From a virus: a stretch of DNA of 38,833 nucleotides. The first letter of the stretch is position 1, and every line of letters starts with the position of its first letter. A program made the translations under genes and the position numbers. The stretch is from positions 1-38,833 of the IMG/VR virus record IMGVR_UViG_3300031539_000128. One strand, 5' to 3'. The notes beneath the pieces were generated by a model. The model made no database searches, had not been told where the DNA came from, and saw only the letters and a list, made by a program, of their open reading frames with translations. This document shows, piece by piece, positions 1-38,833 of this stretch.

Positions 1-141
1 GCCGCCCCAGATTTGGGGGTCGGTTCCGTAACTTCTGAGGCCCCAGTAAGGAGGCGACGAGCAGCAGACATGCACCGATTCGTCGGGCAGCGTTTTGAGC
101 GCCGCAAGCACATGGCCCTGAATGATCCGCACTGTTGGCAT
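1..141 (-). CDS. DNA methyltransferase, SPPYW type, N-terminal part (runs off left edge)
   Basis: The first 47 codons of a leftward gene are visible, starting at an ATG preceded by GGAG five bases upstream. The N-terminus reads MPTVRIIQGHVLAALKTLP and is followed by the motif SSPPYWGLRSYG at about residues 28-39. The (S/D/N)PPY tetrad is the catalytic motif IV of amino-methyltransferases that act on adenine N6 or cytosine N4; the SPPYWGLR form is common in phage enzymes of the beta class, where the target-recognition domain and motif I lie further downstream and so outside this window. It is the last gene seen on the leftward operon, after a 75-bp gap from the DpdA-like gene that holds an imperfect GC-rich inverted repeat. 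Together with the cytosine methyltransferase it suggests phage DNA protection. The base and position methylated cannot be told. Confidence 0.8.
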   Translation of the reverse strand, partial: MPTVRIIQGHVLAALKTLPDESVHVCCSSPPYWGLRSYGTDPQIWGG

Positions 142-216
142 TTACTCTCCTAAATTATCCGCACCCCGACCGCCCGTCAAGGAGAATCGAGCAACCGAAC
201 GGCCGGGGCACGGTGA

Positions 217-864
217 TTATTTATTAAACAGGGGATGCTGTGTAATTCCGCTGAATTCCTCGACGATGTGCCATGAGTCATTGCGCGCTATACTGCTACT
301 GTCTACACTATCGGCCTTCATTGCGTTAGCCTGGGTCAGGCGGTCAAACGTGCCGCAGCGCCCTATGTGCGCCTGCATTCCGTTATGGTGAGCGTAGTCA
401 ATCCACATCGGAGCAGTCTGCCACTTCCACTCCAGGGTGCCGCCAACAAACAAGTGCGTGAACTTCTGGGGGATGCTGTTTTCTCGCAGGTCTTGGATAC
501 TCATGCCATCCTGCACCACAAACGCCACGCGCGGGGCCGACAGCAACTCGCCCGCCCGCCAACTCAGCGAAAACTCAAGCGAGCGCTTGCCGGCAGCCAC
601 GATATCCGGGCATACAATGAAATCGAGCGACAGCCCCATGCGGTACGCATCTGCAATAGTCCGCCGGAATATATCAACTTGGAAGGGAAAACCGCGCCGC
701 CAACACTGGAATGCGCCGTTATCGAGCGCACAAGGCACCTCTCGGTAGCGGCGCGAGGGGCAACGATTCGCGCTGCTGGCTATCAGAATGCCCATGCCGA
801 GCCGTTTCACATGGTCGAGTTTCTGGCCGTCCGCGTTGCTTGTGTAGATCAGCATTCCTTTCAT
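217..864 (-). CDS. DpdA-like / TGT-superfamily transglycosylase
   Basis: A 215-residue protein resembling the phage proteins usually annotated as queuine tRNA-ribosyltransferase-like or DpdA. Landmarks are CALDNGAF (45-52), FIVCPDIV (82-89), VVQDGM (116-121), FVGGT (139-143), HIGRCGT (166-172) and KADSVDSSS (183-191). The D48 and D185/D188 positions are where the TGT fold carries its acidic catalytic residues, and the GG loop is where it holds the base. Family knowledge: DpdA enzymes exchange guanine in DNA for a 7-deazaguanine, protecting against restriction. No preQ0 synthesis genes are seen in this window, so a deazaguanine would have to come from the host or from elsewhere in the genome. 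The start is chosen by an ATGA overlap with the stop of the upstream gene; longer frames would run into that gene. An RNA substrate or a degenerate enzyme cannot be excluded. Confidence 0.65.
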   Translation of the reverse strand: MKGMLIYTSNADGQKLDHVKRLGMGILIASSANRCPSRRYREVPCALDNGAFQCWRRGFPFQVDIFRRTIADAYRMGLSLDFIVCPDIVAAGKRSLEFSLSWRAGELLSAPRVAFVVQDGMSIQDLRENSIPQKFTHLFVGGTLEWKWQTAPMWIDYAHHNGMQAHIGRCGTFDRLTQANAMKADSVDSSSIARNDSWHIVEEFSGITQHPLFNK

Positions 865-1022
865 TCCTCTTCTATCGGTTCCTGCCTTTTCTGTTTGTGC
901 TCGCGGTTGCGCTTGCACCAATCGCATCTGCCGTGGTTCCTGCACGAGCCGTCTACCGCTTTCGATCCCCGATAGGGCCGGCGGTGCGATTTGCCATGCT
1001 CGATGGCTCTGTCAAGGCTCAT
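861..1022 (-). CDS. Conserved phage small protein with CCHC cluster
   Basis: A 53-residue basic protein starting MSLDRAIEHGKSHRRPYRGS. A CxxHxxCxxC cluster (C27, H30, C33, C36) followed by a Lys/Arg-rich tail suggests one zinc knuckle that may touch nucleic acid. Similar small proteins with the same SLDRAIEHGK start and HGxCxWC core are, from memory, common in phage genomes; no function is known to me. Its start overlaps the upstream HNH stop as ATGA, and its own stop overlaps the next start as ATGA, so it is translated as one link in a coupled chain. Confidence 0.75.
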   Translation of the reverse strand: MSLDRAIEHGKSHRRPYRGSKAVDGSCRNHGRCDWCKRNREHKQKRQEPIEEE

Positions 1023-1564
1023 AGGGTTCCCCATTGCCGTGCCATTGCCTCTGCCCTTTCGGGAAAGTTCAGACATGCGAACTCGCCAAAACGCTCACGG
1101 GCGTCGTCGTCATACGCATGCGCGGCCTCGATCTCGCTTGTAAAGTAGCCGAGAAAAATCTGAACGTGATCGGCCTTGATCTGTGCCCACCATTTCCGTT
1201 TTGCTTTATCCCAGCATACGCCTTTGTAATGGGAAGAACCATCCTTACGCTTGCGGCTGTTCATGTTGTTCTGTGCTCTCGTGCATTCCCGCAGGTTGCC
1301 CCGCTGATTATTCAACCCGTCGTGATCGACGTGATCGATCTCTGCCGCGTCGGGCAAGAGCAATCTGTGCATTTGCAGGATCGTCTGCTTCCCGTCCGGT
1401 GTTGGGACGTTTGTGTAGGCATAATACTGGTGGGGCGCCTTGTGCACATGCCACCTGTGCCCCGCCACGAGCGGATAGTCGGCGATGTCTACAATGGCCG
1501 TCTTTCTTTGTGTCAGCTTCAGAATCGCTACATCCTGATGGAACTCAACGTGATTCGGTATCAT
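1019..1564 (-). CDS. HNH homing-type endonuclease with AP2 DNA-binding domain
   Basis: A 181-residue protein in two parts. Residues about 65-105 hold an HNH nuclease core, EIDHVDHDGLNNQRGNLRECT, with D77-H78, N86, N90 and N99 as the expected metal and catalytic positions. Residues about 110-168 are an AP2-type DNA-binding fold (HYKGVCWDKAKRKWWAQI, then FLGYFTSEIEAAHAYD). This pairing is typical of free-standing homing endonucleases in phages. It overlaps the end of the cytosine methyltransferase gene by 20 bp and the next gene by an ATGA, so it is fully built into the operon and not an obvious recent insertion. The target site is unknown. Confidence 0.92.
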   Translation of the reverse strand: MIPNHVEFHQDVAILKLTQRKTAIVDIADYPLVAGHRWHVHKAPHQYYAYTNVPTPDGKQTILQMHRLLLPDAAEIDHVDHDGLNNQRGNLRECTRAQNNMNSRKRKDGSSHYKGVCWDKAKRKWWAQIKADHVQIFLGYFTSEIEAAHAYDDDARERFGEFACLNFPERAEAMARQWGTL

Positions 1565-2579
1565 TGATTGTCTCCCTATATGCCAAAATGAATTCAGCCG
1601 CCAACGGTGCGACTATAGAGTTTCCGTAGCCTCTGAGCCGCATGACGCGCGCTTCCGCCGTGGCGTCAACGTCCGGCTCGCCATTATCGCTGCCCTGTCC
1701 CATGCCTTTGGATAGCCTTGTAACCAGCGGCTCAACGCCGGATTTAACACGCCGCGCTTTTCCGTCCCGGCAGGGGAGGAGGTCGTAGTCAGACCAGCAA
1801 CCTGCTTGCTCAACGCAACCCCCGCATCCCTGCTGTTGCTCTGGCTCCGCTCGTTTGCTCTCGGCGTTGACCAACCCACTACCGGTGGCGCCTTCTTCTC
1901 TATCAGCGTTGCAAGGCTCGATGAATGAGCCTTCTGGTTGTGTGTCGCCCCCTGCGCGTGGTGATCCCGTGTGTTCGGACTTGGCCAGCCGGTAATCCAC
2001 AACACCGCGTCTCGTGCCAGATTCGCTCCTTGTGTTGATGTCAAGTCCGCCCCCGGCCTTCGCCCATCGTGCGCATTCGGCGTCGGCCACCCACCAAATC
2101 CTGTGCCGGATGTGCGGTGCCCCGACGCTGCAAGCTGGCAGTACGATCGCCCCGCAGGCGTAGCCTTCCGCTTCCAGGTCATCGCATATTCCATCGAGCC
2201 ATCCGTGTCCAATCGCCGCAGGAACCTGTTCTCCAAAGATCGTGTCAGGTCTGCACTCGCGGATGAGCCTGAACATTTCGGGCCAGAGGTGCCGCTTGTC
2301 CGCCGAACCTTTGTGCTTGCCCGCCGCCGAGAACGGCTGGCAGGGTAGAGAACATGTCCAAACAGATCGGTCGTCGGGCCAACCGGCGAGACGCAGAGCG
2401 TACGGCCAGCCTGCGATTCCACAGAAGAAGTGGCACTGCACGTATCCCTTGAGGTCGTCTGTTCTGACATCCGTGATGTTCCTCTCGTCTACGTCGCCCG
2501 GCGCGATCAACTCGTTACGGATCAATTCCCGAAGCCACGCCGCCGCGTTGGGGTCAAACTCGTTGTAGTATGCGGTCAT
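1545..2579 (-). CDS. dcm: C5-cytosine DNA methyltransferase
   Basis: A 344-residue enzyme that methylates cytosine C5 in DNA using S-adenosylmethionine. Visible motifs: FCGIAGW (52-58, motif I), LPCQPFS (78-84, motif IV, catalytic C80), FGEQV (115-119, in the place of the usual ENV motif VI), RHRIWWVA (158-165, motif VIII) and RLRGYGNSIVAPLAAEF (about 315-331, motifs IX-X). The E of motif VI is kept, but N is replaced by Q, a variant I recall from other phage enzymes. The stretch from about 165 to 300 is hydrophilic and repetitive and would be the target-recognition region. The start overlaps the upstream stop as ATGA. A 285-codon second frame lies inside this gene (see separate entry). Likely role: masking phage DNA from host restriction. 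Confidence 0.93.
   Translation of the reverse strand: MTAYYNEFDPNAAAWLRELIRNELIAPGDVDERNITDVRTDDLKGYVQCHFFCGIAGWPYALRLAGWPDDRSVWTCSLPCQPFSAAGKHKGSADKRHLWPEMFRLIRECRPDTIFGEQVPAAIGHGWLDGICDDLEAEGYACGAIVLPACSVGAPHIRHRIWWVADAECARWAKAGGGLDINTRSESGTRRGVVDYRLAKSEHTGSPRAGGDTQPEGSFIEPCNADREEGATGSGLVNAESKRAEPEQQQGCGGCVEQAGCWSDYDLLPCRDGKARRVKSGVEPLVTRLSKGMGQGSDNGEPDVDATAEARVMRLRGYGNSIVAPLAAEFILAYRETINDTESR
1613..2470 (-). other. Long second reading frame inside the cytosine methyltransferase gene (possible overlapping gene)
   Basis: A 285-codon open frame lies wholly inside the methyltransferase gene in another frame on the same strand. It begins at an ATG with AGAGGA about nine bases upstream. The product starts MSEQTTSRDT, contains PTTDLFG and SADLTRSLENR, and then has three spaced repeats: GGWPTPNAHDG, TGWPSPNTRDH and GWSTPRANER. 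The same DNA in the methyltransferase frame gives repeated (V/L)xxAE-type segments of the variable region. I recall hypothetical phage proteins with the same PTTDLFG ... WPTPNA pattern, which would mean this frame is kept open in other genomes, but I could not check. It may be a genuine dual-coding gene or a side effect of conserved methyltransferase sequence. Confidence 0.4.
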
Positions 2580-2938
2580 GGCGTTGATTCCGGCCTGTAG
2601 AGCAGGGTAAGGGCATGCGTCATGAAACGCTCAGTGCATGGTTCGCAAGGATGCGAGTAGGCAAGGCGCACGTTGCAACTTTTGGTCTCCACCCTCACAC
2701 ACTCTACAAAGCCTATCTGTTTGGTGTCTTCGAGTTCCACCAGTACGATGTCATTCAACCTCGGCGGATTGCTGTCGCTGTAAGGTTCAGGCACGGGCAC
2801 CCCGTCCTTGCGCGGGCACCAGGTAGGGAAGTGATGTGCATCAATCTCGCGGTAAATGCCTTCGTAGCGACAGACACAATCGTTGTTTACTACCTTGCAG
2901 AGAGAGCAATCACCGCACCACTCAATCAGCTTCGGCAT
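2576..2938 (-). CDS. Hypothetical phage protein, Cys-rich N-terminus
   Basis: A 120-residue protein of unrecognised family. The first 25 residues hold five cysteines (WCGDCSLCKVVNNDCVC), which could bind zinc; the middle (PRLNDIVLVELEDTKQIGFVECVRVE) looks like a small beta-rich fold; another CEPC pair lies near residue 98. The N-terminus overlaps the upstream gene by 17 bp and the stop overlaps the methyltransferase start as ATGA, so it would be co-translated with that enzyme. Function unknown. Confidence 0.75.
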   Translation of the reverse strand: MPKLIEWCGDCSLCKVVNNDCVCRYEGIYREIDAHHFPTWCPRKDGVPVPEPYSDSNPPRLNDIVLVELEDTKQIGFVECVRVETKSCNVRLAYSHPCEPCTERFMTHALTLLYRPESTP

Positions 2939-3101
2939 CGGGGCCTCCTTTCTGTTTCTTCTGGGTGCATGGAAAACAGTACGGCCCGACGTTGTTCATC
3001 CAAAGGCGCATTTCGTAAAGTACGCGCCCACATCTGATGCACTTCTCATCAGAGGCTGTTGTTACCGGCACAAGATGCGTTGGATCGGTGGCGTTGCTCA
3101 T
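2922..3101 (-). CDS. Small zinc-ribbon-like protein
   Basis: A 59-residue protein starting MSNATDPTHL. Two CxxC knuckles (CIRC at about 21-24 and CFPC at about 42-45) separated by about 17 residues suggest one zinc site. The start is set by an ATGA overlap with the stop of the upstream coiled-coil gene; longer frames would be read inside that gene. No function can be assigned. Confidence 0.7.
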   Translation of the reverse strand: MSNATDPTHLVPVTTASDEKCIRCGRVLYEMRLWMNNVGPYCFPCTQKKQKGGPDAEAD

Positions 3102-3625
3102 TGCCCGTCTCCTTTTGGGTTCATCGACGCGATCCGTTCTGTCGAAAACCAATCCGTAATCGCGCCGCCATATTTCGAGTGCGCGAAGCCACAGGTGCAG
3201 ATACCGTCGGTGCAAGAGCCGCTGATCATGAGCGCGTAGAACGTACAATCGCCGTCGTGCTGCGTTTTGCCCTCGGCCTTGAGCCGGGCTATCTCAAGTT
3301 CCGCCATCCCCCAGAGGCACTTAGGCGTGTGGCCCTCCTCATCAGAGCAAAAGCATATTGGACAACCACCACCTGCGAGGTAATCCTTCGCGCGTTGCTG
3401 CCAATCATCGCCATCGGATAGTTCGGTTTTTAGTTTCTCGACCTCGGTCTTGAGCCGGGCTATCTCGGCGTCCTTCTTCTTGCCTTCCTCGCCGGCAAAC
3501 GTCTGCGCCGCCGCAAGAATCTCGGCGAAGAATGTGGGCTTGTGATATGGCTTGCCTGCGAACTCGGACAGGCTCTCCGCCACCTCGTCGATCACGCGCA
3601 CGTCGTCGGGTAGTTTGTCATTCAC
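3098..3625 (-). CDS. Hypothetical coiled-coil protein with Cys clusters
   Basis: A 175-residue protein. Residues about 50-72 (KKKDAEIARLKTEVEKLKTEL) form a short heptad coiled coil, followed by CPICFCSD, a second EIARLKAE segment, and a run of cysteines (CTDGICTCGF) near residue 143. The DNA encoding the two EIARLK segments is almost identical over about 20 bases, so one copy probably arose by internal duplication or conversion. The arrangement resembles the larger coiled-coil protein encoded at 7740-8978. Function unknown. Confidence 0.7.
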   Translation of the reverse strand: MNDKLPDDVRVIDEVAESLSEFAGKPYHKPTFFAEILAAAQTFAGEEGKKKDAEIARLKTEVEKLKTELSDGDDWQQRAKDYLAGGGCPICFCSDEEGHTPKCLWGMAELEIARLKAEGKTQHDGDCTFYALMISGSCTDGICTCGFAHSKYGGAITDWFSTERIASMNPKGDGQ

Positions 3626-3872
3626 TTTGAGTCTCCTTTATATCACTAAGTATTGCTACTACACGATCTGCCTCTTTACGATCACTCTCTTTTTCCTCTT
3701 CAGTTAGGTCTGCATATGCAGTGTCCACCTGATGTCTCCAGCGCTCCTCGGCCCATAGAGGAATCACACATTCTCCTGCGTTGTTGTGGAAACATTTCTC
3801 AAACAAATACTTCATCCATCCTGACCACTGCTCATGGGCTAGTGTGGCCAGACGTTCCCGTAGATCATTCAC
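3618..3872 (-). CDS. Conserved phage hypothetical protein
   Basis: An 84-residue, highly charged helical protein: LRERLATLAHEQWSGWMKY, then RWRHQVDTAYADLTEEEK and SDRKEADRVV. This order, HEQWxxW ... RW ... YxxLxEEEKxSDRxxAD, is one I recall as a recurrent small phage protein with no established function. It overlaps the genes on both sides by eight bases. Two tryptophan-rich helices and a charged helix suggest a small interaction module. Confidence 0.75.
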   Translation of the reverse strand: MNDLRERLATLAHEQWSGWMKYLFEKCFHNNAGECVIPLWAEERWRHQVDTAYADLTEEEKESDRKEADRVVAILSDIKETQSE

Positions 3873-4083
3873 CTGTCGTCTCCTTCTCCTCGAAATACTC
3901 GTCTACCGCCGCGCTGTAGTCGATCTCCTCGTCGTAGATGCAGTCCTCGATGCACGACAGCAGCAGGTCAACGTCGATGCCCATCTTCTTCATCAGGCGT
4001 TCGTGATAGGTGCAAAACATCAGTGTGCCGCCGCTCATGTAGAACGTTTTAGGCAGCATGTCCATCAGATCATCGCGGGTCAT
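3865..4083 (-). CDS. Hypothetical acidic small protein
   Basis: A 72-residue acidic protein (MTRDDLMDMLPKTFYMSGG start, EEIDYSAAVDEYFEEKE end). No family recognised. Stop-start overlaps with both neighbours (ATGA with the upstream gene) place it in the coupled chain of small early genes. Confidence 0.65.
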   Translation of the reverse strand: MTRDDLMDMLPKTFYMSGGTLMFCTYHERLMKKMGIDVDLLLSCIEDCIYDEEIDYSAAVDEYFEEKETTGE

Positions 4084-4325
4084 TTCAACTCCTTTCCCTT
4101 TTCATCCGTGAGGACGTATCCCCTGCGCCTGTCAAAGTAGAGTTTGAACTTACCGTTCTGTATGCACTTCACAAGGTTGATCATGATAGACGCGAGAGAG
4201 AGGTCGGGCTTCGCAAATTGTATCCGCTGGGCTACGCTCTCGATGAGTTTCATCTTGTCGTCGTCTTTCCAGCGCTTCAGGTCTATTCCGAACTTGGCTG
4301 CTGCCTCGGTGAATTCAAAGGTCAT
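4080..4325 (-). CDS. Hypothetical small protein
   Basis: An 81-residue protein starting MTFEFTEAAAKFGIDLKRW. The start is chosen because AAGGAG sits five bases upstream and the ATG overlaps the stop of the preceding zinc-finger gene; an in-frame ATG 33 bases earlier lacks a ribosome site. Mixed helix and strand with a basic C-terminus; no family recognised. Confidence 0.68.
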   Translation of the reverse strand: MTFEFTEAAAKFGIDLKRWKDDDKMKLIESVAQRIQFAKPDLSLASIMINLVKCIQNGKFKLYFDRRRGYVLTDEKGKELK

Positions 4326-4495
4326 GGGGTCTCCTTTGCCAAGCGATCCATCCAGCATTTAACGCAGAAGTCACGCTCGCCTTCGTGCCTCTCCTGGCAG
4401 GAAGGGCAGTAGGTTTTTCCACACGCTCTGCATAAAAAACCGCCCCTGTCGACGTAGAACTTGCGCCGGCATTGCGCGCACTTTGCTATGGTCAC
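4322..4495 (-). CDS. Small four-knuckle zinc protein with FYVE-like spacing (GTG start)
   Basis: A 57-residue gene with a GTG start overlapping the upstream stop (GTGA) and a stop overlapping the next start (ATGA). The protein carries four CxxC pairs: CAQC (6-9), CRAC (22-25), CPSC (30-33) and CVKC (44-47). The spacing 12-4-10 between the pairs, and the GGFLCRACGKTYCPSC core, resemble the cross-brace layout of FYVE-type zinc fingers, in which pairs 1 and 3 bind one zinc and pairs 2 and 4 the other. The basic phosphoinositide-binding residues of true FYVE domains are not evident, so I read this as a structural analogue, perhaps a protein or nucleic-acid contact module. Confidence 0.72.
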   Translation of the reverse strand: MTIAKCAQCRRKFYVDRGGFLCRACGKTYCPSCQERHEGERDFCVKCWMDRLAKETP

Positions 4496-4680
4496 TGCTT
4501 TTCCTTTGCGCTCTCATCTTGGACGGCATGTTCGATGGAGCGCCCTTTGCCGGCCGTGTCGAGGGTTGCTTCGAAGGCCGTGAATTCAGCCGAGTTCTTC
4601 TCTTTGTTGACACCTATCACCTCCGCAATCCAACCACGGATCAACTCGTCAGCGTACGGCGTGTCAGGTTCGTTGGTCAT
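4492..4680 (-). CDS. Hypothetical small acidic protein
   Basis: A 62-residue protein (MTNEPDTPYADELIRGWIAE start) with a good ribosome site, AAGGAG, eight bases before the ATG. Predicted mostly helical with a charged tail; no family recognised. Its stop overlaps the GTG start of the four-knuckle zinc protein. Confidence 0.65.
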   Translation of the reverse strand: MTNEPDTPYADELIRGWIAEVIGVNKEKNSAEFTAFEATLDTAGKGRSIEHAVQDESAKEKQ

Positions 4681-4699
4681 GATTGAGTCTCCTTTTCTT

Positions 4700-4945
4700 T
4701 CATATCACTTTCCTGCCGATGTATTTCCACGCACAATTTGCACAAGGCCGGGCGGTCGAGCCGCAGCCGGTGCATCGGTAAACAGGGTCTTCACTTGCAC
4801 CGCCGGGCCGCAGTTCCTCAACCAGCTTGCGCACGTGCTTATTCACCGCCGCGGCTCGCCGGTCGTATGCGTCAACCAGGGCGGGGTCGATGCAGATACT
4901 AGCGGTGCAGTTGGCTATCAGACGGTCGATGTCGTGGGTAGTCAT
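4700..4945 (-). CDS. Small protein with C-terminal zinc ribbon
   Basis: An 81-residue protein with a helical N-terminus (DALVDAYDRRAAAVNKHVRK-like segment, residues about 21-42) and a C-terminal CTGC...CANC zinc ribbon near residues 58-72. It starts at an ATG overlapping the stop of the DUF3310 gene. Function unknown; a 19-bp gap separates it from the next gene downstream, one of few gaps in this part of the operon. Confidence 0.68.
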   Translation of the reverse strand: MTTHDIDRLIANCTASICIDPALVDAYDRRAAAVNKHVRKLVEELRPGGASEDPVYRCTGCGSTARPCANCAWKYIGRKVI

Positions 4946-5154
4946 TTCCCTTCAAGCCTTTCAATATAATGATTGAGATACCACTGCGCTTTCTTCAGGT
5001 CTTCCAGCCCGTTTTTCTGCTTGTGGCGCCAGATGTATTTTATGACGTTGCCCAGGCAGAATCCTTTGAGCAACTTCGCCGCTTCGATGGCGTCGATGCA
5101 CTCAACCGAGCCGGACGTGTAGTGCGCGGGGTGAGATATGTTGTCGTGTTTCAT
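4942..5154 (-). CDS. DUF3310 family phage protein
   Basis: A 70-residue protein matching the DUF3310 pattern: HPAHYTSGSVECIDAIEA, then FCLGNVIKYIWRHKQKNGLEDLKKAQWYL. The HPxHY, ECIDxI and KYIWRxxxKxGLEDLxKAxWYL motifs are the family signature, and the family is common in the early regions of tailed phages; some members have been labelled nucleotide-kinase-like without proof. The start overlaps the upstream stop as ATGA. A role in nucleotide metabolism is only inferred. Confidence 0.88.
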   Translation of the reverse strand: MKHDNISHPAHYTSGSVECIDAIEAAKLLKGFCLGNVIKYIWRHKQKNGLEDLKKAQWYLNHYIERLEGK

Positions 5155-5375
5155 TGTGTTGCCTTTGCCTTCCATTTCTTCAGCCCCCACAGAGCCAGCA
5201 GCCAGTAGGTGAACATCAGCGCCGCCTGGGGATATGCGGTTTTGTGGATATCGTAGATCACCCACAGTGCATTCGTGACAGCCCACACCCCGAAGCACCA
5301 GCGGCGCTGGTAGACGTTGGCGATAGTGCCTACTAGGGATATGATTGAGACAAACCACATCAGGTATTCGATCAT
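5151..5375 (-). CDS. Small membrane protein resembling part of PnuC-type transporters
   Basis: A 74-residue protein with three hydrophobic segments (about 3-20, 27-42 and 48-64) and a basic C-terminus (WGLKKWKAKATQ). The pattern WAVTNALWVIYD...YPQAALMFTYWLLALWGLKKW recalls the repeat of PnuC-like nicotinamide riboside transporters: W..N..W...D....Y.Q..LM..Y....WG...W. It holds only about half of a full transporter, so it might act as an oligomer or only share the fold. ATGA links it to DUF3310. Confidence 0.6.
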   Translation of the reverse strand: MIEYLMWFVSIISLVGTIANVYQRRWCFGVWAVTNALWVIYDIHKTAYPQAALMFTYWLLALWGLKKWKAKATQ

Positions 5376-5611
5376 CGTGTCTCCTCTCGCGGTTCCGACA
5401 CCACGCGGATAATGCTCCAGCCGATGGCTGGGCCGAATCGCTTGTCCCCCATCGCATGCACAGCCGCCTTGCGCGTGACAAACAGTGTGCCGATCCTTGA
5501 GAACCCTGACCAGGCTGTGCCCAAGGCCCGGCGGTGCTCGTAACGCAGCAGTGTCAGCGGGTGGTACTTATCATCGACTACCATATATCCAAGTGTCTTG
5601 GCTCGCATCAT
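5372..5611 (-). CDS. Hypothetical protein, paralogue of the 14916-15161 product
   Basis: A 79-residue protein, MMRAKTLGYMVVDDKYHPLT at the start and GWSIIRVVSEPREETR at the end. It shares an outline with the gene at 14916-15161: both have M(R)(A/P)KT(L/V)GY(M/V)V, a central G...(L/I)FxTRxxxxxA segment and a W.I.R.V ending. The fold would be a small alpha-beta unit. The first ATG is chosen because it overlaps the upstream stop (ATGA); a second ATG follows at once and could also be used. Function unknown. Confidence 0.65.
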   Translation of the reverse strand: MMRAKTLGYMVVDDKYHPLTLLRYEHRRALGTAWSGFSRIGTLFVTRKAAVHAMGDKRFGPAIGWSIIRVVSEPREETR

Positions 5612-5826
5612 CTTTGTTCCTTTTCCCACGCATCCACTTCCTCGCGTGCAATCTCGGCGATCTTGCCGGCGCCGTCGCCGATTGGGTTGCCGTCCTCGTC
5701 AAAACAGATGTCCTCGTAGAACGCGCGCAGATCGGCCGTCAGGCGCACCAGAAATACCTGGCGGCAAGTAGATTCCCACGCATCGCGCCGCTCCTCGGCG
5801 ATACGTTTGGCTTCTACTTCGGTCAT
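5608..5826 (-). CDS. Hypothetical small acidic protein
   Basis: A 72-residue, mostly helical acidic protein (MTEVEAKRIAEERRDAWEST start, IAREEVDAWEKEQR end) with a short loop DEDGNPIGDGAG. No family recognised. Start and stop both overlap neighbours as ATGA. The start codon lies in one of the recurring junction sequences described in the findings. Confidence 0.6.
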   Translation of the reverse strand: MTEVEAKRIAEERRDAWESTCRQVFLVRLTADLRAFYEDICFDEDGNPIGDGAGKIAEIAREEVDAWEKEQR

Positions 5827-5996
5827 GATTTGGCCTCCTTGTCAAAATGGATGCAGACATGGATACAGCCCAACATCAGCCGGATTCCCCACGTGTGGAC
5901 ACAGACACCGAACGACTGGCCCGCAACGGTCAGGATCAAGGCACCGGGCCAGCAAAAGTTGCAGACGTACTTGCTGCGGGTAAACGTGATGCTCAT
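5823..5996 (-). CDS. Hypothetical small hydrophobic, Cys-rich protein
   Basis: A 57-residue protein with five cysteines (CNFC, CVHT, CIHVCIHF) and a hydrophobic middle (GALILTVAGQSFGVCVHTWG). It may be a membrane-associated or metal-binding peptide. It ends in KEAKS, encoded by the same junction sequence that ends the next gene upstream. Start and stop overlap neighbours as ATGA. Confidence 0.55.
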   Translation of the reverse strand: MSITFTRSKYVCNFCWPGALILTVAGQSFGVCVHTWGIRLMLGCIHVCIHFDKEAKS

Positions 5997-6478
5997 GATT
6001 TGGCCTCCCAGCATAGGTCGCTATGCAGCTTGCCGTCGAGAAGGCGACCGGCGCGTTTTGGGTAAAAGCGACCGTCGGTTCCACGTGTTCTGTCTATCTT
6101 GTTGTGCAGAGCATTGTGTTCTCCACAAGTCATGACTTGGAGATTGTCGAGTCTGTTATCCCCTTTGTCGTAGTTCAGGTGATGGACAATCTGTCCCGTC
6201 TCAAGACGCTTGCCAGTTGCGGCGAACATCACCAGAATGTGTTCGTGCACATACCCATTGGGATCAGCAAAGGCATGCGTTCTACCAACCCGGATTAGGA
6301 TGTAACCGTGTTGATCGCGCAACTTGCCCTGATTCCAGCGATAGTGTTGCGCCCCGCGAAGGTTATGTCCGTGATGTCCTCTCCCGGGGCCGTGATATGT
6401 TAGCCGCAACCGTTCTTTGCGCCTCAGATACCGAACATGGGCCGCTTCTCTGGCTTGTTGTTTATCTTTGTACGGCAA
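5993..6478 (-). CDS. HNH homing-type endonuclease
   Basis: A 161-residue protein. After a basic N-terminus (RYLRRKERLRLTYHG) and a beta-rich part (HGYILIRVGRTHAFA), residues about 77-126 form an HNH core: YVHEHILVMF, TGQIVHHLNYDKGDNRLDNLQ, then CGEHNALHN. H99-H100, N108, N112 and H121 fit the HNH residues. This is the HHNNx-type seen in many phage free-standing homing endonucleases. It overlaps the DUF5131 gene by 17 bp and shares the KEAKS-type junction at its 3' end. A second homing endonuclease gene lies at 1019-1564. Confidence 0.9.
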   Translation of the reverse strand: MPYKDKQQAREAAHVRYLRRKERLRLTYHGPGRGHHGHNLRGAQHYRWNQGKLRDQHGYILIRVGRTHAFADPNGYVHEHILVMFAATGKRLETGQIVHHLNYDKGDNRLDNLQVMTCGEHNALHNKIDRTRGTDGRFYPKRAGRLLDGKLHSDLCWEAKS

Positions 6479-7283
6479 ATGGTAACTCCCTTATCATGAG
6501 GTCTTCTGGTATCGGGGTCTTCTTGTCAATCTGCTTCATGTAGAAGCACACACCGGCGGCCTTGCATTGGTCTCTGAGGTCTCGCGCCCACCGCAAATCC
6601 ATCGGCCTCGCGCCGGGGCCGGATTCGCCGCCGCAGATCACGCCATGCACCGGCACCTCGTAGCCGCTCAACACTGCCTCGCGGTTCCGTATCCACCCCG
6701 CTGCACCGCACCATTCCAGCCCCAACACCTGCCGCATGTCAATCGCACCCAGCATCGGCTCAACTGATACGATTCGCTTCCAAGCCGGTATCGTGCACAG
6801 CAGCGGCACCCGCTCGTCCCATTCGGCCTGCGTTGAGACCGATGTGCCGATGACGAGGTTGGGGATATGCCCTTTTACTTCGAGCATTACATCCAGCGGG
6901 GAGTTTCCCCAGTGCTCTGACGCCCACTCCAGAAAGTGTGGCCAGCGATCAGGTCGCTTTGTCAACAGCACAAACGTATGTTGTTCACATCGGGCGTCAC
7001 ATACTACGTCAAGCACAGGGGCTATCCATTCGTTGGGCACACCATCGGCAAGCAAATCGCCCATACTGATAGCGAAGATGACCCTCGGCTTCTTCCAGTG
7101 CAGCGGCTCGTCGAGTTTGTCAGGATGACACGTCGGGCGGAACGGTTCATCCCTGTCGTATCCGTATCGCCCCTTCAGCCGGTTCGCCATGCGACGCGCC
7201 CAGCATCTTTCCCAGCAGGGATAATCCGGCTTGCAGCCAGTAACGGGTGACCAGGTAACATCGCACCATCCGATTTTGTTCAT
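6462..7283 (-). CDS. DUF5131 (phage Gp37/Gp68) radical-SAM-like protein
   Basis: A 273-residue protein of the DUF5131 or Gp37/Gp68 family. The N-terminus IGWCDVTWSPVTGCKPDYPC leads into C17, C23 and C27 of a clustered cysteine motif (CxxxxxCxxxC), expected to hold an Fe-S cluster as in radical SAM enzymes. Later family marks are FAISMGDLL (about 70-78), FVLLTKRPDRW, LVIGTSVSTQAEWDERVPLL, RIVSVEPMLG and ICGGESGPGARP. No member has a settled reaction to my knowledge. In this phage it lies between two conserved small genes and an HNH gene, and not far from DNA modification genes, so a role in nucleic-acid or nucleotide modification is plausible but unproven. Confidence 0.9.
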   Translation of the reverse strand: MNKIGWCDVTWSPVTGCKPDYPCWERCWARRMANRLKGRYGYDRDEPFRPTCHPDKLDEPLHWKKPRVIFAISMGDLLADGVPNEWIAPVLDVVCDARCEQHTFVLLTKRPDRWPHFLEWASEHWGNSPLDVMLEVKGHIPNLVIGTSVSTQAEWDERVPLLCTIPAWKRIVSVEPMLGAIDMRQVLGLEWCGAAGWIRNREAVLSGYEVPVHGVICGGESGPGARPMDLRWARDLRDQCKAAGVCFYMKQIDKKTPIPEDLMIRELPFAVQR

Positions 7284-7525
7284 GGTTTGCTCTCCTTGTT
7301 CAACTCTTTCAGGAACCCCACGATGTTTTCAAGGCAGTCGGAAGACCATGCCGTGGCTATTTCAGGCGACAAGATGAACCGTCGCCACGGGAGATACCAG
7401 CCGATTGTCCCGATGTCGTTGCCGGCCTTTTTGTTGACGATGCGGTAGCAGGGATGCCCCTTGAATTCGCCGTCCTCCTCGATGCGGAAATACTGGAACG
7501 TCTTGACTACCTTGGGTGCGGTCAC
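7280..7525 (-). CDS. Conserved phage hypothetical protein (GTG start)
   Basis: An 81-residue protein, GTG start overlapping the upstream stop as GTGA and its stop overlapping the DUF5131 start as ATGA. Core: FQYFRIEEDGEFKGHPCYRI, NKKAGNDIGTIGWYLPWRRF, then CLENIVGFLKELN. The pattern YRI.N+.....IG.I.WY.PWR...  ...S..CL..I..F is one I recall as a frequent small phage protein of unknown function. It ends in NKESKP, another product of the recurring junction sequence. Confidence 0.78.
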   Translation of the reverse strand: MTAPKVVKTFQYFRIEEDGEFKGHPCYRIVNKKAGNDIGTIGWYLPWRRFILSPEIATAWSSDCLENIVGFLKELNKESKP

Positions 7526-7743
7526 GGTTTGGCCTCCTTGTTGGGGTGGTAGTGCAGCGTCCCTGCACACTCGCATTCGGGGACACCGCAATCGCTCACG
7601 CGGTAGGCAGGCACACAATCGGCGAAACAGTTGTCGCCACGGCACGGCGCGAGGTCGTCAACATCGCAGCCACAGTTTTCACTGCACAGCCCTTCGTAGC
7701 CGTGCGCTAACAGCCACTCTCTAACGATGTCGGTTACATTCAC
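7522..7743 (-). CDS. Conserved phage Cys-rich hypothetical protein (GTG start)
   Basis: A 73-residue protein with a GTG start inside a GTGA overlap. Core: VTDIVREWLLAHGYEGLCSENCGCDVDDLAPC followed by many cysteines (CFADC, CGVPECEC). The opening DIVREWLxxxGYxGL, then CGCxxDDLxPC is recalled as a widespread phage small protein of unknown role; the twelve or so cysteines suggest zinc binding. The C-terminus NKEAKP comes from the recurring junction. Note that the segment is longer than 20 residues only when joined; the key residues are the Cys pairs near positions 18-32 and 43-60. Confidence 0.75.
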   Translation of the reverse strand: MNVTDIVREWLLAHGYEGLCSENCGCDVDDLAPCRGDNCFADCVPAYRVSDCGVPECECAGTLHYHPNKEAKP

Positions 7744-8978
7744 GGTTTGGTCTCCTCGGCCGGTGCCGCCGGCAAATGCACGATGTCGAGGTTCAGGGCG
7801 TCTTTGTGTGCATTGATGACACCGCCCAATGCGTGAAACCACCCAAGAGACGAGGTGAACAGCGTCTCACCATCACACCGCATTACGTAACGCATGTCCT
7901 CTGTCCAGTATTCAATCGTGTGCCGCTTGGCCGCCGCTTTCAACTTCTCGTGGGCGCCCTCACTGAGAACTACGGCATGCACAAAGCGAAACCCCTCGTC
8001 CGTGCAGTTTCCCCAATTCGGGCATTTCGGGGCCGCGTCCAGCTTGGCTTTCAGGTCGTCTATCTCGAACGTTTTGTCCGCAACAATACCGAGTACAATC
8101 TGCTCGATGGTGTGCTTGCCGAGTTGATCCCCAATGTCGATGTCCAGGTGTTCCAGGTGCTCGGCGATACTCTTGGCAACCTCGCTGGCCGTAATTGCGG
8201 TCTGCTCCGTTTGCGCACGGACTCGCGCCCTGAGCTTTTCGATCTCGGCGTCTCGTCGCTTTACCGCATTTTCCGCTTCTGTTTGATGTTGGGCATGGAA
8301 CGATGATTCTGCTGTCAGGTAGGCGTTCTCTGCCTTGAGCTTCTGATACTCTATCGGGTAAGTCGTCGTGAAAGCATTCGAGTCCCACTGCGGCGGGAAT
8401 GTAGGGTGCTCCTTGCGGTACTTTTCGATCATCTCATGCATCGTCTTGTTGAAATCACTTGGTTCAAGGCGCCTGCTGTCGAAGGGCGGACACGTCCACC
8501 TCGCCCTGAGCGTGGCTATCTCGGCCTTGAGCTTTTCGTTCTCGGTCGTCAACCGTTCCGCTACCGCGATGGCCTTGTTCAGGCGCTGATCGGGTTCTGA
8601 CAGCGGTGGTGGCACGTAGGGCTTGAATTCGGAGAAGTCCTTCCCGGTCGGATCGACACCGCCTTCAGTCACCGTCACGGGCGCAATGGTCTTCCTGTCC
8701 CGCTCGCATTCCGCCTGTTGGTCTGCCGTGCAGCAATCGCAGCCCGTGGCCGGGGGGGCGCCGCCGTAGCAGTCCTTGTAATAGTGCACGGGCCACGGCG
8801 GCCCCGTCGGCTTCACCGATTCCAGTGCCTTGATTCGCTTCTCGAATTCCACAAACTCGTCAAGGATTTGCACCTTGAGTTTGCCGAGGTGGTCGCTGAA
8901 GTAGCATATCCGGCACATGACCTTGCCGTCTACCTCGAAGGGGTTCGGGTCGATACATCCACATCCTGAGCATTTCAT
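7740..8978 (-). CDS. Hypothetical large coiled-coil protein with N-terminal zinc ribbon
   Basis: A 412-residue protein, the longest of unknown function on this strand. Residues 3-25 form a zinc ribbon (CSGCGC ... CRIC). Residues about 30-50 and 130-165 and 215-260 are predicted coiled coils (LTTENEKLKAEIATLRARW; KLKAENAYLTAES; KRRDAEIEKLRARVRAQ). Residues about 75-90 contain another Cys cluster (CDCC). The C-terminal 80 residues (HAVVLSEGAHEKLKAAAKRH, CDGETLFTSSLGWF) look globular. It has its own ribosome site, GGAG, before the ATG. It may be a scaffold or adaptor protein; no family recognised. Ends in ETKP from a recurring junction. Confidence 0.75.
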   Translation of the reverse strand: MKCSGCGCIDPNPFEVDGKVMCRICYFSDHLGKLKVQILDEFVEFEKRIKALESVKPTGPPWPVHYYKDCYGGAPPATGCDCCTADQQAECERDRKTIAPVTVTEGGVDPTGKDFSEFKPYVPPPLSEPDQRLNKAIAVAERLTTENEKLKAEIATLRARWTCPPFDSRRLEPSDFNKTMHEMIEKYRKEHPTFPPQWDSNAFTTTYPIEYQKLKAENAYLTAESSFHAQHQTEAENAVKRRDAEIEKLRARVRAQTEQTAITASEVAKSIAEHLEHLDIDIGDQLGKHTIEQIVLGIVADKTFEIDDLKAKLDAAPKCPNWGNCTDEGFRFVHAVVLSEGAHEKLKAAAKRHTIEYWTEDMRYVMRCDGETLFTSSLGWFHALGGVINAHKDALNLDIVHLPAAPAEETKP

Positions 8979-8980
8979 TT

Positions 8981-9238
8981 CTATTCTCCGTTAAGTCTTT
9001 TGAACTCGTCCAACTCAATCCGGCTCTTCGCAAACCTGTCCCACGCATAACTCACTTCGGCTTCCAGCAGCTTGCGCCTCCCCTCGACCGCCTCTGCCTT
9101 CGTAGTGTACCAGCCGAAGCGGGGAGAACGCCGCGCGGTACCCTTGTCTTTGTACCACAGGAAACAGGGCGTCATTTTCACAACGGCGATGGTGACGAGT
9201 CTGTCGCGTTCGTCAAGCTTAAACCAGGTCTCGTTCAT
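8981..9238 (-). CDS. Hypothetical small protein
   Basis: An 85-residue protein: an N-terminal beta part (WFKLDERDRLVTIAVVKMT; FLWYKDKG) and a long C-terminal helix (AVEGRRKLLEAEVSYAWDRF). ATGA joins it to the RuvC-like gene upstream. No family recognised. Confidence 0.65.
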   Translation of the reverse strand: MNETWFKLDERDRLVTIAVVKMTPCFLWYKDKGTARRSPRFGWYTTKAEAVEGRRKLLEAEVSYAWDRFAKSRIELDEFKRLNGE

Positions 9239-9804
9239 GTTGTCTCCTTTGAAAAAGGCTCGGCGCCCGGCGGGAGCGCCTCACCCACCGGGCATAAAGG
9301 ACATAAGCGCGAGTCCACCTGCCATAGTTCTTTCATTCCGAACGTTACCGCGACCGCCAAGGCCGCCCATTCGTGCGAGTGAATCCCGTAGAGCGGGCCG
9401 GGGGTTTTCTTCTTGCCGATTGCCTTTTCCTTGCCGCCGTAGAGGTCGAGCAGAGCTTGCCGGATGTTGGGGTCTTTCGCCTTGGGCGAATGACACAGAC
9501 GGCTTTTGACATCCGTGCGATAGATCGGGGTCGCCTCGCCCCGGAACGCCTCTATGAATCGTCCGATCCATACGCACGTCTCGAATACCTCGCGCCCCAC
9601 CGGCATGCCGTAGCAGGCTACCATCTCGTACGCCATGTGCTCTACGGCCAGACTCGCATCGGCGTCTGGCAGCACAGTTATCCTAGCCAGCATCGCCATG
9701 TTGGAAACAATTCCGTGAGCCAGCACCGTCGAGCCTTCCATCACGACGTATGCCGATTCGGTCGTGCCGGGGTCTATTGCGATCAAGCGGCGGATGTCGG
9801 ACAT
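9235..9804 (-). CDS. RuvC-like Holliday junction resolvase
   Basis: A 189-residue protein with an RNase H-like nuclease fold. IAIDPGTTESAYVVM (8-22) gives the first acidic residue, D11; LAVEHMA (52-58) gives E55; IHSHEWAALAVAVTF (141-155) gives the C-terminal acidic position, H144/E145, where phage RuvC homologues usually have H-D or H-E. The family resolves branched DNA formed in recombination and replication before packaging. The start is set by AGGAG six bases upstream and leaves an 11-bp gap to the SSB-like gene. It lies next to SSB-like, Sak4-like and RecB-like genes, forming a recombination module. Confidence 0.85.
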   Translation of the reverse strand: MSDIRRLIAIDPGTTESAYVVMEGSTVLAHGIVSNMAMLARITVLPDADASLAVEHMAYEMVACYGMPVGREVFETCVWIGRFIEAFRGEATPIYRTDVKSRLCHSPKAKDPNIRQALLDLYGGKEKAIGKKKTPGPLYGIHSHEWAALAVAVTFGMKELWQVDSRLCPLCPVGEALPPGAEPFSKETT

Positions 9805-9815
9805 GTTGTCTCCTG

Positions 9816-10526
9816 TTAGAACGGTATCTCGCCGAACTCGTCTGACGACGTTGCGGGCGGCTGCGGCTCCGACAACTGTTGGTCGATGACGTGCGCGATA
9901 AAACTCCGCACAAGCGGCGTGTCGCGGGGGCCATTCCAGCCGGTGCGCCCTTCCGCCTTGAGCATGGCCTTGAGTTCTTCGGCGTCGATCCTGTTTCGTT
10001 TGCACTCGGCTATCGCGTCGTCAATGCTTGCGAACACACCTACCCCGGACGGGGCCGACATAGTCGGCACATCCTTCTTCGGCACAGGCGGCGGGGCAGG
10101 ATTCGCCCTCTTGAGCGCATCCCACCGCGCGTCTACCGCGTCAACGATGCCGGGGTCAACCGTATCGTCGCCGTGATCGTCCATCGGCACACACCAATCC
10201 TCAAACGTCCTGTCGCCATCGTGCCGATGTTTGCATTGCAACAACAGGATGCTCTGTTTCAGTTCATCGGGGAACATGGCACACGATGGACTGCCCGTCA
10301 TCCCAAGATACTCCAGGTCGTGGCTGCTGCGTTCTATGGCATTCGCCGTCAAAAAGAACTTGGCTGTGCGTTCTACTGCTTGATCCAACGGCACCCACTG
10401 GCCCCCGTCGCCACGCTCCGTGACACGAAACGTGAGTCCGAGGAAGGGCGTGTTGTTCTTGCCAATGGTGGCCAGCCCCCATTGCACAAGCTGCCCCTTA
10501 TAGTAGCCCTCACTGAACTGCGCCAT
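9816..10526 (-). CDS. Probable single-stranded DNA-binding protein with SSB-type acidic tip
   Basis: A 236-residue protein. The N-terminal 130 residues are beta-rich (GYYKGQLVQWGLATIGKN; FLGLTFRVTERGDG), fitting an OB-like domain; a proline-rich linker (PAPPPVPKK) and a short helical domain (FASIDDAIAECKRNRID) follow. It ends EFGEIPF, closely matching the conserved acidic tip of bacterial SSB (D-F-D-D-D-I-P-F) that binds partner proteins. Position beside the Sak4-like ATPase and RuvC-like resolvase supports an SSB or recombination-mediator role. I do not recognise the N-terminal family with certainty. Confidence 0.65.
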   Translation of the reverse strand: MAQFSEGYYKGQLVQWGLATIGKNNTPFLGLTFRVTERGDGGQWVPLDQAVERTAKFFLTANAIERSSHDLEYLGMTGSPSCAMFPDELKQSILLLQCKHRHDGDRTFEDWCVPMDDHGDDTVDPGIVDAVDARWDALKRANPAPPPVPKKDVPTMSAPSGVGVFASIDDAIAECKRNRIDAEELKAMLKAEGRTGWNGPRDTPLVRSFIAHVIDQQLSEPQPPATSSDEFGEIPF

Positions 10527-11418
10527 TCGTAGTCTCCTTTCTGATTGCGTTCCAGATGCACACCCAGTTGGTTTCGGGGTGATCGTCCACTAGGTCGATT
10601 CGGCCCGGCATGTTGTAACGGTTCTTAGCGTCGTAGGCGTCGGTGCGCGTAGTGTAAATTACCCGCTTATCTCCCCCGATGCCCTTGCCTTTTTTGAGCA
10701 CATTCCCTTCGTCGCGTTTGGCTTGCTCGACACACGTGAGAAAGTTCCCGAAGAGCACGGCGTCCGCCCACTTAGCGGTCGCGCCCCACGTCTTGTCATG
10801 CACGTCGCTGGTGTAACGGTCGAAGTCGGCGCCCATCGGGTTTTTGAATGTCTTCACCCGGCAATGGCCGAGTATCAGGATGGTTGCTCCGCGCCCGTTG
10901 AGTGTTTCGAGGCGTTGCAGGAACTTCAGCCATTCCGAGATACTGACATCGTAGCCTTTTTGAAAGCTTGAGAACCCACGCTCGCCCCAATCGTTGCCGA
11001 AATCGCGGGCACACACAAACTCGTGACACAAGCGTTCAAGCCCGCCTATCGCATCGAGAGCGATAGTCTTGTGATGGTCACTGCCGGCTATCATCTCATC
11101 GAGCAGGGCCAAACAGTCGCCCCACGTCTCGATGCGGGCGCTATCAACCGACGGCACAAGGCCGACACCCAACAGCGTTTCGTAACCTGTCTCGCCACGC
11201 GCTTGGAAGATAGCGGGTTCGGGGGCATACGCCGCGCAACTTGTCTTGCCGAATCCTTCGACGGCGTTGAGGATGATCTTGGGGGCACGGAAGCGGGGCG
11301 TCACCCGGCCAAGTGTCGGGGCCTTGCCGACGGGCGTCGATGATGATCCCGGCGGGGGCGGCGGCGACGATCCGGGGGGGAACATCGGTGCAGATAGTCC
11401 TTTTGCCATACTGCTCAT
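10510..11418 (-). CDS. Sak4-like RecA-fold ATPase (phage recombinase)
   Basis: A 302-residue protein with a proline- and serine-rich N-terminal tail (PMFPPGSSPPPPPGSSS), then a RecA-type ATPase core. Walker A is NAVEGFGKTS (51-60) and Walker B is KTIALDAIGGLE (117-128, D122). The core also has ATILILGHCRVKTFKNP and WADAVLFGNF. This layout (short RecA core, GFGKTS) matches Sak4-type single-strand annealing or strand-invasion proteins of phages. It overlaps the RecB-like nuclease by ATGA and the SSB-like gene by 17 bp, so the three are co-translated. A second ATG nine bases downstream has better spacing from the ribosome site. Confidence 0.82.
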   Translation of the reverse strand: MSSMAKGLSAPMFPPGSSPPPPPGSSSTPVGKAPTLGRVTPRFRAPKIILNAVEGFGKTSCAAYAPEPAIFQARGETGYETLLGVGLVPSVDSARIETWGDCLALLDEMIAGSDHHKTIALDAIGGLERLCHEFVCARDFGNDWGERGFSSFQKGYDVSISEWLKFLQRLETLNGRGATILILGHCRVKTFKNPMGADFDRYTSDVHDKTWGATAKWADAVLFGNFLTCVEQAKRDEGNVLKKGKGIGGDKRVIYTTRTDAYDAKNRYNMPGRIDLVDDHPETNWVCIWNAIRKETTNGAVQ

Positions 11419-12458
11419 TCTCCTTTCAGTTCGGGATGCAGTTCGCTTACAAACTCGAATCCGTCCGGCACTTCGCCGGTTTTCGGGTCGTATCCTTCAA
11501 CACATAATCTGAAATAGGGGCAGGTGCCAAATCCTTTGCAGGCGTGATCGTTACGTGGCCACCAGTTGTTGAGTTGGCTTTCGCGGATGAGTTTCGCCAC
11601 GTTCCACAGGTCGCGCTGCGCGTCCTCCAAATCGGACTTGATTCGCGGGATTTCGCGGCGGGCGTAGTAGTAGTCGGGCCTTGAGTAGATGTCCTCCATC
11701 AGGCGGGTTTGGTATTCGTGCGGTTCCTCGCCCCGCACTTCGAGTTTCATCCCCGCGTCGGCGGAGAGGCGCGGGGCGCCGTCCTTCTTGAAGAGGCGCT
11801 CCCCAGTTGCGGCATCGCGGACGATCTTCAGCCCTTGATCGTCGAGCATGGGCACCTGTTTGGGCCGAAGGAGGGGCTTGCGCAGCACATCGTAGACCAC
11901 GGTCTGCACATCATATCCGTTATGGCGCGCCCCCAACATGTAGGTCGAAATCTGCGCGTCGATTCGCAAGCGTTTCCAGTAGTCGCTGTCGGGGGCAATG
12001 TCCTCGCTGGTGGTTTTGTGTTCCATCAGCGCAAGACGAGAGTCGTGAAGAGTGACTATCACGTCGGCCTTCATCGCAACCGTGAATGTACGCGAGGGCA
12101 GCCCGGTGTCAGGATTGGTCAGCGGCATGTAGAGCGTGAGTTCGGAGGCGACGGCCGCCGTTACGTCATTTTGCCAACGCCACCAGTAGCCGGTGAGCAT
12201 TGCCGCTATGCGTTCGGGGTCGTCCCATTCGTCCTGCACAAACGAAGCAAGGGCTTCTGAGATTGCCTGTCCGGGGTTTGCGCCCTTGTTGTGCAGGTCG
12301 AGCGCGGTATGGACGCAAGAGCCGATGCGCAGTGCCGGCATATCGGTGCGGGGGCGCATTCCGAGTTCGTAGGCCAGAAAGTGGCGCCACGGGCAGGACA
12401 TGTAGCATGCCCGCCGAGAGTTGGTGAGCAGTTCGCGTTCTTTTGCGGTGATTCCCAT
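11415..12458 (-). CDS. PD-(D/E)XK nuclease, RecB/Cas4-like with probable Fe-S cluster
   Basis: A 347-residue nuclease. Motifs in order: RIGSCVHTALD (44-54, H50), VAMKADVIVTL (127-137, D132), LALMEHKTT (143-151, E146 and K148) and AQISTYMLG (168-176, Q169 and Y173), which together give the RecB-type active site. Four cysteine positions, an N-terminal C18 or C22 and a C-terminal C307, C313 and C319 (CKGFGTCPYFRLC), flank the core in the way of AddB and Cas4, where they hold a 4Fe-4S cluster. Likely a 5'-end resecting exonuclease that makes single strands for the neighbouring Sak4-like protein. The start overlaps the upstream stop as TAATG. Confidence 0.88.
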   Translation of the reverse strand: MGITAKERELLTNSRRACYMSCPWRHFLAYELGMRPRTDMPALRIGSCVHTALDLHNKGANPGQAISEALASFVQDEWDDPERIAAMLTGYWWRWQNDVTAAVASELTLYMPLTNPDTGLPSRTFTVAMKADVIVTLHDSRLALMEHKTTSEDIAPDSDYWKRLRIDAQISTYMLGARHNGYDVQTVVYDVLRKPLLRPKQVPMLDDQGLKIVRDAATGERLFKKDGAPRLSADAGMKLEVRGEEPHEYQTRLMEDIYSRPDYYYARREIPRIKSDLEDAQRDLWNVAKLIRESQLNNWWPRNDHACKGFGTCPYFRLCVEGYDPKTGEVPDGFEFVSELHPELKGE

Positions 12459-12637
12459 TATTCGCTTTCCTTGATCTTGAGACAGAGGTGCCGCATGCCG
12501 TGCGTTTCTTCCTGTTCCGCCGCCGTAACGTGCCAGCAGAGGTCGCAAAAGCGTTTCTCGCCCGCGTCAAACAACATTGGCATCATCTTTTTGCGCGGCT
12601 TGCCGGTTTCGATTCCGCAACGGTCGCAGGTTGCCAT
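12458..12637 (-). CDS. Small zinc-ribbon protein
   Basis: A 59-residue protein: MATCDRCGIETGKPRKKMMP start with CDRC at 4-7 and CDLC at 31-34, giving one likely zinc site, and a C-terminus LCLKIKESE. The ATG is preceded by GGA seven bases upstream, overlapping the end of the neighbouring gene, and its stop overlaps the nuclease start as TAATG. Unknown function; possibly a partner of the nuclease. Confidence 0.7.
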   Translation of the reverse strand: MATCDRCGIETGKPRKKMMPMLFDAGEKRFCDLCWHVTAAEQEETHGMRHLCLKIKESE

Positions 12638-12639
12638 TG

Positions 12640-12831
12640 TTATTCCTCTACCACCACTTCGGGCGGGTTTTTGAACTCGGCTGCGAATGCCTCGGCATCT
12701 TCAAGACAGGATGCTTTGTCGGAGTACATACCGTTTATAAACGATACGGGTTCATCGCCCTCACGGAGCACCCAATACCACTCGTTCTCGTACTCCGCCT
12801 TTACCGCGATCTTGAACCGTTTGTTCTTCAT
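12640..12831 (-). CDS. Tandem paralogue 1 (YegP/DUF1508-like small protein)
   Basis: A 63-residue protein, the most leftward of four similar-sized neighbours. Outline: F.I.V.A......WYWVL..GDEPVSF, then Y.DKASCLEDAEAFAAEFKNPPEVVVEE. The two-strand, helix, strand pattern recalls the small repeat of YegP/DUF1508 proteins. It shares with its three neighbours an AxxF(A/S)AxF..PP.(V/I)V..E ending. Spaced two bases from the next gene. Function unknown. Confidence 0.72.
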   Translation of the reverse strand: MKNKRFKIAVKAEYENEWYWVLREGDEPVSFINGMYSDKASCLEDAEAFAAEFKNPPEVVVEE

Positions 12832-12833
12832 TG

Positions 12834-13025
12834 CTACTCCTCAACCACGATCTTGAGCGGGGTCTTGAACAGCGCCGACAGCCTGCGCGCGCCACGCACG
12901 GCAGACGATTTGGTCTTGTAGTCGATTTCCCAAAATGCCGCCAGATGCGCCCCGCGCTTGATGCACAGCATCCAGCCATATTCGTCATACCCGTGCTCGA
13001 ACCGCGAGACCTCGATGTAATACAT
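12834..13025 (-). CDS. Tandem paralogue 2 (YegP/DUF1508-like small protein)
   Basis: A 63-residue protein with the same plan: RFEHGYDEYGWMLCIKRG, YKTKSSAVRGARRLSALFK, then TPLKIVVEE. The final IVVEE matches paralogue 1 and the ARRLSALF segment matches the ARRFAAKF of paralogues 3 and 4. AGGA sits eight bases before the ATG. The most divergent of the four in its first half. Confidence 0.72.
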   Translation of the reverse strand: MYYIEVSRFEHGYDEYGWMLCIKRGAHLAAFWEIDYKTKSSAVRGARRLSALFKTPLKIVVEE

Positions 13026-13028
13026 CTG

Positions 13029-13220
13029 CTATTCCTTTTTATCCACGATGGGGGGCGGGTCTATGAACTTCGCCGCAAACCGGCGGGCAGAACGAAGGGT
13101 GTCGCTGCGAGGCATGGTTGTTTCCGTGCTGCATATTACCTTGGAATCAACGATATACCGCCACCAACACCACCCTTTACCGCCACCAATCACGATCTGT
13201 TCCTGCTTGCGCTTTGCCAT
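13029..13220 (-). CDS. Tandem paralogue 3 (YegP/DUF1508-like small protein)
   Basis: A 63-residue protein beginning MAKRKQEQIVIGGGKGWCWW. The last 21 residues are nearly the same as in paralogue 4 (SARRFAAKFIDPPPIVD then KKE), and the DNA of this part is also nearly identical, so these two copies separated most recently. Three bases separate it from paralogue 2. Confidence 0.75.
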   Translation of the reverse strand: MAKRKQEQIVIGGGKGWCWWRYIVDSKVICSTETTMPRSDTLRSARRFAAKFIDPPPIVDKKE

Positions 13221-13223
13221 TGC

Positions 13224-13418
13224 CTACTCCTTTTGATCTACGATAGGGGGCGGGTCGATGAACTTGGCCGCAAACCGGCGGGCGGCACGCAATACTTTAG
13301 CCCTGGTTGTAAAGCTCGCCGCGCTAGGACACAAGATAATAACCGGAGAGCAATATGCCCAATACCACTTCGTCCCCATCCGCTCAATCTCGATCTTGTC
13401 GCGGTTACGCTTGGCCAT
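13224..13418 (-). CDS. Tandem paralogue 4 (YegP/DUF1508-like small protein)
   Basis: A 64-residue protein beginning MAKRNRDKIEIERMGTKWYW and ending AARRFAAKFIDPPPIVDQKE. The MAKR start and the ARRFAAKFIDPPPIVD end match paralogue 3, while the middle differs. The start is set at the ATG because the frame upstream lies within the neighbouring gene. This is the promoter-proximal copy of the array. Confidence 0.75.
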   Translation of the reverse strand: MAKRNRDKIEIERMGTKWYWAYCSPVIILCPSAASFTTRAKVLRAARRFAAKFIDPPPIVDQKE

Positions 13419-13420
13419 TG

Positions 13421-13723
13421 TTATGCCTCCCGCCAGCAGCTGTCTTCCTGCACCCTGGCGCAAACGGAGAAAGCGTTCATCTTTTTACGCTTTGCCCGGC
13501 CGTCGTCATGGCCCTGGTTGTACGCTTGGCGCCGAACCGTTTCCATCAGGGCGCCGAGTAACTCGTCGACTTTGTAGCGGATGCACTCGGCAGTGGCCTC
13601 ATTGTTGCACTGGTGCGTAAACGCCAGCACCTGGAACTTCTCGTCCCACGGGCGCACGGCCGTTTCGATCCGTACCGTCGCCCCATCACGGGTCACCCGA
13701 AAACGTTCTACTGCATCGGTCAT
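13421..13723 (-). CDS. Hypothetical protein
   Basis: A 100-residue protein: an N-terminal beta part (AVERFRVTRDGATVRIETAV), then a helical part (ATAECIRYKVDELLGALMET) and a basic stretch (GRAKRKKMNAF). No family recognised. ATGA overlap with the upstream gene decides the start. Confidence 0.68.
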   Translation of the reverse strand: MTDAVERFRVTRDGATVRIETAVRPWDEKFQVLAFTHQCNNEATAECIRYKVDELLGALMETVRRQAYNQGHDDGRAKRKKMNAFSVCARVQEDSCWREA

Positions 13724-14250
13724 TTCAGGACTCCTTTTGCCTTTTGCCATGATTCGATCAACTGTCTCAGTGTGATGCCGCGCTCTTTGGCCAACAGGCC
13801 GTCGTGATCCCGCTGATACCTGATCTCGCTTTGCGTCAAGAATGCACCCTCGCGGGTGCGGGCATGCGCGTAGTATTCCGCGATGAACTGCTCGTCGGTA
13901 TTGCCGGGCGCGGGCTGCTCTTTGTCGTACCGGCCCTCCAGCACCTTGACGTAGCGGCCGTCGTTGGAAATGAGCCAGTCAAAGTCCGCCTTCCAGTGCC
14001 GGTGCGTAGGCGACCATAGTTCGCCACGCATTAGCGGGGACTGCGCCGCCTTGCGGAACACCTCGGCGTAGTTGTCACGAAACAAGTCCTCCAGCCATCG
14101 GGCCTGCAAGTGCAGTTTGCGGTCTTCGCCGATCCTGAGCACCCTTGGCAGCGGCGTCCCGGCTACCGCCTCGTTGTAGGCCGCCATTATCTTTTGATAG
14201 GGCACGGGGTCGATAAGGACGATAGGGACAACGGGTTCATTCTCTGACAT
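13720..14250 (-). CDS. Hypothetical protein
   Basis: A 176-residue protein. N-terminal VPIVLIDPVPYQKIMAAYN; a central HLQARWLEDLFRDNYAEVFR; W-rich part (ELWSPTHRHWKADFDWLISN); and a C-terminal helix (LRQLIESWQKAKGVLK). The C-terminal part has the feel of a DNA-binding or helicase-loader-like helix bundle, but I do not recognise it. It overlaps the upstream gene by 14 bp. Confidence 0.68.
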   Translation of the reverse strand: MSENEPVVPIVLIDPVPYQKIMAAYNEAVAGTPLPRVLRIGEDRKLHLQARWLEDLFRDNYAEVFRKAAQSPLMRGELWSPTHRHWKADFDWLISNDGRYVKVLEGRYDKEQPAPGNTDEQFIAEYYAHARTREGAFLTQSEIRYQRDHDGLLAKERGITLRQLIESWQKAKGVLK

Positions 14251-14452
14251 AGTTTTTCCACCCTGTTACCTCTTGCCAGATGATCTTGAGCATTTCCCGG
14301 CTCTTGGCGTCGGGGTGATCAGTCTGGACTTGCGCCAGATGCAGCCGCACCAGGTCGCGGGCGTACCCCTTGTCATGGTTCTGCATCGTCCCGCGCTCCG
14401 TTGCCATTATGGACGCGAAGGTGATTCGACCGAGTACGTCATTGTGTTTCAT
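14237..14452 (-). CDS. Hypothetical small protein
   Basis: A 71-residue helical protein (DLVRLHLAQVQTDHPDAKSR, then EMLKIIWQEVTGWKNYVRE). The ATG follows GGAG by six bases in a nine-bp gap from the upstream gene. No family recognised. Confidence 0.65.
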   Translation of the reverse strand: MKHNDVLGRITFASIMATERGTMQNHDKGYARDLVRLHLAQVQTDHPDAKSREMLKIIWQEVTGWKNYVRE

Positions 14453-14461
14453 TTGGTCTCC

Positions 14462-14926
14462 TTACGTTTCGTGAATGTGTTGCCCGTGCCCGACGAATCT
14501 GCCCGTCTGCACCGCCGGCGGGGGATTGTCCTCGGCATTGCGCGCACACCGGGGACACACACGATTCCAATTGCCTTCGGACATAAAGGTTCTGTCACAG
14601 CGCAAGCACGTGCGCTGCTTGCGAGTGGCCTTGTTCCGCTGCGCCTGACGAACGGTTTCGTCCTTGAGCAGGTCAATCTGTCGCTGCCGGTGAGAGAGCC
14701 GTCCGCAGAGGACAGAGCAAAACTTGCGCCGGGGTGCCAGCACGGGCTTGTTGCAGCCCCGACGCGCACAGGTGCCGACGACTATCGGCACGGGTTGGGG
14801 TTTCGCCCTGACCCTGCGCCGAGCCTGTTCCCAGAGCCGCATGTAGCACCGGTGGCATTTGCGCGCGGCATGTATCGGGCCGACATCGTGGCAGCAGGAA
14901 CAGGAGGCTACTGTTTTAGGTCTCAT
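14462..14926 (-). CDS. Multi-zinc-knuckle phage protein
   Basis: A 154-residue basic protein with three Cys clusters: CSCCHDVG...CHRC near 9-27, CARRGC...CSVLC near 54-75, and CLRCDRTFMSEGNWNRVCPRC near 108-129. The last unit resembles the whole 47-residue protein at 15799-15942 (CLKCHKTFESDGPHNRRCREC). Probably a nucleic-acid-binding protein, perhaps a transcription factor. The start ATG lies eleven bases inside the 3' end of the upstream gene in a duplicated junction (see findings). Confidence 0.72.
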   Translation of the reverse strand: MRPKTVASCSCCHDVGPIHAARKCHRCYMRLWEQARRRVRAKPQPVPIVVGTCARRGCNKPVLAPRRKFCSVLCGRLSHRQRQIDLLKDETVRQAQRNKATRKQRTCLRCDRTFMSEGNWNRVCPRCARNAEDNPPPAVQTGRFVGHGQHIHET

Positions 14927-15161
14927 TCTTCTTCCCCTGCTTCGGCGGCTCAACCAAGCGAACGATGCGCCACTCATCGATGTGCCAGTTTAGCCCCATT
15001 GCCCCACAGTCTCGCTTTGTCTGCCGAATGGCTCGCCCCACTTCGCCCCGTGTGGCGAAAATGGTGTTTTCGTCTCCACCGGCGACCAGATTTCCACAAC
15101 TTAGTCGCCTGGGCTGGCCGTGCTGATTCAACACCACGTATCCCACCGTTTTAGGTCTCAT
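14916..15161 (-). CDS. Hypothetical protein, paralogue of the 5372-5611 product
   Basis: An 81-residue protein: MRPKTVGYVVLNQHGQP start, IFATRGEVGRAIRQTKRD middle, WHIDEWRIVRLVEPPKQGKK end. It matches the 5372 product in outline (see there). It ends GKKNET, as does the gene upstream, because both 3' ends lie in the same duplicated 25-bp sequence that also encodes MRPKT at the start of the following gene. Confidence 0.65.
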   Translation of the reverse strand: MRPKTVGYVVLNQHGQPRRLSCGNLVAGGDENTIFATRGEVGRAIRQTKRDCGAMGLNWHIDEWRIVRLVEPPKQGKKNET

Positions 15162-15291
15162 TCTTCTTCCCCCGCATCGCCAGCAGTTCCAGCCGCCGGC
15201 GCCGAAGTTGTTCCGCCAGCAGGTCGGCACGGATGCGCAGACCGGTGGTGGCGATATGCCGGACGATCATCAGGTCAACGGGATTCTGCAT
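15151..15291 (-). CDS. Small hypothetical basic protein
   Basis: A 46-residue helical basic peptide: MQNPVDLMIVRHIATTGLR, then LLAEQLRRRRLELLAMRGKK and NET. Its start overlaps the upstream stop as TAATG, and its 3' end overlaps the start of the next gene. Coding nature rests on the two overlaps and the fitting size; no family recognised. Confidence 0.55.
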   Translation of the reverse strand: MQNPVDLMIVRHIATTGLRIRADLLAEQLRRRRLELLAMRGKKNET

Positions 15292-15374
15292 TATTTCTCC
15301 TCGTCATCGGTACAGACTGTGGCCGAAAACTTGTTGTCGGGGTCGTCGCATTCAATCGTGATTTTGAAGGGCAT
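15291..15374 (-). CDS. Very small hypothetical protein
   Basis: A 27-codon frame, MPFKITIECDDPDNKFSATV then CTDDEEK, preceded by AAGGAG six bases upstream and ending in a TAATG overlap with the next gene. Beta-rich start and acidic tail. The strong ribosome site and coupling support translation, but it is too short to judge further. Confidence 0.45.
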   Translation of the reverse strand: MPFKITIECDDPDNKFSATVCTDDEEK

Positions 15375-15687
15375 TGGGGGTCTCCTTGTCTTCGGCGTCC
15401 TCGATGCAGAGGGCTTCCGGTGGGACAACGCCGAATCCGGCGGGAAGGTGTTCGGCGGCGTCGGGCACGTCCACGCCTGCGGCAATGGCCATGTCGAGCA
15501 GCTCCTGCCATGAGATACCCCACGTGTGGCCGCTTGTCTTGCTCAGGATAAGCGGTGTTGCGCTCGTCGAGGTGGAGAGCTCATACGTCTGCCCATCCGC
15601 TTCGGCTTCCCCGGCGTGAATGCGGAGGAACGCACTGCGGAGGGGATAGACTTTGCCGTGCTTGTCGGGGTGTTGGGTTTCGGGCAT
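15352..15687 (-). CDS. Hypothetical protein
   Basis: A 111-residue protein. Parts: YPLRSAFLRIHAGEAEADG, LSTSTSATPLILSKTSGHTW, GISWQELLDMAIAAGVDVP, and an acidic tail. GGA eight bases before the ATG sets the start; a TTG 27 bases earlier would fall close to the terminator. No family recognised. Confidence 0.65.
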   Translation of the reverse strand: MPETQHPDKHGKVYPLRSAFLRIHAGEAEADGQTYELSTSTSATPLILSKTSGHTWGISWQELLDMAIAAGVDVPDAAEHLPAGFGVVPPEALCIEDAEDKETPNALQNHD

Positions 15688-15712
15688 CGTGGTGTTCCTT
15701 TCTGTTGTGTTC

Positions 15713-15791
15713 AAAAAAGCGCGGGGCCGGGCAGCCCAGCGGTTTCGGACGCCACCCGGTTTGTTTCAATAGAGGCACATCCCGGCCCCGC
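15713..15791 (-). terminator. Probable intrinsic terminator with an 11-bp stem and long loop
   Basis: An 11-bp perfect inverted repeat, GCGGGGCCGGG with CCCGGCCCCGC, encloses a 49-base loop. On the minus strand it is followed by GC and then six T residues. It lies just after the zinc-ribbon gene at 15799 and before the gene at 15352, so it could end or attenuate the leftward transcript. The loop is longer than usual for an intrinsic terminator and may have its own fold. Confidence 0.6.
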
Positions 15792-15798
15792 ACGAAAA

Positions 15799-15942
15799 CT
15801 ATTCGTCCCGATCCACTCGTTGCAGTTCTTTCTCACATTCCCTGCACCGCCTGTTGTGCGGGCCGTCAGACTCAAATGTTTTGTGGCACTTGAGGCACGT
15901 CCTTGCCTTCTGATTCCGGGCGATAAGTTCCGTGCGTGTCAT
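15799..15942 (-). CDS. Small zinc-ribbon protein
   Basis: A 47-residue protein: MTRTELIARNQKARTCLKC, then HKTFESDGPHNRRCRECEK. The CxxC-x(14)-CxxC unit with F.S.GPHNR between the pairs is one I recall as a frequent phage zinc ribbon and matches the last unit of the 14462-14926 product. GGAG lies seven bases before the ATG. Likely nucleic-acid-binding. Confidence 0.75.
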   Translation of the reverse strand: MTRTELIARNQKARTCLKCHKTFESDGPHNRRCRECEKELQRVDRDE

Positions 15943-16015
15943 TGTTCATCTCCTGTCTCATCTCGGTCTCTTCCGCCCCGCCCGCCACAGCACAACGTCC
16001 GGTAATAGTTGATAT

Positions 16016-16150
16016 TTATTGCTGTGTTGAGCGGCAAGCGCACAAAAACGGCGCCGAGGGTTTCACGGGCGATTGCTCGCCCCTCCCGGCGCCGTTAAGT
16101 GCTTTGGCGTGTTCGATTGCAGAAGCCTGGGTGAAACTGCCAGCGGTCAT
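16016..16150 (-). CDS. Short frame behind a promoter and across a terminator
   Basis: A 44-codon frame, MTAGSFTQASAIEHAKALNG start, with GGAG seven bases before the ATG and a consensus promoter about 40 bp upstream. Its second half is read through an intrinsic terminator, so either the transcript usually ends inside the frame or the frame is a leader peptide or is not a gene. Only about the first 20 codons lie before the terminator stem. Confidence 0.4.
   Translation of the reverse strand: MTAGSFTQASAIEHAKALNGAGRGEQSPVKPSAPFLCACRSTQQ
16044..16096 (-). terminator. Intrinsic terminator with inner GNRA hairpin
   Basis: On the minus strand a 10-bp stem (AACGGCGCCG with CGGCGCCGTT) encloses a second hairpin, GGGCGA-GCAA-TCGCCC, with a GNRA-type loop, and leads into five T residues. 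It is about 90 bases downstream of the expected start point of the promoter at 16193-16221, giving a possible transcript of about 140 bases. Confidence 0.7.
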
Positions 16151-16192
16151 TGGTTCACTCCGTTTCGAGCAGAGCTCAATCCGTATATTGCA

Positions 16193-16221
16193 AGTATACA
16201 CCCGAATCCCGCCAAAGTCAA
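16193..16221 (-). promoter_or_regulatory. Sigma70-type promoter, internal, leftward
   Basis: TTGACT at 16216-16221 and TATACT at 16193-16198 on the minus strand, 17 bp apart. The spacer begins TTGGCGGGATTC. The TTTGG(C/T)GGGA part is shared with the promoters at 22234 and 24079, and 28 of 37 bases match the minus-strand element at 34873-34901. It lies in the gap between the 16225 gene and the short frame at 16016-16150. Confidence 0.8.
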
Positions 16222-16224
16222 GCA

Positions 16225-16458
16225 CTATTCAGGGGTGCTATCTTCAGCGCTCTGGTTTACCGTCTCCTGCTCCATGCGGGCGAGGTCGGCCATTTGCTCT
16301 TGAAGTCGCAGCTTGTGCCGCAGCCGGGCCACGGCTATCTGATTCGAGCCGAGCGCCCGATCATACACCGTGCAGTTGCACCTGGGGCACTGGCGCGGCC
16401 GCGCCTTCGAAGATGCCCATGTGTGCCCGCAACAGTTGCATTGTCGTTTGACGTTCAT
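16225..16458 (-). CDS. Zinc-ribbon protein with helical tail
   Basis: A 77-residue protein: MNVKRQCNCCGHTWASSKAR with CxxC at 7-10, CPRCNC at about 24-29, then a helix (VARLRHKLRLQEQMADLARM). The zinc ribbon resembles those of transcription-related proteins. ATGA overlap with the upstream gene sets the start. The stop lies three bases from the promoter at 16221. Confidence 0.7.
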   Translation of the reverse strand: MNVKRQCNCCGHTWASSKARPRQCPRCNCTVYDRALGSNQIAVARLRHKLRLQEQMADLARMEQETVNQSAEDSTPE

Positions 16459-16682
16459 GATTCCTCGCTTTCTGTTCCCATTTCCTTGTTTGCCTCGATT
16501 GCCCATTCGAGTTTGCGCATGATGATGTCCTGTATGATCGCATTGCCCGCCGCCAGCCCCGTTGCTTGCAGTACGACCAGTGCCGTTTCGCACGCCTCCA
16601 CCGCCTGCCGGCGCGGCGCGTCCAGCGTCACGTAGAGCGAGTTCGTTGCCTGCTGCCATTCCGCCAGTGTCCAGTGTTTCAT
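16455..16682 (-). CDS. Hypothetical helical protein
   Basis: A 75-residue helical protein: MKHWTLAEWQQATNSLYVTL, then APRRQAVEACETALVVLQAT and an acidic end. I do not recognise the family. ATGA overlaps on both sides. Confidence 0.65.
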   Translation of the reverse strand: MKHWTLAEWQQATNSLYVTLDAPRRQAVEACETALVVLQATGLAAGNAIIQDIIMRKLEWAIEANKEMGTESEES

Positions 16683-16921
16683 CTGCTTTTCCTTTCTTCA
16701 ATGTTCGCCGCGATTGCCTGTGCCTGTACGTGTTTGTAGCGGTTCAGCAGTTGGATTTCCACGAGCAACGTTTTCATCGGGGCGGTACGCCGGTGCGCCT
16801 CGTAATGCCGGTCGAGCCACGCCAGCCGCTCTGCGACGGTGTTTCCACCCTCGCGCATTGCACGGGCGTCTATCCGCCGGAAGTGCCGGTCGTATCGCGC
16901 CTGCGTTATTGAGTCCATCAT
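16679..16921 (-). CDS. Hypothetical helical protein
   Basis: An 80-residue, basic, helical protein: DSITQARYDRHFRRIDARAM, then ERLAWLDRHYEAHRRTAPMK. AAAGGA lies before the first of two ATGs. A 15-bp GC-rich inverted repeat lies about 30 bp upstream of its start. Confidence 0.65.
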   Translation of the reverse strand: MMDSITQARYDRHFRRIDARAMREGGNTVAERLAWLDRHYEAHRRTAPMKTLLVEIQLLNRYKHVQAQAIAANIEERKSR

Positions 16922-16952
16922 TGTCTTTTCCTTTCATTCCCCCTGAAATCTT

Positions 16953-17012
16953 GCCTCCTGCTGCTCTTTCAAGGCCGCGAGGGGAAATCGCACCGCCAGA
17001 GCAGCAGGAGGC
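16953..17012 (-). repeat. Perfect 15-bp inverted repeat between genes
   Basis: GCCTCCTGCTGCTCT and its exact reverse complement enclose a 30-base loop between the 17021 stop and the 16921 start. No T-run follows on the minus strand, so it is not a plain terminator there; on the plus strand five T follow at 17017-17021. One of several hairpins placed ahead of genes in this block; a processing or stabilising stem in the mRNA is a reasonable guess. Confidence 0.75.
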
Positions 17013-17020
17013 GTACGTTT

Positions 17021-17443
17021 TTACCACGAAATCGTGAACACGCGTTTGCCCTTGTGCGCGCGCAGGAACGCCAAGACCTCCTCGCCCGGTGCGGTCTTGT
17101 ACGATGTGCTGTTTGGCCCGGCCGCAGCGATTGCGGCTTCCATCCGCGCAATAAACGCCTCATCGCACAGCATCAGGTCGTGTTCAAAGCAGGACGACAC
17201 CGCCTCGCATAGCGACGGAATGTAGGTGGCCCCGTCGCCCGTCAACCCGGCCTTGAGCCAACTGACCTCGCCGACCCAAACGCTAGGCGTGTTGCCGATT
17301 TTGTCGAACAGCTCGTCCCACCGATCAGAAAGAACATCCCGGTTCCACGAGAAATAGTCGCTGCCCAACGTGCTGCTCTGGAACTCGGCCAACTCGGCTT
17401 CGGTTGCGCCGTCGAGAACATGGATTTGCAGGTCTGCGCCCAT
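17021..17443 (-). CDS. Hypothetical protein (MGADL type)
   Basis: A 140-residue acidic protein starting MGADLQIHVLDGATEAELAE. Middle: YFSWNRDVLSDRWDELFDKI, VWVGEVSWLKAGLTGDGATY; end: EEVLAFLRAHKGKRVFTISW. Small proteins with the MGADLxIxxL start occur in other phages, as far as I recall, without a known role. GGAG seven bases before the ATG sets the start; the frame upstream is longer but unlikely. Confidence 0.7.
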   Translation of the reverse strand: MGADLQIHVLDGATEAELAEFQSSTLGSDYFSWNRDVLSDRWDELFDKIGNTPSVWVGEVSWLKAGLTGDGATYIPSLCEAVSSCFEHDLMLCDEAFIARMEAAIAAAGPNSTSYKTAPGEEVLAFLRAHKGKRVFTISW

Positions 17444-17552
17444 AGTCTTACTCCGTTCTCCGTTCTGTTTCCGTTCAATCCCACACTCGGCCACTGTGCG
17501 CCCGCGCCGACTTGCACGGCCTAGGCTCCTGCGGCGAGCACGGGCGGGGGGG

Positions 17553-17804
17553 TCATTTTTCGTCGAGCACATCCCATTTGTCCGGCTGATACGCGCTTGG
17601 AACGCGACAGCAGGTGTAGATGTCGCCCGCGTGAAACTCACTGGTCCCGATGGTGCAGCCCCGCTGAAACACAGCCCGCCCCTTATCGAGGCTTTGGCCC
17701 TGGCCCTGCGCCCGCAACTCGGTTTCGATGCCGTCCCATAGTTCGGGCGTCCAGTCGAGGGGCAAGTGCTTTCCGTCCCGGCAGACCGATGTCATTATTG
17801 GCAT
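17553..17804 (-). CDS. Hypothetical protein
   Basis: An 83-residue protein: MPIMTSVCRDGKHLPLDWTP, LWDGIETELRAQGQG, FQRGCTIGTSEFHAGDIYTC. I chose the third possible ATG because GGAG lies seven bases before it; ATGs six bases upstream and nine bases downstream are alternatives. No family recognised. A 110-bp gap without coding follows up to the 17443 start. Confidence 0.62.
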   Translation of the reverse strand: MPIMTSVCRDGKHLPLDWTPELWDGIETELRAQGQGQSLDKGRAVFQRGCTIGTSEFHAGDIYTCCRVPSAYQPDKWDVLDEK

Positions 17805-17820
17805 TTCCATTCTCCATTTG

Positions 17821-17842
17821 CCCCCGTGATTGCGGCCGGGGG
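17821..17842 (-). repeat. Short GC-rich hairpin upstream of the 17553-17804 gene
   Basis: CCCCCG and CGGGGG with a 10-base loop lie 17 bp before the start codon. It belongs to the set of pre-gene hairpins in this block. Confidence 0.55.
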
Positions 17843-17873
17843 TTGTGCAGGCGCCCGCACGCGCCGAAAGCGG

Positions 17874-18086
17874 TCAGGATTCGTCGTCGCTGATCTCGGC
17901 CATGAGCCGCAGGGCCTCCGCCGTCAGCGCCTCCACATCGTAGTCCAGCTCGCTGGTGGTGCCCGGCCATATCCGCTCCACGTCGCGGGTGAAATACTCG
18001 CGCACCTGCGCCTTTGTCATGTGATTTTGGACTGCGATTTTCGCCTCGAAACCCAGTGTTTCTACCTGTTCTCGTGTTGCGTTCAT
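17874..18086 (-). CDS. Hypothetical small acidic protein
   Basis: A 70-residue acidic helical protein: MNATREQVETLGFEAKIAVQ start, YDVEALTAEALRLMAEISDD end. AAGGAA lies seven bases before the ATG. A 28-bp repeat lies just upstream. No family recognised. Confidence 0.65.
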   Translation of the reverse strand: MNATREQVETLGFEAKIAVQNHMTKAQVREYFTRDVERIWPGTTSELDYDVEALTAEALRLMAEISDDES

Positions 18087-18102
18087 CTCTGTTTTCCTTG
18101 CA

Positions 18103-18130
18103 CCGGCACGCCGCCGGCTGGCCCCGCCGT
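18103..18130 (-). repeat. 28-bp direct repeat, copy 1, in the 5' leader of the 17874-18086 gene
   Basis: Identical over 28 bp to 18542-18569. On the minus strand it contains GCCGGC-GGCGT-GCCGG, a hairpin, preceded by ACGGCGGGGCCA. It ends 16 bp before the start codon of the gene that follows. Confidence 0.85.
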
Positions 18131-18140
18131 CAGGCGAGTG

Positions 18141-18524
18141 TTATTCTTCCCGGTCGGCCATTATCTGCTCGTACGCGTCATCTACCTGGTTGTCAAATCC
18201 CACAGGCGCCAGCTCTACATACGGCCACTCGTCGGTGAGTTTTCCGCCGACGCCATCAAACGACAGCCACAGGTTGACGTACTCCCATCGTCCCCTCATA
18301 CGCCGCCGCATAATTACTCCCTCGGTGGAGTCATCGCCGTAGCCGGCGTACTCCTCAAAACCCAACCGCTCGGCCGCCTCACCCGTTGCCGTCCGCACCA
18401 CATCATAGACATTTGCGGGGTCTGGCTCTTGCTGACCTAGAACGATGCCAACTGCTAGCGCATTCAATGTATTGATGGTCTCGTCCGTAGCACATTGTGC
18501 GATCATTTTTTCACGCGATATCAT
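18141..18524 (-). CDS. Hypothetical protein
   Basis: A 127-residue acidic protein: MISREKMIAQCATDETINTL, LNALAVGIVLGQQEPDPANV, EEYAGYGDDSTEGVIMRRRM, then LWLSFDGVGGKLTDEWPYVE. GGAG seven bases before the ATG sets the start. No family recognised; the same 28-bp repeat as for its downstream neighbour lies just upstream. Confidence 0.68.
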   Translation of the reverse strand: MISREKMIAQCATDETINTLNALAVGIVLGQQEPDPANVYDVVRTATGEAAERLGFEEYAGYGDDSTEGVIMRRRMRGRWEYVNLWLSFDGVGGKLTDEWPYVELAPVGFDNQVDDAYEQIMADREE

Positions 18525-18541
18525 GCCGATTCTCCGTTTTG

Positions 18542-18569
18542 CCGGCACGCCGCCGGCTGGCCCCGCCGT
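18542..18569 (-). repeat. 28-bp direct repeat, copy 2, in the 5' leader of the 18141-18524 gene
   Basis: Exact copy of 18103-18130, ending 17 bp before the next start codon. Here a second hairpin, CCCGCC-AC-GGCGGG, overlaps its upstream side on the minus strand. Confidence 0.85.
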
Positions 18570-18577
18570 GGCGGGTG

Positions 18578-18733
18578 TTATTGCTGCTCGCCAAATATCT
18601 GCCTGCGCAGCGCCTCGCGCCTATCTCGTACCGCCTGCTGCCGCGCCGACAGCCGGCGCTTTGGTTTGCCCGCTAACCAGCGGTTGATCTCACTGCTCAG
18701 CCGCCGGGCCTCATCGTCGTCCGTTTTTGCCAT
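18578..18733 (-). CDS. Small basic hypothetical protein
   Basis: A 51-residue, strongly charged helical protein: MAKTDDDEARRLSSEINRWL, then KRRLSARQQAVRDRREALRR. AAAAGGGG five bases before the ATG is a good ribosome site. A GGCGCC-TTCG-GGCGCC hairpin (18751-18766) lies between it and the upstream ATPase gene. Possibly nucleic-acid-binding. Confidence 0.62.
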   Translation of the reverse strand: MAKTDDDEARRLSSEINRWLAGKPKRRLSARQQAVRDRREALRRQIFGEQQ

Positions 18734-18750
18734 TGTATCCCCTTTTCTTT

Positions 18751-18766
18751 GGCGCCCGAAGGCGCC
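18751..18766 (-). repeat. UUCG-loop hairpin between the clamp-loader-like gene and the next gene
   Basis: On the minus strand GGCGCC-TTCG-GGCGCC forms a six-bp stem with a TTCG loop; no T-run follows. It lies a few bases after the clamp-loader-like stop codon and may protect the 3' end or mark a processing point. Confidence 0.6.
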
Positions 18767-18769
18767 GCC

Positions 18770-19408
18770 TTAAACCAACATCACGCCACTTTCGATCTTC
18801 TGCAACATCGCGCGCAGGTTGTTCCCGCATTCACGCGCCAACTTGAGATATGCCTCAATCGGTTGCCCGTTCAGATTCTCTTTCACCGCTATGCTGTGCG
18901 CCCGCTCCGCAAAAGCTTTTGCCAGGTCGCGCCGCGCAAGCGGTATTTCAATGCACCTGGACAAGAGCGGGCTTGCATCGTCGCAATCTTCAAACAGTGT
19001 GGCTTGCCCATCGCAAGTCGTCGTGAAGATCACCATTGCATGGCGCGGCAGCCGCTCCAACATGACTAGTAGTTGCCGAATCGTATCCTTGCGCAGCCCG
19101 TGCGCCTCGTTGACGATCAACGCGCGGCCCGGTTTGCCCCAGCCTAGATATTGTAAGCCCCCCTCGATGTCGCGCAGTGATTCCGGGCGCAGGCCCGTTG
19201 CATCCAATTCCTGCACGCCCATATCGCTTGCCACTTCCGCGGCCAACAGGCGCGCGATTGTCGTTTTCCCGGTGCCGCTCTGCCCGCTGATCCAGTACGC
19301 GCGCCCGCACAGCCCCCGCGGCCGCAAGGCGCTGATCTTGGCTATCGCCTTGTCCTGCCCCACCACGTCCGCCCATGTTGCAGGCCGGTATTGTTCGTAA
19401 AGCTGCAT
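18770..19408 (-). CDS. Clamp-loader-like AAA+ ATPase (DnaX/RFC small-subunit type)
   Basis: A 212-residue AAA+ protein. QYRPATWADVVGQDKAIAKI (6-25) is the box II region of clamp loaders; Walker A is SGQSGTGKTT (41-50); Walker B is ALIVNEAHGL (96-105), with N in place of the usual D; sensor 1 is MVIFTTTCDG (125-134); the SRC arginine finger (150-152, R151) follows LLSRCIE. It covers the ATPase core and lid only, with no collar domain, so it may act with host loader subunits or as a stand-alone switch. AAGGGG six bases before the ATG sets the start. Short 45-bp gap from the upstream gene. Confidence 0.83.
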   Translation of the reverse strand: MQLYEQYRPATWADVVGQDKAIAKISALRPRGLCGRAYWISGQSGTGKTTIARLLAAEVASDMGVQELDATGLRPESLRDIEGGLQYLGWGKPGRALIVNEAHGLRKDTIRQLLVMLERLPRHAMVIFTTTCDGQATLFEDCDDASPLLSRCIEIPLARRDLAKAFAERAHSIAVKENLNGQPIEAYLKLARECGNNLRAMLQKIESGVMLV

Positions 19409-19452
19409 TTCAATCCCCTTTGTGAAACTAAAAGGTATCGTTGCCGTCGATG

Positions 19453-20328
19453 TTAGCACGTGCTATCATCGTTCAAAAGTCCGTTTGTATGGAGTACTTC
19501 CAATGCGCGCTCCGTTGCGCCGGATTCGTCGCTATCATTGCTCTGCGCCTGCCGGAAGTAAGCCGCCCCGCTATCGGGTTCGATTTCTGCGGCACTGCCA
19601 TAGCCATTGGCCGTGAATGTTTGCGCGAAGAACTTTGGCATATTCTCAATGCAACCAAACAGTATCCGGCGCAGCATGGCCGGGTGCGAAAGAACAAATG
19701 CAAGCCTGTCAGTGTCCATCGGTACGCCAGGCGCCTTGAGCGCAATCCTGAAATCATATCGCGTGTCATGATCAACGGCCGCGGCAATGGCCGTTACCGC
19801 TACTGTACAACCAGCATGCTCCAACGCTTCAATGCAGGCAAGGATTGCCGCGCCCCGGTTCACAATAGCATCGGCCGGTACGCACCCCATGGCTATCACG
19901 TTCACCACGATATCGACGTGCCGCACCCGCCGCACTTCCGATGCTACAAATTCAAGCATACATTCGGGTTCACCGCTGACATAAGCGCCGATATCAACGC
20001 CGGCGCCGGTAACGGCAAGCTCCGTGTTCATGAACGTGCTAACATGCGGCGCTATTCTGTCATAGATTCTATCGGCAATGGCGCGCATTCGGTTCACCCC
20101 GTCTACCCACCCGGTTTGCGTCAAGGCAACCGCGCCCGCGAAGTCAACGTTTCCGTTCCAATCGCGTGATCCATCTTCCCTGCTTGCGCGCCGCACTGCG
20201 CCCGTCGGTTCACTTGCCGCAAACGATACGCATTCCTCAAGGCTATCAAAATCCCGCCTGTAGGTTTCCGGTATTCTCGGCATTGCCGGTATGCTGCTGC
20301 GCCGTGTTGATCTTCGTTTACGCTGCAT
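19453..20328 (-). CDS. Partner protein of the MoxR/CobS-like ATPase (DUF7192-like)
   Basis: A 291-residue protein. N-terminal basic stretch (MQRKRRSTRRSSIPAMPRIP), then RDFDSLEECVSFAASEPTGA, NVDFAGAVALTQTGWVDGVN, VDIGAYVSGEPECMLEF and a C-terminal LAFVLSHPAMLRRILFGCIE. The GG/A..A...GW.EG..R pattern resembles phage proteins found next to CobS-like ATPases and annotated as domain of unknown function; I am fairly but not fully sure. MoxR-type ATPases usually work with a VWA-type partner, and this is the likely counterpart here. It overlaps the ATPase by 11 bp. The 3' end lies in a TAGCACGTGCTA palindrome. Confidence 0.65.
   Translation of the reverse strand: MQRKRRSTRRSSIPAMPRIPETYRRDFDSLEECVSFAASEPTGAVRRASREDGSRDWNGNVDFAGAVALTQTGWVDGVNRMRAIADRIYDRIAPHVSTFMNTELAVTGAGVDIGAYVSGEPECMLEFVASEVRRVRHVDIVVNVIAMGCVPADAIVNRGAAILACIEALEHAGCTVAVTAIAAAVDHDTRYDFRIALKAPGVPMDTDRLAFVLSHPAMLRRILFGCIENMPKFFAQTFTANGYGSAAEIEPDSGAAYFRQAQSNDSDESGATERALEVLHTNGLLNDDSTC
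19454..19465. promoter_or_regulatory. 12-bp perfect palindrome TAGCACGTGCTA
   Basis: A perfect palindrome spans the stop codon of the 19453-20328 gene and lies about 50 bp before the clamp-loader-like start. A related TGTTAGCACG occurs again at about 21849 in the control region. Possible operator; could also be chance. Confidence 0.35.
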
Positions 20329-21385
20329 ACCGCACCCCACTTTCCTGAACCCGCGCCTGTAGCTTGCGCGCCGTATCACTATCCATACCCTTGAAGACAA
20401 CCGCTTTCGCAACCGCTTCCGCGTCCATCCCGGCCGCTAACAGCTTCGCTCCGTTCAGGCTTGCACGAGGCGATATGACAACCTGTAGCTCAAGCTCCGC
20501 CGCCGCGTGCCGCACCGCCTGCACAAAGGCGCCCCATTGCCGATTCGGGCAAATTGCCGTTTCCAATGCCTCATCATACTGCCAGTCAAGGTACGCGTAC
20601 CTGTCAAGGCTTGCAGCGTCGAGCTGGTTGCGCCCGACGTACTTCCGATTCGCACCCGTGCCGTACGTGTTTGCGGCCGCTATCAGGCGGAAATCGCCGT
20701 GCCGCTTGATCATGCCATCGGGAAAGGCGCATATGCCGTTTGAAATCGCGGCATTGAGCATACAAAGCACATTGGGGTTTCCGGCGTCGATTTCATCGAG
20801 AAGGTAAACCCCGCCGCCTTCGAATGCCTGCCGGAAGAGACTGCTAACATACCGGCCATTTGCATCCATGTACCCGATCAAATAACTTGCCGTCGTTTGC
20901 TGGCATACCGACTGACAGTAGTACGGCAATGACAGCGCAAGCGCCGCCGATTCCGCCGAGTAGGTTTTCCCGCTTCCGGCAGGCCCCACCATGTATACAG
21001 GCACGTCGGCGCCGATCATCTGCAAGAGCGTATCGAATTGGGCATGCTGCACCCCGACAAGCACGGGCGCTTTCCCCGGCACCCGCACTTCCACCGGCCG
21101 CACCGCACCCGCCTGCGCCGCTTGCGCCTCTTCGCGTGCTATGCGCCGCACCTCATCAACGTCAAGCTCCGGCGTGATATTGAGGTGCGATTGCACCGCG
21201 GCCGCTATCACGCTTGCAAGATCGCTGTTAGCATTGCTGTTAGCAGCAGCTTCCGGCGCCGCGCCCGTTTCAAGCGCCTCCACAAGCGCCGCCTTGCTTG
21301 CACCCGCAATCCACAAGCCCGTGCTGATGCTGCGCCGCCGCGCTTCGCTCCGCAATTCCGCAACCGTCATTTCTGCATAGTCCAT
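20318..21385 (-). CDS. MoxR/CobS-like AAA+ ATPase with N-terminal SAP-like domain
   Basis: A 355-residue ATPase, the first gene of the leftward operon. Residues 6-40 (TVAELRSEARRRSISTGLW ... KAALVEALETG) look like a SAP-type DNA-binding helix pair. The core has YMVGPAGSGKT (131-141, Walker A), GGVYLLDEIDAGN (191-203, Walker B), LIAAANTYGTG (234-244, sensor 1) and LDRY (260-263, arginine finger R262). Such ATPases remodel partner proteins; phage members are often called CobS-like. The ATG is chosen over earlier ones because GGGG lies eight bases upstream and it is 68 bp from the probable transcript start. Confidence 0.85.
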   Translation of the reverse strand: MDYAEMTVAELRSEARRRSISTGLWIAGASKAALVEALETGAAPEAAANSNANSDLASVIAAAVQSHLNITPELDVDEVRRIAREEAQAAQAGAVRPVEVRVPGKAPVLVGVQHAQFDTLLQMIGADVPVYMVGPAGSGKTYSAESAALALSLPYYCQSVCQQTTASYLIGYMDANGRYVSSLFRQAFEGGGVYLLDEIDAGNPNVLCMLNAAISNGICAFPDGMIKRHGDFRLIAAANTYGTGANRKYVGRNQLDAASLDRYAYLDWQYDEALETAICPNRQWGAFVQAVRHAAAELELQVVISPRASLNGAKLLAAGMDAEAVAKAVVFKGMDSDTARKLQARVQESGVRYAA

Positions 21386-21410
21386 TGCATAACCCCGTGA
21401 AACAAGGGCC

Positions 21411-21453
21411 GCTTGCATCGGGCAAGCCCCGGTCGGTGCACCCTGCACCCGAC
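21411..21453 (-). promoter_or_regulatory. Two hairpins in the leader of the leftward early transcript
   Basis: Starting at the expected transcript start, a 9-bp stem (GTCGGTGCA with TGCACCCGAC, one bulge, CCC loop on the plus strand) is followed closely by a 6-bp stem (GCTTGC with GCAAGC). Paired stem-loops at the very 5' end of an early transcript recall the put RNA of phage HK022, which makes polymerase resistant to terminators; no sequence match is claimed. Confidence 0.45.
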
Positions 21454-21459
21454 AGTATC

Positions 21460-21488
21460 ATTATAAACCATGATCGTGCTGTTGTCAA
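21460..21488 (-). promoter_or_regulatory. Consensus early leftward promoter
   Basis: TTGACA (21483-21488) and TATAAT (21460-21465) on the minus strand, 17 bp apart: a perfect match to the bacterial sigma70 consensus. It lies about 75 bp upstream of the CobS-like ATPase gene and is the obvious start of the leftward operon. The -35 box sits inside GTTGACAAC, a short palindrome that could be an operator. Confidence 0.9.
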
Positions 21489-21576
21489 CTGTTATTTTCT
21501 GAGATTCCCTCAACAATCGTATTTAGCCACGCCAGCCATAGGGATTAGCGACAAAATAAATCTGCAAATAGACATG

Positions 21577-21588
21577 AACCGCGTATAA
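21577..21588. promoter_or_regulatory. 12-bp motif AACCGCGTATAA, copy 1
   Basis: The copy overlaps a TATAAT hexamer at 21584-21589, so it may act as an operator over a rightward -10 box, although no good -35 is seen. Other copies lie at 21903-21914 (reverse, one mismatch), 21971-22000 (palindromic pair) and 23505-23516 (reverse). Confidence 0.6.
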
Positions 21589-21599
21589 TAAGTAGGCTG

Positions 21600-21632
21600 T
21601 TTGATGCCCATTTGATGCCCATTTGATCGGCA
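21600..21632. repeat. 11-bp tandem repeat, three units (TTTGATGCCCA)
   Basis: Two perfect copies of TTTGATGCCCA are followed by TTTGATCGGCA. The 11-bp period is one helical turn, so bound proteins would line up on one face of the DNA, as for replication iterons or stacked operators. Degenerate relatives lie at 21937-21968. Confidence 0.75.
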
Positions 21633-21715
21633 ACACAAGCACCCGCTCCGTGACAAGGCACAACATGATAAGACACCGGAGCCGCCCCCAGCTCCATAAT
21701 GGGACGCAACACCCC

Positions 21716-21780
21716 GTTGTGACTATAGAGTCAGTTGTGACCTTGGAGTCAGCCATGACCACACAGTCAGTTGTGAATAG
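21716..21780. repeat. 18-bp degenerate tandem repeat, about 3.5 units
   Basis: Units GTTGTGACTATAGAGTCA, GTTGTGACCTTGGAGTCA, GCCATGACCACACAGTCA and the start of a fourth, GTTGTGAATAG. Consensus (G)(T)TTGTGAC....GAGTCA. The length and order are typical of plasmid and phage replication iterons; an operator cluster is the other reading. Confidence 0.75.
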
Positions 21781-21902
21781 TTGTCTTCGGTAGAGAGAGG
21801 CGGCTACTTCTCTCTTTTGGCGATACACGATAGTAGCCTGCTGCGCCGTGTTAGCACGCTCGCCAGCGGCCCTGGAACCGCACCTTCCGCGCCCCGCGCC
21901 TG

Positions 21903-21914
21903 TTATACGCAGTT
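21903..21914. promoter_or_regulatory. 12-bp motif, copy 2 (reverse, one mismatch)
   Basis: TTATACGCAGTT, the reverse form of AACCGCGTATAA with one base changed. It lies 57 bp before the palindromic pair. Confidence 0.45.
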
Positions 21915-21936
21915 ATTAGAGGCGATATAAGCCCCA

Positions 21937-21968
21937 TTTACCCCCCTTTATGCCCTGTTTAGTGCCCA
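21937..21968. repeat. Degenerate 11-bp repeat array, second location
   Basis: TTTACCCCCC, TTTATGCCCTG and TTTAGTGCCCA in a row keep the TTT(A)xTGCCC core and 10-11 bp spacing of the array at 21600-21632. It abuts the palindromic pair at 21971. Confidence 0.5.
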
Positions 21969-21970
21969 AT

Positions 21971-22000
21971 AACCGCGTATAAGGAGCGTTATACGCGGTT
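21971..22000. promoter_or_regulatory. 30-bp inverted repeat of the 12-bp motif
   Basis: AACCGCGTATAA and its exact reverse complement TTATACGCGGTT are separated by GGAGCG, a perfect two-fold symmetric site with an 18-bp centre-to-centre distance. This is the form expected for a dimeric repressor or an initiator protein acting as a dimer. Confidence 0.8.
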
Positions 22001-22178
22001 TCCAGGCATCAATGATCGCACGCGCGCAGGCGCAGGCAGGCGCGCGCGAGGCACGAAAGCGAGTGCGGGTGCGGGAAACCGGTTCCCTAGGGCCGCGCTC
22101 TCGTACTAGCACGACTACCACAATTTTTCACATCACGAAATAGGGCAGATTAGCCTTTTCCTGTTCTGCAACGTGTTC

Positions 22179-22207
22179 TTGACAACGTGGCACTGGCACG
22201 CATAACT
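22179..22207 (+). promoter_or_regulatory. Candidate rightward promoter
   Basis: A perfect TTGACA at 22179-22184, followed after 16 bp by CATAAC (22201-22206) or after 17 bp by ATAACT. It lies 55 bp upstream of the better promoter at 22234 and may serve as an alternative start. Confidence 0.45.
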
Positions 22208-22233
22208 ATTCCACAATGTCCTGCATTTTCAGG

Positions 22234-22262
22234 TTGAATATGGTGGGAACATGGTGTATAAT
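22234..22262 (+). promoter_or_regulatory. Rightward promoter of the initiator-like gene
   Basis: TTGAAT (22234-22239), 17 bp, TATAAT (22257-22262). The spacer starts ATGGTGGGAA, almost the same as at 24079 (TTGGTGGGAA), so the conserved part reaches beyond the -35 box. Expected start near 22269, leaving an 84-base leader before the gene. Confidence 0.82.
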
Positions 22263-22280
22263 TAGCACATCGGTGCCCTT

Positions 22281-22348
22281 CGCGCGGCTGCGGGTCTTGC
22301 TAACCCGCCAGCTTCCTGCCGCGCGGGGGGTGCATTTTGAGAGGAAGC
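22281..22348 (+). promoter_or_regulatory. Structured leader with anti-Shine-Dalgarno segment
   Basis: CGCGCGGC (22281-22288) pairs with GCCGCGCG (22318-22325), and inside it GCGGGT (22290-22295) pairs with ACCCGC (22303-22308). The single-stranded part of this fold holds GCTTCCT (22311-22317), which is exactly complementary to AGGAAGC (22342-22348), the ribosome site of the gene at 22353. Two exclusive states are possible, one exposing and one hiding the ribosome site. Confidence 0.6.
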
Positions 22349-22352
22349 CAGT

Positions 22353-22904
22353 ATGTATCTGAAAATAGGACTGAAGGTTCTGAAATGGGGGCCGGTGAAC
22401 AAAAACGGCCACTGGTATAGGTTCACGCCAACCGCCAAGATCGCCTACTCTCTTCTTCAACGCTACCAGCATTTTACTCCGGGACAGGTATTTCCGTCGG
22501 CGCAGCACTTAGCCGAGGAGATGGGTGCCAAGAGGCTGACTGTTCAACTTGCCTTGGAGGTACTCGAGCACACGGGGCGGATCGGGAGGTCGGCGCATGG
22601 GCGGGGGCTGTGCTGTCAGGTGCCGGATTTTGGCGAGCGGGAGTACATCATGATCCCGGACGAGGTATTGCGGGACGGGGGGGTGCCGTCGGGGTGCAAG
22701 TTGATGTATGGGTGTGCGTTGAGCTTGGAAAGGACATCGAAGACCGGGAAGAGTGAGGCGGTGGGGATAGGGGTGTTGTGCGATATGGTTGGTATTTCGT
22801 TGAGGGCGGGGAAACGATATCGGGTGTTGATGGAGGATCGGGGGTTGTGGATGGTGGGTGGGCGCGGGGGTTCGGAACTGGTTTTTACGTGCCATTTCAG
22901 GTAG
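22353..22904 (+). CDS. Two-winged-helix protein, probable replication initiator or regulator
   Basis: A 183-residue protein. First half: IAYSLLQRYQHFTPGQVFPS, then AQHLAEEMGAKRLTVQLALE and VLEHTGRIGRSAHGRG, a winged helix. Second half: IMIPDEVLRDGGVPSGCKLM, YGCALSLERTSKTGKSEAVG, LCDMVGISLRAGKRYRVLME, again a helix-turn-helix with the order seen in plasmid and phage initiators of the RepA/helix-turn-helix type. It is the first rightward gene, beside iteron-like repeats, which supports an origin-binding role; a transcription regulator is the alternative. GAGGA eight bases before the ATG. The 3' half is very G-rich (GGG codons). Confidence 0.6.
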   Translation: MYLKIGLKVLKWGPVNKNGHWYRFTPTAKIAYSLLQRYQHFTPGQVFPSAQHLAEEMGAKRLTVQLALEVLEHTGRIGRSAHGRGLCCQVPDFGEREYIMIPDEVLRDGGVPSGCKLMYGCALSLERTSKTGKSEAVGIGVLCDMVGISLRAGKRYRVLMEDRGLWMVGGRGGSELVFTCHFR

Positions 22905-22918
22905 TCCGAAAAGGGGTT

Positions 22919-22970
22919 CCAGTGCCAAAAACATACAGGTCGGGGGTGCTGACCAGTGCCAAAAACATAC
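22919..22970. repeat. Two 18-bp direct repeats downstream of the initiator-like gene
   Basis: CCAGTGCCAAAAACATAC occurs at 22919-22936 and again at 22953-22970, 34 bp apart (about three turns). They lie in a non-coding stretch just after the initiator-like gene and ahead of the hairpins at 23008. Operators for the neighbouring gene product are a reasonable guess. Confidence 0.75.
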
Positions 22971-23007
22971 TCTAATGTAACCATGTATGATAAGAGGATG
23001 TGAATTT

Positions 23008-23075
23008 GGTGCCGACTAGGAAGTCGGCGCCTACCCCTTGTTCGGGTTTCGCGGACTCAACCCGCAAACAAGGGG
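23008..23075 (+). ncRNA. Two consecutive strong hairpins, candidate structured RNA
   Basis: Stem 1: GGTGCCGACT-AGGA-AGTCGGCGCC, ten pairs with one G-U. Stem 2: CCCCTTGTT (23034-23042) with AACAAGGGG (23067-23075), containing CGGGTT (23043-23048) with AACCCG (23059-23064) and a ten-base loop, with a two-base bulge. No T-run follows, so these are not simple terminators. The layout of a nested stem resembles the leader at 22281. Whether they are transcribed as an RNA element is not known. Confidence 0.45.
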
Positions 23076-23268
23076 CTGATGGACACCTCTTTCGTACAGG
23101 CTCTTTCGGAGAGAGTCAAGGTGCGCACATGAGTACGGGGTGTGGGTCTGGACGGATGGATGGATGAGGGATGAGATGAGAATTGGTATTGGTATTGGGG
23201 GCAACCGGGGAAACAATTACCGGCGGGTGAAGTAAAGAGTGGCCCAGCGGGGCAGAAAGGACAGAGCG

Positions 23269-23445
23269 ATGACCGACAGGACAAAAGACGCGACAAACAA
23301 AGTGAAAGGGCACAAGTTGCCGGCGGACTATCCGTGTGTGCTGTGCGGGATGAAGACGACGGGGCGCTGGTGGGACGGGGATGGGAATCGGGTGGCGTTG
23401 TGCGAGGATTGCTGTCAGGGGGTGGTGCGGTCGAAGGTTTTGTGA
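23269..23445 (+). CDS. Small zinc-ribbon protein
   Basis: A 58-residue protein starting MTDRTKDATNKVKGHKLPAD. CVLC and CEDC pairs (about 23-26 and 45-48) enclose a W-rich loop (GRWWDGDGNRVA), suggesting one zinc. AAAGGA seven bases before the ATG; an upstream in-frame start is possible but lacks this site. Confidence 0.7.
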   Translation: MTDRTKDATNKVKGHKLPADYPCVLCGMKTTGRWWDGDGNRVALCEDCCQGVVRSKVL

Positions 23446-23504
23446 GGCATGAAGAGAGCTAGGCAAAGGGAATCTGGGAAACGAGGGTGCGGTGGGTGTG
23501 CGTA

Positions 23505-23525
23505 TTATACGCGGTTTGTGGATAA
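23505..23525. promoter_or_regulatory. 12-bp motif (reverse) abutting a consensus DnaA box
   Basis: TTATACGCGGTT (23505-23516), a full match to the reverse form of the control-region motif, is directly followed by TGTGGATAA (23517-23525), the complement of the consensus DnaA box TTATCCACA. The pair lies 20 bp upstream of the start codon of the gene at 23545. Confidence 0.55.
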
Positions 23526-23544
23526 CTTCAGAAAGGGCAAGACG

Positions 23545-23832
23545 ATGGACAACAAAGCGGTAGTAGGTCGAACGCAGATCAGGTGGCGGGTATCGCCGGG
23601 GGATAGTTCCGGGGTTGCGTGGGAGCGGTTCGCGCCGGACATTCGGCGTGCTATCGAGCAGGCGTATGCGAGTGTGAACGCGCAGTGCAGTGCGCATGAG
23701 GTCAGGATTACGGTAGAAGACTTGTTGATCGGGATAGGCGGGGACGAGAAGCCGGACGGCAGTGGCCTCAAATGCGTGGAGTATCGGGACACGTTCATTC
23801 GGGGTGTTGGCACGGGGCTGCTGCTGGGATAG
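23545..23832 (+). CDS. Hypothetical protein
   Basis: A 95-residue protein starting MDNKAVVGRTQIRWRVSPGD, with a helical middle (RRAIEQAYASVNAQCSAHEV) and a Gly-rich end. AAAGGG seven bases before this ATG is a much better site than the one for an earlier ATG at 23449, which would place the motif and DnaA box inside the gene. No family recognised. Confidence 0.62.
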   Translation: MDNKAVVGRTQIRWRVSPGDSSGVAWERFAPDIRRAIEQAYASVNAQCSAHEVRITVEDLLIGIGGDEKPDGSGLKCVEYRDTFIRGVGTGLLLG

Positions 23833-24078
23833 TTCGCTTAGGCTGGCTAGGGGGATTACGCGGGCCGCTCTTCGGGGTGGCCTTGCTTATTTCGTCGGGG
23901 TCTCTTCGGGCTATCCTTGGACTAAAAGCGAATCGGAACGCCTCTGGGTGCCCTGTACCGCCGTTAAAAACGATGCTGCGTGGCCGGGGGGCTGTCAAGT
24001 GGCGGGAATATGTCGGTGCGGAAACGGGGCATGTCCAAACAAATCCACTAAATATGTTGTGTTTTCTGAACATTCCGC
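23833..24078 (+). other. Non-coding stretch with UUCG hairpin
   Basis: About 245 bp between genes. It begins right after a stop codon with TTCGCTT (23833-23839), which can pair with AAGCGAA (23926-23932); between them is an eight-bp hairpin, GGCCGCTC-TTCG-GGGTGGCC (23863-23882). The rest has no visible structure. A longer frame crosses here (from about 23772) but has an odd composition and no ribosome site; I do not accept it as a gene. Confidence 0.45.
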
Positions 24079-24107
24079 TTGACTTTGGTGGGAAAGCGGA
24101 GTATACT
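24079..24107 (+). promoter_or_regulatory. Rightward promoter ahead of the packaging genes
   Basis: TTGACT (24079-24084), 17 bp, TATACT (24102-24107). The spacer TTGGTGGGAA is shared with 22234. The expected start, near 24114, is about 20 bp before the gene at 24134, so this promoter can serve the terminase operon. Confidence 0.82.
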
Positions 24108-24133
24108 TCTCGTAGAGGGAAGTGGAGAAGCGA

Positions 24134-24493
24134 ATGATTGCCGAAATTGACATGGAACTATTCCTTGGCAACGGCTACCGGCTTGTGCATTGGTATAAGC
24201 CTGATGGCAGTACTTGGGCGGTGATAGCGCCACCACAGGATGTTGTTGCCACAACGAAGCATTTCACGGTTCTGGGCGAGTCTGAGGCGCGGGCATGGGC
24301 GGAGAAGGTGATAGTCGATCTGGGCTTGGCCGACAGAGTTGCCAAGTGGGTGAAAACCGCAGAGCTCTTGTGCGACCTTTGCGACGCCCAGGATTGCGAT
24401 CTCTACACTTGGCACGTGGCCGGCAACGATTTGGACTTGTGCCTGAGTTGCTACCGAAAGGTAGCTCGTGCGGCGATAGGATCAACGGCATGA
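24134..24493 (+). CDS. Hypothetical protein with zinc ribbon
   Basis: A 119-residue protein. Beta-rich first half (RLVHWYKPDGSTWAVIAPP), a helix (SEARAWAEKVIVDLGLADRV), and a Cys-rich end (LCDLCDAQDCDLYTWHVAG ... LCLSCYRKVARA) with two CxxC pairs. GGAG six bases before the ATG, rather than the GTG twelve bases earlier, sets the start. First gene after the promoter at 24079. No family recognised. Confidence 0.7.
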   Translation: MIAEIDMELFLGNGYRLVHWYKPDGSTWAVIAPPQDVVATTKHFTVLGESEARAWAEKVIVDLGLADRVAKWVKTAELLCDLCDAQDCDLYTWHVAGNDLDLCLSCYRKVARAAIGSTA

Positions 24494-24720
24494 CAGCTGA
24501 CCTGATTGAGATTACTGCGGCTGACCCGGCATTTGCGGAGTATGCTGCCGCGATGCAGCGCGACGCCAACAGCGATCCGGAGTTTGTTCGGGCCATGAAG
24601 GCCATTGTCCGACGCGAGATTCAACAGATCGTGCGGGATTCGATGTATTGGCCCATTCCGAAGAAACTCAAGATGTGGGAGAATCAGTATGACGCTTCGG
24701 GACTTCTTCGACAAGATTAG
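24490..24720 (+). CDS. Hypothetical protein
   Basis: A 76-residue protein starting MTADLIEITAADPAFAEYAA, mostly helical with a basic end (PIPKKLKMWENQYDASGLLR). Its start overlaps the previous stop as ATGA. It overlaps the next gene by 32 bp. No family recognised. Confidence 0.62.
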   Translation: MTADLIEITAADPAFAEYAAAMQRDANSDPEFVRAMKAIVRREIQQIVRDSMYWPIPKKLKMWENQYDASGLLRQD

Positions 24721-24973
24721 CAACCACCGCTTCCTGAAGGGGGTTGACTGTGCTCATGACCCTATTGCGATCCAGCGGTGCGATGGGGTCGTGCTGGTTC
24801 CGGTGGAGATGGTAGAGGGGAACGCGTGGCGGGACGTGGAGGCGGGGATCATGGGGATCAACCTGCTTTATCACGTATCCCGGATTGTAGGTTACAACTC
24901 GCGCATCGAGAACTGGAACAAGTCGAAGCTCGGCGAGCTTGCCGACCGCAGGATGGGGAACTATGCTGTCTAA
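24689..24973 (+). CDS. Hypothetical protein
   Basis: A 94-residue protein starting MTLRDFFDKISNHRFLKGVD; middle IQRCDGVVLVPVEMVEGNAW; end WNKSKLGELADRRMGNYAV. GGGAG eight bases before the ATG. No family recognised; it lies directly upstream of the small terminase gene and overlaps it by 11 bp. Confidence 0.65.
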   Translation: MTLRDFFDKISNHRFLKGVDCAHDPIAIQRCDGVVLVPVEMVEGNAWRDVEAGIMGINLLYHVSRIVGYNSRIENWNKSKLGELADRRMGNYAV

Positions 24974-25760
24974 AGCCACCGCCCGCAAGTCGCACAATAA
25001 ACCGAAAGCGGCCACGATACGATACGGGCCGGGCGAGTCGGCGGTGGTGTGGAAGCCGGCGGTGCACATGCCGGTGTTGGCGCAGAAGAGGAAAGAATTT
25101 CCGGCGTTTTGGTCTTTGAGTCTCAAGCAGCAGGCTTTTGTGATGAACTACGTTGGGGGGCCGACGCGGTTCAACGCAACGCAGTCCTACATATCGGCGG
25201 GGTATGCGGGGGGGAAATATGCTGCGAGCAATGCTTGGGTTCTCAAACGCATTCCGAAGGTAGCGACTGCGATCCAGGAGTTGATGACGATAAGCGGGCT
25301 GACGGAGGACTGGATCAAGACGCGGGTGGGCGAGATAGCGGCGGGGGTGGACATAGCGGACGTGGAATCGTATGTTAAGGGCGAGAAGACGCTGTGCGAG
25401 CTTCGGAACGACGGGGTGAACACGCTTGCGATCTCGAAGGCGCGGGTGACGAAAGAGAAAGACGGGAGCGAGCACCGAGCGGTTGAGATGCACGATCCGC
25501 TGCCGGCGCTGCGCGAGGCGGCACGGCTGGCGGGGATCGGGGGCGAGCGCAGCCGGGTCGACGTGAACATTACGATGGACTTCAAGGGATACGGCCCAGA
25601 GGAATTGAAGCGTCTTGAGCACGCAATCAGCGGACAACTTGACGGCGACATTAGAGACGCCGAGTTCACTATTGGCGGGGTTGCCGGACTTATCGAGCCT
25701 GTCGCCGACGCAGCGGCAGAAGATGCTGCTGAAGGTACGATGGGAGATGGCGAGTCGTGA
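24963..25760 (+). CDS. terS: Terminase small subunit
   Basis: A 265-residue protein. After a basic N-terminus, residues about 51-106 form the helix-turn-helix of the Terminase_2 family: SLKQQAFVMNYVGGPTRFNA, then TQSYISAGYAGGKYAASNAW and RIPKVATAIQE. Small terminase recognises phage DNA at the packaging site and brings it to the large subunit. C-terminal half: helices followed by an acidic tail, as usual for the oligomerisation part. ATG chosen over an earlier TTG. Overlaps the next gene by 146 bp, which is long for this phage. Confidence 0.85.
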   Translation: MLSKATARKSHNKPKAATIRYGPGESAVVWKPAVHMPVLAQKRKEFPAFWSLSLKQQAFVMNYVGGPTRFNATQSYISAGYAGGKYAASNAWVLKRIPKVATAIQELMTISGLTEDWIKTRVGEIAAGVDIADVESYVKGEKTLCELRNDGVNTLAISKARVTKEKDGSEHRAVEMHDPLPALREAARLAGIGGERSRVDVNITMDFKGYGPEELKRLEHAISGQLDGDIRDAEFTIGGVAGLIEPVADAAAEDAAEGTMGDGES

Positions 25761-26424
25761 CCCGTATGTGTTTGCGCGGTATTTTGGGCACACGCTGGAT
25801 CAGCACGACAAGCAGACGGCGATCAAGCCATTTCCGGCGGATCGGCCGCATTTGAGATGGATGTTTGCGGTATGGCATGCAATCTACAACCGGGAATTGA
25901 CGCTGAAGTGTCCGAAGACGGGCGCGATGATCGAATGCACTGGCCTGGTGGGGGACAAGTGCCGTCAGATCATGGCGACGTGGTTCGGGTGTATGGTGTC
26001 CGTATGGGACGTGTTGTTCCATCCTGGACGGTTGGTATTCTTGCAATCGAAACGGGAAGACGACGCTATTGGGAACGAGTATGCGGCCACGGGGCTGCTA
26101 GGGCGGTGCAAGTTCATCATCCGGCACATACCGGGTCTGGAGATAACGATGCCGCAGGTGAAGCTTGCCCGGAACTTCACAACGGCGAAGATCGAGCTGC
26201 CGTTCCAGAACTCGATGCTATGGGCAATTCCTGAGGGCGGTGACATCATTCGCAGCCATACGCCGTCGGGTTTGTTTTCGGACGAGTGCGGTTTTCAGCC
26301 GGAGTTTGGGAATGCGTATGCGGCGGCAATGCCGGGTCTGCGGGGCACGGGGACGTGGGTGTATGCAATATCGACGGCGAATCCAGGGCCGTTTCGGAAG
26401 CTGTGCGACGACAATATGAACTGA
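25615..26424 (+). CDS. terL: Terminase large subunit, N-terminal ATPase part
   Basis: A 269-residue product corresponding to the packaging ATPase domain only. VGDKCRQIMATW (about 112-123) is the atypical Walker A region, GLFSDECGF (219-227, D223-E224) is Walker B and STANPGPF (253-260) is the coupling motif. The frame ends four codons after DDNM with a stop, just where the nuclease part should follow; that part is found at 26787. Start taken as TTG, with AGAGGA about ten bases before it, because the protein sequence before the first ATG (25723) looks real (LPDLSSLSPTQRQ). A fully functional subunit needs both parts. Confidence 0.85.
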   Translation: MSTQSADNLTATLETPSSLLAGLPDLSSLSPTQRQKMLLKVRWEMASRDPYVFARYFGHTLDQHDKQTAIKPFPADRPHLRWMFAVWHAIYNRELTLKCPKTGAMIECTGLVGDKCRQIMATWFGCMVSVWDVLFHPGRLVFLQSKREDDAIGNEYAATGLLGRCKFIIRHIPGLEITMPQVKLARNFTTAKIELPFQNSMLWAIPEGGDIIRSHTPSGLFSDECGFQPEFGNAYAAAMPGLRGTGTWVYAISTANPGPFRKLCDDNMN

Positions 26425-26453
26425 CATTCTGAATTGATTGAAAGGACAGAACA

Positions 26454-26627
26454 ATGCTGACTGGCAAGAAGACTTACATTGTTGGCGCGGTAGTAGCGGG
26501 CTGGAATCTTTTGTGCTCGATAGTGCCGGAGTTAAGCGCGTTTCAGGGCGTGGTCAACGGCATCCTGGGGGGCCTTGGCTTGGTGACGCTGCGCGCGGGC
26601 GTGAAAGACGCGAAGGGCAAGAAGTAG
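26454..26627 (+). CDS. Small membrane protein (holin-like)
   Basis: A 57-residue protein: MLTGKKTYIVGAVVAGWNLL, then CSIVPELSAFQGVVNGILGG and LGLVTLRAGVKDAKGKK. One or two hydrophobic helices with a basic start and end. Small phage proteins with a KTYIV...LGLxTLRAG pattern occur, from memory, near lysis or structural genes; a holin-like or membrane role is inferred. AAAGGA lies eight bases before the ATG. It is the main content of the terL-interrupting module and is too short to be seen in long-frame searches. Confidence 0.72.
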   Translation: MLTGKKTYIVGAVVAGWNLLCSIVPELSAFQGVVNGILGGLGLVTLRAGVKDAKGKK

Positions 26628-26672
26628 ATGTGTAAGAAGCCACGCAAGGGCAAGAAGGGCAAGGGGCGGTAG
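26628..26672 (+). CDS. 14-codon basic frame (doubtful)
   Basis: MCKKPRKGKKGKGR follows the stop of the membrane-protein gene at once. Nine of 14 residues are Lys or Arg. A ribosome site could be the AAGGGC just upstream. It might be translated by reinitiation but may have no function. Confidence 0.25.
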   Translation: MCKKPRKGKKGKGR

Positions 26673-26736
26673 ACGTTTTCGACAACTGAATAATCCCGAA
26701 TAAACTCGGCCTGATCCGTCGAGCGAATTCAAGAGC

Positions 26737-26782
26737 AAGGGGTAGTTCTTGTGCACAAGCAAGAGCTACCCCTTCTCTTTTT
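26737..26782 (+). terminator. Strong intrinsic terminator inside the split terL gene
   Basis: A stem of 15 pairs (one G-U) is formed by AAGGGGTAGTTCTTG (26737-26751) with CAAGAGCTACCCCTT (26760-26774), with an eight-base loop, followed by CTCTTTTT. It lies just before the C-terminal part of terL and would stop most rightward transcription unless antitermination or splicing of the message intervenes. Confidence 0.85.
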
Positions 26783-26786
26783 CGGG

Positions 26787-27881
26787 ATGCAACAGGGACG
26801 TGGAATGCAAATCGTCGAATCAACCAGACTGATGCCGGGATTGGTAGCAAGACCGCTATCAACAGGTCTGGTGCGTTTGGATATAGACATGGACGCCGAC
26901 CCCATAGGACTTAACTCGGCGACGATAGCGCAGCTTGCCCGGCTGCTGGGCGGGGTGACCTCGTGGCGGTGGCGCAAGGAAATGCTGCGTGAGGCGGACG
27001 CGCAGGCGGGCGAGGGGGTATTCGACGGCTCGTGGATCGAGGCGCAGCGGGGCAACGTGCGGCAGCCGCTCAAGCGAATGGAAGTGGCGTCGGACGGCAC
27101 GTTGTATGAGAAGAGCGACGGGCGCATCCGCATCTGGATACCGCCCGATCAACTGCCGATGGAGCTGCCGGCGGGCGCGGACAGTGCGGTAATGACGTTC
27201 GGGATCGGGATGGACGTAGGCGCCGGCACGGGCCAGTCGGACTCTACAATCGAAGGGTTTGCCGTCCAGAACATGGAACAGGCATTCGAGTTCAATTCAA
27301 ACAACATCACGCCTGCTAATCTCGGCCGCGTAGCGGTTGCAATCGCAAAATACTATAACGATGCTTTGGTGTGCTGTGTGCAGAAGATGCACGGTGTTAC
27401 CGCGATCCGTTCGATGCTCGACCTGGGCTATACGAATCTGTGGCGGAACACTGCGCCGGACAAGATGGTGGAGACTGCGTCGGGCGGGCGCATCGGATGG
27501 GTGCACGGCGAGAACTCAAGCGCCCTGCTTATGGACAGGGTAGGGGATCGGCTCGAGGGGGCAGCGGACGGTGCGGAAGTGGATGTGCTATCGGCGCGAA
27601 GTGTGATTGTGCATAGCGCCGACCTGCTCGATCAACTTCGCATGTACATCTACGACGAGAGCGGGCGGGCCACACTATCGAAGCACAAAGACCTGAACAC
27701 GATGGCCCGGAAGCAGCACGGGGACTTGGTGATCGGGTCGGGTCTTTCGATCCGTGCCTGCATGGACAGCCCGCCTTACAAGAATCCGCGAGTCGGTCGG
27801 CCTAAGGCGTATACGAGTGAATGGTTTATGCAGCGGCACAGGAACGCCGACAGGCGGAGCAAGGAGCCGGAGGTATGGTAG
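26787..27881 (+). CDS. terL: Terminase large subunit, C-terminal nuclease part
   Basis: A product of up to 364 residues. It begins QQGRGMQIVESTRLMPG, continues with WRWRKEMLREADAQAGEGVF, the segment that in intact large terminases precedes the nuclease, and then TFGIGMDVGAGTGQSDSTIE (first acidic position), VIVHSADLLDQLRMYIYDES and HGDLVIGSGLS (last acidic position): the RNase H-like nuclease that cuts concatemers. ATG 26787 has no ribosome site; an ATG at 26805 has AGGGA six bases upstream and would be used if the part is translated alone. A stop-start overlap links it to the portal gene. Confidence 0.82.
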   Translation: MQQGRGMQIVESTRLMPGLVARPLSTGLVRLDIDMDADPIGLNSATIAQLARLLGGVTSWRWRKEMLREADAQAGEGVFDGSWIEAQRGNVRQPLKRMEVASDGTLYEKSDGRIRIWIPPDQLPMELPAGADSAVMTFGIGMDVGAGTGQSDSTIEGFAVQNMEQAFEFNSNNITPANLGRVAVAIAKYYNDALVCCVQKMHGVTAIRSMLDLGYTNLWRNTAPDKMVETASGGRIGWVHGENSSALLMDRVGDRLEGAADGAEVDVLSARSVIVHSADLLDQLRMYIYDESGRATLSKHKDLNTMARKQHGDLVIGSGLSIRACMDSPPYKNPRVGRPKAYTSEWFMQRHRNADRRSKEPEVW

Positions 27882-29599
27882 AGGCCCCCGAAATCCAGAC
27901 ATCTAAGACCTCAAGCGCGCTCAAGCTCACCGAGAAGATCAAGGAGCAGGACGCGACGCTTGAGCCGTTTCGCAACCGCGAGCGCGAGTTTGTGCAGAAG
28001 TTCTGCGGGCGCTACTACGGCAAGTTGGGCGGCACGCCGGAGCCGTTGCAGATGCTCAACTCTCTCATCTCGATCCTCCAGCCGGCGCTTGCAATCAACC
28101 CTCAAACGCTAGTTACGACCGAGGACACCGACCTGACGCTATTTGCGCGGGTGTTTCGTGCGGCGCTCAACAAGACTCTTGAGGAAATCAAGTTCAGCCG
28201 CACGATGCGGCGGGTAGTGCTGGACAGTATGTTCATGCAAGGGACTACCAAGACCGGCATCTGCGACCGGTTCTCGCGTCACTACGACGACGAGGGCAAC
28301 TACCTTGCCGATCCGGGGATGGTATTTGTCGAGCGCGTGAAGTTTGCTAACTGGATCGGGGACATGACGGCGGACACGGAAGAGGAGATGGCATTCCAGG
28401 GCGACCGCTACATGATTCGCTTGAAACGGGCGCTCGGCCTGTTTGTGAAACACAAGGACGTGATCGAGCACCTGAATACGGTGCAGATCGTGCCCGAAGG
28501 GCGGACGGACGAGTTGACGACCGGCAAGCGCTCGCTCGACGACTACTATGACGAGCAGGTGCAACTCTGCGATATCTGGCTGCCGGGCGAGCACGTGATT
28601 GTAACGGTTGCGGGCGATCCGGACGCGCAGGGGCAGCACTATCTGGGCGAACGGGAGTATCGGGGGCCGGAAGCGGGACCGTACGACTACTTCAAGCTTG
28701 GGGATGTTCCCTCTAACTTTATGCAGGTGCCGTTGCTGGCCGTGGTACGCGACTTGCACGACTTGATGAACTCGGTTGCCCGCAAGATACAGCGGCAGGC
28801 GGAGCGGCAGAAGGACATTGCGGTCGTGCCGCTGGGCAAGCCTCAGGACACGGACGCGATACGCGACGCGATTGACGGCGAGATTGTTCAGGTCAGCGAT
28901 CCGTCGCTGGTCAAGCAACTGAGTTTCGGCGGCGCGAACGACGCGAACTATCAGGTTGTCGCGTGGCTGCATGACTATTTCAACCGCATAGCGGGCAATC
29001 CCGAACTGTTGGGCGGACTTGGCCCGCAGGCAAACACGCTCGGTCAGGACGAACAGAACCGCTCGGCAGCGGGGGGCAGGACGGCATACTACCGCGAGCG
29101 GCTGATGGAGTCGGCGGGTGACGTGCTGCGCAAGGTAGCGTTCTTCCGGTGGACTGATCCGATCTGGTCGCGGAGTATGGTCATCTCTACTACTACGGGT
29201 GTGGACGTGCCGGTTCGGTGGACGCCCGACCTGCGCGAAGGCGAGTTCCTCGACTACAACTTTGACATTGACCCGTACTCCAAGCAATCGTCCGACCCGC
29301 GCGCGCAGTATCAGGACTTGCTGGGTTTTGTGCAGAATCTCGTGGTTCCAATGATGCAGATCGGTGCGGCCCAGGGGCAGCTTGTGCAGACGCAGGAGAT
29401 CATAGCGGTTGGTGGCGAGCTATTGGGTATTCGTCAGGCGGCTCGTATGTTCAGGCGTGGTGCCCCAATGCAGATGAGCGGTGCGGGCGCGGGTGCCCCG
29501 GCAGGTGGCCCGGCCCCCGACAACCGCATCGTAAGACGAATGCCAGCAAAGCCGCAACCGATAGAGTCCGAAGCAGAGCAAATGGGGGTTGAAGTCTGA
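27875..29599 (+). CDS. Portal protein
   Basis: A 574-residue protein. Charged N-terminus, then LEPFRNREREFVQKFCGRYY, LQMLNSLISILQPALAINPQ, PSNFMQVPLLAVVRDLHDLM, NSVARKIQRQAERQKDIAVV, GNPELLGGLGPQANTLGQDE, and a long helical part ending in a Gly/Pro-rich tail. The order and size, and its place between terminase and scaffold, fit a portal of a P22/podovirus-like or related type, the ring through which DNA enters the head. GGAG eight bases before the ATG; it overlaps the terL stop by seven bases. Confidence 0.82.
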   Translation: MVEAPEIQTSKTSSALKLTEKIKEQDATLEPFRNREREFVQKFCGRYYGKLGGTPEPLQMLNSLISILQPALAINPQTLVTTEDTDLTLFARVFRAALNKTLEEIKFSRTMRRVVLDSMFMQGTTKTGICDRFSRHYDDEGNYLADPGMVFVERVKFANWIGDMTADTEEEMAFQGDRYMIRLKRALGLFVKHKDVIEHLNTVQIVPEGRTDELTTGKRSLDDYYDEQVQLCDIWLPGEHVIVTVAGDPDAQGQHYLGEREYRGPEAGPYDYFKLGDVPSNFMQVPLLAVVRDLHDLMNSVARKIQRQAERQKDIAVVPLGKPQDTDAIRDAIDGEIVQVSDPSLVKQLSFGGANDANYQVVAWLHDYFNRIAGNPELLGGLGPQANTLGQDEQNRSAAGGRTAYYRERLMESAGDVLRKVAFFRWTDPIWSRSMVISTTTGVDVPVRWTPDLREGEFLDYNFDIDPYSKQSSDPRAQYQDLLGFVQNLVVPMMQIGAAQGQLVQTQEIIAVGGELLGIRQAARMFRRGAPMQMSGAGAGAPAGGPAPDNRIVRRMPAKPQPIESEAEQMGVEV

Positions 29600-29946
29600 T
29601 GCTGTATGTCTATCGGTGCCCAACGTGTTTGAGGGTTGACGAGGAGTTCAGGACGGTTGACGACCGCAACCGCATGCCGCTGTGCCCAACGTGCGATGCG
29701 GAGATGCAGAGAGCATTAGACGTGGAGCACGGCCAGCCCCGCAACGCGCAGAGTGGCGAGATCGTCAGCGTGAACGCGGGGGTGGGCGTAAAGCAGGTGA
29801 AGGAAGCGGAGAAGCTTTTCGGGCACATGGGGGTGAAGTTTGATCCGGCAACGGGGAACGCTATTTGCCCCGACCGGCGGACGTATTTGAAGTACATACA
29901 CGCGCGCGGCTTGTCGAACAAAGATGAAATTTGCGGGGGCCATTAG
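29599..29946 (+). CDS. FmdB-like zinc-ribbon protein
   Basis: A 115-residue protein. LYVYRCPTCLRVDEEF and LCPTCDAEMQR (CxxC pairs at 7-10 and 29-32) form an FmdB-type zinc ribbon; the rest, with VKQVKEAEKLFGHMGVKFDP and YLKYIHARGLSN, is helical. Such proteins are frequent between portal and scaffold genes. It overlaps the portal stop as TGATG. Role unknown. Confidence 0.78.
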   Translation: MLYVYRCPTCLRVDEEFRTVDDRNRMPLCPTCDAEMQRALDVEHGQPRNAQSGEIVSVNAGVGVKQVKEAEKLFGHMGVKFDPATGNAICPDRRTYLKYIHARGLSNKDEICGGH

Positions 29947-30001
29947 AGAACATCTGCCCCGCCAGAAATGGGTCTGGTCAGGCAGTTGAAGGAAACGAGT
30001 T

Positions 30002-30994
30002 ATGGCAGACGAACAACAGGTTCAGGCGGATGCGGGCGGTGCAGCGGAGTCCCCGGACGCGGCGGCTGATGCGGCATTTGAGAGAGTGCTTGCAGGCGGC
30101 GGCTCCCAGGACAAAGCGGCGGCGCCGAAATCCACTGAAACAGCAGGAACCGAGACGAAGCAGGCCCCGTCTACAGACCAGGCCGGCAAAGAACAGTTCC
30201 GCCCTTCCCGCAAACAGATTGACGCGGCGAAGGAGCTCGGCGTAGCGGACGATGCAATCGACCGCATGACCGAGCACGAGGCGAAGGCGTACGAGCGTGC
30301 CCGCTCGCTGTCATCGAAGCAGCAGGGCAAAGTTGCCCGCGAGATGGCGGCAATAAGGGAGCAACTGGCGACGCTTGGCGCACAGCCCGACCGTGGCAAC
30401 TCGGCCTCCACAGGCGCGGGCAGTACTCAAACTGCATTTGCGCCCCCGGACGACGCGACGCTCACGGAACTGTTTGGCAGACCCGATTCGGCGGCGGCGA
30501 GAAGCTACAAGGCGGCTCTTGATGCGGCAAGCCAGGTGCCGGCGCTTGTGCAGCGGCTCGATGCCTACGAACAGGGCGCCAATGGCGAGCGCACAAGACA
30601 GCAACTGCGGACGGTGAATGCGTTTTTCGACGGCCTCGATACAGAGTTCTACCCGGACTTCGGCAAGACGGACGCTTTGATTGAAGACAGCGATGAGGAC
30701 GCTGCACGGAGCAAGGTCTACCGGATCGCCACGCGGCTGATGCAGGCGGGCGACGGGGATGAAGGCATGGCGCTGGACGAGGCAATGAAAAGCGCGCTGA
30801 ACGCCGTCCGCCCGGATGCACTCGCACGGCAGGCTGAGGCGAAATTACGCAAGGAAATACTAGCCCGCGACGGGCAGCGCATCGCTACGCCCTCGCAACG
30901 CGCTATACCGCGTGCCGCCAAAAAGGACATGACGGACGCAGAGCGCGACGAGGAGGCGGACGCGGCTGCCCGCGAACTCGGTATTATTCCCTAG
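30002..30994 (+). CDS. Scaffold-like structural protein
   Basis: A 330-residue, acidic, Ala-rich, mostly helical protein: SSPDAAADAAFERVLAGG-like start, long charged helices (KVAREMAAIREQLATLG; RLDAYEQGANGERTRQQLRT), and a basic then acidic end. Length, composition and position just before the major capsid gene fit an internal capsid assembly scaffold. Identified from context and composition, not from a motif. Confidence 0.7.
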   Translation: MADEQQVQADAGGAAESPDAAADAAFERVLAGGGSQDKAAAPKSTETAGTETKQAPSTDQAGKEQFRPSRKQIDAAKELGVADDAIDRMTEHEAKAYERARSLSSKQQGKVAREMAAIREQLATLGAQPDRGNSASTGAGSTQTAFAPPDDATLTELFGRPDSAAARSYKAALDAASQVPALVQRLDAYEQGANGERTRQQLRTVNAFFDGLDTEFYPDFGKTDALIEDSDEDAARSKVYRIATRLMQAGDGDEGMALDEAMKSALNAVRPDALARQAEAKLRKEILARDGQRIATPSQRAIPRAAKKDMTDAERDEEADAAARELGIIP

Positions 30995-31043
30995 GCGTAT
31001 GACCTCTCAAGCCAGCCTTGCGGTGTGCCAGGAGCACTAATAG

Positions 31044-32198
31044 ATGGCTGGTGTTGATTTCACAAGAGCATTGACCGCGCAGCAGGAACACGACCTGATC
31101 CAGTTGACTGCGGAACGTTATCCGACTACTCCCCAGCTTGAGGTCATCAGTGCGAACACACAGTTCCACGTGGTGAACCGCTGGTGGCAGAAAGACAAAC
31201 TCTCAATCGAGTCCGGCACCGAGTACAACGACCTGTTGTTCTTCGACCGCGACGGAAACGCGCAGGCTGGCCGGATGCTTCCGGGCCAACCGATCAACCG
31301 TGCAATCCACAAGAGCACGGCCAAGTTCTCGATCCCGTACGTGAAGGCGTATGGCTTCTGGGAGATCATGCACGATGAGACCGCCCGGAACCGCATGCCT
31401 TCGCAACTCAAGAGCATCGTGATTCCGCGCAGGATGAAGATGCAGATCGACTTGGCGAAGCAGCTTGAGGAAGACGGGTTCGGTTCGCCGGACAGTGCAG
31501 CCGACCGCGTGAAGCCCTTCGGCCTCAAGTATTGGGCCAAGCCCATTACTGCTGCTCAGGCCGCGCTGGACACGCAAGACCACCAAGGCTCTCTGCCCCT
31601 CTATTCCGACAACACGACCGAGGCCGCTAGCTGTGCGGGCATTGTGTGCTCGCATGCCGACTACGCGCTGTTCCGGAACTACAATGCACGGTACTTCCAC
31701 GACAACATCATCGACGACTTCGGCGAAGAGGACGTGCTGCGCATTGTTCGCATGCACCGCCACATGGAGTTCGAGGTGCCGCTGATCGTAGACGACTGGA
31801 AAGCCGGCAAGTTCTCGAACTACACGGCCCTCGTGCCGGAAGACCTGTTGGAAACGATGGAAGTCATGGCCCGGAAGAACAACGACAACCTCCAGGCCGA
31901 CCTCGGCAAGTTTTCGGGTCAGGTGGTAGTGAAGGGGACGCCGCTGCGCTGGGCCAAGAAACTGGACACCGACTGGTTCCAGGCGGGCACCGCGCTTCCT
32001 TCGTATCCGTTCATCCTCCTGAACCACGACTACTTCAAGGTGCTCATCCAGCAGGGCGAGTACTTCAGGACGGACGAGCCGATGCGGGACGCGGACACGC
32101 CGGACGTGTGGACGAACTACACGTTCTGTGTTTACAACTACGTCATCACGAACCGGCGGCTGGGCGTGGGCGTCATTTCCGTCGAGCCGAAGAGCTAA
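31044..32198 (+). CDS. Major capsid protein
   Basis: A 384-residue protein. The start is MAGVDFTRALTAQQEHDLIQ; RAIHKSTAKFSIPYVKAYGF, IMHDETARNRMPSQLKSIVI and MQIDLAKQLEEDGF lie in the first half; FILLNHDYFKVLIQQGEYFR and YVITNRRLGVGVISVEP in the second. Size, position after the scaffold and the beta-rich C-terminus fit the HK97-like shell protein, though I cannot confirm the fold. AGGA ten bases before the ATG. Confidence 0.78.
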   Translation: MAGVDFTRALTAQQEHDLIQLTAERYPTTPQLEVISANTQFHVVNRWWQKDKLSIESGTEYNDLLFFDRDGNAQAGRMLPGQPINRAIHKSTAKFSIPYVKAYGFWEIMHDETARNRMPSQLKSIVIPRRMKMQIDLAKQLEEDGFGSPDSAADRVKPFGLKYWAKPITAAQAALDTQDHQGSLPLYSDNTTEAASCAGIVCSHADYALFRNYNARYFHDNIIDDFGEEDVLRIVRMHRHMEFEVPLIVDDWKAGKFSNYTALVPEDLLETMEVMARKNNDNLQADLGKFSGQVVVKGTPLRWAKKLDTDWFQAGTALPSYPFILLNHDYFKVLIQQGEYFRTDEPMRDADTPDVWTNYTFCVYNYVITNRRLGVGVISVEPKS

Positions 32199-32237
32199 AG
32201 CGGCCTGACACATTCCAAGAAAGAGAGGTAACTTGAT

Positions 32238-33092
32238 ATGACTTTGAGAGTGAATACAAACCAGGCCACCGACCCGCAGGCTCCGCTGGGGCCGTCGCCG
32301 TCGATCTGGTGCACGTGCCCAGTGTCGGAACTGATGGTGCCCACGTCGAACATCGGGTGGTTCAAGCGCGAGGACTGGGAGCGGAAAATCCAACTTGCCA
32401 CGATGGTGACTACCGTCAACGAAAACGGCTACTACCCGTTCCTTGACGGTGGTTCTACCATCATCGGCAATACGGCCACCACGATCTCGGCCGCGACGAA
32501 CGGGCTGAGAAACTATCTGGCCTTCACCGGCGACGCCGGCGACAACGATCAGGCATCGTTGATGTACTCGGGTATGACGAGCACACCGACGGGTATCATC
32601 AACATTGATACCAACTTCGGCAAGATGTGGTTCGAGTGCATTGTCAACCCGACGGTGCTGACTACCGCCGGGCTGAACATGCTCGTCGGGCTGCGGGACA
32701 TCACTGCCACGGCCAACAACGACATGGCGGACGACGGTGCCGACATCGCGGACATTGACTTCGTGGGGTTTGCCTACCTGCACGACAATGACGCCAATCT
32801 GGACTGCATCTACCAGACCACTGGTTCGGCGTTCGCCACGGTAGCCGACGGCGTGGGCACGCTCACGGCGGGGCTGCCCACTGTTGCGGCTGCGTGGTGC
32901 AGGCTCGGCCTGACATACGAGGCGAACGTTGTCAGCTACTTCATCAACGGCGTGAAGGTCGGCTCGGTGGATATCCGCACGGCGGGCTTCCCGAACGGCC
33001 AGGTGCTGACCCCGTTCTGGCTGCTCAAGAACGATGGCGGCGTGGCGTACGTTCTGAACGTGGGCTGGTGGCAGGCTGCCCAGCTCTATTAA
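32238..33092 (+). CDS. Structural protein with lectin-like jelly-roll pattern
   Basis: A 284-residue protein. N-terminal part with PVSELMVPTSNIGWFKREDW; from about residue 80 a beta-rich domain (GKMWFECIVNPTVLTTAG; FVGFAYLHDNDANLDCIYQT; AAAWCRLGLTYEANVVSYFI; NGVKVGSVDIRTAGFP) that follows the concanavalin A-like order of strands. Probably a head decoration or a surface-binding protein. GAGAGG before the ATG. A 7-bp GC hairpin follows the gene at 33108-33130. Confidence 0.65.
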   Translation: MTLRVNTNQATDPQAPLGPSPSIWCTCPVSELMVPTSNIGWFKREDWERKIQLATMVTTVNENGYYPFLDGGSTIIGNTATTISAATNGLRNYLAFTGDAGDNDQASLMYSGMTSTPTGIINIDTNFGKMWFECIVNPTVLTTAGLNMLVGLRDITATANNDMADDGADIADIDFVGFAYLHDNDANLDCIYQTTGSAFATVADGVGTLTAGLPTVAAAWCRLGLTYEANVVSYFINGVKVGSVDIRTAGFPNGQVLTPFWLLKNDGGVAYVLNVGWWQAAQLY

Positions 33093-33107
33093 CCACCCAA
33101 AGGTGCG

Positions 33108-33130
33108 GGGGCCGTACGCGGTGCGGCCCC
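33108..33130 (+). terminator. GC-rich hairpin after the lectin-like gene (possible weak terminator)
   Basis: GGGGCCG and CGGCCCC with a nine-base loop, followed by TGTGCCCCTGTTT. There is no clear T-run, so it may be a processing stem or a weak terminator. Confidence 0.4.
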
Positions 33131-33151
33131 TGTGCCCCTGTTTAGAAAGGG

Positions 33152-33421
33152 ATGCCCGTGGACTTGACGCAACTCATTATTCAGGGTGGCATAGGTGCGG
33201 TGCTCTTTGCGGCGATGGTCATGTTCATTCGTTACATCCAGGGCCGCGACCGTGCCGATGCGGTGCGTGAGGAGCGGACGGAGAAGTTTCTGACGAACCA
33301 TTTATCGACGTATGCGCGCTCGATGGATGCAATGGCAAAATCGGTGCGCGAGCTTGCCAGTGAAGTTTCGGACATGCGGCATGCGGTGGAACGCTATCCC
33401 GATCAGGAGACAAAGCAATGA
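33152..33421 (+). CDS. Small membrane protein with coiled-coil tail
   Basis: An 89-residue protein with one membrane helix near residues 8-29 (IIQGGIGAVLFAAMVMFIRYI) and a helical, charged remainder (AMAKSVRELASEVSDMRHAV). The layout is that of holin- or XhlA-like accessory proteins. A GTG two codons downstream of the chosen ATG has better spacing from AAAGG and may be the true start. Stop-start overlap with the next gene (ATGA). Confidence 0.68.
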   Translation: MPVDLTQLIIQGGIGAVLFAAMVMFIRYIQGRDRADAVREERTEKFLTNHLSTYARSMDAMAKSVRELASEVSDMRHAVERYPDQETKQ

Positions 33422-34572
33422 GTTCTGAAATGATAAAGGCTGTTGATGGTGCAACGAGCACGACGGCCCTCGCAATCAAGGCGTGTGCAACGGCGCTGCC
33501 GACGAAGGCAGAAGGTTACGTTGACCTTACGAACCGGGACGCGCGCGCGGTGCGCATCAAGTTCGGCGGGACGGCGGCGGCCAACAAGGACTTCGGCTAT
33601 CAGGTCAACGTGTGGCGCCGGCGCGGGGACTTGGTGGGCGCCGCTACGGCGACCTACTACGACCCAGAAGAGGTCGCGGAAGGCCTGGTGACGCTGGGTG
33701 CCAAGACGTACACGGATAATGGAACGCATTACGAAGCGGACACGATAACACAGACGCTGACAACGCAACCCGACGTGATCGTGTTCAGCCCGGCGGACAA
33801 CAGGACGGCGTGGCTGGTGGTAGCGTGTCCGGACGTGTTGGGTGTTCAGGTAATCATCGACCGGGACGCGGGCGGGGGAACCGCTGCGGCCACGTGCGAT
33901 GCGTTCGTGCAAGTCCTTCAGGAGGGGGACTTCTTCCCTTTTGAATTACTCGCCTTGGTAAATGCGAGCCTAGGTGCCCGCACTGCGACGGCCGACACCG
34001 CGCATGCCAAGCTCGGCGCCTACACAGGGCCGGTTGCGGGCACAGCCGCCGACGACAACGTGAAGGCGCATCTGGATATCGTGGACACGGTGGTTGACAT
34101 GCTTACCACGAATCTTGCCCTTGTCAGTGGCTACACGATCTACGACGGGTGGCGGGTGGCGCAGAAGGTGATTGAGGCCAACCCAGGAACAACTCCCGGC
34201 ACCGCGCTCTTCACAGTAACGAGCAGTGGGGGTGGCACGGCGGTGGAACTACAAATCTTTGGGGTTGTAGGTGCAACAATAACAGGCACACTGGCGGAAA
34301 CTCTTACCGTCAAGACGGAAGATGGTAGCGTGTTGATAGCGGCAACAACCGCTACCGATCTTGTGGCAGGCGAAATATGGGATGATGCTTCCCCCACCAC
34401 TACGGTGGAACTCTCGTCTGCTGTGCCGACGTATGTCGTTGCTACGCCCGCAGGCAACGATGTGGTTTTTCTGGAGCAAAGCGGCGCAGACCCTTGGGAT
34501 ACAGGCGGCATCACCTTCTATTGCAGATGGCGGCCAATCTTCCCAGGTATCGCCGTTGCAGCATCGGCCTAA
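33418..34572 (+). CDS. Structural protein, possibly fibre or tail-associated
   Basis: A 384-residue, Thr/Ala-rich, beta-rich protein. Features: DARAVRIKFGGTAAANKDFG, GYQVNVWRRRGDLVGAATAT, a hinge with GAYTGPVAGTAADDNVKAHL, and a C-terminal domain (TPGTALFTVTSSGGGTAVEL; EDGSVLIAATTATDLVAGEI). No named family recognised. AGGAG before the ATG. Place between capsid and LamG-type genes implies a virion part. Confidence 0.68.
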   Translation: MSSEMIKAVDGATSTTALAIKACATALPTKAEGYVDLTNRDARAVRIKFGGTAAANKDFGYQVNVWRRRGDLVGAATATYYDPEEVAEGLVTLGAKTYTDNGTHYEADTITQTLTTQPDVIVFSPADNRTAWLVVACPDVLGVQVIIDRDAGGGTAAATCDAFVQVLQEGDFFPFELLALVNASLGARTATADTAHAKLGAYTGPVAGTAADDNVKAHLDIVDTVVDMLTTNLALVSGYTIYDGWRVAQKVIEANPGTTPGTALFTVTSSGGGTAVELQIFGVVGATITGTLAETLTVKTEDGSVLIAATTATDLVAGEIWDDASPTTTVELSSAVPTYVVATPAGNDVVFLEQSGADPWDTGGITFYCRWRPIFPGIAVAASA

Positions 34573-34584
34573 AAGGAGACCCCA

Positions 34585-34788
34585 ATGGCAACAAACTATC
34601 GCATTGAAAAACCGCTGACGGCGGCGGACGTGTTGTTCAATGCCCGCATTCTGGAGGTGCAGGGCATGCCGGTGAATGAGAACACCTTGGCCGCAATGTG
34701 TGCAAGCAAGGCGGCGGACGTTAAGCCGCACCTGACCGACCTTGAGGCGAACGGGACGATCCGGCAGGTTGCATTAGCCGCCAAGTAG
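34585..34788 (+). CDS. Small hypothetical protein
   Basis: A 67-residue helical protein: MATNYRIEKPLTAADVLFNA start, AAMCASKAADVKPHLTDLEA middle. The ribosome site AAAGGAGACCCC is the same as in two left-arm genes (4325 and 15374). No family recognised. Its last codons overlap an antisense small frame. Confidence 0.65.
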   Translation: MATNYRIEKPLTAADVLFNARILEVQGMPVNENTLAAMCASKAADVKPHLTDLEANGTIRQVALAAK

Positions 34789-34866
34789 CCAGTTGGCCAG
34801 AAGCAGTAGGGCGATGACCACAAGCGCCCAGAATGCGGCAATCATTCGTTCGGGAAACCAGTGCAT
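34774..34866 (-). CDS. Antisense small membrane peptide
   Basis: A 30-codon frame on the minus strand inside the plus-strand structural operon: MHWFPERMIAAFWALVVIAL then LLLANWLLGG, a single strongly hydrophobic helix. A promoter-like element that matches the 16193-16221 promoter at 28 of 37 bases lies just upstream, with its expected start close to the ATG, so translation would be from an almost leaderless message. No ribosome site. Confidence 0.4.
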   Translation of the reverse strand: MHWFPERMIAAFWALVVIALLLLANWLLGG

Positions 34867-34872
34867 GATGCA

Positions 34873-34901
34873 AGCATGACACGGAATCGCGGCGAAGTCA
34901 A
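34873..34901 (-). promoter_or_regulatory. Minus-strand promoter-like element in the structural region
   Basis: TTGACT (34896-34901), 17 bp, CATGCT (34873-34878) on the minus strand. It shares GTGCTTGACTT, then GATTC, then CTTGCA at the same spacings with the promoter at 16193-16221. The -10 box is weaker. It could be a promoter or only an operator kept from such a promoter. Confidence 0.55.
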
Positions 34902-34924
34902 GCACAATTTGAAAAGGTTTTGAG

Positions 34925-35989
34925 ATGGGCTGGCTGGCCGGATACAAATATCGACGCCCGTATGTGATCCCTGCGGCTAACGTCAAGGAGACAAACGCCG
35001 CGTGGACTTCGTTTATTCGCATCGACGCGGATGCGGTGTTCGGCGCCCACATTGTTGACGCGGTGAACTTCACCGACTTTGTTTTCACCGATTCGGACGG
35101 GGTGGCTCCCCTGAGTTTCGAGCGGAAGAACCCGGTTGTGGCGGCGGGCGCGTTCAGTGCGGACTACTTCGCGGGGCATGGCGTGACGAACGCGACAGCC
35201 CAAACGGTCTATGCCTACTACGGCAAGGCGGGGGACGCAGACCACGAGGATGCAGATGCGGCGTGGGATGCAAATTACGTCGGCGTCTGGCACCTCGAGG
35301 AAGCGGTTGCATCGGGATTCGCCGACTCAACCTCCAACAACAACGACGGCACCGGCACGGGCGTGGCCGGCCAGGACGCCGGGAAGATCGGCTATGGCGT
35401 CGAGTTCGACACCGCGGCCGACCGAATCACCTGCGGCTCAGGTGCGAGTCTTGACAATCTTACCAACCGCACTATCGAACTATGGGTCTGGCCCGACAGT
35501 GGCGGCACGGGCACAACGTTTGGGCGCGCACTTGGCAAGAATGACAACGCTGGCTGGATCGTGTTGATGAACTACAGCCAGGCCAAGATGAGTTACTTTC
35601 AGAAGTTTGCCACCGGCAACTACGAATGGCTGTTTGATACGACCGCCGAATGGCAGCATCTTGCCATCACCTACGATGGGGACGTTGCTGGAGCGCCTGT
35701 CGTCTTGCGCAATGGCGTTAGCGTTGCCCTAACGCGAACAGGAACGGCGAGTGGCGCCCAGGGAGATGATAGCGCCGGCGCGTTGGTGATCGGGAACAGG
35801 GCGGCTGGCGACCGCACGTTCGACGGCAAGATTGACGAGGTGACCGTCTCAAACGTCGTCCGTTCTGCTAATTGGGTCACGATGCGTTATACCAATATGA
35901 ACGCGCCGGCGACGTGGGGCGCGTGGGGTGCGGAAGAGTCCTTTGTTCGTATTCCGATGTATTATGCAAAACGCAGGAGAGCCGGATGA
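34925..35989 (+). CDS. DUF2341 and LamG-domain structural protein
   Basis: A 354-residue protein. N-terminal about 100 residues (YKYRRPYVIPAANVKETNAA; FERKNPVVAAGAFSADYFAG) match the DUF2341 pattern; residues about 118-330 form a LamG/concanavalin-type domain with VGVWHLEEAVASGFADSTSN, RTIELWVWPDSGG, WQHLAITYDGD and FDGKIDEVTVSNVVRS. This pair is known from secreted and phage surface proteins that bind sugars. Probably a receptor-binding or fibre-associated protein. AAAAGG before the ATG. Confidence 0.8.
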   Translation: MGWLAGYKYRRPYVIPAANVKETNAAWTSFIRIDADAVFGAHIVDAVNFTDFVFTDSDGVAPLSFERKNPVVAAGAFSADYFAGHGVTNATAQTVYAYYGKAGDADHEDADAAWDANYVGVWHLEEAVASGFADSTSNNNDGTGTGVAGQDAGKIGYGVEFDTAADRITCGSGASLDNLTNRTIELWVWPDSGGTGTTFGRALGKNDNAGWIVLMNYSQAKMSYFQKFATGNYEWLFDTTAEWQHLAITYDGDVAGAPVVLRNGVSVALTRTGTASGAQGDDSAGALVIGNRAAGDRTFDGKIDEVTVSNVVRSANWVTMRYTNMNAPATWGAWGAEESFVRIPMYYAKRRRAG

Positions 35990-36534
35990 CACAATGGCTC
36001 AAGCAATCAACGGCCGTCACGGTGAAGTGGGGGCCTTTTGTTGACAGCGGTGATGGCAGCACACCGGAAGCGGGCCTGACTATCCAGAAGGCCGATGTGC
36101 GGCTGGCGAAGAACGGCGGCAACTACGCGGCGGCAAGTGCGGATCAGGGGGCAGCGGATGCTGGTGCGTCATACGACGAGAACGGGGACTACGATGGCAG
36201 CCTTGACGATACGGACACCGGCACACTTGGCCGACTGCGCGTGTCCATTATCGAAGCAGGAGCGCTTCCTGTGTGGCACGAGTACATGATCGTACCGGCC
36301 AACGTGTGGGATTCGCTATTCGGTGCCGACAAGTTGCAGGTGCATGCCGCCGAGATCACAAACGACTTGATTACAGCGGCGGCGCTTGCCGCGTCTGCTG
36401 CATCGGAGATAGCGGATCAGGTATGGGACGAAGTGGCGGCGGGCCACATAACGGCGGACACTACGGGCGCGAAGTTATCGGCTTCGGCGGCGCCTGTGGA
36501 CATCCACATAAGCAATACTGATATAACGAGCTAA
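35986..36534 (+). CDS. Hypothetical structural protein
   Basis: A 182-residue protein. Beta-rich N-terminal part (STAVTVKWGPFVDSGDGSTP; GLTIQKADVRLAKNGGNYAA) with a D-rich loop, then helices (NDLITAAALAASAASEIADQ) and an end (VWDEVAAGHITADTTGAKLS). The start overlaps the LamG gene stop as ATGA. The combination recalls fibre or baseplate accessory proteins, but I recognise no family. Confidence 0.62.
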   Translation: MTQWLKQSTAVTVKWGPFVDSGDGSTPEAGLTIQKADVRLAKNGGNYAAASADQGAADAGASYDENGDYDGSLDDTDTGTLGRLRVSIIEAGALPVWHEYMIVPANVWDSLFGADKLQVHAAEITNDLITAAALAASAASEIADQVWDEVAAGHITADTTGAKLSASAAPVDIHISNTDITS

Positions 36535-36536
36535 TC

Positions 36537-37859
36537 ATGAGTCAAACATGGCCCATCGCGTTCAATGTTGATATTGGCGGAGTTGCTACCGACCTCGATG
36601 CGACGCCTACGCTTTCGTCAAGGGACACAACCTACGGTGTCAAGAACACCTCCACCGGCCTTGTCATCGTAGACGATGCAACGAGCATGACGCGGCTGTC
36701 GGCGGGTCGCTATTCGTACACCATTACGGTAGATGCCGAAGTCAATCCTGACCATGCCGCCTACGCAACGCAGTACACCTATTCGGTCGAATGGATACTG
36801 CACGGCGTAACCGACTACACGGTTGTTGCCCATACGACTGATGCGGCCGAGACGGGCGGCGAGCCGACTACCACGTCGAGTTATGCCGACCTCGTAACCG
36901 AGATACAGGACGCTTTCCCGGACATCGTGAGTGCCGCGAAGCTGGCGCGGATCATCAAGAACGGCTACACGATGTTCCTCTACCCGCCGGAAGTGATTGT
37001 CAATGGGCGGCCAATCTCCGGCTATAAGTGGACATGGATCTCACCCGGTGCAACGCTGAACACTATCGTAGAATACGATACGGGCACCGTGACCGTTATA
37101 GAAGACGATACGCAGGTGGTGCTTGGCGGGGGCGGGACATGGCCGTCATGGGCTAATGATGACGCGACAATCATAATCACAGACGGTGCTGGCGACGATC
37201 ATTCGTTCACGGTCGCCGAACGCACGGACGGGGCAAACATCGAACTTGCATCGGACTGGACTGGCATAGGTGCGGTTGGACTCGCGTACGAGATACACTA
37301 CCATCCCGATATCTACGATCTGCCCGCAGCGTTTGGCGGGCTGGTGGGCGCTATAAACGTCATTTCTACCGAGTCTGTCACAACATTCTTTCCGCCGCTG
37401 ATTATCCGCTCGGCCGACCAGGTGATCCAATATGCGATAGCCGAGCAGCAGGCAGGCGCACCCAGGTATGCAAGCATTATCCCGGCGGAGTTCGTTGGCG
37501 CGACTGGTCAGCGATACACGATAGGGCTGTGGCCGCGCCCCGATCTCAACTACGCACTGGCCTACATGTACAACGTCAACCTGGATGCGATGGTAGCGGG
37601 CCAGTATCATCCGGGCGGGCCGCAGCATGCTAACACGGTGAAGGATTGCTGCAAGGCGGCGGCTGAACTGCTGCAATCGGGTGGGGCGCTGGGCACGTAT
37701 TACCAGCGGGCAATGCAGGCGCTGGCAACGAGCATTGCGCACGATATGGACATGCAGGGACGGAATCGCGGCTACAACGGCGATGCGTCGGAAGTGCAGT
37801 ATGCGAGCCGGCCTTGGACGAGTTCGATAACGGTGAATGGGATAGACATTACAATTTAG
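36537..37859 (+). CDS. Probable head-tail adaptor with N-terminal Ig-like extension
   Basis: A 440-residue protein. Residues 1-110 form a beta-rich extension (TWPIAFNVDIGGVATDLDAT; SYTITVDAEVNPDHAAYATQ). After a TTTSSYADLVTEIQDAFPDI junction, the rest resembles phage adaptor proteins: HPDIYDLPAAFGGLVGAINV, QQAGAPRYASIIP, GLWPRPDLNYALAYMYNVNL, then helices with YYQRAMQALATSIAHDMDMQ. Such proteins bind the portal and start the tail in podovirus-like virions. The extension is unusual and may come from gene fusion. Confidence 0.62.
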   Translation: MSQTWPIAFNVDIGGVATDLDATPTLSSRDTTYGVKNTSTGLVIVDDATSMTRLSAGRYSYTITVDAEVNPDHAAYATQYTYSVEWILHGVTDYTVVAHTTDAAETGGEPTTTSSYADLVTEIQDAFPDIVSAAKLARIIKNGYTMFLYPPEVIVNGRPISGYKWTWISPGATLNTIVEYDTGTVTVIEDDTQVVLGGGGTWPSWANDDATIIITDGAGDDHSFTVAERTDGANIELASDWTGIGAVGLAYEIHYHPDIYDLPAAFGGLVGAINVISTESVTTFFPPLIIRSADQVIQYAIAEQQAGAPRYASIIPAEFVGATGQRYTIGLWPRPDLNYALAYMYNVNLDAMVAGQYHPGGPQHANTVKDCCKAAAELLQSGGALGTYYQRAMQALATSIAHDMDMQGRNRGYNGDASEVQYASRPWTSSITVNGIDITI

Positions 37860-37925
37860 GGGTGCTTCCTTCGGGATGTTCCCGGGGACGGCCTCCTTTG
37901 GCGGTACAACATAGGAGATATAACT

Positions 37926-38833
37926 ATGGCTGGAAGTAAGCGACCGATTGAGAGATTTGCGTGGCAGAAGCTGGCGGAGTACATGGGGCCGCACTTCTAC
38001 GGTGCATCGGGCGACGTGTACTGGGTGGATAGCGGTGTAACGACCTCCGGCAACGGGACGTTCTACAGTCCCTACTCGACAATAGATGCCGCTATCAATG
38101 CGTGCACGGCGAGTCATGGGGACGTGGTTGCCGTCAAATCGCGGCACGCGGAAACCATCAGCGCCGCAACGAATATCGTGATGGACACCATTGACGTGGC
38201 CATTGTTGGCCTTGGTGAGAATGACAATCGGCCGCTGTTGTCGTTCTCTTTGGCGGCCGGAAACATCCCGATCAGCGCGGCCGGCTGTTCGATCAGGAAC
38301 GTACGCACGACCGTCAGCGCGGCCGTTGACGTAACCGCCATGTTCACGGTAACGGCGGCCGGCGTAACTCTGAAGGACATTGAAGTCCTCAACCCTTCGG
38401 CCACCTACGAAACGGTTCAGGTGGTACTTGCCAGTACCGCCGCAAGCAGGCTGGTGATCGACGGCATGGCCGTGCGCGGCAGCACGGGCAGCGCCATGAC
38501 TCAGTGCATCGACCTGACGGCGGTAACGGATGCAGTCGTCAAGAACTGCAACTTTGACGGTTCGGCCGACAACTGGATCGAGTTCGCGACCGCCTGCACG
38601 AACGCAGTGATCGAGAACTGCACGTTCAGGGGCGGGGTAACCCCGACGTTCGGGTTCACGCACGACATCTTGGACACTGCCGGCACGAGCACATACCGGG
38701 TGATCAACTGCTTCGATGTGAGCGCGGGCAAGACCATTTACGGGTCAAATGTAACGGGCGTCGGTTGCGATAGCGGATCATGCAAAAAGAGCGTTATTGC
38801 CAGCGACGTGGCTGCCACGAATGCCAACCTGTT
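37926..38833 (+). CDS. Beta-helix tail fibre or spike protein (cut by right edge)
   Basis: The first 302 codons are seen, with AGGAG eight bases before the ATG. Residues 1-30 are a helical base (MAGSKRPIERFAWQKLAEYM). From about residue 40 the pattern of short turns (GTFYSPYSTIDAAINACTAS; TNIVMDTIDVAIVGLGENDN; AAGCSIRNVRTTVSAAVDVT; AVVKNCNFDGSADN; AVIENCTFRGG) is that of a right-handed parallel beta-helix of the pectate-lyase type, used in phage tail spikes that bind or cut surface sugars. The function of the missing C-terminus is unknown. Confidence 0.75.
   Translation, partial: MAGSKRPIERFAWQKLAEYMGPHFYGASGDVYWVDSGVTTSGNGTFYSPYSTIDAAINACTASHGDVVAVKSRHAETISAATNIVMDTIDVAIVGLGENDNRPLLSFSLAAGNIPISAAGCSIRNVRTTVSAAVDVTAMFTVTAAGVTLKDIEVLNPSATYETVQVVLASTAASRLVIDGMAVRGSTGSAMTQCIDLTAVTDAVVKNCNFDGSADNWIEFATACTNAVIENCTFRGGVTPTFGFTHDILDTAGTSTYRVINCFDVSAGKTIYGSNVTGVGCDSGSCKKSVIASDVAATNANL

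What the first reader, a model, noticed from the sequence alone, without database searches (positions are those of the whole stretch)
26416..26789. Terminase large subunit gene split by a module with a membrane-protein gene and a strong terminator
The ATPase part of terL ends (26424) four codons after its STANPGPF motif and the nuclease part starts anew at 26787. Joining the two ATG codons at 26416 and 26787 restores the reading DDNM-QQGRGMQ, as expected of an intact protein. The 368 bp between contain a ribosome site, a 57-codon holin-like gene and a 15-bp-stem terminator. Possibilities: a spliced intron of an unfamiliar kind, a two-protein terminase, or a recent insertion that broke the gene. 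A U before and a G at the end of 26416-26786 would meet the group I splice rule, but no core is visible.
Basis: partly seen in the sequence, partly recalled or inferred. Interest (0 to 1): 0.88.

Follow-up and report, generated by a model that had tools for sequence, protein, structure and literature searches.

The report
Phage DNA-packaging motor in two genes
In a large group of uncultivated phages the motor protein that packs DNA into the virus head, normally one chain, is encoded as two separate proteins cut at the joint between engine and transmission, and unrelated small genes come and go in the gap between them.

Summary
The split is real: the terL ATPase gene ends at 26424, the nuclease gene starts at 26805 (26787 possible), and a 57-codon gene and a strong hairpin lie between. 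It is neither a broken gene nor an intron. Of 65 related TerL loci in IMG/VR (one tree clade, 100/99), 64 have TerL as two genes; one (L088) is a single ORF nested among split ones. In relatives the two genes overlap directly in different frames, are chained through small genes by start-stop overlaps, or stand in reverse order (nuclease 1.3-1.8 kb upstream), which no cis-intron or frameshift could explain. Window-L003 dN/dS indicates purifying selection on both halves. The break lies just after the ATPase coupling motif, so lid and hinge travel with the nuclease; published cluster AY phages are also split, but at the hinge. Seam genes are mostly unrelated; six belong to homing-endonuclease families. 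Most likely the two chains assemble into one motor. That matters because T4 TerL cut artificially at the linker keeps both enzyme activities but loses translocation. The window-type nucleases also lack the usual second catalytic acid (26 of 26). Nothing here is experimental; the terminator's role and the seam gene's function remain open.

The parts
24939..25760 (+). terS, terminase small subunit, directly upstream (context)
   Evidence: Pfam Terminase_2 E 2.6e-10; PHROG 51 E 8e-18
25609..26424 (+). TerL chain 1: ATPase core. ORF opens at 25609; true start uncertain (TTG 25615, 25672 or 25681, or ATG 25723); TGA at 26422-26424
   Evidence: PHROG 2 terminase large subunit E 1e-6; T4 gp17 profile match E 1e-7; A5 profile E 2e-103
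25957..25980 (+). Walker A-like motif KCRQIMAT
   Evidence: conserved K..RQ...T in alignment A5
26269..26286 (+). Walker B plus catalytic acid, GLFSDE
   Evidence: DE invariant in A5
26371..26394 (+). coupling motif region STANPGPF; the gene ends nine codons later
   Evidence: T4 match ends at the same motif
26454..26627 (+). 57-codon seam gene, hydrophobic small protein, preceded by an AAGGAC-type ribosome site
   Evidence: no family match
26737..26784 (+). terminator-like hairpin (16 bp, 6-nt loop) with U-rich tail, 31 nt before the nuclease start
   Evidence: similar hairpin at the same place in L003 and L007
26805..27881 (+). TerL chain 2: lid/hinge plus RNase-H-fold nuclease (alternative ATG 26787)
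   Evidence: fold match to T4 gp17 3cpe E 5e-8 and to G20c/RB49 nuclease domains; alignments A3 and A6
27213..27215 (+). first nuclease acid, D137 of chain 2
   Evidence: 26 of 26 conserved
27723..27725 (+). third nuclease acid, D307 of chain 2 (HGD motif)
   Evidence: 26 of 26 conserved
27875..29599 (+). next gene (portal position); its ATG overlaps the nuclease stop
   Evidence: sequence; ORF 27821-29599 in that frame; similar ORF after the nuclease in L003; no PHROG match

Best explanation
The window carries a normal two-gene large terminase. Gene 1 makes the ATPase core up to and including the coupling motif; gene 2 makes the lid/hinge plus the RNase-H-fold nuclease. SHOWN: the two-gene state is shared by a large phage clade, both genes are conserved, each has its own start codon, and the gene order can even be reversed. 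INFERRED: both proteins are made separately and assemble non-covalently into a functional TerL, the ATP site closing between chain 1 and the lid of chain 2, in a packaging motor at the portal. INFERRED: the seam between the genes is a tolerated landing site where small genes and homing endonucleases come and go; the 57-codon gene plus terminator is the cassette carried by this phage. Homing-endonuclease insertion as the original cause of the split is plausible but not shown.
For: IMG/VR loci found with both halves and classified by profiles: in the 65-row clade (100/99), 64 rows end the ATPase ORF within about 1-23 aa of the ATPase domain and one (L088) is fused. In L008, L009, L018, L022, L025 and L027 the nuclease start overlaps the ATPase stop in another frame. 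In L019 and L020 seam genes are linked to both neighbours by start-stop overlaps. In 8 rows the nuclease lies 1.3-1.8 kb upstream; its motifs were read directly in L113, L114, L129 and L134. Both halves match T4 gp17 by profile or fold. dN/dS about 0.19 (ATPase) and 0.15 (nuclease), window against L003. Ribosome-site signal before 12 nuclease starts: summed score 50 against 33.2 +/- 5.6, 0 of 500 shuffles as high. No second TerL in the window. ATPase stops are mixed TGA/TAA/TAG, which argues against stop-codon recoding.
Against: No transcript, protein or packaging data; all members are uncultivated contigs. The strong hairpin 31 nt before the nuclease start should limit nuclease transcription here unless read-through or an undetected promoter acts (one sigma-70-like match, 0.9 expected by chance). 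The window's own ribosome site scores no better than chance in the crude test. The ATPase model is only moderately confident (pLDDT 73, poor after residue 190), so the exact break position rests mainly on sequence alignment.
Confidence: 0.93

Rival explanations
1. The segment between the two ORFs is a self-splicing or otherwise spliced intron, and the mature mRNA encodes one TerL chain.
For: Precedent: Vibrio phage ICP1 terL is spliced, confirmed by RT-PCR (PMC10448857). L003, L054, L086 and L110 carry HNH endonucleases in the seam.
Against: No intron core in Rfam at a permissive threshold. Relatives without any seam still have two ORFs in different frames; in L019 and L020 the seam is a chain of overlapping genes; in a 10-row subclade the nuclease was found upstream in 8 rows. 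Window, L003 and L007 have a terminator-like hairpin inside the segment.
Confidence: 0.03
2. A recent insertion broke terL in this phage; the genes are decaying remnants.
For: The 57-codon gene is peculiar to this phage and its near-identical contig, and a cassette is present in the seam.
Against: L003, about 60-70% identical, and all other split relatives have the same break; dN/dS 0.15-0.19 in both halves; no second terL in the window.
Confidence: 0.01
3. The two ORFs are joined at the protein level: programmed frameshifting or ribosome bypassing, or split-intein trans-splicing.
For: Short overlaps of the ATGA kind are sometimes frameshift sites; L088 shows that a single-chain form exists.
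Against: Seams of -13 to +2268 nt and reversed order exclude frameshift or bypass as a common mechanism; no obvious slippery sequence at the overlaps read; no room for intein domains, since ATPase ORFs end 1-23 aa after the domain.
Confidence: 0.03

Closest known systems
Arthrobacter cluster AY phages, e.g. BillyTP (PP978841; PMC11920828)
   Same: ATPase and nuclease of the large terminase are two consecutive, overlapping genes.
   Different: There the ATPase chain (359 aa) runs on about 100 residues past the coupling motif, so the lid stays with the ATPase and the 198-aa nuclease chain starts near its first acid. Here the break is just after the coupling motif, and lid plus hinge go with the nuclease. 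BillyTP shows no seam genes and no reversed order. Probably an independent split (inference).
Vibrio phage ICP1 spliced terL (PMC10448857)
   Same: terL appears as two ORFs, with homing endonucleases nearby.
   Different: ICP1 splices the transcript; here overlapping and order-reversed genes argue against splicing.
Aeromonas phage Aeh1 'genes-in-pieces' NrdA (Friedrich 2007, PMID 17395719; title seen in reference lists, details from memory, paper not held)
   Same: An essential phage enzyme made as two chains, at a place that hosts a homing endonuclease.
   Different: A single known endonuclease insertion there; here an old clade-wide split with changing seam content, most seams without an endonuclease.
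Phage T4 gp17, intact TerL (3cpe, 2o0h)
   Same: Both halves match it by profile or fold.
   Different: One chain; when cut artificially at the linker it keeps ATPase and nuclease but loses DNA translocation (PMC3012670, PMC9958956).

Membership tests
Terminase large subunit (TerL), carried by two chains | P-loop ATPase: Walker A-like, Walker B with catalytic acid, coupling motif | tested here: met
   A5 conservation; T4 gp17 profile match E 1e-7
Terminase large subunit (TerL), carried by two chains | RNase-H-fold nuclease domain | tested here: met
   model pLDDT 80 matches 3cpe, 3c6a and 5m1p at E 5e-8 to 2e-6
Terminase large subunit (TerL), carried by two chains | three catalytic acids (T4 D401, E458, D542) | tested here: not met
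   first and third present in 26/26; second column holds V, M or P in 26/26. The sister subclade has an acid in a conserved ADPS/IDPS motif in most members. So: TerL homologue with an altered nuclease site; whether it still cuts DNA was not tested
Terminase large subunit (TerL), carried by two chains | gene next to terS and head genes | tested here: inconclusive
   terS directly upstream; downstream genes have no PHROG match
Two-gene TerL as in cluster AY | ATPase and nuclease as separate genes | tested here: met
Two-gene TerL as in cluster AY | break at the hinge, after the lid | tested here: not met
   break just after the coupling motif
Group I or II intron | conserved catalytic core | tested here: not met
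   no Rfam hit at E up to 10
Group I or II intron | spliced mRNA | not testable with these tools
   needs RNA from infected cells
Split intein | N- and C-intein domains at the break | tested here: not met
   ATPase ORFs end 1-23 aa after the domain

The most novel reading that the evidence does not exclude
A large lineage of tailed phages runs a packaging motor whose engine (ATPase core) and transmission plus wheel (lid, hinge, nuclease) are separate, non-covalently assembled proteins cut at the coupling motif; in the window's subclade the nuclease active site has also been rebuilt (second acid lost, candidate replacements D146 and E236). Covalent linkage, which T4 TerL needs for translocation, would then not be a general requirement.
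Probability: 0.6. Interest if true: 0.75.

Novelty: new variant of a known kind. Interest (0 to 1): 0.62.

Why it matters
TerL is regarded as a universal single-chain ATPase-nuclease of tailed phages (stated for jumbo phages in PMC7824862), and T4 gp17 cut at its linker cannot translocate DNA (PMC3012670). A natural, clade-wide break right at the ATPase coupling junction gives a direct test of how ATP hydrolysis is passed to the DNA-gripping domain, and lets the two halves be mixed, titrated and swapped. It also warns that annotation pipelines will record half-terminases or miss them (the nuclease half has no Pfam or PHROG hit), and it marks the seam as a place where homing endonucleases and other small genes collect.

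Tried and rejected
Rfam search for introns: four chance hits. Genome-contig scans with A3 and A6: no relatives. Named phages: only weak hits to intact TerL; Phage DP SC_6_H4_2017, the most promising, has an intact 509-aa TerL. PDB profile search with the nuclease alignment: no homologue by sequence, so nuclease identity rests on fold match and motifs. Literature searches for split terminase: only cluster AY for two genes and ICP1 for splicing; subscription papers are not held. Stop-codon recoding rejected (mixed stops, different frames). Assembly error rejected: the same break in independent diverged contigs; the identical contig L002 is not counted as independent, since its sample relation to the window is unknown. 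PHROG scan of eight downstream genes: nothing. First joint alignment misplaced the second acid of the sister subclade, so its ADPS/IDPS motif was read from the sequences, not from that alignment.

Full report
OBSERVATION. The window is an IMG/VR virus record. The ATPase ORF of terL ends with TGA at 26422-26424. A 57-codon ORF (26454-26627) and a 16-bp hairpin with a U-rich tail (26737-26784) follow. The nuclease ORF can start at 26787 or 26805 and ends at 27881. ATG 26805 is the likelier start, because the ATG of the closest relative (L003:4010, nuclease 70% identical) aligns there and its upstream codons do not resemble QQGRG. Nothing in the sequence or in relatives suggests that DDNM and QQGRG were ever contiguous.

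RELATIVES. Searches of viral contigs with the nuclease and ATPase alignments gave 27 and 80 loci (the latter the best of 176), many of them the same contigs. All ORFs on the match strand were classified with profiles. A tree of 67 ATPase rows has one clade of 65 (support 100/99): 64 split rows and L088, a 593-aa single ORF nested in a split subclade of 20 rows (100/99). Parsimony needs two fused/split changes in all; the simplest reading is one old split and one re-fusion in L088, but the root of such counts is an assumption. Gap, overlap and upstream states need at least 14 changes, so the seam is labile while the split is stable.

ARRANGEMENTS. (i) Direct overlap: L008 and L009 share ATGA between stop and start; L018, L022, L025 and L027 overlap by 11-14 nt, always in different frames. 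(ii) Chained seam genes: L019 (membrane-protein genes) and L020 (a 55-aa ORF) are linked to their neighbours by start-stop overlaps. (iii) Cassettes of unrelated genes; those of window, L003 and L007 have a 16-17 bp terminator-like hairpin 25-31 nt before the nuclease start, not found in 24 other gaps, against 5 hits in about 125 kb of control ORF sequence. (iv) Reverse order: nuclease found 1.3-1.8 kb upstream of the ATPase in 8 rows, with nuclease motifs read directly in L113, L114, L129 and L134; two more rows of the same subclade are cut before the place where it would lie. Arrangements i, ii and iv cannot be explained by a cis-spliced intron, and iv also excludes frameshifting or bypassing as a common mechanism.

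SEAM CONTENT. Thirty-four seam proteins scanned against Pfam gave HNH_3 in four and single LAGLIDADG and GIY-YIG hits, a sigma-70 region 4 protein, and nothing for most. L003's seam also has a tRNA-Thr. The seam therefore hosts at least three homing-endonuclease families. This fits, but does not prove, an origin by endonuclease insertion; homing endonucleases are known to sit near terminase genes (PMC10448857).

FUNCTIONALITY. Window against L003: dN 0.35, dS 1.9 (ATPase) and dN 0.24, dS 1.6 (nuclease) by Nei-Gojobori, close to saturation for dS, so the ratios 0.19 and 0.15 are approximate. Ribosome-site scores before 12 nuclease starts exceed all 500 shuffles in sum, although the window's own score is average. 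There is no second TerL in the window on either strand. ATPase stop codons are mixed (41 TGA, 20 TAA, 6 TAG).

WHERE THE BREAK IS. The ATPase profile aligns with T4 gp17 as far as the coupling motif and the gene ends within a few residues; Foldseek puts the model on the T4 ATPase domain with probability 1.0 but E only 6e-3. The nuclease chain has about 136 residues before its first acid and matches T4 gp17 and the isolated RB49 and G20c nuclease domains. In T4 the coupling motif lies at the junction of subdomains I and II, and subdomain II couples the ATPase engine to the C-domain through the hinge (PMC3012670, PMC9958956). So subdomain II (lid) and hinge should belong to the nuclease chain: inferred from alignment and length, not from a complex model. 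The fused L088 has 14 residues between the corresponding points where the window's two chains together have about 16, so nothing is missing between them. In cluster AY phages the break is about 100 residues further on, at the hinge.

MECHANISM. Most likely two chains are translated, in overlap-type relatives probably by translational coupling, and assemble so that chain 2's lid closes the ATP site of chain 1. T4 gp17 separated at its linker keeps ATPase and nuclease but loses translocation (PMC3012670), so a tight inter-chain interface is expected. In the window the terminator may lower nuclease relative to ATPase, or isolate the seam gene; how the nuclease is then transcribed is unknown.

NUCLEASE SITE. 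In 26 window-type nucleases the first and third acids are invariant, but the column that holds E in intact TerLs (L013, L014, L137) holds V, M or P in 26/26; E236 (GWxxGE) and H196 (KMHG) are invariant, D146 nearly so. Relocation of the acid is possible but untested.

VERDICT. Real, conserved and not an intron. A two-gene TerL was already published for cluster AY, so this is a new variant of a known kind: a different break point, a much larger clade, reversed order, a hot-spot seam.

Noticed in passing
window 27378-27400 (residues 192-199 of the nuclease chain) and relatives: The window-type nuclease family lacks the second catalytic acid of TerL in 26 of 26 members (CCVQKMHG where intact TerLs have APETND or APEVNN), while E236 in GWxxGE and H196 in KMHG are invariant.
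   Followed up: partly
window 25912-25956; L003 about 1748-1800: Window and L003 ATPases share an insertion of roughly 13 or more residues (PKTGxMIExTGxVxD) just before the Walker A-like motif, absent from the other relatives aligned.
   Followed up: no
L003:3210-3285: A tRNA-Thr (TGT) gene lies inside the terL seam of the closest relative, beside an HNH-AP2 endonuclease gene (3382-3891).
   Followed up: partly
window 26748-26765; L003 about 3950-3970: The hairpins before the nuclease genes of window and L003 share the apex TTG(A/T)GCACAAGCA(A/G)G, although the stems differ; possibly a conserved signal.
   Followed up: no
L088:2786-4567: A single-ORF TerL nested among split relatives: a probable natural re-fusion of the two genes.
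   Followed up: partly
window 27875-38831: Eight large ORFs downstream of the terminase (head region by position) have no PHROG match at E 0.001: a very divergent phage lineage.
   Followed up: partly
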